NCBI GenBank assembly: GCA_032622095.1 | Contig: CP136063.1 | Location: 70,037,980-70,101,979, forward strand | DNA from: Siphonodentalium dalli | Lineage: Eukaryota; Mollusca; Scaphopoda; Gadilida; Siphonodentaliidae | Reading direction: 5' to 3' | DNA: 64,000 bases | Shown here: positions 1-64,000 of the stretch, in pieces | Layout: the number at the start of each line of letters is the position of its first letter | How positions within the stretch are numbered: position 1 is the stretch's first letter | Notes under the pieces: generated by a model | Seen by the model: only the letters and a program-made list of their open reading frames with translations | The model's database searches: none | What the model was told of the DNA's origin: nothing | Made by a program: the position numbers and the translations under genes

Positions 1-479
1 CAATGCTGTTGTGAGATATTGACCGCGAGAAGTTTTCAGCAAACGGCATGAAGACATATACATTTACATATTAAAATAATTAATTATTTAATGTGCAGTA
101 TATATGTCACGACCAATAATAATTCAGTTTATTCCACCACCTCTGGTTAAGTGGATCCTGCTTGATTTATATTAGCTATGCTGTGGATGAGGCAACGAGA
201 GGCTGTTAATAGAAAGTACAGTTATTTTTCACTGTTATGGACCAGGTTGGGGTCGGTTTGTACTAAGTTGTCCAGCCAACATTAAACTATTTTAAGATAA
301 TGACAGCGCCTTGAATAATTTCCACTTGCCAAAGAACTCGAAAACGACAGTTTAAGAAAAATGAAAGTGTTAATGACACTGAAGGGAATACTTTCATGTG
401 TTACAGTCAATGGAGCGATTAGGAATGCGGAAAGTTGAAAGTAATACAAGATTATCAACATGAAGAGATATATAAAGTA
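1..479. other. AT-rich intergenic DNA, no gene seen
   Basis: No open frame with coding character, RNA gene or clear repeat is visible here. The last part grades into the tandem array that follows. Confidence 0.4.
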
Positions 480-1250
480 AAATCCAAGATTGTTGTTGAT
501 GGCTATGTTTTCCAATGAAATTAAAAAACATTTGATAGCTTCTATCTAGTAGATCAATATCAAGATTAATATGAAGTTTGGTGATGATCGGATGAGGGAA
601 GTGAACTGTAGGGTGTGCCAAAGTATTTAGTCATGCAAAGAGTAAAATCGAAGATGGCTGCATGACCCCATAATGACTCGTTCCCATTTACATGTCATTA
701 TTAACATTCTTGACAAATTTCATGATGATCCGACCAAAGGTACGACCTGTAGCCTGTGCCAAAAGATTTAGTCAGGCAAAGAGTAAAACCCAAGATGGCT
801 GCTGGCAGCCATATTTTTTGGCCGAATGACCCCAAAATGACTTGTTCCCATCTACATGTCATTGTCAACATCCGTAACAAATTTCATGATGATCCGATTA
901 AAGGTACGACCTGTAACCCGTGCCAAAGGATTTAGTCATGCAAAGAGTAAAATCCAAGATTGCTGATGGCGGCCATGTTTTTAGGCCGAATGACCCCAAA
1001 ATGACTCGTTCCCATCTACATCTCAATATTAAAATAACATCCATGACAAATTTCATGATGATCAGACAAACAGTATGGCCTGTAGCCCGTGCTATTGGAT
1101 TGAATTTTGAAATCCAAGATGGCCGCGGGCGAATGACCCCAAAATGACTCGTTTCCCATTTACTTGTCAATGTCAACGCCTATGACAAATTTCATAAAGA
1201 TCCGACCAAAGGTACGACATGTAGCCCGTGCTAAAGGAAATTGTTGACGA
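480..1250. repeat. Tandem array of a ~180-bp repeat (array 1)
   Basis: About four and a half diverged units follow each other. Each carries the landmarks AAATTTCATGATGATC, then GGTACGACCTGTAG, then TTTAGTCATGCAAAGAG, then CCAAGATGGC and a GGCCATGTTTTT-like stretch, then AATGACCCCAAAATGACT. The small open frames here on both strands overlap the repeat phase and are not credible genes. The same unit forms a second array at 16385-17260, so this is a dispersed satellite-like family. Confidence 0.85.
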
Positions 1251-1334
1251 TACCAAGCATGGCAATAGCTCAAACTTTACAAAGTAAAGTTGAGCTAATA
1301 ACGGTACTTTTTCTCAGCAGCATCATTTTGCCCT

Positions 1335-2032
1335 ACCAACATCATAGGTAAATCAGCAGGACCCACCAACATCATTATTATCTAAATCAACAGGACCCCT
1401 CCGATATAATAGATAAATCCGCAGAACCCGTACACCACCATCATAGCTAAATCAACAGGACGCATCCAATATCATAGCTATAGCTGAATCAGCGGGAACC
1501 ATGCCCCAACATCAAGGTTACAATACACCAAATGATTTGCATAGGCCTCAGTGTTAACAAATCCCGCTGGCCTGCATTCGCAGGAAAGCGTTGACCCTGC
1601 ACGAGTATAAACAATTGAAGAACGCCCTTTTAGACACAAGAAAATGTGCTCAAAAGTACTTGTCAACGATCTCGATCTCGCTGCAGTTTGACAAACGTCA
1701 CACTACCCTTAAAATTGAGAAAAATATGACATCGAAAAAAACACCAACCACTCCCATAAATTATTCTCCAATTTGACAGCCGTAACTGTTCACCATGTGG
1801 CTATATTTGAAGTTTCTCGTCGGGAAACACGTTTGTGCATTTTTTCGTGCAATTTTCATCCATATATCATTGACCATTCAGCTGCCAGAATTGTTTTTAT
1901 GCTGATCCTTGCTTGGGGGTCCCAGGGGAAATCACTCTACTAATTTGTATTTGGTGTATTGTAACCTCAAGGATTCGTGGCTGAATAAGCAGGACCCTCC
2001 AATAACATAGCTAAATAAGCAGGACTACCTGA
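1335..2032. repeat. ~30-bp minisatellite split by a mobile element
   Basis: Imperfect units of the type AACATCATAGCTAAATCA followed by CAGGACCC run from about 1335 to 1515. They resume at about 1977-2030 (GGCTGAATAAGCAGGACCC, then AACATAGCTAAATAAGCAGG). The interruption is the element at 1516-1976, so insertion happened inside an existing array. Confidence 0.7.
1516..1976. mobile_element. Non-autonomous DNA element, 461 bp, TCAA target duplication
   Basis: The ends form an inverted repeat: GGTTACAATACACCAAAT at the left and its exact complement at the right. Both are flanked by TCAA (1512-1515 and 1977-1980), read as a 4-bp target-site duplication. The subterminal sequence CATAGGCCTCAGTGTTAAC is shared with elements at 47517, 49894 and 63247, which belong to the same or a sister family. 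No transposase frame is present. Confidence 0.7.
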
Positions 2033-2827
2033 CAAGGGGTGTCCACTGGCGTGCGCCTTGTACATGTATGTGCGCCTCGAACGTTACATGCCACATGTAC
2101 ATAATATTATTATCAGAGTGATAGGTTTGTTTTCGAGGAAACCCACAGGGGACCCCACACGTATCCGTGTCGGCCATAAGAGTCATAACAAACGAGACTG
2201 TTTGCGTCTGAGGTATTTTTCCTCGGAGGCTTTTTACATTAAAGCAAACGTGATAAACGGTGATATATATTCACGACAATCAAGTAAAGTTTATTGTGGC
2301 GTGCACTAAGATTTTACTTAACCTCGCTCATAAGATTCATGTTGATAACCCATCATCAACCAAAGCTACATCACGTGAACAGAGAGGAACGATGTGTGAT
2401 CATGGTGAGGGGGAACCGAAAACGAGACTGCATGGAATGTTGTCTAGAGAATAACAAGGGGCGTAGCTATCTATATGCTCTCAGTTGGGGGGGGGGGGGG
2501 GGTCAGATTGCAAGCCATTGAACCAAACCCATACCATAAATTTCGTTTGCACATTCGCTTGATTGGAATTGTGTGACCAATGCCCCAAGCTGCCCAACGT
2601 TTGTTGGAAATCGCAACACGATATTATTCCAGACTTCAAATATTCGACTGTTCTAGAAGCAACAAAGTTCACACCAATTACTGGTTGAAAATACTGTTGT
2701 TGACTAGCATGAAATGTTCATTAAATTTGGCCAACCCCTGTCACTGTGTCATGAGACCACATGAGGGCATGGGTCTGGTGGGGGGGGGGGGGGTGAAGGG
2801 GAGCACACGTGACTAGTAACTTTTTAA
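2033..2827. other. Intergenic DNA with G-tracts
   Basis: No convincing coding region. Homopolymer G runs at about 2487-2502 and 2779-2791 are the only distinctive features. Small open frames here lack any recognisable motif. Confidence 0.4.
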
Positions 2828-3081
2828 CCCTTTATATACTAAAGAATCATTGAGGAGTAAATATAGCACTCCTTTTGTTCTTTTTCTATCCCAGGAAATT
2901 TCGTTTCTTGAACTTATTATCTAAATATTTCCCTCAATACATATAGTCCCCCTTTTGTATTGTTATGTATCTGTCGTCTGTACGTCTGATTATATTACCT
3001 CTACATTCCTCCAAGTCAACAATAGACCATTCCGATAGACACTTTTTAACTGATTGTGAGAATCCATTCAGCATAGAAGAG
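2828..3081. mobile_element. TTAA-flanked short inverted-repeat element (CCCTTTATATACTAAA family)
   Basis: Bounded by TTAA on both sides (2824-2827 and 3082-3085). It starts CCCTTTATATACTAAAG, and its right end is the degenerate inverted counterpart (TTCAGCATAGAAGAG). The interior shares the TTATTATCTAAATATTTCC stretch with relatives at 25278-25534 and 29498-29735. TTAA duplication with CCY-type ends is the hallmark of piggyBac-type insertion. The element itself carries no transposase. Confidence 0.55.
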
Positions 3082-3124
3082 TTAACGGACACACCAGAAA
3101 TGTACATCACCCATAAATTTGGAC

Positions 3125-3380
3125 CTGTGCCAATGCATTCTCTTATATATGCGAGTCGACCATAGGTCGCCTCGCATATATAAGAGAATGCATTGGCCTA
3201 ACAATTTTTTACAATTTTAATAATTTGTTTTGTATTCTTTAACAATTTTATAATTTCACCCATACAGAGCCCCAGACAAACATGAGCAGACGACACTCTT
3301 CTATATGCTTCTATAATATGTGTAAGAATTGTAAGAAACATTTATTTACTCGCATATATAAGAGAATGCATTGGCACAGG
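3125..3380. mobile_element. Hairpin-spacer-hairpin element, copy 1 (right hairpin partial)
   Basis: The left hairpin at 3127-3199 is a near-perfect palindrome, with arms GCCAATGCATTCTC plus TTATATATGCGAG around a TCGACCATAGGTCGC-like centre. An AT-rich spacer follows (ACAATTTTATAATTT-type words). Half of the opposite hairpin closes the element at about 3347-3377. Related copies lie at 5515, 24940, 25766, 27541 and 28566. It is flanked by a direct repeat of about 75 bp (3046-3123 and 3406-3472). Confidence 0.7.
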
Positions 3381-3577
3381 GTAAAAACAATCCCGACTTA
3401 CCACTGGGAGAATCAATTTAGCATAGAAGAGTTAACGGACACACCAGAAATGTACATCACCCATGAATTTGGACAGCTGGAGCGTTGTGAGTATTTTCCA
3501 AGAGAGGAAACGTTTAAACTTTCATTCTAAAACAAACAAAAAATCTACAGTTCGGGTGGAAGAGGGACACATTTTAA

Positions 3578-4021
3578 CCCTTTGGCGAGTGAGTACCTAT
3601 ATATGACGTCATATCCATTGGTGAGTATATTTTGCAAATAAATTGAATAATATTGAAAAAATCGCCTACATAACAAATAAATCACATGCAGTAACAGCAT
3701 TATTAAAAGCACGAATTAATGCAAATAATTGAAATAATATCCATGAACATTATATCCATGAACAGTTTCCTTTTAGGAGATGTGTTTTAGAAGTTATGTA
3801 TATAGTGACATAATATTACCCTTAAACTACCATAAATGACATACAGTAATGCCCTTAGAGCTTTCCGATGAATGACAACAAGCCATATTTCCGACTATAT
3901 CCTGAAAAGTTACCCATAATTCTGCTGTGGTTAAGCAGTCGATTAATTAGGGCATTACTGTAAATGTCGTCCCACCACAAAGAGTACGGCGTCGTATATG
4001 TCGTTCAACTCGCCAAAGGGC
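3578..4021. mobile_element. TTAA-type element with a nested TA element
   Basis: The left end is TTAA then CCCTTTGGCGAGTGAG. The right end is AACTCGCCAAAGGG followed by CTAA, a one-base change from TTAA. The ends are complementary over about 13 bp. The 116-bp TA-flanked element at 3846-3961 sits inside it and so inserted later. No open frame. Confidence 0.6.
3846..3961. mobile_element. TA-flanked palindromic MITE, internally deleted copy
   Basis: Ends CAGTAATGCCC and GGGCATTACTG are exact complements flanked by TA (3844-3845 and 3962-3963), the target duplication expected for Tc1/mariner-type elements. It keeps one internal arm (GAGCTTTCCGATGAATG, then TTACCCATAATTCTGCTGTG) and lacks the opposing arm present in the copies at 4255 and 31538. 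Confidence 0.75.
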
Positions 4022-4254
4022 TAACCTCAACATGTTGGTTATAATGAGGCTATATATGAGTTCAAGAGCTATGGATTTCTTGTACACCACGGGGTTCTGT
4101 CAGATTATGAAAAGGAAAATGGCGGAAGATTTTTATTAAAATGGCATATAAAAATGAATAATATTATGAACTATTGTTATTCTCTATAATTAATTTGAAC
4201 TAGAAACAAACATGGAAGTTCATGGATGATTGATGATGTATCTACAGTAATGCC

Positions 4255-4457
4255 CAAAGTAATTGACCACTCAACCACAGCATAATTATGGGTAATTTTT
4301 CAGGATTTAGTCGGAAATATGGCTTGTTGCCATTCATCGGAAAGCTCTCGCCGAGAGCTTTCCGATGAATGGCAACATGCCATATTTCGGCCTAAATCCT
4401 GAAAAATTACCCATACTTCTGCTGTGGTTAAGTGGTCAATTACTTTGGGCATTACTG
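4255..4457. mobile_element. TA-flanked palindromic MITE
   Basis: Ends CAGTAATGCCC and GGGCATTACTG are flanked by TA. The arms run almost the full length, meeting in the middle at GAAAGCTCTCGCCGAGAGC, so the single strand would fold into one long hairpin. No coding capacity. It is nearly identical in layout to 31538-31768. Confidence 0.8.
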
Positions 4458-5211
4458 TATGCGCGGTTCTCGTTCGCGAGAACGTGTACCATTCATCGAG
4501 TCTACCTCCGATCTGTCCTATAAAAGAGTTGTAATATCTTGGACAATCATTGTACTTGTGAAGAGGTGGTTAAAATGGACAACTACCTTTCCTAATTTTG
4601 ATAAGAAAAATATGCTGAATTTAATGGCAAATATGTCATATATGGGATTGACCATATTGTAATGCGTGTCATTTGCATTCTTGACGAATATGTGGCTTAT
4701 TTAATTCGATGATTGATATACATATAATGAAACAATTTTCGGTGCCCCAGGGACATATAAGGTTGAAATAAAGGAGCAGTACATATTATTTTAATAACGG
4801 TATTCCGGCGTCGTTTTGTGCTCACCGTCATAGATGTAAAACTGTTGTGTGATTAACCGAAATTCAGGTTCATAATGGTTCAAAGAAGGGGGGGGGGGGT
4901 CCCATCGACGAAATGCGCGAAATAAGAACAATCTTATGTAAATGCTTGCTCATGACAACAAACAACATTTCGGTGCTAATCACAGAGAGCACGGAAGCAC
5001 TATACATGTATATTGAATTCACATCAGATCACTGGTCCATCTAGCTGGTCTATACATATGTCGGAGACCTACATGAACGTACATGTAGCATGCATTGCAC
5101 ATGTAAACATAAAGACACGAAGTAATCTGTGAGAGCAATGCACGCTAATTTCTCCGAATGCCCCACTTTTGACTATGGTGATGATATTGCCAAAACGTCA
5201 TGAAAATGTGG
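4458..5211. other. Intergenic DNA
   Basis: No gene recognised. A G-run lies at about 4887-4898. This is downstream (on the minus strand) of the terminal exon at 5388-5212 and may hold its 3' UTR. Confidence 0.35.
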
Positions 5212-5388
5212 TTAATTGAATTGAATTACTGCATCATCGTTGCGTATTGCTTTGTTGATGGGAATGTCATCTAAAACAGCGAATCCTCGTGACGTCACTA
5301 ATTCATCCTGTTGATCAAATATCTTGTAGTTTTCGATTTCTGCAACAGCATCATCTTCGTCTTCTTCGGGGACATTCAAAGTTCGCTC
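5212..5388 (-). CDS. Terminal exon: acidic cytosolic tail of a candidate single-pass membrane protein
   Basis: On the minus strand a pyrimidine-rich acceptor (TTTATTCCGACAG) precedes a 58-codon frame ending in TAA at 5214-5212. The peptide starts ERTLNVPEEDEDDAV and ends NKAIRNDDAVIQFN. It is strongly acidic near the start and has a plausible YKIF tyrosine motif and a DDIPINKAIRN segment. Only this frame (entry phase 0) stays open; the alternative frame I traced stops early. I do not recognise the family. Being on the same strand as the start exon (32700-32658) and membrane exon (24152-24032), with no other gene start between, it is most simply the last exon of the same gene. That linkage is inference. 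If correct, the gene spans about 27.5 kb and this is the C-terminal cytosolic tail. Confidence 0.5.
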   Translation of the reverse strand, partial: ERTLNVPEEDEDDAVAEIENYKIFDQQDELVTSRGFAVLDDIPINKAIRNDDAVIQFN

Positions 5389-5477
5389 CTGTCGGAATAA
5401 ATGGAAAGGTAATACATGTATATAGCATTTATATACTACACTATCGCGACCCGCACTGCAATGTAACAGATTCATCC

Positions 5478-6058
5478 TTTTTTATGACGGGGCTTCCTGA
5501 AATTTTGCGAAAACCCTGTGCCAATGCATTCTCTTATATGTGCGAGTCAACCATAGGTCGCCTCGCATATATAACAGAATGCATTGGCCTAACAAAGTTA
5601 ATATTATTTTTTATAATTGTTAACAAATGTAAGAAAAAAATGACAACAAAATTGTTAAAGAATGTAACACAATTAATAATGATAAAAATGATAAAAATTG
5701 TTAAAGAATGTAAGAAACAATTATATAAATTGGTAAAGAATTAAAGAAAAATGATAAAAAATGATAAAATTGTTAAGGAATGTAGGATAAAAATATAAAT
5801 TGTTTTTAAATTGTTGAAGGATATATAATAAAACATGATAAAAATTGTTATAGAATGTAAGAACAAATTATAAAAATTGTTAAAGAATATAAGCAAAAAT
5901 GATAAAAAATATATAAATATTGTTAAAGAATGTAAAAAATGTTAGGCCAATGCATTCTCTTATATATGTTAGGCGACCTATGGTCTACTCGCATATATAA
6001 GAGAATGCATTGGCGCAGGGTCTTTAATGTTACACCAGCGCTGCTCTCGTTACCAAAG
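5478..6058. mobile_element. Hairpin-spacer-hairpin element, copy 2 (complete)
   Basis: Hairpins at about 5518-5592 and 5943-6018 face each other across an AT-rich spacer. The spacer is made of about 35-bp degenerate repeats (words such as TGTAAGAAAAAATGATAAAA and ATTGTTAAAGAATG). The left outer flank (GGGGCTTCCTGAAATTTTGC) matches the start of the TTAA element at 24897. The whole therefore appears to be a larger element whose right edge ends CAAAGGGTTA. The 151-aa open frame that crosses it is repeat-derived. Confidence 0.75.
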
Positions 6059-6334
6059 GGTTATCAAGGCCTAAGTCACTAATGCAATCTCTAAATAGTC
6101 GCTTCAGACGTTCGGATAGCTGCTATATGGAACTCTTAGTGGGTAAACTAGATATTTGTTGCAGGAGTTACTGTACTTACACATCTATTATATGGTCGAG
6201 GTGTGTTTGATGTTCAAATCGAGCACAATCGATACATATTTCTCTGGTAAATTACAGTTATAAATATGAGTTTTTACCGATTACTGCTTCTGCTTTTTAA
6301 ATGTGCACTGTGAAAAAAAAACCTACTTCAAAAA

Positions 6335-7386
6335 TACGACAACGGAAAGCAGGTAGTCGTAGACATACTTGACTTTTCAAAGGCGTTCAATACGATGCCC
6401 CAAAACAAGCTCCTCCATAACTGACAACATACGGCATCGACGGTAAAATACACAAATGGTTTACATCATTCTTCGCGAGAGAAGTTGATGTGCAGTCAGG
6501 AGTACCTCAAGGATATGTATTAGGACCTCTGCTTTTTCGGTGCCACATAAACGAGCTTCCCAGCACAGTTAATCCTAACTCCGACTCTTCGCCGACGACT
6601 GCCTACTCTATCGGCCTATCGACAAAATTCGAAGATCACAACAAACTACAGAACGATCTGAATAACTTGGAAGAAAGGGCAAAGAAGTGGGGGATGCGGT
6701 TCAACACCAGCAAATGTTACATAATGAGCATCCAACAGAAAACCCAGATATTCTACACGCTGGGCTGCCAAATCCTCGCGGAAGTACCAACACATCCTTA
6801 TCTCGGCGTCCAACTGTCAAACGACCTCAAATGGGTCGTCCACATAACCAACAAGACAAACTCCACCTTCGGCTTCTTGGAGAGGAACCCGCAACACTGC
6901 CCAGAAAAATTCAGGAAAACAGCTTATATTGCTCTGGTGAAACCAATTACGGAGTACTCCGCCACAATCTGGGACCCGTACACGGCTAAATATTCATCGA
7001 TGCTGGAAAAGGTGCAAAGAAAATCAGCACGGTTCATCACCAGAGACTACACGTCACAAGATAAGGGCTGGGTCACCAGAATGCTAAAAAACTAGAACTT
7101 CCACATAGAAGAGTGTCTGGCCCTATTATACAAAGTGGATCAGGGGTCGCCCCCCCGCAATATCACCCGATAACTACCTGAAACAAACAAACCCATCGAA
7201 AAGGAAGATCAAGGCAAAGAAATACGAAGACTGTGTTTATACCAACATCGTGGAACAGTCTGAGACCAACAACAAAAACTCAGACCAGTTCAAGTATTCC
7301 TTATTCCGCAAACCATACTGGACTGGAATAAACTTGACGCAGATATCGAAACATTCAAAGCGGCACTCACTAGGAGAGGAAAATAA
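6335..7386 (+). pseudogene. Decayed non-LTR retrotransposon reverse transcriptase, 3' part
   Basis: Reverse-transcriptase motifs can be followed across broken frames. Motif A (DFSKAFNTMP) lies near 6375-6400, and QSGVPQG near 6490-6515. A catalytic FADD box is visible only in a shifted frame near 6588-6600. Downstream come RFNTSKC, HPYLGVQLSNDLKW and the thumb-like segment TEYSATIWDPYT to about 7050. The C-terminal remnant ends AALTRRGK and a stop at 7386. The longest uninterrupted piece is 6490-7095 (201 codons). It belongs to the jockey/CR1-like broad group; finer placement is not possible by eye. It cannot encode an active enzyme because of several stops and frameshifts. Confidence 0.85.
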
Positions 7387-8423
7387 ATGCGCTCTCTCCG
7401 CCGTCACATAAAAGCCAAACTGGTCTCTGGGACGTACACATACAGATGTACTAGTTTATCCCAACAGACAAACTCGTCTCAAATTTTTCGTTTTATTCTC
7501 GCCAAAGGTTCGACAAAACGGAATATTATAAGACTCGTGTCTAAAATTTTATATGAGAGAAACACTCATTTCATATCCCCTATATATAAAATATAACGTA
7601 CCTGTATTTCCTGCCCACTATTCACTCTTCTGAAACAAGAAACATGATAATCAATCATATATTTTGAATAGTAAGCAGAGTGGAGAGATTACCCTACATA
7701 AACTCCTATTATAAAAAATTCCACATCAGATCTGAAGTGAATTATTGTGTGCATGGCTAAGTATGATCACAGAAATAGTCAGTAATCCACACAGTTGGTA
7801 GGCCTACTGTCACATTGAGATCTTGTTTACTTCTTTGGGTATTCATAATGGTTGGGGTTTAATTGGTGTGAATTCTTTATAAGTATGATTACGAAATAAT
7901 TTGTTTGGATTGGCATTGCCAGTGATGTATATAGATTTGTAATACGCCCTTGCCTAAACCTACATACAAGGCTCATCCTGATTGGTCAGTAGCCTGTATT
8001 CCCATGGAGACACGACCGTCGTTTTGTGGTACAATTCTAGATATTCTGAATTGTACCACAACAAATGTGGTACAAACAGTGCAATGCTGCCAACGCATCA
8101 AACTTTCAAAAGTCAAACCATAAGGGCATTGGCTAATGTCATGCTATAGACTGAAGAAAGAGACATATAATGACTACCTACTGTATTATACTGAATTTTA
8201 TTTAAGATAGAACAAAAATAAGTCTTAACTGACTTTTTTTTTTGCCAAAAAGGCAAAGAAAATGGGTCGCCGTTCAATATTGACGTCATGTTTGACGTTA
8301 CAGTTCTAAGAGAAGAACTGTTTGGTGAAAATCATACCACGCAGAGCTAGAACCTGGGCTATTATATAACAGGTTGAACGTAAATGTCACTATAATTTCG
8401 ACCAAACATACAGTCTAATTAAA
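7387..8423. other. Intergenic DNA
   Basis: No gene seen. A short inverted pair around GGTACAATTC and GAATTGTACC lies at about 8030-8068, and a T-run at 8230-8242. Confidence 0.35.
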
Positions 8424-8577
8424 AAGAAATAAATACACTGCGCATCGGCGTGTATAGTAGAATTTGACCACATGAACTGATTGTAGGACTCCGCCTCGCA
8501 TCGTCCTATACAATCAGTTTCTTTGTGGTCAAATTCTACTATAAACGCCGATGCGCAGTGTATTTATTTCTTAAATA
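8424..8577. mobile_element. Foldback element (~154 bp)
   Basis: Two arms of about 60 bp are near-perfect complements. The outer part reads AGAAATAAATACACTGCGCA and its complement closes at about 8577. The inner part is TAGAATTTGACCAC against GTGGTCAAATTCTA, around a loop with GGACTCCGCCTCGCATCGTCC. No coding capacity. Confidence 0.75.
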
Positions 8578-10340
8578 TTGTAATAAATATCCTAGGCGTG
8601 CAATGCTGCTGCATGGACTCTTGAAATATATATTAAACCTCGTCCACAAATGGCGCCTTCTGATTGGGCGATAGCCGTGCCCTATATATTGGAATAGTGT
8701 TGTGATAAATTTAGAACACTGCTATACTTGCATATGGTATTGTGATAAATTTAACATATTACTATACCACACTCACATGCAACCAGCTAGGAATAAAGAC
8801 CACCGTCTGGAGAAAATATTAACAGAAATGTATAGGCCAATTTATTAAGGCGTGTCCAAATGAAATTAAAACGTTATTTTATTCAAAGGAACAACAACTT
8901 ACAAATTCACATTGAGATACATGTTCCAATTTTCGTACATTCAAAATATAATATAAATACTACACCTTTCGGTTTATTGAACTAGAGTTCAAGACAATTT
9001 TGCGACAATTATGATTTTTCGTAAGCCGTTAATGGGTATGTGGATAATCACATTTGTTCTCAGACACGAGTCATAATTACTTTATTTTTGCCGAAGGGAC
9101 TTTGAACAGTCTAGCAGTTTGTGTTGTGGTACAGTTATGTAGCATGCAGGCTAAAAATTCGAATTATTCGGTGAAGTATAATTAACAAATCGTATCTTGC
9201 CGTTGACTACGCGGTGGCCAGTGGAGTTGGTATAGTTCACTCCGTTCGCGTCGTGAAATATAACAACCGCACTGCATGGGCACTATACCCGCATAGTCAA
9301 CTCCAAATATACTCAATATACTCACGCAGCATGTTCTGGTCCACCAACGTTACCTGAAAAAGTTAAACGAATTCTAAAAACATTACACCTAACAATGCCT
9401 ACAAAGATTTAACATCAATCTGGACTTATTTCACCAACTGAACGTAAAGTTCTTGTTGCAGAACACGAACAGCAACGGATATTCGGACTATATACGTAGT
9501 TCAAAAAATAATTACAAGAATGTCACATGAGATACATAAATCATACTGTTATGATTCTGAATGAACATTGTACTGAAAGCTGTTTTTTTCCTAAAACTTA
9601 TACTGAGGCCGGCTGGCGGCTACGGAAAAGTAAACCCCCTTAAGCTTGTAACCATCCGCGTTACATAACGTTATTTATCATATGACTCAATCATTATTTA
9701 CGTTGGAAACTATGTCATAAATCAATTTCATATCAATTACTAATTCATATCACCTTCCGATAATTTGATTGGTTTGTTGACAAAAAGTGTGTTCTGATTG
9801 GCTGAATGGCAGCGGGGGCCGAGCCGCATCTCGGACTAAATGCAGGTCAAATTCGTGCGCGTCAATCAACGCGATGCCGAAATTCTCGCAATTATAATCT
9901 TGAAATATATAGTTTTGGACATTGTTATACGATAAATAGAATATGTAATTCGTATTTATCTAATAAATATACGATATAATGTCACCATCTGAGAACAGAA
10001 TAGTGCACTATACATTCGCGTGCATATTATTTATGCTAGTTCACCAGGTGTAATTGGGCTTCCGGTGCAATGAAGTGACGTCACATTAACCTTTTGCTGC
10101 CGATATCATATAGCTATTTAGTGATTTGTGTGCGTTTTGGACATCATAATCAATTTATAGGTGTCATATGATAAATAGAATATGTAATTCGTGTTTCTCT
10201 AATATGATATTTATGAAACTCGTCACGAAATTTCAGTTTTCTCTCCCGGAGGCTCGAGAGAAACTAAAAATTCTTAGACTCGTTTCATAAATATCATATG
10301 AGAGGAACACTCATTTTCATATCCTCTATATATAATATAT
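8578..10340. other. Intergenic or intronic DNA with small inverted repeats
   Basis: No exon I can defend. An imperfect inverted repeat lies at 9201-9303 (GTTGACTACGCGG against GCATAGTCAAC). Another lies at about 10185-10305 (ATGATATTTATGAAAC against GTTTCATAAATATCAT) around GAGGCTCGAGAG. If the minus-strand gene model is right, all of this is intron. Confidence 0.4.
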
Positions 10341-11152
10341 CTCTGTATTGGCTTTGTAACAACCCGTGTTATTTTCCGTTATATTTAATGTATTTCGCAA
10401 TATTGCCTTTGTAACAAACCGTGTTATTTTCCGTTATATTTAATGTATTTCGCTGTATTGGCTTTGTAACAAAGCGTGTTATTTTCCGTTATATTTAATG
10501 TATTTCGCTGTATTGGCTATGTAATCATCAGTGTTATTTTCCGTTATATTAATGTATTTCGCTGTATTGGCATTGTAACCGTCAGTGTTATTTTTCCGGT
10601 TATATTAATGTATTTCGCTGTATTTGCTTTGTGACAAACCGTTTTATTTTCCCTTATATTTAAGGTATTTCTCTGGATTGGCTTTGTAACAAACCGTGTT
10701 ATTTTTCTGTTATATTTAATGTATTTCGCTGTATTGGCTTTGTAACAAACCGTGTTATTTTCCCGTTATATATAAGTATTTCGCTGTACTGGCTTTTTAG
10801 CAATTCGTGTTACATGCCGTTGTGTATAATGTAACTCGCTGTATTGGCTTGGTAACCGTGTTACATACCGTTGTATATAATATATTGCGCTGTATTGGTC
10901 TTGTAACCGTGTTACATACCGTTGTATATAATATATTTCGCTGTTGGTCTTGTAAGCCGTGTTACATACCGTTGTATATAATATATTGCGCTGTTTGTCT
11001 TGTAACCCGTGTTGCATACCGTTGTATATAATATATTTCGCTGTAATTGGCTTGTAACCGTGTTACATACCGTTGTATATAATATATTCGCTGTATTGGC
11101 TTTGTAACCGTGGTTACATACCGTTGTATATAATATATTGCGCTGTATTGGT
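10341..11152. repeat. Two-phase minisatellite (55-bp units, then ~51-bp derivative units)
   Basis: About eight units of roughly 55 bp run from 10341 to 10800, with landmarks CTGTATTGGCTTTGTAAC, CGTGTTATTTTCCGTTATAT, TTAATGTATTTCG. About seven shorter derivative units of 47-53 bp follow to 11152, with landmarks CTGTATTGGTCTTGTAACC, GTGTTACATACCGTTGTAT, ATAATATATT. The 51-bp period is divisible by three and gives a 17-residue repeat on the minus strand (YIQRYVTRL-type). There are no unique spacers, so it is not CRISPR-like. Confidence 0.9.
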
Positions 11153-11259
11153 CTTGGCTTGGGATTGTGATGCTGCATCGTCTTTAGCTTTTTGCTTTTC
11201 AGTCGTTTCATCTCCTTTTCTCGTTCAAAGTCTTCCCTCGAATCTTTATCCTTCCTTTC
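11122..11259 (-). CDS. Candidate internal exon: charged juxtamembrane segment
   Basis: On the minus strand, an AG at 11261-11260 opens a frame of 46 codons beginning ERKDKDSREDFEREKEMKRL and continuing KSKKLKTMQ. It runs to a GTATGT donor-like site at 11121 inside the minisatellite. The composition (alternating K/R and E/D) is what often follows a transmembrane helix. Entry and exit phases are both 0, which fits the terminal exon at 5388. A stronger acceptor (CATTTACAG) sits at 11291, but reading from it in the phase supplied by the membrane exon gives a stop after four codons. Either an exon is missing between them or that route makes a short-tailed isoform. The final codons (NILYTT) are repeat-derived. 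Confidence 0.35.
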
Positions 11260-11362
11260 CTGAGCTTTATTTGTCGATTACCATCGCTGCCTGTAAATGT
11301 TGAAACAAATATGCATTCATAATATATAGTAACCCTTCTTTACTAAATACTGTTTTCCCTTC

Positions 11363-11695
11363 GGATACGTTCATACGTGTACTCGCAAATTTGCCATGCA
11401 TTCTTTTGCATGCATTTCAGTACTTATACAATGCATCTATACCATAGCTAACTGCATGAGAAGTAAAAACTATACAGTTCCACTGGTAGCAATGCTATCG
11501 AAATTTGCCTGTAAATAACAAGCAATTATCTCGCAATCATCAATCATACATGTATTTCAAGGGCACTATGTTAGTAGCACTCTTACATGTGGAACTACCG
11601 AGCTGCGGTATATATACATGTTACGTGTAGGCTTTTCTATGAGAAAATGCCTACTATAGATGTTTGTGCAAACTTGCCAGTTTATGTACGTACCC
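11363..11695. mobile_element. Short TIR element (GGTACGTTCATAC family), copy 1
   Basis: The left end GGATACGTTCATACGTG and the right end TTTATGTACGTACCC are degenerate complements. Inside them the words GCAAATTTGCCATGC and GTGCAAACTTGCCAG also pair. The same layout recurs at 23311-23698. The flank at the right is TTAG, possibly a mutated TTAA. Confidence 0.6.
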
Positions 11696-13330
11696 TTAGG
11701 AAATATTCAGATAATAAGTTCAATAAACGGCCATAGTTGGCTGAAGTGTTTATCCGCAAATTGCCCACCATTGAATATGAAACACTTATATCAATTAAAA
11801 TTTGTTTTATTTAGATTTTTATGGTTTAATACTTACAACCTTTCGGGGTAGTTTTACGGGCTCTTTTTATAACATCAACTTCAAGCGATCTCGTGGAAAC
11901 GTTCAGGGCGTACCCGGCCAATAAGGATAACTCTATCTTATTATTACATTCAATAAAGGCAAATTTCATTTTAACTAACAGATTTCACCGCGAATTACGT
12001 TCGGTAAAAGACAAACAATAGACTTAATCTTTAGTTTTATCTGTATTTTATTTGTATAAAAGGTATTTGTAGACTTGAAATCGGGTTTTACAAAAATGAT
12101 ATTGTTTTGTAATTACGACCCGGATGAGATTCACCATTTTTATTACTTTGATTTTGGAATATATCCCGTGTTGAGTGAATGCATATATATCAGGGTGATA
12201 AGCTGTCAACATGTATGGGGCTTTGGTGTCTTCGTTTGTGGAATGTCCAACTTGGAATCCCGAGCTGCACCTCCTTGAACCAGAAACAATTCTTCAATTA
12301 GCCCCTCCCCTCTTTGGGTTAAGGTTTTCCAACTGATACATGTATATAACTGAAGCGTTCCAATTATTGGAATAAATATTCCAACCTAACATCACCCTAT
12401 ATGGTTGGAAATGGTCCAAATGCACGCCGAATTAATGCTAAAACAACATACTTCACATGCACTACATATAGATCAAATATAGTAGGTTGGACAATTAAAC
12501 TATCAAAAACAATTGGTTTCATATAGATGTTCTGGGCATATCATTTAAATTGTTGATATTGCTGTGGCTAACAACCTAACTGCACTATACTAATATATTG
12601 TGGCTAACAACCTAAATATACTACATGTAGATACCAGACCCGACAGCCATCGGTGTGAGACAACGTCAGTGGGGACAACAACCAGGTAACCGCGTATACG
12701 TTCGGGTGTGAGATAACGTTATTGTGAACAACAGCCAGGTAACCGCGTACGTTCGTGTGTGAGACATAGTCCGCTTGGTGACAGATCAGATTATAGTTAA
12801 GTACATACCCAGAGGGCAAATGACTGAGAAAAGAATAGGATTCAAATCTGTTTTCTACAATTCAATTATACGAGAATGTGTCACCCGAAACGACATAATA
12901 AGGCTTTCCCCCATATATCACACGATGTATCCGCTTAGCTCATGGATTTGTTCACACTATATTTGTAATAAGATTTTTGCTATCTGGTGTACAGAAGGAT
13001 TGGTAATTTGATGTGACTGGCGTCGTATATGTATACGTGTTAAATTTATTACAACAGCATTGTATGCTGAAGTATTTAGCATCACTGTGGCCCATTGTTT
13101 TGGAAGAGTAACTATCATGTTCGCACGGCTAAGTATAACATAACGTGACATGTTACTGAGTCGATGGTAGCATTAAAAGCAATACAATACAGGAACCAAT
13201 AATGTAATACTGAAATATTATATTTAAAGCTGCACCATCCAGCTTGGCAACATAGCAATACAAGGTTTTCTATATAAGAAAATAATGATACCGGACCTGT
13301 GGGAGTTTTGATGGTCATATATAATTTTAA
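11696..13330. other. Intergenic or intronic DNA with a short tandem repeat at 12654-12771
   Basis: No gene seen. At 12654-12771 there are just over two copies of a roughly 54-bp unit (TGTGAGACAACGTCAGTG, then AACAACAGCCAGGTAACCGC, then GTACGTTCGTG). Fragment-like similarity to the CCCTTT element family (AGATAATAAGTTCAATAAAC) lies at 11708-11727. Confidence 0.5.
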
Positions 13331-13584
13331 CCCTTTCAGTGCCAAGTCCGATTTTTGTATCAACCCATATTTCCTTGATCATTTTTCAAATTTATTGATT
13401 ATAATAATGTGATACATTGATGGAAAGAGCTCTTAGACCCATTGATTATAATACTGTGATACATTGATTGAAAGAGCTCTAAGAGCTCTTTCCATCAATG
13501 TATCACATTATTATAATCAATAAATTTGAAAAATGATCAAGGAAATATGGGTTGATACAAAAATCGGACTTGGCACTGAAAGGG
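13331..13584. mobile_element. TTAA-type foldback element (254 bp)
   Basis: TTAA (13327-13330) precedes CCCTTTCAGTGCCAAGTCCG. The exact complement ends the element before TCAA, a one-base variant of the target site. The arms of about 110 bp are almost perfect and meet around duplicated GAAAGAGCTCT motifs near 13422-13490, so it would fold into a single long hairpin. Confidence 0.8.
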
Positions 13585-15240
13585 TCAAAAGAGGCAATTT
13601 TATCAGGTTTTGAAAATTATGGCCAGGGGCTCAACAAATAAAATGATCACATACGACATCAAAAGAATGAATATGGTTTACCTGCCCATTAATGACACAT
13701 ATTAAAGAATAGTTACACTCACGCATGCATTTGCGCTGTGCAACATGCATGCAGCACGTTGGTTGGTCGAACTTATGTCACGTGACATCGCACGTAGACA
13801 CATACTTGCTTCCATATTGTGTAAACACAACTCGCAACGAGCTACGAATATAACGTTGGGAATGGGCGAAATGATCTTTTAATCTGGGAATGGGCGAAAT
13901 GCTCCTTTAATCTGGGAATGGGCGAAATGCTCTTTTCATCTGCCAGTTGATTCGGTTAAGTGCAAATATAAGTAATGGGTGTTGACTATGTTGCGTTCCA
14001 TAGAGTATGAATGCAAGTTGGTCTAACATTTTTATATTTGGAACGCGAAAAGACCAACTTGCATCCTTACTATATACATGTATATATGGAATGCAAGCTA
14101 ATCGCCATCCATTTCTCCTCAACGTTCCTAAGAATAAGCTTATTTTTGTCCTATTATTTTGGATGATCCTGTGTGGCATAATTAGACTGCCGTTGATTGC
14201 AAATAATCTACATGTTTTATTTGTTTGACAGGTGGAAATCTTGGGAAATCTTGACCGATTGGCAAGGTTGAGGCAATCTTGATCGATTTGGGTGAAATAG
14301 GATGGGTATATTCAAAAGAAATTGGCTATATATTCCTTATGTCAATTTACAGGAGAGGCTTTCGTGACTTCGTTCAATACAAGTCTGAATTTGAAGCCTT
14401 GAAATAGGGTGTCTGTCATTTGCAGAATGAGGTCCCAAGAGGGTGAATTTAGTGATGCTATCCCGATCAGCGGGCTAGCATCACCAAATTTCACCCTTTT
14501 ATGACCCCATTCTGCAGTGTCTCATTTGCTATGGGAGACATGTCATAGACTCAGATTGAAGTTCCCAAATGATGAATAATGTGATGTACACCTCTTGGTA
14601 ACCTCAATTATCCAATGTTTCGTTTACCAATTTAGGGATATAGAGAAATTAATCTAAAAAAGAAATATAATCTAAGTAAAGAAGTTTCTATACAAATTTG
14701 ATAAAATAGAAACTTTTCAGAGAAGATGAGGCCTAAGCAGAATGAGGTCCCAAGACGGTGAATATAGTAATGCTATCCTCAGGCCTGGTTCAATTTATCT
14801 GTTGCTTATTTGAGCGGCAACACCTTTGTTCTAGCTGGTGATTACGGCTAAACACATCAGGATTCAGGACCATATACCTATTAAATCAACTGACCATTTG
14901 TGTGGCTAATCAAACCATCATTAATTATTATAAATTTACATATCCAGTGTGTTTTACACTAATCATGTTCGGTCATTGATAAACAGCTGTCAAATGGGTC
15001 ATGTGTTTTATATCCACATCGAATACACCTTCACACAAACCGACATCACATGTATCGTGTCGAGCCAGATGACTAAAGTGGTAAATATAATAACTGGCCG
15101 TGTTTATATATGGCGCGCGGCCAAAGACTAATCGATCGAAAATTCGCAGGCAAAATATTGGGCAAACTTACAGTTTGCATGGTATAATATCTGACCTGCA
15201 GACACATTTCAGTTGATATTTTAATAAAGAAAACGTTATA
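13585..15240. other. Intergenic or intronic DNA with short repeats
   Basis: No gene seen. Three copies of a roughly 31-bp unit (CTGGGAATGGGCGAAATGCT) lie at 13856-13938. Small inverted repeats occur at about 14009-14067 (AATGCAAGTTGGTCT against AGACCAACTTGCAT) and about 14440-14500 (AGGGTGAATTTAGTGATGC against its complement). Confidence 0.45.
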
Positions 15241-15438
15241 TAAATATAAGAAATAGATGTGGCTTGAGCGTGTTTTATTGAGGGCTATGTCACTGTGGTT
15301 GTTGGAGCACATTATATAGATATAAGAAATGAAAGTAGTTTGAGTGAGTTTTATTGAGGGTTATGTCACTGGTTGTTGGAGCACAACGGCCGCAGCGCCA
15401 TGCCATTCAATAGAACTCACTCAACCAAACTTCATTTA
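15241..15438. mobile_element. Small TIR element with tandemly duplicated left end
   Basis: The right unit, 15330-15438, starts GTAGTTTGAGTGAGTTTTAT and ends with the complement (GAACTCACTCAACCAAACTTC). A second copy of the left portion, including GTCACTG and GTTGTTGGAGCAC, lies immediately upstream at 15241-15310. The family recurs at 17875-18018. Confidence 0.6.
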
Positions 15439-15954
15439 TTAATTAAGTGTGACTGCCAATGTCGCGATTAAAAACAACAAATTTCCATTCAAGGTACTGT
15501 ATTATCTTCTGTCTATTCACGCTTTCAAACAAACAGTGCTTTCATTCTCCACACAGTTAACAACACAACTCTTCATATATGCGTCATGGGCTTTTTTCTA
15601 TGGCGAAAAGTAGTTATCCATGGATCCTAAGTACGACCGAACCTATAGTATGTTCAGTGTCAAATATACATGTATGCAAATATTTGCTTCCAATAGCCTT
15701 CCGCGTGCACAATAAAACATATTAATGGTTTTACAAATATCAAATACAGCGGCAGAAATATGAGATATTTGCTCTGCATTCAGCAACGGTGAATCTCCCG
15801 TCTAAGCCGGGTCACATGACATGAATAACATTAAATGCGGTTTGAAACTTCACATTGTACTTAATAATGCTCACTTTTGTTAAATACGGGTCCGTTTCAG
15901 GGATAAAAATAGACAGATAATTACGTCAAATATTTTATGATTTAAGTGTCAGAG
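15439..15954. other. Intergenic or intronic DNA
   Basis: Nothing recognisable as gene or repeat. Confidence 0.35.
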
Positions 15955-16250
15955 GCACGTTTTGCCAAAAAAATTCCTGATATTTCAAAATGGATTTCCA
16001 CAAAATCTGTCTACAATTTCTTTTTGAAATTTGGTACAGGCGATTATCGTGACACATCGTTTCAGAACCATCTACCGTTGGAATTATAACCACATTTACT
16101 ATACTTTTATGGCAGGAACAATATTTAAAATTTCGATGTTTTCAGGTCATCTAGAACATTTTCAAAATTGCAATTTATATATCCATGATATCATATAATT
16201 CATATATCTGAAGATCATGAGAGGAACTTTAACTTTTCTTGACTCAATTG
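15955..16250. mobile_element. 5' fragment of a TTAA element (family of 48339-49294)
   Basis: TTAA is followed by GTGTCAGAGGCACGTTTTGCC. About 290 bp then track the left part of the element at 48339 (shared words GATATTTCAAAATGGATTT, TTTGAAATTTGGTACA, ACTTTTATGGCA, ATCATGAGAGGA). The right half and right terminal repeat are missing. Confidence 0.65.
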
Positions 16251-16384
16251 AGCGAACTAGCGGTCCAGTGTCCAGGTCCGCATATCTGATTTAGAGTTGA
16301 TCCTAAACATAATTCATCAAAATTTTATACATGTAGCTCCAATCCACCCCGAAAATTCTTATGGCGTTTGGCATTAATCAGATA

Positions 16385-17260
16385 GAAACGATTTAGTCAT
16401 GCAATAAGTAAAATCCAAAATGGCTACTGGCTTCCATGTATCTCAACGAAATTCAGAAAACAAGGGTTGTACATCAATGATGGCTCCAGTCGAGTTTTTT
16501 GTCGATAAGAGTGAATCTGTCTGACAGAGAATCACTAGTGATGGCTTCCATCTAGTAATCACATCGAAGATCAATATAAAGTTTGGTGACGATCGGATGA
16601 GGGATGTAGCTGTATGGTGTGCCAAAGGATTTAGTGATAAAAAGAGTAAAATACTAGATGGCTGCAGTTGGTCATGTTTTTTTTTTAAATTTGAAAATTG
16701 ATGGCTCACCCCTAAGATCCAGATGAAGTTTGGTGATGATTGGAGGAGGGAGGTGGCCATATAGGCTGTGCCGAATGATTTAGTCATACAAAGAGTAAAT
16801 TCCAAGATGGTCGTTGGTGGCCATGTTTTTAAGAAACATTAAAAAAAATTGTTGGCCACCCCGAAGATCCATATGACGTTTGGTGTTGATCGGATGAGAT
16901 ATGTGACCTGTAGGGGGTGCCAAATGATTTAGTCGTGCAAAGAGAACAATCCAAGATGGATGCCGACGGCCATGTTTTTCATTGAACATTTTTCAAATTT
17001 GATAGCTCCCATCTATCGGCGATCCTAAACATGCCTGTAAATTTTCAAAACAATTCTTCAATAAATGCGGGCTGCAGGGTGTGCCGATGGATTCAAATTT
17101 GAATTCCAAGATAGCTGCTGGCGGCCATGTTTTTTAACGAATTTCGGAAAAAAATCGAAGGCTTCGATCTAGAGGTCACCCCGAAGATCAATATGACGTT
17201 TGGTGACGATCGGATGAGAGATGTGACTTGTATGTTGTGCTAACGGAAATTGTTGACGGA
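16385..17260. repeat. Tandem array of the ~180-bp repeat (array 2)
   Basis: Four to five diverged units share the landmarks of array 1 at 480-1250: TTTAGTCATGCAA, AAAGAGTAAAATCC, AAGATGGC, GGCCATGTTTTT and GTTTGGTGATGATCGGATGA. The edge GAAATTGTTGACG occurs at the end of both arrays, suggesting a defined element end, followed here by a GACGGACG-rich tail. Open frames on the minus strand here are by-products of the repeat. Confidence 0.8.
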
Positions 17261-17874
17261 CGAACGACGGACGCACAGACGGACGACGGCTTATACAAGT
17301 CTGTAAAAACATCACCACGAGGGGGAACTTCGGCGAAATAGATAAACTTGTTCCTATGTTGTTTATTGATATATAGCTATCCAATAAATAAATTTCACGT
17401 GCGTATAGCCCGTGTGTGTTACACAAAATCCTGTTCCGTGATTGGTCAACTGGGAGTCGGGTCATGCGTTTCATATCGCAATAAAAACACCGCAATACGA
17501 ACCGACACCACACCTTGTTGACCTCTATAGATGAGAAAAAGCGGTCAATACTAACAGGGCGCCTTTTTTTATTTTTTTTTTATTTTAATTTTTTATTGAT
17601 AAAGAAGAATAATAACAAAAGAAAGAGACAAAATACATTCACTCATTCATGCTCTCAGTCCAAGACATGGAAGAGTTTCACTCTTCCATGCCATGGCCTA
17701 CTTTCTTACCTGTGATATGCAATTAGAAAATATTTAAAGCCACACAATGTGTTAGGACAATTTTAACAATCTTCGTTCAACTTAAAAGCAAGACCAATAA
17801 TCGATACTAGGTACTACCTTGATATATTTTTGCCTGAAATGGATATTGCCATCTTTTAGAAAAGAAATTCATCT
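17261..17874. other. Intergenic or intronic DNA
   Basis: A T-rich stretch at 17566-17596 and a short palindrome (CATGGAAGAG against CTCTTCCATG) at 17667-17691. No gene. Confidence 0.35.
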
Positions 17875-18018
17875 GAATGTAGTTTGAGTGTGTTTTATTA
17901 AGGGGCATGTCGCCGCGGCGGTTGGAGAAAATTTAGTGCGAACCGATTCTCGGTTCACAAAATGTGCCAAAACAGCCACATCGCAGTAACCTTCCATAAA
18001 ACACAATCAAACTGCATT
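17875..18018. mobile_element. Small TIR element (~144 bp)
   Basis: The left end GAATGTAGTTTGAGTGTG then TTTTATTAAGG is complementary to the right end CATAAAACACAATCAAAC then TGCATTC. It is the same family as 15330-15438. Confidence 0.65.
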
Positions 18019-19094
18019 CAAATCTTAAGTAAACAAAGGTGATACAGTGATTTCTAAACAAAATCGCTAATCGCGTACAAAGTTCAAATACTTTAGTCTA
18101 AATATTTTAGAATATTTTTCAATACTTTGGCCTCTTCGTAATGATTTATTCTCTTATCAAATGTTACATGAAATTGAGATATATGAGTGTATATACAAAC
18201 GATATGTACAATATCAGAGACGGTATTTTATAGACATAAATTATATACATTCTGACTACTCTTAAGTTGTGTTCCAACGTTTAATGTTAAGTTTTGATTA
18301 AACTCTGGTATCTTATTGGACTAATTGGACATTGATAGGTAATGTCACGGTAACCTGTAATGTTTACATAACATATAATGTATTTGTTGATGATAGTTGT
18401 TTTACATACTTTTATATATGTTATCTTATTTCACATGAATCCACTTCAAAGCATTGGTCACTTTAATGTGTCGCTGAAATGACTTTTTCAAGTCGTGGAA
18501 CGTAGAACAAAATCGGACCACTTTTTCTGCAGTATGAAACAATGATGATCGTTCCAACTTCCATGTTGTCTATTCCTAATCTCCTAATCACGAAAAATGG
18601 AAATCTGCTGGTAATTTCCAATGACATAGATGCGTTTGTCAGAGAATTTAAGGTCAATATATATTGTGTATGTATGGACATATTTTGTCCTTACTATACC
18701 AAATCACGTATTCATAACTTTTCAGTTAAGATGGCACATGCTTGTTTAATAAAGTATTATTGGAACTTCTTTATAAGCTGGTTTACAAGATATGTATATA
18801 TTTAACATGGCTCAGTTTTCACTGCACAAACACCGTGTGTCATATTACCACTCTGTGTTCACCTGTGTAATGGGATATCTCATTGAAGCGAAATTCGATA
18901 ATCACAAAATAAAATAAAAACTAGAATGCATACCAAGATAATCACTGTGTTTTCTTACACTATTCAAAGTGCCACATGAAGTGTAAATTTGCAATTTGAT
19001 ATTGGACAAAGCTACCAGGGGTACATGCCAGAGTCAATATGATATTATATATATAACGGAATGAAACTTAACCCGCGTTTGATCATTGAATATA
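18019..19094. other. Intergenic or intronic DNA
   Basis: No convincing gene. An 87-codon open frame at 18542-18805 has no recognisable motif, and AT-rich composition can explain it. Confidence 0.35.
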
Positions 19095-19592
19095 TGTCGC
19101 ATTGTTCGAGTAAAATTCACTCTTAGAACAAATGTGTATACATTGTACACAATATGTGTTACATTTTATCTTAAACAAAATTGTGTAGAAGTGACACATG
19201 ACATATATATATGAGTGTATCGTAGTTATTAGATGAGATGTGTTCTATTGGGGACACACAACTCGTAAAGGCTACCGCATATACAAATAATTTGTTATAC
19301 ACTGTGTTAGTTTCAAAACTGAAAAGCAGATAATTGTGTAGCACAAAGTTTTAAAGCTGCTGCCAGATTTTTAATATGTTAGCTTTTACGAGGTTTGTGT
19401 CTCATATAGAACACATCTTATCTACTAACTATAATATACTCGCATATTCACTCATAGTCAATGTTGAGAAAATTCAACCATACACACATGGAATGTGTCA
19501 TGTCTACACAATTTTGTTTAAGATAAAATGTAACACATTTTGTGTAGAATTTTTATACAAGTGTATACACGTAATCTTCTCGAACGTAGTGC
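19095..19592. mobile_element. Foldback element with ~170-190-bp arms
   Basis: The sequence from about 19103 to 19275 (landmarks GTTCGAGTAAAATTCACTC, GTTACATTTTATCTTAAAC, AATTGTGTAGA, TGTGTTCTAT) reappears as its complement at 19378-19586 (AGAACACATCTTATC, ACACAATTTTGTTTAAG, ATAAAATGTAACAC, TTCTCGAACG). A loop of about 100 bp separates them. No coding capacity. Confidence 0.75.
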
Positions 19593-19711
19593 ATACCGTG
19601 CTGATGATAGATAGATATATAGTTTAATGACATACAACGTCCACACGAGACCGATATCAAAATAACAGATATATATATATATAACAATGTCAACACTATA
19701 TACTATAGTAA

Positions 19712-20023
19712 CTATTTCATATTTATATCAGAATAGTATTTGACATTACTTTGAAAAATGTACGGACCATGTTGCAGATTTTGTTGCATGTATAAGGCTC
19801 GTTGTTGTGCATTATGTGCATTAAATTTATCACTCGTCATCCCTATCTCATCAAAGAAGTGTTTACGCATCTTATCATATATGTTGCAGCGCATACGGAA
19901 GTGTTCTTCATTCTCAACCTCCATGTTACATTTCCTACAAATTCTTTCATCAAGTGACACTTTTGGCTGTTTATGGCGACCCTTTTCAATTTCCAAGTTA
20001 TGACTACTAATTCTTAGTTTACA
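19712..20023 (-). pseudogene. C-terminal fragment of a non-LTR retrotransposon ORF2
   Basis: Reading the minus strand from about 20023 gives KLRISSHNLEIEKGRH, then the zinc-knuckle-like RICRKCNMEVENEEHF plus RMRC, ending in a stop at 19712. The C-x2-C-x7-H-x4-C spacing after an LRISSH/IE-GR motif is the usual C-terminus of invertebrate CR1/L2-like ORF2 proteins. No reverse-transcriptase domain is attached, so it is a 5'-truncated relic. Confidence 0.7.
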
Positions 20024-20333
20024 AAAAAATAATCTTTGTGTATATTAAGATAAGGTTCTTGTGCGTAATGTTGTTTGACTACATGGTACGTCCTTAACTT
20101 ATTCGCACCCGAACAACGTGTAAATCATGTCCACGTGGAGCAATTCAAGAACTCTGTCCGAACAAAGTACAGTTTGTTTCAGGAAGACTAAAATCATCCG
20201 GAAGATGTTTACCCGTCAACTAAATAAAACATGGACTACACTTTCGATCTGTATCAATACATGATACCAGTATACTGTACCTTGTAGATCGACACATGCT
20301 GGTTGACACTGAATATATAAGAACTAATTCTGT

Positions 20334-20455
20334 TTCGATTAAGGTTATGTATAGTTATAACCGAAAAGTTTGAAGACAAATTATGTAACGTACTTAGAGC
20401 GTTATAATAAGTTTCTTTTCAAACTGTTCGGTTATAACGCATAACCTCGAAATTA
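20334..20455. repeat. Inverted repeat
   Basis: TTCGATTAAGGTTATG plus GTTATAACCGAA at the left is matched by TTCGGTTATAACGCATAACC plus TCGAAA at the right, around a 60-bp loop. It is probably a small foldback element. Confidence 0.6.
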
Positions 20456-21392
20456 AAACTTCGAGATTATTTCTGACGAAAAAGACACATTAAATTGAAA
20501 CTGGCACCCTGTCACTCAAACATCTAATTATCGATTGATCAAGTGGCGTCATGAATTCGTCGCTTTTGATTGGCTAGTGACACTGGTCAGTAGCTCCATC
20601 GTAGCTGTATGTTTTCCTATTATACTTCGGCTGTAATACGAATTGCTAGTTACAAATTTCATTTGCAAATGTTTCACGAGTCTTGTTGATTTCACTATGT
20701 ACATATATGCACTGAAGTAATGTGGGTTAATTAGCAGTAAGGTTATTGGCAGGGCAATGCAACACCGGAACTCCCTTTTATATCGTAAGAAGTATCAAAT
20801 AGTTTAATGTTCATTTTAAGCAGGCGGTTTATGGGTGTCGTCATATCTCTCGATGCTTCTGTACTTTCTATAGCAGAAAGTAATCAAGAAAGTTAGTTAA
20901 TCGAGAAATAACATTAATGTTATATAGTCAGAACAGGTTAAAAAATCAAATAGTTCCCAGGGTTTGAACTGGTGGAATATGATCTCTATGGTTGTAGCCA
21001 GAGTAGTGATTCGTGGCAGGATCTAACATTGTGTCATCTTACATATCGCACATATAATGCAATAGAGAAATGTGCCTTTTCTACCCATGCACATCCTCGC
21101 ATACATATATATCCGTAACAGTCCCATAGTTGTATAGTACTTTGCAGGATATATATATAAGTACACAAGAGCAAGTTGTATTATAGGGCAGACCGCTGAA
21201 TGTATCAACATAGCATATGCTGTTCAGGGAAACAATATTCAAGATCAAATGGTAACAGGCAACTTTAGGACTGATTGGAACGCATACAACAAAAGATTCT
21301 TATACGTGCATTGATCTTCGTTCGATATGGCAAGTGAGACCTATTTTGCAGCGGACCATGATTTTGATGTGTCTGCTAAATGTTTTAGTTAA
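20456..21392. other. Intergenic or intronic DNA
   Basis: Nothing recognisable. Confidence 0.35.
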
Positions 21393-21706
21393 AGGGGTAC
21401 TTTACACTAGATCTGGCCATATTTGGGACCATCTCATTTATACTCAACATAATATATGCAACAAATGAATGAATTTGAGCCATGAATGGGTGCGAAATAT
21501 ACACTCATTTACCGTATGATAACGATACAAAAACATGGTGATTACAACGAAAATGAATTTATGACTCCAACCATAAATTCATTTTCATTATAATTACCAT
21601 GTTGTTTTACATCATTCATAGACACATAACTGTATGTTGCATATATTCTGTTGATTATAAAAGGAGATTGTCCCATAAATGGCCGGATTTAGTGTACAGT
21701 ACCCTT
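21393..21706. mobile_element. TTAA-flanked MITE (AGGGGTACT family), copy 1
   Basis: It is flanked by TTAA on both sides (21389-21392 and 21707-21710). The left end is AGGGGTACTTTACACTAGAT then CTGGCC. The right end, GGCCGGATTTAGTGTACAGT then ACCC, is its complement with few changes. Internal arms include CAACATAATATATGCAAC and CATTTTCATTATAATTACC. The second copy is at 31896-32256. The TTAA site duplication points to piggyBac-type mobilisation. Confidence 0.8.
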
Positions 21707-23310
21707 TTAAGACCATCGGCCACGATGCCATTCTTTAACTTAGTTGTAACATTCCATTGATTTTCATATAGACACCATGCATCGGTGGAACCTTGCACTT
21801 ATAAAAAGCTGCCGAACGTCATATAAATTATACAACGCATTTTCATAGGCTTGATGTTGTCAAATAAGGCCGAAGGGGTCACTATCACCACACACAAGTT
21901 GGAAAGGGTTTTCACGCCTCGCGAAAAGTGCATGGCTAGGGGTGCGCAGTCCCGTTTAACAACGTCGGAAAGTGTATGCATGGTTTGACTGCGCGCTCAA
22001 ATTGACGTCGGAATTAGTCTGAACTATACTAATGCACCAAAGAACCTCAGAGAAATTACTTCCATAATTTGTTGGAAACAATCTAAATATTTAAATTAAC
22101 CGAAACCTGGTATGGAGATATAATGTAAAACATCGCGCCGGGTGCAGAATATTGGGCTCGCACTAAAACGTGTAAACCGAGGTCGACTTTAAAAAGAAGA
22201 AGGTTTAAGTGGTGTTTGAAATCGGGCTTATTTCATTCGTTTCTCAATAAAATTACATGCATGTGAAAGTAGGAATATATGTCCGCATTATTGGAGTATA
22301 AGTAATCTTTTCAAATTATTGTTTTATTTTGTTTAAGTATTTAGTTGTTTTGTTGATTATATTGAATGGTTCCTTTATAAACACACTAAATTGTAAGAAG
22401 TGCATGCACTTTGGTTAAGTAATCGTGATTAGCTGTAAAGCTGGGATTAAGCAAAAATGAAACACAAGAGCAAACCCGAATATACTCCTCGTTCTCGTTA
22501 TATTCGAAATTCTTGTAATGCAGTTGCCTTCACCTATGACATTTAAAGGCACGGGCGGCGTTCATTACATAAATATTCATATTTGTACAAATCGCCATCA
22601 ACGGAATATTAAAAAATATATAGTTTTGTTCATATGCCAAACATAATCAGCACGTAAATAGTATATTGTCACCAGGACGTACGATGGTGTACGTAAACAA
22701 GAACATGCTTGTGTTATAGAAGTTTTGCTTCTGTTTACATAACACAGAGCAATTCTATTGGTTAATCACACACAAATTATATAAACGCTCTTTATTATTT
22801 CCATATCAGGAAAACAGTAACAAATAACGCTCTTTATCTAAAGAAAAGCCAGGTTATGTAACGTTTTTTGCCTTTGTTTACATAACAAAGGAAAACATTT
22901 GACAATAACATACTGTTTATGCCATCTTTCTGATTGGTATAAGAACAAGGTATGTCTATATGTACTATTATTTCTGTTTATGGAGCTGAATATTTTAACA
23001 GCATACCCACCGCCAACGCGTATCTTTAATTACTCTATGTCCTTATTTCCTTCCAACATTGTATCCGAAGTTATAGGTCTACATTGGCCTAATTTTAATT
23101 GTATCTTTTCTTGTCAATGTGATTATATGATTATTGCAATCCAATAAAAAACTGAATACAGATTACAAAACGTCAAATTCTCTAGTATATAGACGACACC
23201 TTTCGAATCATGTGTAAACATGTCCACCTTTCAAAAGATCCTGTGTACTTTTTATCATATTCTGAAATCCTGATTACACATTGCCACTCGTATGTGAAAG
23301 TGACCCCTTA
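21707..23310. other. Intergenic or intronic DNA
   Basis: No gene seen. Two related segments with TGTTTACATAACA-like words lie at about 22690-22750 and 22850-22890. Confidence 0.35.
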
Positions 23311-23698
23311 GGGTACGTTCATACGCTGGCAAGTTTGCACGGTATGTTTTGCAGGCATTTCATCATAAAAAAACATATGGTGCCGTCATATAAAATTAAA
23401 CGTGCATATAGTATGCATCTTTACCAAAGCGAACGACATGAGAAGTAAAATGTCTGTAGTTCCACTTGTAACGACGCGTATTATTGAATCTTGCGAGATA
23501 ATTGCACGCTATTTGCAGGCAAATTCCGGTAGCATGGCTACAGGTGGATATAGAGAGTTTTTACTTCGCATGTAGTTAGGTGAGGTACAGATGCATTGTA
23601 TATGCTTTATTCCGTTTATATTCTGGCACCATATCGATTTCGACGACAAAATTCTTGCAATCCATACTGTGCAAACTTGCCAGTATATGAACATACCC
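23311..23698. mobile_element. Short TIR element (GGTACGTTCATAC family), copy 2
   Basis: The left end GGGTACGTTCATACG plus CTGGCAAGTTTGCAC is complementary to the right end GTGCAAACTTGCCAGTATAT plus GAACATACCC. The right flank is TTAA and the left flank TTA then G, so TTAA is the likely target. Same family as 11363-11695. Confidence 0.7.
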
Positions 23699-24031
23699 TT
23701 AATGTTGGTGTCATCATCCCTCCCATGAATCCTTAATACCAGTTAATCCTTTCTTTACTAAATGGTTTCTATACTCAGTTATAATAGTATAATTGTAATT
23801 ATCTATTATTCATCTGGAGGGATTTATTTGAATACCAAATACCGACTAACAGCGGGGTGTGCATGAATCCCGCGTATGAAACTGGGGGGGGGGGGGTGGG
23901 GGCACCCTCATCGTGTTTACTTGGTGCTAAAGAGAATCGTCTGTAATTTTATAAGTGAAGGAGTTGTCTGGTGGCACCATTATATGTAGGTGTCACCCCC
24001 GTGATCGTCGTTAAATGGTGCATATACTTAC
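23699..24031. other. Intron or intergenic DNA with G-tract
   Basis: A G-rich run lies at about 23883-23902. On the minus strand this follows the splice donor of the exon at 24152-24032. Confidence 0.4.
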
Positions 24032-24152
24032 CACACCATCCCGAGGAAGATTAACGTGACAAACAGCACTAGGAAGACGAAAGCCATGGTAGCTCCCACG
24101 GCCATACCGATGATGTCATCTTCATAACGGTACTCCGCGACTGCTTGAACAA
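24032..24152 (-). CDS. Internal exon encoding a transmembrane helix
   Basis: The minus strand shows a pyrimidine-rich acceptor (GTTTTCCAG) and a consensus donor (GTAAGT at 24031-24026) around 121 bp. The frame reads VQAVAEYRYEDD, then a hydrophobic stretch of about 25 residues (IIGMAVGATMAFVFLVLF onward) ending FLGMV. The exon enters in phase 1, exactly what the start exon at 32700-32658 leaves, and exits in phase 2. Spliced directly to it, the two give a short hydrophobic leader with an AVA-EY cleavage-like site, a seven-residue ectodomain and one membrane span. Family not recognised. Coding is well supported by the splice sites, open frame and hydropathy. Joining it to the distant exons is inference, and extra exons may lie between them. 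Confidence 0.7.
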
Positions 24153-24896
24153 CTGGAAAACAAATTTAAAAAGAGAAAGTTGTTACATCCTTATATATTC
24201 GTTTTCATCGAAGCCAAAAAAATTAGCTTCTCAGATGATGTCGAAACGTCTTTGTTGACGAGCTATTTATAGAAATAAATACATGGATCATACACATATG
24301 GTGTACGTTTTAACTAATAACATGTAGTTATACTCCCCTGCCTTCGCCAAAGGATTGTCGAATCTGAGACCGATTTCCAAAATTCGCTGCAAATAAAAAT
24401 GCTAAACAATCACACAGAAATTGTGTGAGAATTTACCACGATATGATATAATAAATAATGCATGTCTTTTCGTTGACACTGCTGGGTTCTCGGTGGGGAA
24501 TTCCTCCGCCCAGACAATTACATTGGCATAATTAACTCCAAGCTATGCAATATTTATATATATAATATACGCACACATTGAATAACTTCCTGAGGTGGTA
24601 TATGTACATATATAGACTGCATTTAATATTCCGCATTCCGATCAGAATCTAAATAATACCACTCTCCATTGTTATCTGCGGCAGAAAATCCGACACGGTT
24701 TTTTTCTATCACTATCATTTTCTATCCAATGCGTATTTCAGTGGGTATATAAAGTCATATACCGTGCATGAGTATTTCATGCATGTACACCATACATTTA
24801 TAATATATGTTGTACCCTGAACGTGCACATACTATATATATATAGTTAGGGTACACACACAAACCAGGACGTGTCGTTTTGGAAAAAGTGTGTTAA
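24153..24896. other. Intron or intergenic DNA
   Basis: No coding signal. AT-rich, with several TATATATA runs (about 24555-24570 and 24833-24845). Confidence 0.35.
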
Positions 24897-25138
24897 CCCT
24901 TCTATGACTGGAGCTTCCTGAAATTTTGCGAAAACCCTGTGCCAATGCATTATCTTATATATGCGTGTCTCCATTTGGGAGCCTCACATATATAAGAAAA
25001 TGCATTGGCATGACAATATTTACCTTGTTCTTGTAAGCCAGTTCTTATAGCTGCGAGCCTCCCTATGGGAGACTCACATATATGCGAGAATGCACTCACA
25101 GTGTCTGCTGCGCCAGCGCAGATTCCGCCATGAAAGCG
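24897..25138. mobile_element. TTAA-flanked element carrying variant hairpins
   Basis: TTAA flanks both ends (24893-24896 and 25139-25142). The left end CCCTTCTATGACTGGAGC and the right end TCCGCCATGAAAGCG are degenerate complements. Inside are two degenerate hairpins of the GCCAATGCATT family (about 24943-25012 and 25033-25096), whose centres differ (TCTCCATTTGGGAGCC). It links the hairpin family to a TTAA-type element. Confidence 0.65.
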
Positions 25139-25277
25139 TTAAACCACTAGCTATCAATGTGCTAGTTTTTCTATGAATCCACGAATTGTTTAGTGTAGAT
25201 TTGTTTATGAAAGACAACGTTTTGGAAATTGTTTCCAAAGCTATCAGTGCTGCATATGAAACAAAACATCGCCTTAA

Positions 25278-25534
25278 CCCATTCTATAAATGGATTCTCC
25301 CGCTCAGTTATAAAAGTATTCATTGGAATTGTCCATTATTTATTTTGAGGGATGTTCAGATAATATGAGCAGACGACAGTATGACGAACAAATAATACAA
25401 TTAGTGTAGAAGAATTCATAAAATTCTTTGGAGGGAAATATTCAGATAATAAGTTCATGGTCGTTTGTTGAACTTATTATCTGAACATTTCCTTAGAGAC
25501 CTACACTCGCCAATAAAATTTAGAATAAAAAGGG
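25278..25534. mobile_element. TTAA-flanked element (CCCTTTATATACTAAA family)
   Basis: TTAA at 25274-25277 and 25535-25538. The left end CCCATTCTATAAATGG and right end AATTTAGAATAAAAAGGG pair with gaps. The interior includes a foldback of TTCAGATAATAAGTTCA around GGTCGTTTG, the signature shared with 2828-3081 and 29498-29735. Confidence 0.65.
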
Positions 25535-25765
25535 TTAAAGTTGGTTTGTTTGTTACTTTAGTATGGGGAACAAACTCGATTACAAAGGTAGTTTGTTCAA
25601 AGGTTGATATCTACACATGAATTCCACAAGACATACTTCTTTAGCTTATCCTAGGCTCTTTAGGGCGATCACATGCAATATTGATGACACAAAAGCAACA
25701 AGATAACGACATAAATGTGACCCACCATATCAAATCTAGTCGTAAGTCGGGATTTTTTTTACCCT

Positions 25766-26140
25766 GTGCCAATGCATTCTCTTATTATGCGAGTCGACCA
25801 TAGGTCGCCTCGCATATATATATAAGAGAATGCATTGGCCTAACAATTTTTTACAATTTTAATAATTTTTTCTTGTATTCTTTAACAATTTTATAATTTC
25901 ACCCATACAGAGCCCCAGACAAACATGATCAGACGACACTCTTCTATATGCTTCTATATATGTGTGGGGCTATATATGTGCAGGGTAATGGATGTTTTTA
26001 TTTTATGTCCTAAAAATTGTAAGAAACATTTATTTTAAAAAAAATGATAAAAAATTGTTAGGCCAATGCATTCTCTTATATATGCGAGGCGACCTGTGGT
26101 CGACTCGCATATATAAGAGAATGCATTGGCACAGGGTAAA
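25766..26140. mobile_element. Hairpin-spacer-hairpin element, copy 3 (complete)
   Basis: The left hairpin at about 25770-25845 and the right hairpin at about 26063-26137 have GCCAATGCATTCTC arms, outer CCCTGTGCC and complementary GGCACAGGG edges, and an AT-rich spacer. Inside the spacer the segment ACCCATACAGAGCCCCAGAC is shared with the copy at 3125-3380. Confidence 0.8.
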
Positions 26141-27522
26141 ATAAAATCCCGACTTACGACTGGATTTGATATGGCGGTTCACAAATACTTATTGAAACGT
26201 GAGTAAAACATTGTAATTCTCGCCCATCATGCAGCAAAGTTTAATACGCCCAAATAAGATACATAATATGCATGGTTTGTGGTTTAGAATAGCTTTTATA
26301 ATACACATGTATGTGTTGAGGTATGTAATATTCGTTGCAACCGACTGCACTTAATGTCACTAAAATATTCATGTGTTACGCATGGGTATTCTTGTTTCTC
26401 TGGTCTGGGGTGAGCGATGAATAGGATAATAATGGATGTACACATATACGCATAGCCGCGGGTGTCTTTACACACATAAAACAACTCGAAATTAATCACA
26501 TTAACTTGAGATGACCTCGCATCCATGTCCTTTAGAAAACAGGACGACCGCATGTTTCAACATGTACAAACACAAACATCGAGGAGGGGACTTTAAAACA
26601 GTCATTAGCTTGTTGTCCAATCCTCTTTCTCAATCTATAGGTATAAGTAGTGTGTTATTTTTGTTTGATTTAGAAATAAATATTTTTTACACTAAACACA
26701 AACATATACCACAAATGGATGGAGGATCTACAACGAATCCCCAGTTTATAGCGGAATTTACCAAACGAGTCCAGTAAATTAGGTCTTGACCAAGTTCCAG
26801 ACCTAATTTACTGGACGAGTTTTGTAAATTCCGCTATAAACCGGGGACGATTTGTAGATTCCATTTATTACATGGCCCAAATCCTCATGTAAACATACTT
26901 AAATCAACAAATGGGACGCGAAACTAACATCGGCTTCTATAAGGCATCCGATGACGTTTCACGTAACTATACGTTGTTTGCCCCCGTAAATAAATAGTCC
27001 CAGATAAATAAAGACTCTTTGGCGTATTTAATGGCGTATATTTAATGACATAGCTTTCCAAACTCTTCATTCGTTATATTTTGTTGGACAAATATTGGAA
27101 GCCATAGTATTTTGAGACGTAGCGTACGAAATGTAAGCAGACGACAAACATGGATGTCTCAAGGAATTGCTGCAGGGTTTTGGTAAAATATGGCATTTAT
27201 CTCCCATTTTAACTGCGCCCTTTCAATGTCCTAGACATTTAATCACATGAGTAGAAAATTTTACAACTTTGATTCAAGATATAAAAAAACCGGCACGAAA
27301 ACCAAAATTAATTCTTCGCATTTATCTCCTTACATGCCCCGGTGGGCTGAAGTGAACGTCTCAGTCATGTATGGGATTAGCCCTCTTGGATAAAACTTTG
27401 GGCTGGCTTTATAAAATTGAACACCAAACCCATCCACCTTTTCAAGGATATTTTCTATATTGTTTCAGAAATGTGTTTCTTTGAGGTTTGAATCTTTAGA
27501 CATGTCCATTAGTGATATTTAA
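26141..27522. other. Intron or intergenic DNA with a foldback at 26727-26866
   Basis: The foldback has arms GGATCTACAACGAATCCCC, AGTTTATAGCGGAATTTAC and CCAGTAAATTAGGTCT. They are matched by the complement at 26793-26866, around a loop with TTGACCAAGTTCC. No gene in the rest. Confidence 0.55.
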
Positions 27523-27911
27523 ACCTTTACCCAACAGAACGGCCCTGTGCCAAGCATTCTCTTATATATGCGAGTCGACCATAGGTCGCCTCGCATATAT
27601 AAGAGAATGCATTGGCTTTACACATATTAAAAATGATAAAATTGTCAAAGAATGTAGAAAAATATTATAAAAATTGTTAAAAAATGTAAGAAAAAATTAT
27701 AAAATTGTTAAAGAATGTAAGAAAAAATGGTAAAAAGTTTTAAAAAAAGAATTTTTTTAGGCACAGGGCATAACTGTAACCATCACAATGTGGTCAATGA
27801 ACCGGTTCCAATGATATCCATATTTGTATGGTGTTATTGAGACAGACCGAAGATATTTTAGGCTGTTGAAGCTTTATTTGGGCGTGTTTGGCCGCTTTGT
27901 TGGGTAAAGGG
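27523..27911. mobile_element. TTAA-flanked element containing a single hairpin
   Basis: TTAA at 27519-27522 and 27912-27915. The left end ACCTTTACCCAACAGAACGG pairs with the right end CCGCTTTGTTGGGTAAAGGG. Nested inside is a GCCAATGCATTCTC hairpin (27546-27616) with its AT-rich spacer, but the second hairpin has been lost, leaving only GGCACAGGG. Part of this element (27537-27818) is repeated in inverted orientation at 28519-28872. Confidence 0.7.
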
Positions 27912-28518
27912 TTAACTAAATAACAGGAATCTTAGAGTTATCTCTCATTTTGAAAACATAAACATTGGGCTGTGGGAGGGTTAATGTCATACTATGCCAC
28001 AAGCTGCAAAACAGAGTTCAGATCCTTCGCTACGCTATGTCTGAACGCTGCCGGCATGTGTATTTTCTTAATTAGATTTAACATTTTTATTGAAGTGTTT
28101 TGTCCGTTACAATTCATTCTGGCTTGATCTAGACAATTTTCAAATGAATATGGACAATTCAGTTTCTCAGAATAATACAAAAATCTCAGATAAAAATAAT
28201 GTGACATTTCTTCACATTACGTGTAGGTGCGGGCAGCGGTAAGTCATGCGTAGGGGACTGAACTCTGCATGGAGCTTCACCGTGCCAACGTCTCTCTGGT
28301 AGACGTGGTGTTATATACGTGTCTATCTATAAGCTATATGTAAACATTGACATCTTGTTTCTAACATGTGGGCGACTTCTTTCAGAATTTCAAATGCCAA
28401 CAAGTTCATGTCCTGAAAGTTAGTCTTGAACGTGTGTGTAAATATTGCATGCATTGTTTAGTTTCATGCACAACGGAATTTTTTACTCAACCGTGTGAAC
28501 CCGGATCAGATTTAGATT
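27912..28518. other. Loop between inverted copies
   Basis: This segment, with 27819-27911, separates two inverted copies of the same sequence. A 71-codon minus-strand frame (27992-28207) with MNCNGQNTSIKMLNLIKK inside has mildly protein-like composition. I see no known family and no splice context. Confidence 0.3.
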
Positions 28519-28872
28519 GGATTATTGGAACCGGTTCATTGACCACATTGTGATGGTTACAGTTATGCCCTGTGCCAATGCATTCTCTTATATATGCGAG
28601 TCGACCATAGGTCGCCTCGCATATATAAGAGAATGCATTGGCCTAAAAAAAAATCTTTTTTTAACACTTTTTACCATTTTTTCTTACATTCTTTAACAAT
28701 TTTATAATTTTTTCTTACATTTTTTAACAATTTTTGTAATATTTTTCTACATTCTTTGACAATTTTATCATTTTTAATATGTGTTAAGCCAATGCATTCT
28801 CTTATATATGCGAGGCGACCTATGGTCGACTCGCATATATAAGAGAATGCATTGGCACATGCAGGGCCGTTC
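28519..28872. mobile_element. Hairpin-spacer-hairpin element, copy 4 (complete), inverted relative to 27537-27818
   Basis: Both hairpins are intact (about 28568-28644 and 28789-28857) around the AT-rich spacer. The left flank AACCGGTTCATTGACCACAT then TGTGATGGTTACAG is the complement of the flank at 27774-27818, and the outer right edge CAGGGCCGTTC matches 27537-27547 inverted. The inverted duplication is therefore larger than the element itself. Confidence 0.75.
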
Positions 28873-28925
28873 CATTCTAATCCAATGTATTCAATCTCTT
28901 AAAGCTATACTATGTACTTATATAT

Positions 28926-29300
28926 TTGGGTGCGTGAAACTAATAAGTTAATATTCCGACACTATGCCAACTAGAGGAATATAGCATTCTGGTAACATCA
29001 CCGAAATTTTCAAACAAATCGACCTTTCCACTCCATAGAAAACATCGTCTGAACTATGCCCAATTGTAAATATTTACTTCTCGATTCGGGTCGCAACTAT
29101 CTGTGATAAGTTAACGAAAAGTATTTCGTCATCGAGAGTCACTGTATTTAATTAATATATAAGAATGGTGGTGTTTGTTGTTAATTTGGATATAGTAATT
29201 GGAAAAATTACTACTTTGAGCAAGATTATTCTCCATTTCTATTTGATCACCCTACCGCGCGCGGAGTGTTTCATATCACTTTAAAAACGATTATGATATG
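28926..29300. repeat. Diverged copy of the TLR 5'-flank sequence
   Basis: The words GTGAAACTAATAAGTTA, ACTCCATAGAAAACATCGTC, TTAATTAATATATAAGAATG and GAGCAAGATTATTCTCCATT occur in the same order at 36726-37030 (upstream of the TLR) and at 49994-50230. This third copy is clearly more diverged than those two, so the sequence is itself a dispersed repeat that predates the duplication. Confidence 0.65.
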
Positions 29301-29497
29301 AGAGGTAAAACGAAATTGAGAAAATTAGTCTTCAGGCAATGATGACAATTAATAAAGGTTGACAATGCTATGTGTAATTGTGTATACGCAAAATAGCCTG
29401 GCCTTGTGTCATATTATTAAATATGGCGTATACCGGATTGGGTTAGATAAATCAGATGTGGTGCGCGGTGAATCATTTAAGTTTGAACATATCTTCC

Positions 29498-29735
29498 TAT
29501 ACTAAATACTCATTGACGAGTAGTTCTCTTAGGAAATGTTCAGATAATAAGTTTAACAAACGACGTATTATCGCAACATTTCCCACCAAAGAATATGAAT
29601 TCTTCTGTAGCTGTATTATCATTTTGTCTGGCTGTCGTCTGCTTAAATATCCTTAACATCCCTCCAAATGAATAATATACCATTTCAATATATCCTTTTA
29701 TACCACAGTGGGAGATTCCATTTAGTATAAAAGGG
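29498..29735. mobile_element. Partial TTAA element (CCCTTTATATACTAAA family)
   Basis: The right end TTTAGTATAAAAGGG followed by TTAA and the internal TTCAGATAATAAGTTTAACA match the family at 2828 and 25278. The left end reads TATACTAAATACTCATTGAC without the TTAACCC start, so it is truncated. Confidence 0.5.
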
Positions 29736-29767
29736 TTAAATATAAAGAGGCTGGGTTAATTCGTTAA

Positions 29768-30055
29768 AGGTACTCAATCCGATCAGACGCTCCTAAATTA
29801 CTATTTCTTTTGCTTCGGGGGTTATTATTACCACTTGATTTTAGAGTTATCCATCTTCATCAACAAGACCGCCCGTTTGACCACGTGTTTCTGGGCCACT
29901 GCAGATCTCGAGAAACAACAAACTTCAAAAATCGATATCTGATCACTCTGTGCTTTGATGGGTGGGTTCCTCGACTCGAATCAAATACTTTTTACCCCCG
30001 ACGCCAAAGAAATAGTAATTTAGGACTAAATTAGGAGCATCTGATCGGATTGAGT
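29768..30055. mobile_element. TTAA-flanked MITE (AGGTACTCAAYCC family), copy 1
   Basis: TTAA (29764-29767) then AGGTACTCAATCCGATCAGA. The right end TCTGATCGGATTGAGT abuts TTAA (30056-30059), having lost the last few bases of the terminal repeat. It shares most of its interior (GATTTTAGAGTTATCCATC, GGTTCCTCGACTCGAATCAA) with the copy at 45603-46072. Confidence 0.75.
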
Positions 30056-30317
30056 TTAAATGTGAAGGTATAGAAATCGTCTTATAAAATATCCACATAC
30101 AGTGCACTTAATATCCGTATCCAATAACCTAGGTTTTGCGATATTCTCACAAGAACTTGTTGGGTAGTCGCTTATTTCTGCATCTAAACCTGGCTAAAGT
30201 AACTACGTCTTTCTTTGATAGCGTTTGTAGATAACTTCTAAATTCATGTACCGAACTCAGATTTGTAAATTGAATAAGTGGAGCATTTTGTAGACAGACA
30301 CGGCTAAGGAATGCATT

Positions 30318-30318
<1 letters not shown>
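30056..30318. other. Intergenic or intronic DNA
   Basis: Nothing recognised. Confidence 0.3.
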
Positions 30319-30375
<57 letters not shown>

Positions 30376-30620
30376 CCACCACCACCACCACCACCATCAC
30401 CACCACCATCACCACCATCACCACCACCATCATCACCACCATCACCACCACCATCATCACAACCACCATCACCACCATCACCACCATCACCACCACCATC
30501 ACCACCATCACCACCACCATCACCACCACCACCATCATCATCATAATCATCATAATCATCATAATAATCATCGTCGTCGTCGTCATCATAACCACCACCA
30601 TCATCATCATCATCGTCGTC
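30319..30620. repeat. CAT/CAC trinucleotide microsatellite
   Basis: About 100 near-perfect trinucleotides: pure CAT at first, then mixed CAC and CAT, then CAT with AAT and CGT variants. A shorter related patch lies at 30658-30705. The array leaves long open frames in several phases (poly-His on plus, Met/Val-rich on minus) that are by-products of the repeat. Confidence 0.95.
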
Positions 30621-30705
30621 TTTGCCACCATTTTCGTCGCCTGTATCTCAAAATCATCGTCATCATCATTATACCATCATCATCATCGTCGTCGTCGTCA
30701 TCATC

Positions 30706-31537
30706 CGAATGGTCTTCACAAAACTACTCCTTTGCATACATTGGGAAAATCAACGTTTCTTATTTACGAAATAAAATAAAAACTCAGACGTAGTGTATGC
30801 AAAGTTCCCAAGCTATGTCAAAAGTGTTAGATATATATATGTAATCGTGTCGTTGGGTTAGTTACATGTATATTTAATAAATGTAAAACAATAGGCAGCG
30901 CATAAAATATGGGCCGAAGTCTGGTTCCAGATGTTTCCCTTGTATATTGTTCCATAATAATATCGTCATCAGAGAGATCGTCGTGAATCACGTGACCCAG
31001 ATATTATAGGAGGAACTGACGTTTATGTATATACATATATGTGTATTGTGCTTATGATATATGTTTGATTTCGAATCAAATATTATTTGCACTAACCTTT
31101 AACAAAGGTTGTGAATGAATACTCAGGATGTTATGTCACGCTGAATGTTGACTCTTGGGTTGGTTTGAGTTATTTGCAGGGAGACGCAATACCAGCATCA
31201 TAGAAGATACTGTCGTCATAGTAAACAGTATATTTATTTAAAGATGATCGGACTGATTTGATGCCAAATAAGTCAAAATTTCCCACGCCAATTTTCGGCT
31301 TACCAGGTCAAAGAAAATGAAAAATACTTCCAAACATCATCGTTTTTTCATGATGCCCACATCAGAAAGAGCAATGGGTGAATGCCACAGTGTCCTGAGC
31401 TCTCAAACAAGGTACCCTGTCTTGCTCACAGGAAGCTTGTATTCTGCTAATGATGAACAGACAGTCTGCTGTCAGAGGAGTTTTAGTCAGTCCGAAATTA
31501 AAATATTATAAATAAAACCTCTCAGGCCATGTTACTA
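30706..31537. other. Intergenic or intronic DNA
   Basis: No supported gene. A 64-codon plus-strand frame at 31317-31511 has mixed composition but no known motif. Confidence 0.35.
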
Positions 31538-31768
31538 CAGTAATGCTCAAAGTAATTGACCACTTAACCACAGCAGAATTATGGGTAATTTTTCAGGATT
31601 TAGTCGGAAATATGGCTTGTTGCCATTCATCGGAAAGCTCTAACAGGACAGGGAATATACAGCGAGAGCTTTCCGATGAATGGCAACAAGCCATATTTCC
31701 GACTAAATCCTGAAAAATTACCCATAATTCTGCTGTGGTTAAGTGGTCAATTACTTTGAGCATTACTG
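31538..31768. mobile_element. TA-flanked palindromic MITE, longest copy
   Basis: Ends CAGTAATGCTC and GAGCATTACTG are exact complements flanked by TA (31536-31537 and 31769-31770). The arms continue inward (ACCACTTAACCACAGCAGAA, TTATGGGTAATTTTTCAGG, TTGCCATTCATCGGAAAGC). They leave a loop of about 30 bp with AACAGGACAGGGAATATAC, which the copy at 4255 lacks. Confidence 0.85.
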
Positions 31769-31895
31769 TATAACAATTTCAAACAATCACTGGGTAAAGA
31801 ATGCATGGATGCTCTTTATCAGACATCATCATTTGATTGTTTGTTCGCCTTATTAAAATTATAAACGTGTTAAAACTCCCCCTTTTGAAAGTTAA

Positions 31896-32256
31896 GGGGT
31901 ACTATACGCTAAATCCGGCCATTCGCGGGAACATCTGCTTTTATACTCAACATAATATATGCAACGAATGAATGAATTGTAGCCATGGATTAGTAAAAGA
32001 TAGACTCACGTACTCTATGAATGATGCAAACAACGACGTAGTTATAATGAAAATGAATATATGACTCCAGCCATTTATTCACTTGCATTATAATTAAGGC
32101 GTTTGCATCGATCAAGGAGCACACGAGTGTATTTGCACTAATCCATGGCTAATATTCATTCATTTGTTGCATATATTCTGTTGAGTATAAACGTAGAATC
32201 GATGGTCCGGGATTCAGTGGTCCCATAAATGGCCAGATTTAGTGTATATTACACGT
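31896..32256. mobile_element. TTAA-flanked MITE (AGGGGTACT family), copy 2
   Basis: TTAA at 31892-31895 and 32257-32260. The left end GGGGTACTATACGCTAAATC then CGGCC pairs with the right GGCCAGATTTAGTGTATATT. The internal CAACATAATATATGCAAC and its complement are shared with 21393-21706. Confidence 0.75.
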
Positions 32257-32334
32257 TTAAGACGTTCATATTAATGGGCTCACAATCTAATTATGCTTTG
32301 GTATAGAAAACGTTATTCATTATTTGCTCGTTGT

Positions 32335-32434
32335 CTGCTCATATTTTCTGAACATCCCTCCATATGAATAATATACCGTTCCATTGGTTACTTGTATAAC
32401 TGATGGGAGATTACATTTAGTAAATAAAGGGATA
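32335..32434. mobile_element. Fragment of the CCCTTTATATACTAAA element family
   Basis: TTTCTGAACATCCCTCC, GAATAATATACCGTTCCATT and GGGAGATTACATTTAGTA are shared with the right part of 29498-29735. The end reads AAAGGGATAAA, so the target site has decayed. Confidence 0.4.
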
Positions 32435-32657
32435 AAATTGAGAACGATTAATTTCTAGCAGACGACACGTCTGGAATCACGTATACATATTACCACTTTC
32501 CAATTCGCCTCTCCCGAAAGCCTGTGAACCGTCCCACGGTTTTTGGTGACGGTGATACCCTTCAACCACATTGGCACGGAATATATATACCAACTCATGT
32601 GGTGCACAGACAGCAATTTTACTGACAAGTGAATACCAACAGGTGTGTTGAACTTAC

Positions 32658-32700
32658 CTGGAACTAGTCCGATTGATAATAGACAACTCCTTTGGGTCAT
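32658..32700 (-). CDS. Start exon of a candidate single-pass membrane protein
   Basis: On the minus strand, ATG at 32700-32698 starts MTQRSCLLSIGLVP. The exon ends in a consensus donor (CCAG then GTAAGT at 32657-32652), exiting in phase 1. An in-frame TGA lies 13 codons or fewer upstream, and the context before the ATG (CACA) is favourable, so the start is well placed. The peptide looks like the front of a signal peptide. Joined in phase to the exon at 24152-24032, the hydrophobic core is completed and followed by AVA and then EYRYEDD. The promoter should lie at higher coordinates, around 32.7-33.3 kb, but I see no decisive element there. I do not recognise the gene. Confidence 0.55.
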
Positions 32701-33676
32701 TGTGACTGTCGATCACGCCCAAACAACACAATAATCACAAAACAAGTCACAGAAACGTGACTATCACAGCGAACAAATCCACGAAATTGACCACAGACTA
32801 ACGTCACATAACGCTACTTCCTGATGTTATTTTCCAGACCCAAGTTGTGTTTTTAAAACAGCCGGACTCGGGGTCAGATGACAGTTGTGCACGGGTGCGG
32901 GGTACCCACCGCTATACAATTGTCAGGACATCGGATTTTACTATTGTTAATCGATATGCCATCCACTTACACGGTTATAGCAATTATAGTTTGTTCCTCA
33001 TGCGGGTATAGCTATAGAAAATCATTGTAGCGTACATTCACGCCCGGGGTACAAGGCGGGGTAGATATTGACTGTCCTATAAAGTGAATGTTCGTCTGCA
33101 TACCCTATATATGACTGGCTCGGGTGTGTCTGTTGCCTATTGCCGAGTTACAGAATTAGCTGTTAAATTATTCACCACACCCGGTGGGTCATTATGCTTC
33201 ATGCATTTCTCATATGGGGTACAATCACGCATTCTATCTTATTGTTCAATAATATTATGATCGAGTTTGTGTATATAAGATTGATACGTCCCACTGCCGC
33301 TGTATAGCCGCTATTTGGCAAATAAAGGAGCAAAGGCTGTGCAAACTATCTTGAATGCGCATCTACTAAGTATGAATTGAGATGGGTGTGACAATCACAC
33401 GGTCGTAAACATGTATGGTTGAAAAACATGACACATTTCGGTTGATAATTCAAATCGTACATGCCCCATTTGAAACTCCAAACTACGTCTGCGTAATTTA
33501 GAAATAGGGATAAGAAAGATAAACACAAGAAATATCGAACTCTAACTTTATATGTAGGCCATATATAGCAGATATATCACCGTATAGCATGTTATATATA
33601 CGTCTCTGAAACATGCCGAGCTTTGCTCTTTGAACAAGTCTGGGACTATACAACACACAAGGCGCCTATTTTTTTT
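32701..33676. other. Region upstream of the start exon
   Basis: Probable 5' UTR and promoter region of the minus-strand gene. It is less AT-rich than its surroundings at 32820-33060. No motif can be assigned with confidence. Confidence 0.3.
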
Positions 33677-33871
33677 TAGAAGCAAATGTAGTTTTGAGAC
33701 AGTGCAAATGGGGGGGGGGGGGGGTGCAAACCGACCCATGACGGCGAGCACAGCTACTCAAGGTCCGACGTCGGACTTTGAGTCGCAAGGCGCACTGGCC
33801 GTCATGGGTCGGGGTTGCAACCCCCCCCCCCCCCCAAATTTGCACTGTCTCAAAACTTGCATTTGCTTCTA
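33677..33871. mobile_element. Foldback element with G and C tracts in opposite arms
   Basis: The left arm has AGAAGCAAATGTAGTTTTGA, GACAGTGCAAATG, a G-run (33710-33724) and GACCCATGACGGC. The right arm is the complement: GCCGTCATGGGTC, a C-run (33821-33836), ATTTGCACTGTCTC, AAACTTGCATTTGCTTCT. The loop contains TCCGACGTCGGA, itself a palindrome. Open frames on both strands here come from this structure. Confidence 0.75.
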
Positions 33872-34839
33872 TAACTTTATACACTCTGAAAAACTTCAAG
33901 GTCATATCGGTTGTCGACATATTGATCCTCTCCACCCTCCCGACATACATGGTATTCTTGATAATTATACACCACAAGCGAACTTGTTCATAGCTATATA
34001 TCACCTATACTATAAGTTCATATGAGTTATTTAAACACGGTTGGATAACAATGTACATGCCAAAATAACGTATTACTAGCGACGACCGTGTTCTGACTAG
34101 ATGGCAATTACTGTTATTGTTATTGATTCGGGCTTCCGTATCATCGATTTTCTGATTGTCAATTGACCTCTCGAAGACATTGTTTTCTATAGATATCGCA
34201 ATTAAAACAGTTTCAAGGATTGCATAACAAATTCGAGATATAGTTTTTGGCGTCAACTATGGAATTCATTTCCACAATCTGCCAATTACTCTCCGTTATT
34301 TCTGATGTTACAGTTTAGATTGGATACAGCAGTTATTAAATCACAGAAGAAAATAGATAAAAAGTGTCAAACGTTAATATAAATGTTTAGTTTTAGTTTC
34401 TTTATTTGTATTTTGTTTAATAAAATATATAAATTTTTAGAGAAGTGGTCTTTGAGATGTAATACGACTCACCCATCGTTTCCACAAACATCATGATAAT
34501 GAACTGCATTTGTGCATTTTACTTGTATACATGTATAAAACTCATTGAGCCAACTGGGACTAATTGGCGCTATATATAAGAAATTTTATTATTATTATTA
34601 TAACAATTTTAAAGTTGTGAAGTTTTTTTGGGTACACATGTGACACAAACGCAATATTACAGACCGTTTGCCATAATTCTCGTATCACATTTTTCTCTTA
34701 CCCACTAACATTATATGTAGACCACAGTCACGCCAACACTCACACTAGCATCACCGTATACAATACGACATTCTTATTAAATATAATGTACTTGATGTCC
34801 TTATACAATATACTTTACCAATGGTATCTTCCCTTCTAA
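33872..34839. other. Intergenic DNA with a SINE-like tail at ~34560-34603
   Basis: GGCGCTATATATAAGAAATT followed by an ATT-rich tail resembles the 3' end of animal SINEs and LINEs. A similar tail lies in opposite orientation at 51714-51760. No gene otherwise. Confidence 0.4.
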
Positions 34840-35243
34840 ATGTGCATGGAAAACTCTGGTTCGCGATAAAATTCTTGCTTATGAAAATGCCATATGGAAA
34901 TCAACCATGTTATCAGATCAAGAATTGGCAATATTTTCTCATTTGCACAACTCTCTAGATATGTCTCCATCGTGGCTCACACCGCCTATAGGGACAAAGG
35001 TAAATGCCACAAATGTGGTATGAATGTCTTGTACAACATGTATTTTGTGACTGTGTAGCTCTTGCTGATGTAAGGAATATCGTATGGTTTGATGTTATTG
35101 ACCAATTCGGCACCGAAACATTCCTATTTCTTGATAACCTAGATCCTTATTTACGCCACCGGTGTAAGATGTTTTGGACATTTGATTTACGCGTGGACCA
35201 ATGGGCGAATGCATTATGGGTGATTAGGTATTCTCGTACTTGA
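34840..35243 (+). pseudogene. C-terminal relic of a non-LTR retrotransposon
   Basis: Across two frames the plus strand gives a KCHKCG pair of cysteines near 35000-35015, then (35004-35243 frame) VQHVFCDCVALADVR and a stop at 35243. The C-x2-C followed by H-x3-C is the zinc-knuckle arrangement at the end of LINE ORF2 proteins. Frames are broken before it and there is no reverse-transcriptase core. Confidence 0.55.
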
Positions 35244-35311
35244 GTAGACCGTACCGATAGAGTCACGATAGTCCGACACAGATTAGCACATGTGTTTACG
35301 CCACCGGTGTA

Positions 35312-36071
35312 ATTGGGGGGGCATGTCTCTATTCCGAAGGTTCGCTATCCCGAAGGTCCACTATTCCGAAGGTTCTCTATTCTGAATGTTCGCTATTCCG
35401 AAGGATCACTATTCCGAAGGTTTGCTATTCCGAAGGTTCTCTATTCCGAAGGTTTTTGTTATTTTAAGGTTAATTCTATATTCTAAAGTATTGAGAGGGT
35501 TCATTATCACGAAGATTCTTTTTATGAAGGAAATAACTTAAAACATTAAATGTGATTTTGTTTTGTTTTCGCGGGTTTTCTTGAGATTTAATGTCATTAC
35601 GTGGGCCCATACCTTTGAATTCTTGGCATATAATATGAATGTTGCGGTATATATGGACCCTCCTGCATTGGGACATGACACAGGTACAGTTGACTTGAGT
35701 TTTGTTCTGCGCGGGCTCCAATTTGGGGTTCAATATTTTAATGGCCAATTTTAGAATTTTATGGGCCCATACCTTTGAATTCTGGGCATATAATATGCAT
35801 ATTGGGGGGCATGTCTCTATTCCGAAGGTTCGCTATCCCGAAGGTCCACTATTCCGAAGGTTCTCTATTCTGAATGTTAGCTATTCTGAAGGTTCACTAT
35901 TCCGAAGGTTCGCTATTCCGAAGGTTCTCTATTCCGAAGGTTTTTGTTATTTTAAGGTTAATTCTATATTCTAAAGTATTGAGAAAGTTCATTATCACGA
36001 AGATTCTTTTTATGAAGGAAATACCTTAAAACATTAAATGTGATTTTGTTTTGTTTTCGCGGGTTTTCTTG
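35312..36071. repeat. Duplicated block with 15-bp minisatellite units
   Basis: About 265 bp occur twice in direct orientation (35312-35582 and 35810-36071). Each starts TTGGGGGGGCATGTCTC, continues with about nine units of CTATTCCGAAGGTTC (variants include CTATCCCGAAGGTCC), and ends in a shared unique part to GTTTTCGCGGGTTTTCTTG. The spacer has its own duplicated segment (GGGCCCATACCTTTGAATTC at 35602 and 35763), so the block grew by at least two duplications. Confidence 0.85.
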
Positions 36072-36808
36072 TCAACTATTGGGTTGCTATCTCGGCCACC
36101 CGCCGTTAGAAGTTCCTGGTGTGCTCCATACCGATGAATTAGTCTTGTTCTTCTCACGTTTAGCAGCAAATATTTGGAAATTCTACAATCTAGATACCGG
36201 TTAATACCGCTCTGTTAATTAATACAAGGTCATCGGAACTTAACAAACCTTTCATATTTGATTACATCGTTCTGAGTATATACGACCAACCATACAATTG
36301 AGACTATACACACATATATATATATATATATATATACCACTGTCGTCTCTGACGTTGCTTATTTCATAAACTAATATGTGTTCTCTCTTTCAGATATCCT
36401 TTGTAAATATGTTATACATGTATTTAATATTTTTGTTAATCTTCGATCTCGGAGGATAATTAAAGAATATATACAATACCATGATGTTTCACATCAATAA
36501 TCCACGGAGGGCAGCTATATTTCAATCTTCCAGTATTCCAGTTTATAATGTGGGTGCATTGTAAACTCGTAGATCTTTCGTTGCGTTGTGGATAGCGGGA
36601 TCTTTGTATACAGTGTTCATATCTGCCACCTTTCCACGTGATAACGAATCACATCTATAATTTACAAAGTTATTACGAATAGTATATGTTAGAAACTCTT
36701 TAAAGACATATTATGGATTTGTTCGGGTGTGTGAAACTGATAAGTTAGTATTCAGACGCTATGCCAAATGGAGGAATGCAGCATTCTAATGACATCGTCA
36801 AGAATCGC
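36072..36808. other. Intergenic DNA with an AT dinucleotide run
   Basis: An alternating AT run lies at about 36311-36338. From about 36726 the sequence matches the dispersed repeat at 28926-29300. Confidence 0.45.
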
Positions 36809-38310
36809 AAAGAAATGGACCATACCACTCCATAGAAAACATTGTCTGAACTATTCGCAATTGTAAATATTTACATCTCGATTCGGGACGTAACTATCGC
36901 CATCGAAAGTCATTGCATTTAATTAATATATAAGAATGACGGTGTGTGTTGTAAATTTGGATTAATATTCTTAAAAATAACCACTTTGAGCAAGATTATT
37001 CTCCATTTCTATGTGATCACCATTTCAGAGTGTTTCACATAACTGTATTCACACTTGCGAAGTCTCTCGATGTCTCAATTTACGGTTGTGTGTGCGGCAT
37101 ATTATATATATCAAGTAAACATCATGGCTCGGATGTGGAGAGCGTTCGTCAAATCGAGTATATGTGGTCTAAGTGAATTAACTGCATATAATGTTCGGTT
37201 ATAAAAGCATCATATTCATTTTTATATCGGCTATGTTTGGCAATTTTTAATGAATTGACTAAAATGAGTAATGCTAGTTTATAATTCGTGATTTAAAAAA
37301 TTGCCATTATATATAGGATGTTTTTTCTGGGACAAAAGCGAAAACGCCATATCCTTCAGCACAAGAAACGAGCAACACATTTTGTAACAGTATAAAGCAC
37401 GAACATATAGAGATTAACTCAGACCACCGATAACTAGATATATGCCCATAACGGTGCACTTTTACATGGCCGGTTGTGAACGTGTCAAAATATATGACAG
37501 ATAGGCCTATTCGTGAGAGTATTCTGACTACATACATATATATTGGGTCAGCAAAAGACATCAAATTCAAGGTATATCTAAAACATTATTACACTCAAAA
37601 CACAGTAACAACATTCACGTGAGGATGTAATTGGTACGTTGGTATACGTGTTGTTTGTACCAAACACTGTCTTTATGACTACGTATTGGAGTGATCTCGT
37701 TAATTCTCGGAAGAGGATTCATAGTTCTCATTGGGTTGGGGGGGGGGGGGGGGGGGTAAAGCCATAATTATGGCTAGCATACTAACAAAAATCGTTCACT
37801 GCTCATAACCAGGTACCCTTTCAACGCATCTGTGGTGCGAAGCAGAAAAAAGTATAGGAGCGACCTTGCTCAAGGGTGATAACTTGGCGCCAAATTTGAA
37901 AAGCGTACAATCCGACAATTGCACGTCAATCAATTCGGCCAAGCCACTGCTGTGTGAAAATCACATTAGTCCAGCGACGGGCTGCGAACACATCTAGCTG
38001 CGATGCGATGCTTTATTGATAACCCAATCGTACAATATGCACAAAATATAGAGTTATGTAACATATTTACAGTGATGTTGACAACGAAATCAAGTCTTAT
38101 TGACGCGCTTATAATCACTGGACCACGGAACTCCACGGATACGTGCACCCGTGTGTCAAATTACATGAAACATGTCGTATATATGTATTTCTATTTATAA
38201 TTGTCCAATACATTATAAACACTACAAAGGGAATAATACCTATACAATTTTAAAAGGACTTTAATCGCACACACGGATATACTTTCAGGTTACTTGTTGA
38301 ATCGTGGATT

Positions 38311-40635
38311 ATGCCGCTGCGTTTAATATCCGGGTTGGTTTCTGTGACATATATCTTGCTGGCCGTCGGGGATTCTTTGAAAACTGAGGAATACTCAAAA
38401 CTTTGTCCAGACAGTTGTTCATGCAAACAAGAAGCAAGAGGGTCATCTCTCTTCTGCAAAGGAAGTCCCTCCAAAGTAATTCCTGTCAGTGTACTCTCTG
38501 TCACTTTGTTAACAACAGAAGACTGGCTTTGTCAAGAATGTTTCATCCATGTCTCGTGGACATCTGTGTTGAATTTAACCGTTTTGAGTGAATGGAAAAA
38601 CGGTGTTACTATAAATAATAACACGTTCCGTGGTTTGGAAAAATTACAGAGTTTGTCTTTTTCTGGTGCTGTCGGAGAACGTTGGGATGGGGCTGCACTC
38701 CATCATCTACAGAACCTGGAACATCTTAGTTTAGCTAACAGTCTGTTCATGATGCTGGACCACTACACCACGTTGGTGTCTTCACTTCCAAACGCTTCAC
38801 TGAAGACACTCAATGCCAGCAGAACTAACCGATATTGGGATTCGGGCGGACAGCTACTAAATTGGCAGTTTTTCGACATGTTGAATACTCATCATATAGA
38901 GGTTCTGGACGTTTCTTACACAGGAACCCTGTTGTTATCATTCGAAGACCTTTTTGAATCACTTGTGAAGTTTGACACCATTAAGGAGCTTTACCTCTCT
39001 GGAACTATGTTTGTCGGACTGGGTGATTCCAAGGGAATGTTCTATTGGGGTATGGTGGGCCGAGCATTTCCAAATATCATTAAAATTGTTTACAAAAATT
39101 TGCGACTTCCACCAGGAACCAAACTCATAGTCACACCCGACGAGTGCTGTCACGAGAACCCACCCGAAATGTGCAGTGACGAATCGTACAAAAACACTCC
39201 TTCAGCATTCCAAAATGTCATTGAATTTGATATAAGTGACAGCAATGTGTTCCCTCCTAATATCTTAGAATGCCATTTTCATATCTTAACCGAAATTTCG
39301 TATCTCAGAACCTTCATCGCAAGAAACAATAGCATCATGCAAATCGATGTCGATCTAGACTTCATTCCCAGTCTGGAGAATTTAGACTTACGTGGGAACA
39401 CCATTACCCATTTGAGATCTACTATATTCAAAGGCCTACACAAAATACGAAGAATAAATTTGGCGAACAATCGATTGGGAAGAGATGAAAGCGATTCGTT
39501 ACAGTATTTGTTTATTCACTCGAAGAACTTGGAACATATTGACCTGTCTGCAAACAGCATAAGACGTCTGTCGAGCGGCATGTTTACAAACAACTACAAG
39601 CTGAAGTCACTTATTCTGTCCTATAATAACCTGGAAATATTCTCACTTAAGTTGACCAACATGCAAGAGTTATCTTTCGTGGACTTGAGTGGAAACAGAA
39701 TCATGGTAATCAGTGACATCACCATGGCAGACGTCACTTATATGATGAATGCGATGAGTCACCCGCTTATAGATCTCCATGACAACGACCTTGTGTGTTC
39801 TTGTGAATCAAAACAATTTGTGTCTCGACTTCAAAGACTTCATTCGGCATTCATAGACTGGGAAACAATGTCATGCTTATTTCAAGGCATCGAAGTCTAC
39901 CTCACCGATGTGAAACCAGAAGATCTTCAAATTCTTTGTTTGGACTTTCTGTGGAAGATAATTCTTCCATGTGTTTTAACCATCGGTTTAGTGGTTTTAT
40001 TGGCATATTCGTGTTACCGGAAGCGACTATACTTCATTAGGGTATATATACGCTTCCGGTTTTGGCTTATTAATAGGAAGAGAAAGGTACACTTAGATGC
40101 TGTTGATCGCATTTTCGTGGCATACTGCCATCACGATAAGGACTTCGTTGTGAGTACTATGTTTCCGAAAGTAAATCCAATACTAATGAGATTACTTGGA
40201 ACAGAAACTGATGTCCTATATGTAGGCGACAAACACTTTGCGGTCGGTAGTGATATTACCACGGAAATAGTAACTGCAATACTAACATGCAGATGCACTG
40301 TCGTCGTTGTCACTGAAAACTTCATTGATAGTCCGTGGATAACACTGGAGACAGGATTTACTTGGATTCACAACAAGCCAATAATTCCGATATATTTGGA
40401 AAAAATTGAGAAAAAACGTTTGCCTGGCGTGCTGCGGTATTACTATGACAAGAAAATTAGGTTACTGTATCCAAACGATGGGAGTCCAGAAAATGAAGAA
40501 CTGTTCTGGCAGTCTTTTTTGGCAAGCTTGTCGAATGTGTTTGGGAAACAAATAGAACGACCAGATACAGTGAACGAACCAGCGCCTAGCATATCTGACT
40601 ATGACTATGTCGAACAAAGGGAGATATGTGTGTGA
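38311..40635 (+). CDS. Toll-like receptor (LRR-TM-TIR), complete, single exon
   Basis: A 774-codon uninterrupted frame encodes a type I innate-immune receptor. A signal peptide (about residues 1-22) is followed by an N-terminal cysteine cap (C32, C36, C38, C49). About ten leucine-rich repeats run to about residue 480, with the clearest LxxLxLxxNxL at residues 300-480. A C-terminal cap follows (C496, C498, C522, C543), then a transmembrane helix (about 546-569), a basic stop-transfer segment and a TIR domain (about 599-745). TIR box 1 is RIFVAYCHHDKDF and box 3 is the FW pair at 732-733. Box 2 reads GDKHFAVGSDI (639-649), without the usual RD..PG. One cysteine cap makes it the vertebrate-like (sccTLR) layout. 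ATG has A at -3, and a TTTCAG acceptor-like site lies about 22 bp upstream, so a 5'-UTR intron is possible. Ligand unknown. Antisense and shifted frames here are shadows. Confidence 0.95.
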   Translation: MPLRLISGLVSVTYILLAVGDSLKTEEYSKLCPDSCSCKQEARGSSLFCKGSPSKVIPVSVLSVTLLTTEDWLCQECFIHVSWTSVLNLTVLSEWKNGVTINNNTFRGLEKLQSLSFSGAVGERWDGAALHHLQNLEHLSLANSLFMMLDHYTTLVSSLPNASLKTLNASRTNRYWDSGGQLLNWQFFDMLNTHHIEVLDVSYTGTLLLSFEDLFESLVKFDTIKELYLSGTMFVGLGDSKGMFYWGMVGRAFPNIIKIVYKNLRLPPGTKLIVTPDECCHENPPEMCSDESYKNTPSAFQNVIEFDISDSNVFPPNILECHFHILTEISYLRTFIARNNSIMQIDVDLDFIPSLENLDLRGNTITHLRSTIFKGLHKIRRINLANNRLGRDESDSLQYLFIHSKNLEHIDLSANSIRRLSSGMFTNNYKLKSLILSYNNLEIFSLKLTNMQELSFVDLSGNRIMVISDITMADVTYMMNAMSHPLIDLHDNDLVCSCESKQFVSRLQRLHSAFIDWETMSCLFQGIEVYLTDVKPEDLQILCLDFLWKIILPCVLTIGLVVLLAYSCYRKRLYFIRVYIRFRFWLINRKRKVHLDAVDRIFVAYCHHDKDFVVSTMFPKVNPILMRLLGTETDVLYVGDKHFAVGSDITTEIVTAILTCRCTVVVVTENFIDSPWITLETGFTWIHNKPIIPIYLEKIEKKRLPGVLRYYYDKKIRLLYPNDGSPENEELFWQSFLASLSNVFGKQIERPDTVNEPAPSISDYDYVEQREICV

Positions 40636-43440
40636 TTCGTTCTGTTATGTGAAAGACACCTACAGAACCCTACTGTTGAAACTATCATGTTACTACCTGT
40701 ATTGCTAAGACTATTCTAATTAGCCAGTTTCAACAACAGTTACATGTTACGTGCGATGCCATTGCCAACGGAGGTCACATGGCTCATGCGATAATTTCGC
40801 CTGAAGGTACCATGATCAAACTGCTTAGAATTTTGTGTCCAATGTGCATGTATTTAATTTCAATAACCCAACCTTCTGGTCACTGAATGAGCAATACACA
40901 GCGCATGCAGAGATTTGCCTGCATGAAAATAATTAAATTTGTTTGAAGCCATTTATGCGTATCATTGGTCGCACTATGGCAGCTTGTTCTCGCCATCGAC
41001 CATTACTTTCAGTTCCTGATGTAATTATCATTTACACTACACTGTGTGGCATGCTGGAACTATACCAAAATTATATAAATGTATTTTATTCAAAATTTGT
41101 TCAGTTGTATATCAAGCAGAGTCAATTCCCGAGGAATAGTTTCCAGCGAGTTTCCGGTTGTACATGTATTTTATACATATATACCATGGGCTGATAATTC
41201 AAAGCTGTCATTGCTGTGCTATAAGTTCGGTCGATGTTAGAAGTTTATGTGTTCATAAACACATTTAGCAAATGTTCTGGCCTCGGGAGTTGCGCATTTT
41301 CGAGGTCAGAGCAAGCGTTTATTTGAAAAACAAAATACCCCGTTGACGCACGCGGTTCGTTTCATCATGCTATTCCGTGATATTTATAAACCGAATTTCA
41401 TCAGTAATATCAATCGTCGACAAATAACTATCTATTATAAATAGATTCTTCCCTAAACAATCAGCACTTTACCAGGAAGTTATACCAATAATAAACCAGA
41501 TAATTTCAGATCACGGAACAAAATAAAGTCACATAAAACAAAATTCATTCATATTTATATAAACTCAAAACTCAAGGGGAGTCACTCTATTGTTCATATC
41601 GCAAATACGAGAAACAAAATATTGGACAATAATTTTATAAATATAACTCGATATTTCCTTCAGACATTATAACGTCTTGTGAGTCTATTCGTTGAACCAA
41701 CGTCGTGTGGTATCAATTATATGTTTTATCTCGCTCCGCTCGAACGAACATACAATATTTACTCAGTAACATATCTACAAATGAGATCTTATATGTTTAT
41801 CTAGAAAAACTCAGGCCATCCTGGGCTGGTCCCTATCATAGTACACATGAATACATATGGAAACGCCAAAAGCAATGAACAGATGGCAAATGAAACAACG
41901 TTAACGTTCATTCAGATGTGAAACGAACAATTACCAGTAAGTTACATGTAAGTATATGTTATTTCCCGAGCTGTCGGGCATTCTGAACAATAATTCAACG
42001 AGGCGGAGTCCAGTTAATTATTGTTCCGAATGCCCGTCAGCGAGGGGAATATCTTTCTTAATCCACAGAAATACCAGTAATAAATCCACATACATCGCGT
42101 CCAATACCACAAAAGTTCTAGAAAAATTAAGTTCGATCATATAGTACAGGGGATGTAAAATATCGAGCCATAAACCCAAGATATATACAATCGGGAGATG
42201 TAGCGGATATGTGGTACAATTCCATGTTACAGAACTGCAACAAAGATGCAACTGAGCAAAGTTACATTAAATGCCAAATAATTTTCAACTCTCATTAATT
42301 TTGTAAAATAAAATATTGATTTTTGGTACATTTTACTATTGCCATATATATACATCTATATTTATCTGTCTTCTTATTTTTCTGCTTCTTCTGCTTCTTC
42401 TCCTTCTTCGGTCTTCTTTTATGTTTATAAATCACACTTAGCACTTTGTAAATATTGCACATCTCACCAGTAACACGTGAACTCATGTCTTAGAGATTAA
42501 AGCATAGCGGCATAGCATAGCATAGCATAGCATAGCATAGCAGGGTGAAGTTGGCTTAGATATATTTGTTTCTACTAATTTGGTACACATTAAACGGGGA
42601 ATCTTGAAATATAAACATGTATAGTGGTTTAACATGACCCACATGATAACATGATGCATCACATACTGTTTGTATTGGCAGAGGGGCTCCACAAGTTGAC
42701 AAGACGTGTGCCCCGATCCCTTCTGTATTATTATATGAAAATAAAATATGTTTCAAGTCATGCATCTCACACAGTGTTTGGTTTGATGTAAACAGTATTT
42801 ATTCCATATAATTCAATACAATATATGTTACAAAATGTGAATCATGAATATTGGTTTATGGAGGGGATCCGACATCAAGCATTAAGCTTATGGGGGTCGT
42901 TTCCGATTACGTGTGAATAGGCCCACATTGTGAGAAGGATAACATACTAATAGGTAGTTAAGTTCATACTAATTTTAGAAGATCATTGTTGGTATATATG
43001 TTACTTAGCTACTCACAGTGTGGGCTGGATCGATAGATATATCAAAATGAGATTTTTTCTTCTTATGGAATAATAGAAAGAAATTGATTGAAAATAGATT
43101 TAGTATAGCGGAACGAAGTATAGATCGGTATAGACAAGAGTGTGAGGTGACATATCAAACGTTTGTGAGTCTGATATGCAGTATAGGGAGGGGATATGGG
43201 GGAGTGTAAATGATAAGCTATTGCTTTTAATTTCTGCACTAATTTTGTGTTCTGGCCACTATCGATTGGATTTGTACGAATATATAATAGCATCAACATT
43301 AATATTTATATTTCTCACGCGATTTTTGACGATATGCGTCGATTTGATAACTATTAGATGATATGCCTGTGCGTGGTTCAAGCGGAAGTTCTTGGTTTGT
43401 GGTCAAGATTTATTTAAATCTTTTTGTACGAATAATGTAC
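40636..43440. other. 3' flank of the TLR (duplicated)
   Basis: No gene. It matches 53781-59655 apart from the 3-kb insertion in that copy. AATAAA occurs in CAATAATAAACC near 41490 and in AAAATAAAGT near 41520, possible but distant polyadenylation signals. A (GCATA)n microsatellite lies at about 42503-42540. Short palindrome-like arms around a TCTGAACAATAATTCAACG stretch occur at 41977-42040. Confidence 0.6.
42503..42540. repeat. GCATA pentanucleotide microsatellite
   Basis: Seven to eight tandem GCATA units. The paralogous site at about 58726-58757 has fewer units, a replication-slippage difference between the two copies. Confidence 0.85.
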
Positions 43441-46400
43441 TTCTGAACTTCTCGGAAAATCGTTATGTTATCTTCCTGAGACAGTTCATTAGACCATGTA
43501 GAAGTATATTGGTGGTAATGTTACATATATCAGATAATTCGTTCATAAATAACAGTCGCTGTGCATTGTATGATTGGCATTCAATTAAATAATGTTCTGT
43601 GTCCTCTACTTCACCACAGGTACACATGGGTTGGTCGGCAATGATGTTAACATATTTGTGGTAATTCAGATTCCTACAATTTAATCTGAGGCGGGCATGC
43701 AAAATTTGCGCTTCACGCGTGTTAGTGTGGTATAACCATTTAGGGGTCATCTGTCGTTTTGGTTCCAGAGAATTTGAGAAAGTTGCCAGTGAGTCCATGG
43801 CTACCTTGTTCGTATCTAGGTTGTTCCACAAAATTGTTGTTGATGGGAGAAACGATTTTTTGTAATATTCATAGTCAAAACTAGGGACCATAAGCATGCT
43901 AGACTGTCTAGTTTCACGTTGTGATATCTGTCCGTGAGTAGGGGGAACTAGGTTTCTGAGATAGACAGGTGATTGACCTTTCACCATTTTATAAAATAAT
44001 TTTAGTTTATATTTTTTCCGTCGTGATTTAAGGGTTTCCCAACTTGTTTCTCTAAGAAGAGATACATTACGGACAGACCTAGTCGCGCCTGTCACAATAC
44101 GAGCTGCCTCGTATTGTATATCTTCGATGTTGTCAGATTCTTGCTGGCTACAACCATTCCAGACAACACAAGAATATTCGAGGATTTACCTTATCATTAT
44201 AAAATAACATTTTTCGAGAGCGGCTCTGTCGAGATAGAATCGATATTTTCTCAAGAGGGAAATGCGTTTCCATGCGGTTTTCATCACTTGTTCAATATGG
44301 GGTCCCCAGTTTCCTGTTTTACTCAAAGTAACTCCAATATGTTTATGGGTATCTACTTCTTCAATAGGCTGTTGGTTCATGAACAGCGTTGGGTGAACAA
44401 GCTTCGTACGTTTCCTAGTGCATGTCAATGCTTCTGTTTTTAGAGCATTAAACTTGACAAGCCATTTAGAGGACAACGATTCTAGTCTATTGATATCATG
44501 CTGTAAAATAGTCGCTCCTATGTTTGGGTCGTCGATGACAAGTGCGAGTGAAGTGTCGTCGGCGAAAAGCCGAATGTCACATGCCTTATTTTCAACTATG
44601 TCATTGATAAAGACAAGAAATAGTACTGGCCCCAGGACCGATCATTGGGGCACTCCCGCTGTTATCTTTCCCCATGCAGATTGGCCAGAGGTTAAAACAA
44701 CACGTTGCTGGTGGTCCTATAGATACGATCTGAACCATTGCAGTAAATTATTGCGGATTCCTACAGAATGAAGTTTAAAGAGTAGGCCTTCGTGTCAAAC
44801 TTTGTCGAAAGCTTTGCTGATATCGACAAATAGTAACCGTACATCGTGTCCCTGTTCTATGATCTACTAAGATTGTCATATATGCCACATAATTGATATG
44901 AAGTTGAATCGGCCGGCACGAATCCTGACTGATGTTTGGTTAAACTGTTGTTCAACTGGAGGTGAGTCATGAAGTGTTTAGTAATACATTTTTCAAACAA
45001 CTTACTGAGGCAGCTTAGTAGTGAGATTGGGCGATAGTTTTCAGGATTACTACGATCTCCTTTCTTGTGTATGGGGACAACGTTTACTCGTTTCCACTCA
45101 GGCGGAAAATATGATTCGCGCAAAAAACGATTAAAAATCTGTGAGAGGGGCGTGCTGAGACGTAGACAGTTCTTCAGCAGGCGCGGGCTGATTATATCGG
45201 GACCAGAAGCCTTATCGTGCTGAAGTTCTTTCAATGTGTTATAGACTTCTAATTCCGAAATTTCAATGGTTTGCAATATAGTAAGATTGGGGTCATCTTC
45301 GATTATGTCTGGGGTTTTACTGGGTCTATCTATAGAGGCAATGCTACAGAAGTAATTATTAAGCACTGTGGATTTTTCGTCATCTGACGAAACAACATTG
45401 CCCTGCCAAATCAGGGGAGGTACATTATCGTTCCTATTTTGTGTGAGGCGTTTGAATGTTTTCCACCACTTTCCGTCCGCCGTATTGGGATTTTTCAAAA
45501 TTTCTTGTACTTTTAGTAGATGAATACTTTTGGCTGTTCTAACTTCGGATATTATTACGTTACGAGCTTTTCGATATTTAGTCCAAATGGTGGGGGTATT
45601 AAAGGTACTCAACCCGATAAAACTCCTCTCAATTACTATTTCAATGGCTTCGGGGGTCAAAAATATTTGATTCGAGTCGAGGAAGTCACCCATCAAAGCT
45701 CAGATTTGTTAGATATCGATTTTAGAAATCTATTATTTTTCATTATCGGGAATACTATCTGGCCCAGAACTCAGTCAACATTGCGTTAAAATTACCACTT
45801 GATTTTAGAGTTATCCATCCTTGTCTGTTTGAATAGATTTTGAGTACACATCCAGAGCAGATTACGGCAGTTATTAGTACTTATCTCGAGAATAATAACA
45901 AATTTCCAAAATCAATATCTAATAACTCTGAGCTTTGTTTGATGGGTTCCTCGACTCGAATCAAATATTTTTTACCCCCAAAGCCAAAGCAATAGTAATA
46001 TAGGACCCTCTGATCGGATTGTTGTTGTTGGAATCTGTTGAGATGGGGACCCTCTTTACGGGTTGAGTACCTTTAACTCTTTTTGCTGTTTGGTGAATTC
46101 TTTTTCGTTGTCTATATTTAGATACTTAATCCGTGGATTCATCCATTCAGGCTCGACTCGGCTAAATGGTATTGTTCTATGTGGAATATATTTACGCATA
46201 AGTTCTGTTATTTTTTCAGTTAATGTACAACAAACATTTTCAATTGCTACATTACGGAAAGTTTTGGCCCATTCCGGTGATTGTATGCTCGTTCATGCTG
46301 GTGAAGTTTGCTTGATCATAGAGGTAGACAGTGCGTTTGTTATGTTTTTCGTGTCTGAGTGGGTCACATAAAGATATTTTGACGTAGACGGGGACATGGT

Positions 46401-47395
46401 AGCGGATCAAGTTACAGAAAAATGATTCTAGTATGCCACTTTCCTTTTTAAGACAGTTGTCATTGATAAGAATGACGTCTATGAGCGTTTCTGAATATTC
46501 AGTGAAATTTGTCGAGTCTTTGATAACTTGATCAAGAGTGAACTGGGTACATATAGAGGATACTTTTGTCTTTGCGAGATTGAATTGATTTTCATTCAGA
46601 TCGCCACATATCACTATTTTATGAGTTGGATGAGCATTAGCTACATCACTAATATTTCCTTCTATGTCTTTCCAGCATTGGGTATTTGGTGGGCGATAAA
46701 ATGTACCGACTAACACGTTTGGGCCATTCATTGAGATTTCGATCCATAAATTCTCTAAAGTTATTTTCTCTAAGTCCGCTCTTCGTTTAAATGCAAAGTT
46801 ATTTTTAACATAAACTATTACACCACCTCCGACTGTGTCGGTTTTTCTATCTCTTCGTTCGGGTTCGTGGAAACCTCTTATGTATAGGTCATTTTGATCA
46901 GTTTTTTCACCTAGCCAGGACTCCGTAAAATCACACACATCGAAATTTTGTATCTCTATAGAGAGAACGTCAAGTTTTGGGATTATGCTCTGCACATTTA
47001 AGTGGAAAATAGATAACTCCGAATCAAGCCGAGTCCCAGGATTAGGTAAAATGTTGCCAGATATTATTAACAGCTGTCTGAGCCATGCTGGTATTCCAGT
47101 TATGTTCGTATATCTGGGTGTGTTTATTGGATTTCCAGTTCTATTAAATTTAGCATGGTGCATTGATATGTTAGTATAGTTCACAATCGACATGATAAGT
47201 AGTATGCGTACGGCTTTGATTTGGCTTGTGCCTTTAATTACTAGTTTTAAGAAATGGAGAAGTAATTTCGATGAATGCGAGTCAAAGCGCTCTTTACGTT
47301 TCGCATACCGCGCGCGGGAATAGAATGTGCCTACCCTCGAGCGGTAGTAGTTATCCAGGATCATGTTGTTTGGTTTGGTTTGGTTTGTGCACCGT
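43440..47395 (-). pseudogene. Decayed CR1/L2-like LINE ORF2 (copy A), interrupted by a MITE
   Basis: On the minus strand an AP endonuclease domain runs from 47364 to 46252. It has an N-terminal NPG motif, HLNVQSIIPK, ESWL, VGGGVIVYV, GTFYRPPNT, CGDLNENQFN and ETLIDVILIND, but RYH stands where the family has an SDH-type end motif. After a MITE (45603-46072) comes linker and reverse transcriptase: KWWKTFKRL, DKASGPDIISPRLLKN, VVPIHKKGDRSNPENYRPIS, then, past a frameshift near 44857, FVDISKAFDKV, a stop inside the GVPQ(G)S box, and an intact FADD at 44566-44555. The C-terminal region (44095-43463) ends with CTCGEVEDTEHYLIEC. Most stops are shared with copy B. Here a TGG of motif A's neighbourhood is also TGA. 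Inactive. It lies antisense to the TLR. Confidence 0.9.
45603..46072. mobile_element. TTAA-flanked MITE (AGGTACTCAAYCC family), copy 2, with known empty site
   Basis: The element is 470 bp, with ends AGGTACTCAACCCG and CGGGTTGAGTACCT that are exact complements. TTAA stands on both sides (45599-45602 and 46073-46076). The paralogous LINE at 61805-61808 has a single TTAA with the two flanks joined, which proves both borders and the 4-bp duplication. It shares its interior with 29768-30055. It inserted after, or in only one lineage of, the segmental duplication. Confidence 0.93.
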
Positions 47396-48338
47396 ATAAC
47401 ACATGAGTATATATATGGATGGCCGGTCTACTAACGTATTATACTTCCCGTTCCATGGGACGTTACTCCATAAATTATGATACTGCTTCCCAAACAGAAC
47501 GAGGTATATTATATGATTACACTGGTGTAAATGTTTTCCATAGGCCTCAGTGCTAACGTTTTAGCGTTTACTGTTGGCTATATAAATATTGCTTTTTTTA
47601 ATCTGAAAAATTGACATTTGGGGAAACTTTTTACACAAAAAAATCATATCTGTCTAGCAGGAAATTCGCCTTTAAATCTTGTGATTTCGTAACTAGTGTC
47701 AGAACCGCTTAAAAAAATACTGTCATATTTTCGACCACACCAAAAAATTCAAATTTCACTACAAAAGGTTAATTCCTGTGCCAATGGCTATTTTACCTAT
47801 GAGAAACCATAGGGAAGAGGTGTGATGAGTTTTTTATGCAAAAAAGCACACAAGGCTATTGACCAATCAGGGCCCAGTGTCTATTTTATTCTCTCCTATA
47901 CATTTGAAAAAATGTGTTCAAAAACAATATCACTTCTGTGGTTCTTTATTTATCACACACAATTTAACACCACCCCTTTAATACATTATGCATCAAAAAA
48001 GCACAATTTTCCACCACAAGTCATGTTCAGGCCCCATTTTAACACAGTTTTTGGGGTCTGGTATTGCAAACTTGGACCAGATATGGAAGACTGTACCAGA
48101 TTCTTTCCATGGCAGAGATTCTGGTGATGTGAGGTCATTGAGTCCAGATCTGATCAACTGAGCATCAAGCACATGCCTTTATCAGCACATGGAAGACTAA
48201 AATATGACATTTTCAGGTATGTAAGGTTGATCCAAGATAACTGGATGTGGGTGCATATTGAATTAGTTGAACAAAGATATGCCCTCTTTGAAATGCTGAA
48301 GCATTTTCTTAAATATGTCCAAGTTTTAGTGCTATTAA
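47396..48338. other. Duplicated region upstream of the LINE, with a partial TIR element
   Basis: ATTACACTGGTGTAAATG followed by CATAGGCCTCAGTGCTAACG at 47517-47560 is the left end of the element that is complete at 63247-63688. In this copy about 125 bp including its right end are missing near 47910. A 101-codon frame at 47822-48127 has no known motif and its equivalent in copy 2 is disrupted. Confidence 0.55.
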
Positions 48339-49294
48339 GGGTCAGACGCACGTTTTGCCAAAATGTCCTGGTATTTCAAAATGTATTTTCTCTAAATCTA
48401 TCAGGAATATCTTTGTGAAATTTTGTACAAGAGATTATTGTGGTACCATACATAAGAACCATTGGACATTTGGTTATTATAATCTCATTTACTTTACTTT
48501 TATGGCATGATTTTTGTTTAAATTTCACTGTGTTCAGGTACCGAGAACTACTGTAAAACAGATTTTTTTCGAAAGTGCATTTCATATATACATGATATCA
48601 TATCTGAAGATCATGAGAGGAGACTTAATTTTTCTTGATTCATGAAATTAAATGATTATTTTCATTCAGTAAGACAACTACCATAAATATTTTTTTATTA
48701 TTGAGAATTTTCATGTCATACTTGTTGGTCATTGACAAATTGGGCTCAGTTGAGTTCTGGGTCATGGGTTCATAACCAAGTTAAATCTGACCACCATATC
48801 TCTAAACACTGTGGCCTAATTTCTGTGGATTGCTCCCTGCTTGAGTGGACAGCACCACATTTGAACATTTGTTTTCATTGGGCTGGCATATTTGTGACTG
48901 CTTTATTTTTCATTATAATACATGGGGTATGATGCTATAATATGCAATTAAAAAGCTAACTCAACATTATGATACAAATGAAGCCTCCTCTCATGGATTC
49001 AAGACAATAAGCTATTTGATGGTTGACATGTTGTTTGAAATTATAATTTTTTCTGGCAGTACTCGGTACCTAAAGGGACAGAAACGAAACAAATATTTTC
49101 AACCTCTCAAATGTATTAAAATCCATTATTGTTATTGTCTCTTTATAATTGCTCTGATTCTATATATAATGAAAAATATCATATGTAAAATTCAAGATTT
49201 TGCACCAGATATATCCAGAGAAATTCTTTGTTGAAAATCACTTGCCATTTCTGGCTGGATTTACTGTGATTTATGCAAAACGTGCGTCTTCCCC
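48339..49294. mobile_element. TTAA-flanked DNA element, 956 bp
   Basis: TTAA at 48335-48338 and 49295-49298. The left end GGGTCAGACGCACGTTTTGC is complementary to the right end GCAAAACGTGCGTCTTCCCC apart from a few bases. No transposase frame. A truncated relative lies at 15955-16250. CCC/GGG-type termini plus TTAA point to piggyBac-related mobilisation. Confidence 0.8.
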
Positions 49295-49993
49295 TTAACC
49301 TTCAAACGGCCATACCCACCAGTGAAAATGACACACTTTTATTATATATATCTGTATATCACTGGCTATAAAATCCAAAATACGTGTTAGATTAGCTTCT
49401 TATAACAATTGGTATGTGTGTCATTGACATGCTCATCTCATGTTATGGGTCATTTGTATCATCATGTGACTATTACCACCTTGAAATTTTTTGAAAATAC
49501 CTTGAAAAATTGACATTTTTTAAATGAAAACTCATTGGACTGAAAGACCAGGCTGTGAAAAATGCAATAAAATACTTTAAAGTGCATATATATGTTTATT
49601 CTCTCCTCCAATATACATGGTACAGAGACAGATTACAATAACAATACCTATCCCCTGTCACGTGCGGATAACAATTTATATTAAATGGTAATGCATATTT
49701 ACTTAAAATGTACGTTAGTTTTAGACGATTCGTTGCATGTACTTCATAAAATTTGCATGTGTGTGTTATCAGGACGTGCCAGGGGATTTGACAAAAAAGC
49801 ATAAGGAGTGTAAGTGTATCGGTTTTGACATGTTTCAGGATGCCTCCCGACTCTCAGGAATCAAAAATGCTAAAAAGCTCATTTTCCCCTTTATGTTACA
49901 CTGGTGTAAATGTTTTCCATAGGCCTCAGTGCTAACGTTTTAGCGTATGCTGTTGGCTATATAAATATTGGGTCCACATTTTGTTTTAAATCT
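49295..49993. other. Spacer between duplication copies, ending in a partial element
   Basis: At 49894-49973, GTTACACTGGTGTAAATG and CATAGGCCTCAGTGCTAACG repeat the left end of the element at 47517 and 63247. The second copy of the TLR 5' flank starts within about 20 bp of the end of this fragment. Confidence 0.6.
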
Positions 49994-50632
49994 CAAAGAA
50001 ATGGACCATAGAAAACATTTTCTGAACTATGCGCAATTGTAAATATACACATCTCGATTCGGGACGTAACTATCGGCGATAAACCAACGCAAATGATTTC
50101 GCCATCGAAAGTCATTGCATTTAATTAATATATACGAATGACGGTGTGTGTTGTACATTTGGATTAATATTCTTAAAAATAACTATTTTGAGCAAGATTA
50201 TTCTCCATTTCTATGTGATCACCCTTTCGGAGTGTTTCACATAACTTGAATCCACACTTGCGAAGTCTCTCGAGTCTCGATGTCTCCATTTACGGTTGTG
50301 TGTACGGCATATATATCAAGTAAACACCATGGCCTGGATGCGGAGAGCGTTCGTCAAATCGAGTATCTGTGGTCTAAGTGAATTTATAATGTTCGGTTAT
50401 AAAAGCATGATATACTTTTTTATACCGGCTATGTTTGGTAATTTTTTTTTGAATTGACTAAAATGGGTAATACTAGTTTATAATTCATGATTTAAAAAAT
50501 TGCCATTATATATAGGATGTTTTTCTGGGACAAAAGCGAAAACGTCATATCCTTCAGCACAAGAAACGAGTAAAATTTTTGTAACAGTGTAAGACACAGA
50601 ACATAGGTTAACTCAGACCACCGATAACTAGA

Positions 50633-51258
50633 TGAGTATCTACATTTATTAATTAACTACAGGTTATCGGCCGCAATAAGAAGAACGCAGCCCGCGTCAC
50701 AAGTAAAAAAAAGTCGGCCAATAAGTATAAAACGCGGCCAATAAGTAACAAAAAGTCGGCCAATAGGTAGAAAACGCGGCCAATAAGTCAAGGTAACGTA
50801 AATGACGTCATACGTAATTAGCTCGATCGGCAAAAAATATTGGGTCGACGGAAGATATATTGCAGTTGATTTCGGATGAATTACGGACAGACACTGTTTT
50901 GGGGAGTAAATATACATGTACGTGGATGAACTTCATGTATCATTATCAATATCATTCCCAGTGGAAATTGACAGTACTGTGAGATCTCTGCAAGTTCTTC
51001 ACAAAGTTCACAAGAATAAAAATTGCTGGAATAATTGTTAATTTAACAAAACACACAATGGTATATCTATGTTAATATATTCATCATGTGAAACAATTAT
51101 TGCCATTGTTGCTAATTAATAAAATACTTATTAATTGGTTGTTTCCACATTGACCGAATTATGAGGCCTTGGTATGTCGTATTAGCATTCGGCCTCAGGC
51201 CAATACGACAGACCTCGGCCCCACAACTCGGCCAATATGGAAACAACCAATTAATAAC
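50633..51258. mobile_element. Insertion in copy 2: GGCCAATAAGT repeats plus foldback
   Basis: Copy 1 runs straight across this point (near 37435). The insert holds four or so units of the AAAACGCGGCCAATAAGT and AAAAAGTCGGCCAATA type (50700-50790). It ends in a foldback (51125-51255) with TAATTGGTTGTTTCCA against its complement and GAGGCC against GGCCTC in the centre. No clear target duplication. Confidence 0.55.
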
Positions 51259-51561
51259 ATATAATATGCCTATAACGGCGCACTTTTAAATGTCTGACTG
51301 TGAACGTGTCAAAATATATGACAGATAGACCTATTCATGAGAGTATTCTGACTACATATATATATACTGTGTCAGCAAAAGACATCAAAATCAAGGTATA
51401 TCTAAAACATTTGAACATTATTACACTAGGCTTGTAGTATACACTCAAAACGTAGCAACAGCATTCACACGGGGATGCAAGTGGTACGTTTGTACACAGT
51501 GTTGTTTGTATGACTACATATTCGAGTGGTTATCTCGGACAATTCCTCGAAGAGGATTCAT

Positions 51562-51842
51562 GGTTCTTATAACATACGTTTCTGCAACAATTGTTTGTTG
51601 AAATTTCTACCACATACAGAGCATTCTTGAACACCATGGAACATCACCCAAAATGGGAATTTCAATCAATTTCGGCCATTTTGATGGTCATCTTAGAAGG
51701 TTTCGAAGTCACTAATAATAATGATAGTTTTATATAGCGCTTAACCAATTGCAATTAATTGTTCTAGGACGCTAATGGCAATGATTAACCTGACGATCGT
51801 TGACACCCATTAACCATCTAATGCTCCCCGGGGACAGGCATG
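51562..51842. other. Sequence present in copy 2 only, with a SINE-like tail
   Basis: It replaces the G-run of copy 1 (37738-37757). At 51714-51760 ACTAATAATAATGATAG and TTTTATATAGCGCTTAACC read, on the minus strand, as a GCGCTATATAA tail with ATT repeats, like the one at 34590. Confidence 0.4.
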
Positions 51843-51953
51843 GGGTATAGCCACAATTGTGGCTAGCATACTAACAAGATCTTTCACTGTTCATAACCAG
51901 GTACCATTTCAACGCATGAGTGGTGCGAAGCAGACACAATAGGAGCTAGACCC

Positions 51954-52302
51954 CGAAGCCACGACAAATAGTTTTCATGGCTGGCTCAACCGATTTTCGT
52001 GGCTGGTTAGCTAGCTAAGCCGGCTCAGTCACGACGTTCGTGGCTGACGAAATATGGCGGCTCAGTCGGCTGAGATGTTATCATTCAGCGTATTTCCGTT
52101 TCCGAAATGTTCCTAATCCCCTGTTATCGGTTATAGATGCCGTTTTTTTAGCGTTTGTGGTGAACCCGTAGAATTCCAGACCACACGTAATCTTTTGATG
52201 TTGGGATTTTCCATTACGGCGAAATTCACGAAGGACTGGCATGGATATACTATGTAGTTTCCCATCTAATCGGTATAAGTAGTTACATTGGGACTTCTGT
52301 CG
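51954..52302. other. Foreign segment replacing the TLR 5' half in copy 2
   Basis: Homology to copy 1 stops at about 51953 (copy 1: 37865) and resumes at 52303 (copy 1: 39158). About 349 bp therefore stand where copy 1 has about 1.29 kb with the promoter-proximal region, ATG, signal peptide and first LRRs. The segment has GGCTGGCTCA/GGCTCAGTC-type repeats (51975-52075). It then has a minus-strand open frame (52353-52081) with protein-like composition (YLYRLDGKLHSISMPVLREF) and a stop at 52081. Just before the junction that strand reads GTCGACAG, an acceptor-like AG. Confidence 0.7.
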
Positions 52303-52313
52303 ACCCACCCGAA

Positions 52314-53780
52314 ATGTGCAGTGACGAATCGTACAAAAACACTCCTTCAGCATTCCAAAATGTCATTGAATTTGATATAAGTGACAGCAATGTGTTCCCT
52401 CCTAATATCTTAGAATGCCATTTTCATATCTTAACCGAAATTTCGTATCTCAGAACCTTCATCGCAAGAAACAATAGCATCATGCAAATCGATGTCGATC
52501 TAGACTTCATTCCCAGTCTGGAGAATTTAGACTTACGTGGGAACACCATTACCCATTTGAGATCTACTATATTCAAAGGCCTACCCAAAATACGAAGAAT
52601 AAATTTGGCGAACAATCGACTGGGAAGAGATGAAAGCGATTCGTTACAGTATTTGTTTATTCACTCGAAGAACTTGGAACATATTGACCTGTCTGCAAAC
52701 AGCATAAGACGTCTGTCGAGCGGCATGTTTACAAACAACTACAAGCTGAAGTCACTTATTCTGTCCTATAATAACCTGGAAATATTCTCACTTAAGTTGA
52801 CCAACATGCAAGAGTTATCTTTCGTGGACTTGAGTGGAAACAGAATCATGGTAATCAGTGACATCACCATGGCAGACGTCACTTATATGATGAATGCGAT
52901 GAGTCACCCGCTTATAGATCTCCATGACAACGACCTTGTGTGTTCTTGTGAATCAAAACAATTTGTGTCTCGACTTCAAAGACTTCATTCGGCATTCATA
53001 GACTGGGAAACAATGTCATGCTTATTTCAAGGCATCGAAGTCTACCTCACCGATGTGAAACCAGAAGATCTTCAAATTCTTTGTTTGGACTTTCTGTGGA
53101 AGATAATTCTTCCATGTGTTTTAACCATCGGTTTAGTGGTTTTATTGGCATATTCGTGTTACCGCAAGCGACTATACTTCATTAGGGTATATATACGCTT
53201 CCGGTTTTGGCTTATTAATAGGAAGAGAAAGGTACACTTAGATGCTGTTGATCGCATTTTCGTGGCATACTGCCATCACGATAAGGACTTCGTTGTGAGT
53301 ACTATGTTTCCGAAAGTAAATCCAATACTAATGAGATTACTTGGAACAGAAACTGATGTCCTATATGTAGGCGACAAACACTTTGCGGTCGGTAGTGATA
53401 TTACCACGGAAATAGTAACTGCAATACTAACATGCAGATGCACTGTCGTCGTTGTCACTGAAAACTTCATTGATAGTCCGTGGATAACACTGGAGACAGG
53501 ATTTACTTGGATTCACAACAAGCCAATAATTCCGATATATTTGGAAAAAATTGAGAAAAAACGTTTGCCTGGCGTGCTGCGGTATTACTATGACAAGAAA
53601 ATTAGGTTACTGTATCCAAACGATGGGAGTCCAGAAAATGAAGAACTGTTCTGGCAGTCTTTTTTGGCAAGCTTGTCGAATGTGTTTGGGAAACAAATAG
53701 AACGACCAGATACAGTGAACGAACCAGCGCCTAGCATATCTGACTATGACTATGTCGAACAAAGGGAGATATGTGGGTGA
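52314..53780 (+). CDS. 5'-truncated TLR paralogue (LRR part, TM, TIR), no signal peptide
   Basis: The frame matches residues 287-774 of the complete TLR and stays fully open. It keeps about the last six LRRs, the C-terminal cysteine cap, transmembrane helix and TIR domain (with the same proline-less GDKHFAVGSDI loop and FW box). I see two amino-acid changes (H to P in the LRR segment near 52583, and the final V to G) and two silent changes. The in-frame open sequence continues upstream without a start to 52191, through 37 foreign codons with a hydrophobic stretch (LAWIYYVVSHLIG). ATG at 52314 is simply the first methionine in the retained part. Without a signal peptide it is most likely a pseudogene in the making. 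Alternatively, it could supply a TM-TIR fragment if a new promoter or upstream exon exists. Confidence 0.75.
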   Translation: MCSDESYKNTPSAFQNVIEFDISDSNVFPPNILECHFHILTEISYLRTFIARNNSIMQIDVDLDFIPSLENLDLRGNTITHLRSTIFKGLPKIRRINLANNRLGRDESDSLQYLFIHSKNLEHIDLSANSIRRLSSGMFTNNYKLKSLILSYNNLEIFSLKLTNMQELSFVDLSGNRIMVISDITMADVTYMMNAMSHPLIDLHDNDLVCSCESKQFVSRLQRLHSAFIDWETMSCLFQGIEVYLTDVKPEDLQILCLDFLWKIILPCVLTIGLVVLLAYSCYRKRLYFIRVYIRFRFWLINRKRKVHLDAVDRIFVAYCHHDKDFVVSTMFPKVNPILMRLLGTETDVLYVGDKHFAVGSDITTEIVTAILTCRCTVVVVTENFIDSPWITLETGFTWIHNKPIIPIYLEKIEKKRLPGVLRYYYDKKIRLLYPNDGSPENEELFWQSFLASLSNVFGKQIERPDTVNEPAPSISDYDYVEQREICG

Positions 53781-54920
53781 TTCGTTCTGTTATGTGAAAG
53801 ACACCTACAGAACCCTACAGTTGAAACTATCATGTTACTACCTGTATTGCTAAGACTATTCTAATTAGCCAGTTTCAACAACAGTTACATGTTACGTGCG
53901 ATGCCATTGCCAACGGAGGTCACATGGCTCATGCGATAATTTCGTCTGAAGGTACCATGATCAAACTGCTTAGAATTTTGTGTCCAATGTGCATGTATTT
54001 AATTTCAATAACCCAACATTCTGGTCACTGAATGAGCAATACACAGCGCATGCAGAGATTTGCCTGCATGAAAATAATTAAATTTGTTTGAAGCCATTTA
54101 TGCGTATCATTGGTCGCACTATGGCAGCTTGTTCTCGCCATCGACCATTACTTTCAGTTCCTGATGTAATTACCATTTACACTACACTGTGTGGCATGCT
54201 GGAACTATACCAAAATTATATAAATGTATTTTATTCAAAATTTGTTCAGTTGTATATCAAGCAGAGTCAATTCCCGAGGAATAGTTTCCAGCGAGTTTCC
54301 GGTTGTACATGTATTTTATACATATATACCATGGGCTGATAATTCAAAGCTGTCATTGCTGTGCTATAAGTTCGGTCGATGTTAGAAGTTTATGTGTTCA
54401 TAAACACATTTAGCAAATGTTCTGGCCTCGGGAGTTGCGCATTTTCGAGGTCAGAGCAAGCGTTTATTTGAAAAACAAAATACCCCGCTGACGCACGCGG
54501 TTCGTTTCATCATGCTATTCCGTGATATTTATAAACCGAATTTCATCAGTAATATCAATCGTCGACAAATAACTATCTATTATAAATAGATTCTTCCCTA
54601 AACAATCAGCACTTTACCAGGAAGTTATACCAATAATAAACCAGATAATTTCAGATCACGGAACAAAATAAAGTCACATAAAACAAAATTCATTCATATT
54701 TATATAAACTCAAAACTCAAGGGGAGTCACTCTATTGTTCATATCGCAAATACGAGAAACAAAATATTGGACAATAATTTTATAAATATAACTCGATATT
54801 TCCTTCAGACATTATAACGTCTTGTGAGTCTATTCGTTGAACCAACGTCGTGTGGTATCAATTATATGTTTTATCTCGCTCCGCTCGAACGAACATACAA
54901 TATTTACTAAGTAACATATC
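53781..54920. other. 3' flank of the truncated TLR (duplicated)
   Basis: It matches 40636-41775 with scattered substitutions. No gene. It ends at the ATATC target site of the 3-kb element. Confidence 0.6.
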
Positions 54921-57900
54921 CACTGTCGGATACCCGTTTAGGTTCGGACATTCCAAGATGGTGGCGCCCACTAAAGCAGATAAACGGTAAGTGTATATAT
55001 TGTCTCCAAACAGCAATCAACGACATCTTTCGGTGATACACCTTGAAACAGTTATGTAGAAATTTGTATGCCCAACACATACGTAACACGCCTTTCGCAT
55101 GACAGGCATGTGAATTGTTGTATTTGGCGTGTCAAGTCGTCATAATTTTTCGAAATTTTATCGAGGCGGCGAAATGTTCGCTCTTTCGTATTTTTCTGGC
55201 CCTGGGCTCATGCATCCGCAAATTTATGTATTGTTGTGGGTAGATTAGGTCACCACACATCTTCGGAATGCAAAACCGGCGATATTTTTATTGTCTAACT
55301 CCGAAAAACGACCTTTGAAAATTTCAAAATGTTCAGGTTCGGATTCGCAACATTCGCGATTATTTTGTTCAGGTTCAGACACAATTTTTGTTCAGGTTCG
55401 GACAAATTTGGTTCAGGTTCGGACGCATCAAAAACTTCGCATAAAAATGACACGCCGGGGTACAGTCGCGTTCTTATTGCGTTTTTGTGCATTTGGTTAT
55501 CTTCCATTCGTAAAAGAAACGATAAATGGGGAACACGAGGGCATGGTTTTAGCCCACTCGTGAATAATTTGGGCGGACTTTCTTATTTTATGCGTGTGAG
55601 ATGTATGCAATCACGTGATTCCCCTCCACATCCACATACGATGCCACGAAGGTCGCCGCACGTAGATGAGCAGATAACTGTCCATAATATAAGTTACACG
55701 GCTTTTTGATGGGGGTACTGTGTGTATATGCCCCGGTAGATGCTCGTATCCCCCGAGGCGATCCCCCCTCAACAAGCCGTGTAATGGTGTATTTACCCCC
55801 AGTCTCTATTAACAATATATTCCCAGACATAAAGCGCAGAAACGAGCCACGAACAGTAACTCTATTTTATTAGACTGCTTATACGATGAATGTGATTATA
55901 TAGCTGTTCCCACAATTTGCCCATAAATACTTGCTGATAGATAGACAATATATACCATGTTTTGTATCAATAGTTGGATGATATATTTGGGTATTCACAC
56001 GAAACATATTCTTTTCAATATAAGCCTTATGTGTTTTGCCTCATTTCTAAATATTGAATCCAGTTACAAGTTAACCATTTGTCACAGGACTATTACGCAG
56101 GACTATTAATTAGAGCCCGAACATGTTGCGTTCGATTCAGCACTATGCGAACATAGAGAATACCTATGGTTTGCCGAATAATACCTGCAATATGCGAATC
56201 TTCACGAGCGGCGATATTTCAGGAATATATTATTCGAGAAACCATATGTGTTCTCTTTATGTTATGCTTATGGTAAGCAATTCTGCAAAACTACAAGTAT
56301 TTGTTTATCGAAACAAGAATTTAGACGCCGAAGTAGCGAAACTTATGCAAACAATATCAGCTGTTCCGTTGGCAAATTAAGCATCTCTAATTTTGGTGGA
56401 AAATTTCCTTCATGCGCTTAAGAGAATAGTGCCTACCCAATGGTTAAATATTACACACAGAAACCCAATTAACAAATAACTGAATACGTAATAAAACGGG
56501 ATCATTTGTTTTTCTTTAGAACTTATCGCAGTAATAAACTATTTTCAGTCTTCCGCGGAATTTCGCGTAGTTCCATTGATAATATATTACACGCGTCAAT
56601 AATTGTGTACCCGTTTTTAAACAGAAGTATCTACAGTAAGATAACGTTTGAAAATTATTATCCATGCCAAGGTCCTGACGAAAGAGAGCGCATCGTTTGT
56701 CATTTAAAATTACAGCTATTTCATAGGGAAACATATATAACAAACAACGCTTGTCCCCACACCCGGTTGTAACTAACAATCTGATTAATAACAACGTCAC
56801 GTTTAAATCATGCACCATGTCCCCGTAACTCTTGGCAGTGGGCGTATAAAAGCAAGTGAAACATCGTGGTTATGAATTACCCTTGAACTAGCAGTTTCAC
56901 CAATCGTAACATTGTTCTAGCGCACTGAGCTTAATTGACGTCACCTAAAACAGGATCGATAGGTCTGCTACTGAATTAATCTTATTGCATGGTGCTGATT
57001 GGTGTGATAAGCTATGAAAAGCACACCACATGGTAGCTATTGATGTGGGACAAAATCGTTAACTCCGCCAACATCGTGGGATACTACGAGATTTAATACC
57101 CGAATGTCTCTTTTTGAAACCCCTTGGCTCCGCCTCGGGGTTCAAAATCGAGAACCAGGTATTAAATATCCATGTATCCCCGATATTTCAGAAGATAAGT
57201 AATAATACCACTGTTGCTCATATGTAAAATGTAATAATTCCCACTAGCTGGTTTATAGTAGACATTGCTCGAGAATATTCAACTGTGGCTTTTATCCAAT
57301 TAATTCTGATTAATTCGGAGAATTTACCACCTATATTTGGAAATTTCAGCTGACATATTATATATAACAAATTAACAATGCATGTTCGGTAATAACACAC
57401 ACAATAAGATCGCGACTGCACCTCGGCATGTCTTTTATAGGTAAGGTTTTGATGCGTCCGAACCTGAACTAAAATTGTCCGAACCTGAACCAAATTTGTC
57501 CGAACCTGAACAAAAATTGTGTCTGAACCTGAACAAAATCATCGCGAATGTTGCGAATCCGAACCTGAACATTTTGAAATTTTCAAAGGTCGTTTTTCGG
57601 AGTTAGACAATAAAAATATCGCCGGTTTTGCATTCCGAAGATGTGTGGTGACCTAATTTACCCACAACAATACATAAATTTGCGGATGCATGAGCCCAGG
57701 GCCAGAAAAATACGAAAAAGCGAACATTTCGCCGCCTCGATAAAATTTCGAAAAATTATGACGACTTGACACGCCAAGTACAACAATTCACATGCCTGTC
57801 ATGCGAAAGGCGTGTTACGTATGTATTGGGCATACAAATTCCTACATAACTGTTGCAATGTGTATCACCGAAAGATGTCGTTGATTGCTGCTTGGAGAAA

Positions 57901-57980
57901 ATATATACACTTACCGTTTATCTGCTTTAGTGGGCGCCGCCATCTTGGAATGTCCGAACCTAAACGGGTATCCGACAGTG
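54921..57980. mobile_element. 3,060-bp DNA element with ~560-bp terminal inverted repeats and 5-bp target duplication
   Basis: Inserted in copy 2 only. The empty site in copy 1 (41771-41775) has a single ATATC, whereas here ATATC stands at 54916-54920 and 57981-57985. The termini read CACTGTCGGATACCCG inward on both strands. The inverted repeats extend to about 55480 and 57400 with few mismatches. Their inner part carries four reiterated subterminal motifs of the GTTCAGGTTCGGACA type (55332-55425; complement at 57450-57575). The interior of about 1.9 kb has only short frames (longest about 90-100 codons), none recognisable as a transposase, so it is probably non-autonomous. A 5-bp duplication with CAC-initial ends is known for Transib/ProtoRAG-type elements. 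CMC-type elements also start CACT but make shorter duplications. Placement is open. Confidence 0.85.
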
Positions 57981-59655
57981 ATATCTACAAATGAGATCTT
58001 ATATGTTTATCTAGAAAAAAAAGACTCAGGCCATCCTGGGCTGGCCCCTATCATAGTACACATGAATACATATGGAAACGCCAAAAGCAATGAACAGATG
58101 GCAAATGAAACAACGTTAACGTTCATTTAGATGTTAAACGAACAATTACCAGTAAGTTACATGTAAGTATATGTTATTTCCCGAGCTGTCGGGCATTCTG
58201 AACAATAATTCAACGAGGCGGAGTCGAGTTAATTATTGTTCCGAATGCCCGTCAGCGAGGGGAAAATCTTTCTTAATCCACAGAAATACCAGTAATAAAT
58301 CCACATACATCGCGTCCAATACCACAAAAGTTCTAGAAAAATTAAGTTCGATCATATAGTACAGGGGATGTAAAATATTGAGCCATAAACCCAAGATATA
58401 TACAATCGGGAGATGTAGCGGATATGTGGTACAATTCCATGTTACAGAACTGCAACAAAGATGCAACTGAGCAAAGTTACATTAAATGCCAAATAATTTT
58501 CAACTCTCATTAATTTTGTAAAATAAAATATTGATTTTTGGTACATTTTACTATTGCCATATATATACATCTATATTTATCTGTCTTCTTATTTTTCTGC
58601 TTCTTCTGCTTCTTCTCCTTCTTCGGTCTTCTTTTATGTTTATGTTTATAAATCACACTTAGCACTTTGTAAATATTGCACATCTCACCAGTAACACGTG
58701 AACTCATGTCTTAGAGATTAAAGCATAGCGGCATAGCATAGCATAGCATAGCATAGCAGGGTGAAGTTGGCTTAGATATATTTGTTTCTACTAATTTGGT
58801 ACACATTAAACGGGGAATCTTGAAATATAAACATGTATAGTGGTTTAACATGACCCACATGATAACATGATGCATCACATACTGTTTGTATTGGCAGAGG
58901 GGCTCCACAAGTTGACAAGACGTGTGCCCCGATCCCTTCTGTATTATTATATGAAAATAAAATATATTTCAAGTCATGCATCTCACACAGTGTTTGGTTT
59001 GATGTAAACAGTATTTATTCCATATAATTCAATACAATATATGTTACAAAATGTGAATCATGAATATGGGTTTATGGAGGGGATCCGACATCAAGCATTA
59101 AGCTTATGGGGGTCGTTTCCGATTACGTGTGAATAGGCCCACATTGTGAGAAGGATAACATACTAATAGGTAGTTAAGTTCATACTAATTTTAGAAGATC
59201 AATGTTGGTATATATGTTATTTAGCTACTCACAGTGTGGGCTGGATCGATAGATATATCAAAATGAGATTTTTTCTTCTTATGGAATAATAGAAAGAAAT
59301 TGAGTGAAAATAGATTTAGTATAGCGGAACGAAGTATAGATCGGTATAGACAAGAGTGTGAGGTGACATATCAAACGTTTGTGAGTCTGATATGCAGTAT
59401 AGGGAGGGGATATGGGGAGTGTAAATGATAAGCTATTGCTTTTAATTTCTGCACTAATTTTGTGTTCTGGCCACTATCGATTGGATTTGTACGAATATAT
59501 AATAGCATCAACATTAATATTTATATTTCTCACGCGATTTTTGACGATATGCATCGATTTGATAACTGTTAGATGATATGCCTGTTCGTGGTTCAAGCGG
59601 AAGTCCTTGGTTTGTGGTCAAGATTTATTTAAATCTTTTTGTACGAATAATGTAC
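57981..59655. other. Duplicated non-coding DNA between the 3-kb element and LINE copy B
   Basis: It matches 41776-43440. Differences include a 4-bp A-run insertion near 58016, a 6-bp repeat near 58640 and fewer GCATA units at about 58726-58757. No gene. Confidence 0.6.
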
Positions 59656-62600
59656 TTCTGAACTTCTCGGAAAATCGTTATGTTATCTTCCTGAGACAGT
59701 TCATTAGACCATGTAGAAGTATATTGGTGGTAATGTTACATATATCAGATACTTCGTTCATAAATGACAGTCGCTGTGCATTGTATGATTGGCATTCAAT
59801 TAAATAATGTTCTGTGTCCTCTACTTCACCACAGGTACACTTGGGTTGGTCGGCAATGATGTTAAAATATTTGTGGTAATTCAGATTGCTACAATTTAAT
59901 CTGAGGCGGGCATGCAAAATTTGCGCTTCACGCGTGTTAGCGTGGTATAACCATTTAGGGGTCATCTGTCGTTTTGGTTCCAGAGAATTTGAGAAAGTTG
60001 CCAGTGAGTCCATGGCTACCTTGTTCGTATCTAGGTTGTTCCACAAAAATTTTGTTGATGGGAGAAACGATTTTTTGTAATATTCATAGTCAAAACTAGG
60101 GACCATAAGCATGCTAGACTGTCTATTTTCACGTTGTGATATCTGTCCGTGAGTAGGGGGAACTAGGTTTCTGAGATAGACAGGTGGTTGACCTTTCACC
60201 ATTTTATAAAATAATTTTAGTTTATATTTTTTCCGTCGTGATTTAAGGGTTTCCCAACTTGTTTCTCTAAGAAGAGATACATTACTGACAGACCTAGTCG
60301 CGCCTGTCACAATACGAGCTGCCTCGTATTGTATATCTTCGATGTTGTCAGATTCTTGCTGGCTACAACCATCCCAGATAACACAAGAATATTCGAGGAT
60401 TTACCTTATCATTGTAAAATAACATTTTTCGAGAGCGGCTCTGTCGAGATAGAATCGATATTTTCTCAAGAGGGAAATGCGGTTTTCATCACTTGTTCAA
60501 TATGGGGTCCCCAGTTTCCTGTTTTACTCAAAGTAACTCCAATATGTTTATGGGTATCTACTTCTTCAATAGGCTGTTGGTTCATGAACAGCGTTGGGCG
60601 AACAAGCTTCGTACGTTTCCGAGTGCATGTCAATGCTTCTGTTTTTAGAGCATTAAACTTGACAAGCCATTTAGAGGACCACGATTCTAGTCTATTGATA
60701 TCATGCTGTAAAATAGTCGCTCCTATGTTTGGGTCGTCGATGACAAGTGCGAGTGAAGTGTCGTCGGCGAAAAGCCGAATGGCACATGCCTTATTTTCAA
60801 CTATGTCATTGATAAAGACAAGAAATAGTACTGGCCCCAGGACCGATCATTGGGGCACTCCCGCTGTTATATTTCCCCATGCAGATTGGCCAGAGGTTAA
60901 AACAACACGTTGCTGGTGGTCCTATAGATACGATCTGAACCATTGCAGTAAATTATTGCGGATTCCTACAGAATGAAGTTTAAAGAGTAGGCCTTCGTGC
61001 CAAACTTTGTCGAAAGCTTTGCTGATATCGAAAAATAGTAACCGTACATCGTGTCCCTGTTCTATGATCTACTAAGATTGTCATATATGCCACATAATTG
61101 ATATGAAGTTGAATCGGCCGGCACGAATCCTGACTGATGTTTGGTTAAAATGTTGTTCATCTGGAGGTGAGTCATGAAGTGTTTAGTAATACATTTTTCA
61201 AACAACTTACTGAGGCAGCTTAGTAGTGAGATTGGGCGATAGTTTTCAGGATTACTACGATCTCCTTTCTTGTGTATGGGGACAACGTTTACTCGTTTCC
61301 ACTCAGGCGGAAAATATGATTCGCGCAAAAAACGATTAAAAATCTGTGAGAGGGGCGTGCTGAGACGTAGGCAGTTCTTCAGCAGGCGCGGGCTGATTAT
61401 ATCGGGACCAGAAGCCTTATCGTGCTGAAGTTCTTTCAATGTGTTATAGACTTCTAATTCCGAAATTTCAATGGTTTGCAATATAGTAAGATTGGGGTCA
61501 TCTTCGATTATGTCTGGGGTTTTACTGGGTCTATCTATAGAGGCAATGCTACAGAAGTAATTATTAAGCACTGTGGATTTTTCGTCATCTGACGAAACAA
61601 CATTGCCCTGCCAAATCAGGGGAGGTACATTATCGTTCCTATTTTGTGTGAGGCGTTTGAATGTTTTCCACCACTTGCCGTCCGCCGTATTGGGAATTTT
61701 TCAAAATTTCTTGTACTTTTAGTAGATGAATACTTTTGGCTGTTCTAACTTCGGATATTATTACGTTACGAGCTTTTCGATATTTAGTCCAAATGGTGGG
61801 GGTATTAACTCTTTTTGCTGTTTGGTGAATTCTTTTTCGTTGTCTATATTTAGATACTTAATCCGTGGATTCATCCATTCAGGCTCGACTCGGCTAAATG
61901 GTATTGTTCTATGTGGAATATATTTACGCATAAGTTCTGTTATTTTTTCAGTTAATGTACAACAAACATTTTCAATTGCTACATTACGGAAAGTTTTGGC
62001 CCATTCCGGTGATTGTATGCTCGTTCATGCTGGTGAAGTTTGCTTGATCATAGAGGTAGACAGTGCGTTTGTTATGTTTTTCGTGTCTGAGTGGGTCACA
62101 TAAAGATATTTTGACGTAGACGGGGACATGGTAGCGGATCAAGTTACAGAAAAAGGATTCTAGTGTGCCACTTTCCTTTTTAAGACAGTTGTCATTGATA
62201 AGAATGACGTCTATGAGCGTTTCTGAATATTCAGTGAAATTTGTCGAGTCTTTGATAACTTGATCAAGAGTGAACTGGGTACATATAGAGGATACTTTTG
62301 TCTTTGCGAGATTGAATTGATTTTCATTCAGATCGCCACATATCACTATTTTATGAGTTGGATGAGCATTAGCTACATCACTAATATTTCCTTCTATGTC
62401 TTTCCAGCATTTGGTATTTGGTGGGCGATAAAATGTACCGACTAACACGTTTGGGCCATTCATTGAGATTTCGATCCATATATTCTCTAAAGTTATTTTC
62501 TCTAAGTCCGCTCTTCGTTTAAATGCAAAGTTATTTTTAACATAAACTATTACACCACCTCCGACTGTGTCGGTTTTTCTATCTCTTCGTTCGGGTTCGT

Positions 62601-63126
62601 GGAAACCTCTTATGAATAGGTCATTTTGATCAGTTTTTTCACCTAGCCAGGACTCCGTAAAATCACACACATCGAAATTTTGTATCTATATAGAGAGAAC
62701 GTCAAGTTTTGGGATTATGCTCTGCACATTTAAGTGGAAAATTGATAACTCCGAATCAAGCCGAGGCCCAGGATTAGGTAAAATGTTGCCAGATATTATT
62801 AACAGCTGTCTGAACCATGCTGGTATTCCAGTTATGTTCCTATATCTGGGTGTGTTTATTGGATTTCCAGTTCTATTAAATTTAGCATGGTGCATTGATA
62901 TGTTAGTATAGTTCACAATCGACATGATAAGTAGTATGATACGGCTTTGATTTGGCTTGTGCCTTTAATTACTAGTTTTAAGAAATGGAGAAGTAATTTC
63001 GATGAATGCGAGTCAAAGCGCTCTTTACGTTTCGCATACCGCGCGCGGGAATAGAATGTGCCTACCCTCGAGCGGTAGTAGTTATCCAGGATCATGTTGT
63101 TTGGTTTGGTTTGGTTTGTGCACCGT
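59655..63126 (-). pseudogene. Decayed CR1/L2-like LINE ORF2 (copy B)
   Basis: Paralogue of the LINE at 43440-47395 without the MITE. Minus-strand pieces are an N-terminal region at 63095-62913, then (shifted) the NPGP motif and HLNVQSIIPK at 62925-62686. The endonuclease follows at 62670-61984, then linker and reverse transcriptase at about 61800-61062, motif A and FADD (60771-60760) across shared stops, and the C-terminal part at 60310-59678. Breaks found only here are a one-base deletion near 62937, a stop at 62686-62688 and a one-base insertion near 61696. The W next to motif A is intact here. Breaks common to both copies (the GVPQ-box stop, the frameshift near 61062, the stop before ILEYSCVVW) predate the duplication. 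The endonuclease end motif also reads RYH. Confidence 0.9.
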
Positions 63127-63246
63127 ATAACACATGAGTATATATATGGATGGCCGGTCTACTAACGTATTATACTTCCCGTTCCATGGGACGTTACTCC
63201 ATAAATTATGATACTGCTTCCCAAACAGAACGAGGTATATTATATG

Positions 63247-63688
63247 ATTACACTGGTGTAAATGTTTTCCATAGGTCTCAGTGCTAACGTTTTAGCGTTT
63301 ACTGTTGGCTATATAAATATTGCTTTTTTTAATCTGAAAAAATTGACATTTGGGGAAACTTTTTACACAAAAAAATCATATCTGTCTAGCAGGAAATTCG
63401 CCTTTAAATCTTGTGATTTCGTAACTAGTGTCAGATCCGCTTAAAAAAATACTGTCATATTTTAGACCACACCAAAAAATTCAAACTTCACTACAAAAGG
63501 TTAATTCCTGTGCCAATGGCTATTTTACCTATGAGAAACCATAGGGAAGAGGTGTGATGAGTTTTTTATGCAAAAAAGCACACAATGCTATTGACCAATC
63601 AGGGCCCAGTGTCTATTTTATTCTCTCCTATACATTCCTCCCGCACCCGCTAGATGTCACTCCGAACCCTATTTACACCAGTGTAACC
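63247..63688. mobile_element. Short TIR element (ACACTGGTGTAAAT family), complete copy
   Basis: The left end TTACACTGGTGTAAATG and right end ATTTACACCAGTGTAA are complementary. The subterminal CATAGGTCTCAGTGCTAACG relates it to 1516-1976. In copy 1 the matching locus (47517 onward) lacks the right end, best explained by a deletion there. Confidence 0.65.
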
Positions 63689-64000
63689 TAAAGCAATAGC
63701 CCGCTTTTCGCGAAATAATTGTAACTCCCTACATTTCTTCAGAAGTACCAATCAATGGAAAAAATGTGTTCAAAAACAATATCACTTCTGTGGTTCTTTA
63801 TTTATCACACACAATTTAACACCACCCCTTTAATACATTATGCATCAAAAAAGCACAATTTTCCACCACAAGTCATGTTCAGGCCCCATTTTAACACAGT
63901 TTTTGGGGTCTGGTATTGCAAACTTGGACCAGATATGGAAGACTGTACCAGATTCTTTCCATGACAGAGATTCTGGTGATGTGAGGTCATTGAGTCCAGA
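63689..64000. other. Duplicated downstream sequence, cut by the window end
   Basis: It matches 47912-48160. No gene. The duplication continues past the window edge. Confidence 0.6.

Follow-up and report, generated by a model that had tools for sequence, protein, structure and literature searches.

We identified in a 64,000-nucleotide stretch of the Siphonodentalium dalli genome (contig CP136063.1; hereafter the window) a 3,060-bp insertion (54921-57980) that is very probably a DNA transposon of a known kind, a cut-and-paste (DDE-type) element that is non-autonomous and was moved in trans. Candidates for the superfamily that supplied the enzyme are hAT5, Transib or another member of the CACTA-Mirage-Chapaev-Transib lineages (CMC), and other groups. 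The element begins exactly with CACTGTC, ends exactly with GACAGTG and is flanked on either side by ATATC, a target duplication of 5 bp (54916-54920 and 57981-57985). A paralogous site in the same window carries ATATC once (41771-41775) and lacks the insertion. The bases at the two borders are unequal (C at 54920 against G at 57980, and C at 54921 against A at 57981), so the borders cannot be shifted and the duplication is exactly 5 bp long. The ends, the target duplication and the empty site are as first described in an earlier note on this DNA, whose reading of the insertion as a DNA transposon that duplicated 5 bp of its target is supported. The duplication length is that of a single insertion, the window holding one copy of the element, and all statements on family membership made below are based on this one copy.

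The window contains two near-identical host segments (approximately 39158-48148 and 52303-64000, the end of the window); the element resides in the second of them and is absent from the first. Each segment contains a Toll-like receptor-type frame, which combines leucine-rich repeats with a TIR signalling domain and measures 793 amino acids in the first segment and 529 in the second, where its upstream part is missing. The first segment also carries frames with Pfam matches to reverse transcriptase and endonuclease, and the retroelement frames of the second are near-identical to these. Further upstream, where the near-identity ends, only patches of the two segments can be matched (approximately 83-94% identity), and this favours true paralogues over alleles that were assembled next to each other. 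The first segment alone contains a 470-bp insertion (45603-46072) with ends AGGTACTCAACCCG...CGGGTTGAGTACCT and flanking TTAA, for which a single TTAA at 61805-61808 is the empty site; we take it to resemble a TTAA-targeting (Kolobok- or piggyBac-type) non-autonomous element, and pieces related to it lie within 29764-30026. Approximately 120 bp with no visible inverted ends (63637-63757) are present in the second segment only. Elsewhere in the window, self-complementary elements of one family (4243-4459 and 31530-31775) carry TACAGTAATGCYC at or near their ends, with a further related stretch at 3857-3962; we presume that they are perhaps Tc1/mariner-type MITEs. Stepped self-matches also revealed a tandem array with a period of about 50 bp (10327-11157).

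The element is bounded by long terminal inverted repeats that align without gaps over 504 bp (54921-55424 on the forward strand and 57477-57980 on the reverse strand) with 11 mismatches (2.2%, or 98% identity), 7 of which are transitions. Beyond this part, the right end has one additional 21-bp repeat unit, followed in both arms by weaker similarity (approximately 85%) that extends for some 60 bp, as far as 55482 on the left and 57399 on the right. Repeats of about 560 bp, the length originally given, are thus recovered when all similarity is counted (to approximately 562 bp), although only 504 bp of it are gap-free.

The divergence of the repeats carries a hint about the history of the element. 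Repeats that were identical at insertion should differ from each other no more than the flanks differ from the empty copy, the insertion being younger than the duplication of the locus. The left flank aligns to the empty copy without gaps and differs from it at 10 of 2,618 aligned bases (0.4%); for the right flank the count is 40 of 3,807 (1.1%), with 6 gap events. Divergence between the inverted repeats (11 of 504) exceeds that of the left flank (Fisher's test, p 0.0001) and of both flanks together (p 0.004), as well as, marginally, that of the right flank alone (p 0.044) and that of its first kilobase (p 0.021). Decay of CpG sites does not explain the excess, because just 1 of the 11 differences falls at a CpG and the left repeat is not depleted in this dinucleotide (observed/expected 1.37). 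These comparisons hint that the element copy may already have been diverged when it moved, part of the divergence predating the insertion. The argument is a hint rather than a proof, because the flanks differ from one another (p 0.002) and coding sequence forms part of the left one; in addition, the flanks could look younger than they are as a result of gene conversion between the duplicated host segments. The order of events that we infer is duplication of the locus followed by insertion into one of the copies. The empty site could in principle have been produced instead by precise excision from the other copy, an outcome known for Muta1 from the part of its description available to us (PMC5225508).

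Both ends of the element contain a reiterated motif, GTTCAGGTTCGGAC, with five copies in the left end and six in the right, each of the 11 having at most one mismatch. The copies start at offsets 16, 411, 447, 470 and 491 in both ends and at 512 in the right end only. The layout therefore comprises one copy at base 16 from each terminus (54936-54949 on the forward strand, where it reads GTTTAGGTTCGGAC, and 57952-57965 on the reverse strand) and a cluster from 411 bp inward. The left cluster (55331-55424, forward strand) has four motifs at 55331, 55367, 55390 and 55411, with start-to-start steps of 36, 23 and 21 bp; the right cluster (57456-57570, reverse strand) has five, at 57456, 57477, 57498, 57521 and 57557, and is longer by one 21-bp unit. 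The count of four motifs per end in the earlier note has to be corrected accordingly; it overlooked the copy at base 16 of each end and, on the right, the fifth unit of the cluster. Five of the seven steps within clusters measure 21-23 bp, or about two helical turns, a spacing at which the sites concerned would face the same side of the double helix, and the other two measure 36 bp. The motif is specific to the element at up to 2 mismatches, with no copy in the rest of the window against the 11 inside. Allowing up to 3 mismatches raises the count to 12 (the twelfth, at 48532, lies outside the element), whereas 100 shuffles gave 2.72 on average. In addition, both ends have AAGATGGYGGC at offset 35, as AAGATGGTGGC on the left (54955-54965, forward strand) and AAGATGGCGGC on the right; we take it to resemble a YY1 site.

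Scans of other genomes for these patterns covered viruses and prokaryotes and for this reason are of limited value for an element from an animal. No viral or prokaryote genome contig matched a 29-base end pattern that was partly degenerate, nor did any viral contig match a 21-base pattern. One viral-contig locus with two neighbouring motifs and tandem GTCCGAACCTGAACC units was rejected as a coincidence, because its matches to the element outside the units were only 11-15 bp long (E 0.097 or worse). By eye, the units seemed to encode a repeated peptide and to lie among phage genes.

The interior of the element (1,916 bp; 55483-57398) has neither a transposase match nor an unusually long open frame. 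The longest frame in the whole element (136 amino acids) was reached in 24 of 200 dinucleotide shuffles, and the longest in the interior (117 amino acids) in 17 of 200. When the whole element was translated in six frames, with X at stops, and searched against Pfam at E values up to 1, five frames matched no family and the sixth gave one insignificant match to LRR_12 (E 0.19). The six frames of this non-coding copy gave no Pfam match to a hAT-type transposase or a RAG1-like core. Two of the longer frames of the element had no Pfam match when scanned alone, nor did the element match any Rfam family at E values up to 1. As a rough control for the Pfam searches, we scanned one by one intact frames elsewhere in the window, as opposed to stop-ridden translations. 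The control recovered reverse transcriptase above the Pfam cut-off in 6421-7095 (E 3e-10) and, below the cut-off, reverse transcriptase in 44857-45699 (E 9e-6) and endonuclease in 46252-47427 (E 3e-5 and 2e-4). Nothing was found in 5259-5744 or in 43463-44185; the latter adjoins the reverse transcriptase frame at 44857-45699 and seems to be part of one retroelement with it. Because the control was made of intact frames only, a decayed transposase in the element could be missed. Three imperfect hairpins were also observed in the interior, the longest at 57078-57180 (37-nt arms, 73% complementary) and shorter ones at 55694-55784 (22-nt arms, 91%) and 56155-56256 (29-nt arms, 86%).

With no recognisable gene of its own, the element must have been moved by a transposase from elsewhere. 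The earlier note held that its combination of traits matches no standard family. This is too strong, because hAT5 and Transib allow 5-bp duplications, and Galileo and Muta1 have long repeats with reiterated units. By the probabilities that we assign, hAT5 ranks first, followed by Transib/CMC and then by the groups with long inverted repeats. The ends of hAT elements keep an A at position 2 and a G at position 5, and CACTG fits this rule. A non-autonomous member of the hAT superfamily, mobilised by a hAT transposase of the 5-bp type, is a tentative placement, which we regard as possible rather than probable. The available excerpt of a recent classification applies the name hAT5 to hAT families whose duplications measure 5 bp (PMC12730594), the length found in our one insertion. 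As excerpted, a mollusc survey places hAT second to TcMar by number of elements (PMC10294476), and the piRNA clusters of a pond snail are enriched in elements that include hAT5 (PMC6128900). Reiterated subterminal motifs such as those of our element are also described, in the excerpts available, for several hAT elements. By contrast, hAT elements in general are described, in the portion of the source at hand, with inverted repeats of 10-25 bp and a usual duplication of 8 bp (PMC3942097), against approximately 500 bp and 5 bp here, though short repeats are a usual rather than a strictly defining trait of the superfamily. The lack of a hAT transposase remnant in the six-frame scan also counts against this placement. 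Among the matches listed in our literature search, the excerpts contained no hAT5 terminal sequences, and the likeness is one of description rather than of end sequence.

The other placements are less probable. The V(D)J heptamer is CACAGTG, and the earlier note had seen a partial resemblance to it in the ends of the element. The resemblance is real at five of the seven bases, including CAC, but a CAC start is common to other superfamilies and is weak evidence of kinship with RAG or ProtoRAG. We consider it unlikely that the element is a non-autonomous Transib, RAG-like (ProtoRAG-type) or other CMC element, even though it combines a 5-bp duplication with a CAC..GTG end and has CACTGTC at both termini. 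The available text on the CACTA-Mirage-Chapaev-Transib lineages gives CA..TG ends "in most cases" and duplications of 2-5 bp (PMC12730594), and 5-bp duplications are attributed, again in excerpts, to Transib and RAG-like elements. The portions of other sources at hand report non-autonomous RAG-like elements in a pearl oyster (PMC7204232) and a fungal CACTA element, CNIRT6, with ends that also begin with CACTG (PMC12810828). By analogy, the two-part end formed by the terminus and the base-16 motif may recall the bipartite ends of RAG-like elements. The sequence beyond CACT argues against such a link. The consensus of protostome RAG-like terminal repeats is given in the part available as CACTWMCAAACKTYKBB, with AAA conserved at positions 8-10 (PMC7204232). 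Compared to this consensus, which is not Transib's own, the element end agrees at 9 of 17 positions and, after CACT, at 5 of 13, a score equalled by 75% of 20,000 random sequences; the AAA at positions 8-10 is absent. Nor did either end contain an A-rich nonamer with at least 6 of 9 matches to the nonamer consensus, at spacers of 10-25. Furthermore, the available part of the mollusc survey counts only one Transib element (PMC10294476), and the six-frame Pfam scan gave no coding remnant in our element. The likeness to Transib and ProtoRAG elements proposed in the earlier note consequently holds for the 5-bp duplication and the CAC start, as well as for the CACT of the protostome consensus, whereas a reading as RAG or ProtoRAG from these traits was rejected, as the match beyond CACT is at chance and leaves the link unsupported.

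Groups with long inverted repeats resemble the element in architecture and differ from it in target duplication, and we rate membership in either the Mutator-like elements (Muta1 type) or the P/Galileo group as the least probable of the readings considered. As excerpted, Muta1-like elements have inverted repeats longer than 100 bp along with 12-bp tandem repeats in subterminal position, and their derivatives vary in the interior (PMC5225508); Galileo, of the P superfamily, has long inverted repeats with internal tandem units unequal in number between its two ends (PMC3573991). However, typical Mutator-like elements are described in the excerpts with duplications of 8-10 bp, Muta1 with 8-9 bp and Galileo with 7 bp, against the exactly 5 bp that we found at an insertion with an empty site; the units of Galileo, which we compared by description, are also about 210 bp long. 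According to the available part of PMC10045372, the wider IS256/MuDR group has a broader range of duplications (4-10 bp), which makes membership improbable rather than impossible, and Ginger2 makes duplications of 4-5 bp. A further and quite improbable reading joins all the traits in an undescribed group of animal transposons defined by 5-bp duplications, CACTGTC ends, repeats of about 500 bp and two-site recognition, that is, of the base-16 motif and of a phased array past base 410; its transposase would lie outside the described superfamilies or be a divergent relative of RAG1. Among the matches listed in literature searches on Transib, hAT5 and long inverted repeats, the excerpts contained no description of the element, and none of the matches listed in the transposon literature had CACTGTC. 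Full-text searches with the end and motif strings returned, judged by title, one article on a retrotransposon (PMC6445120, apple) and others on unrelated subjects.

Returning to the reading of the element as a non-autonomous transposon moved in trans, its architecture suggests how mobilization might proceed. The transposase, supplied from another part of the genome, would take the terminal CACTGTCGGATACCC together with the motif at base 16 as its recognition site and may also bind the putative GTTCAGGTTCGGAC sites located 411-525 bp inside each end. After bringing the two ends together, the enzyme would cut the element out and insert it at a target cleaved with a stagger of 5 bp, the filling-in of which would leave ATATC on both sides. 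There are precedents for such internal sites: the available parts of the respective studies describe the binding of the Herves transposase to a repeated subterminal motif (PMC3143072) and, for Galileo, both secondary binding sites and a pair of inverted repeats with unequal tandem units (PMC3573991).

The borders of the element are exact, the locus that it entered is duplicated and has a Toll-like receptor-type gene, and the candidate transposase-binding sites of the element are unusually regular. With such borders and sites, its family should be easily recognised from the sequence of the host genome. If the partner enzyme were RAG1-like, for which nothing argues beyond the shared CAC start and the 5-bp duplication, the ends of the element would bear on the evolution of recombination signals.
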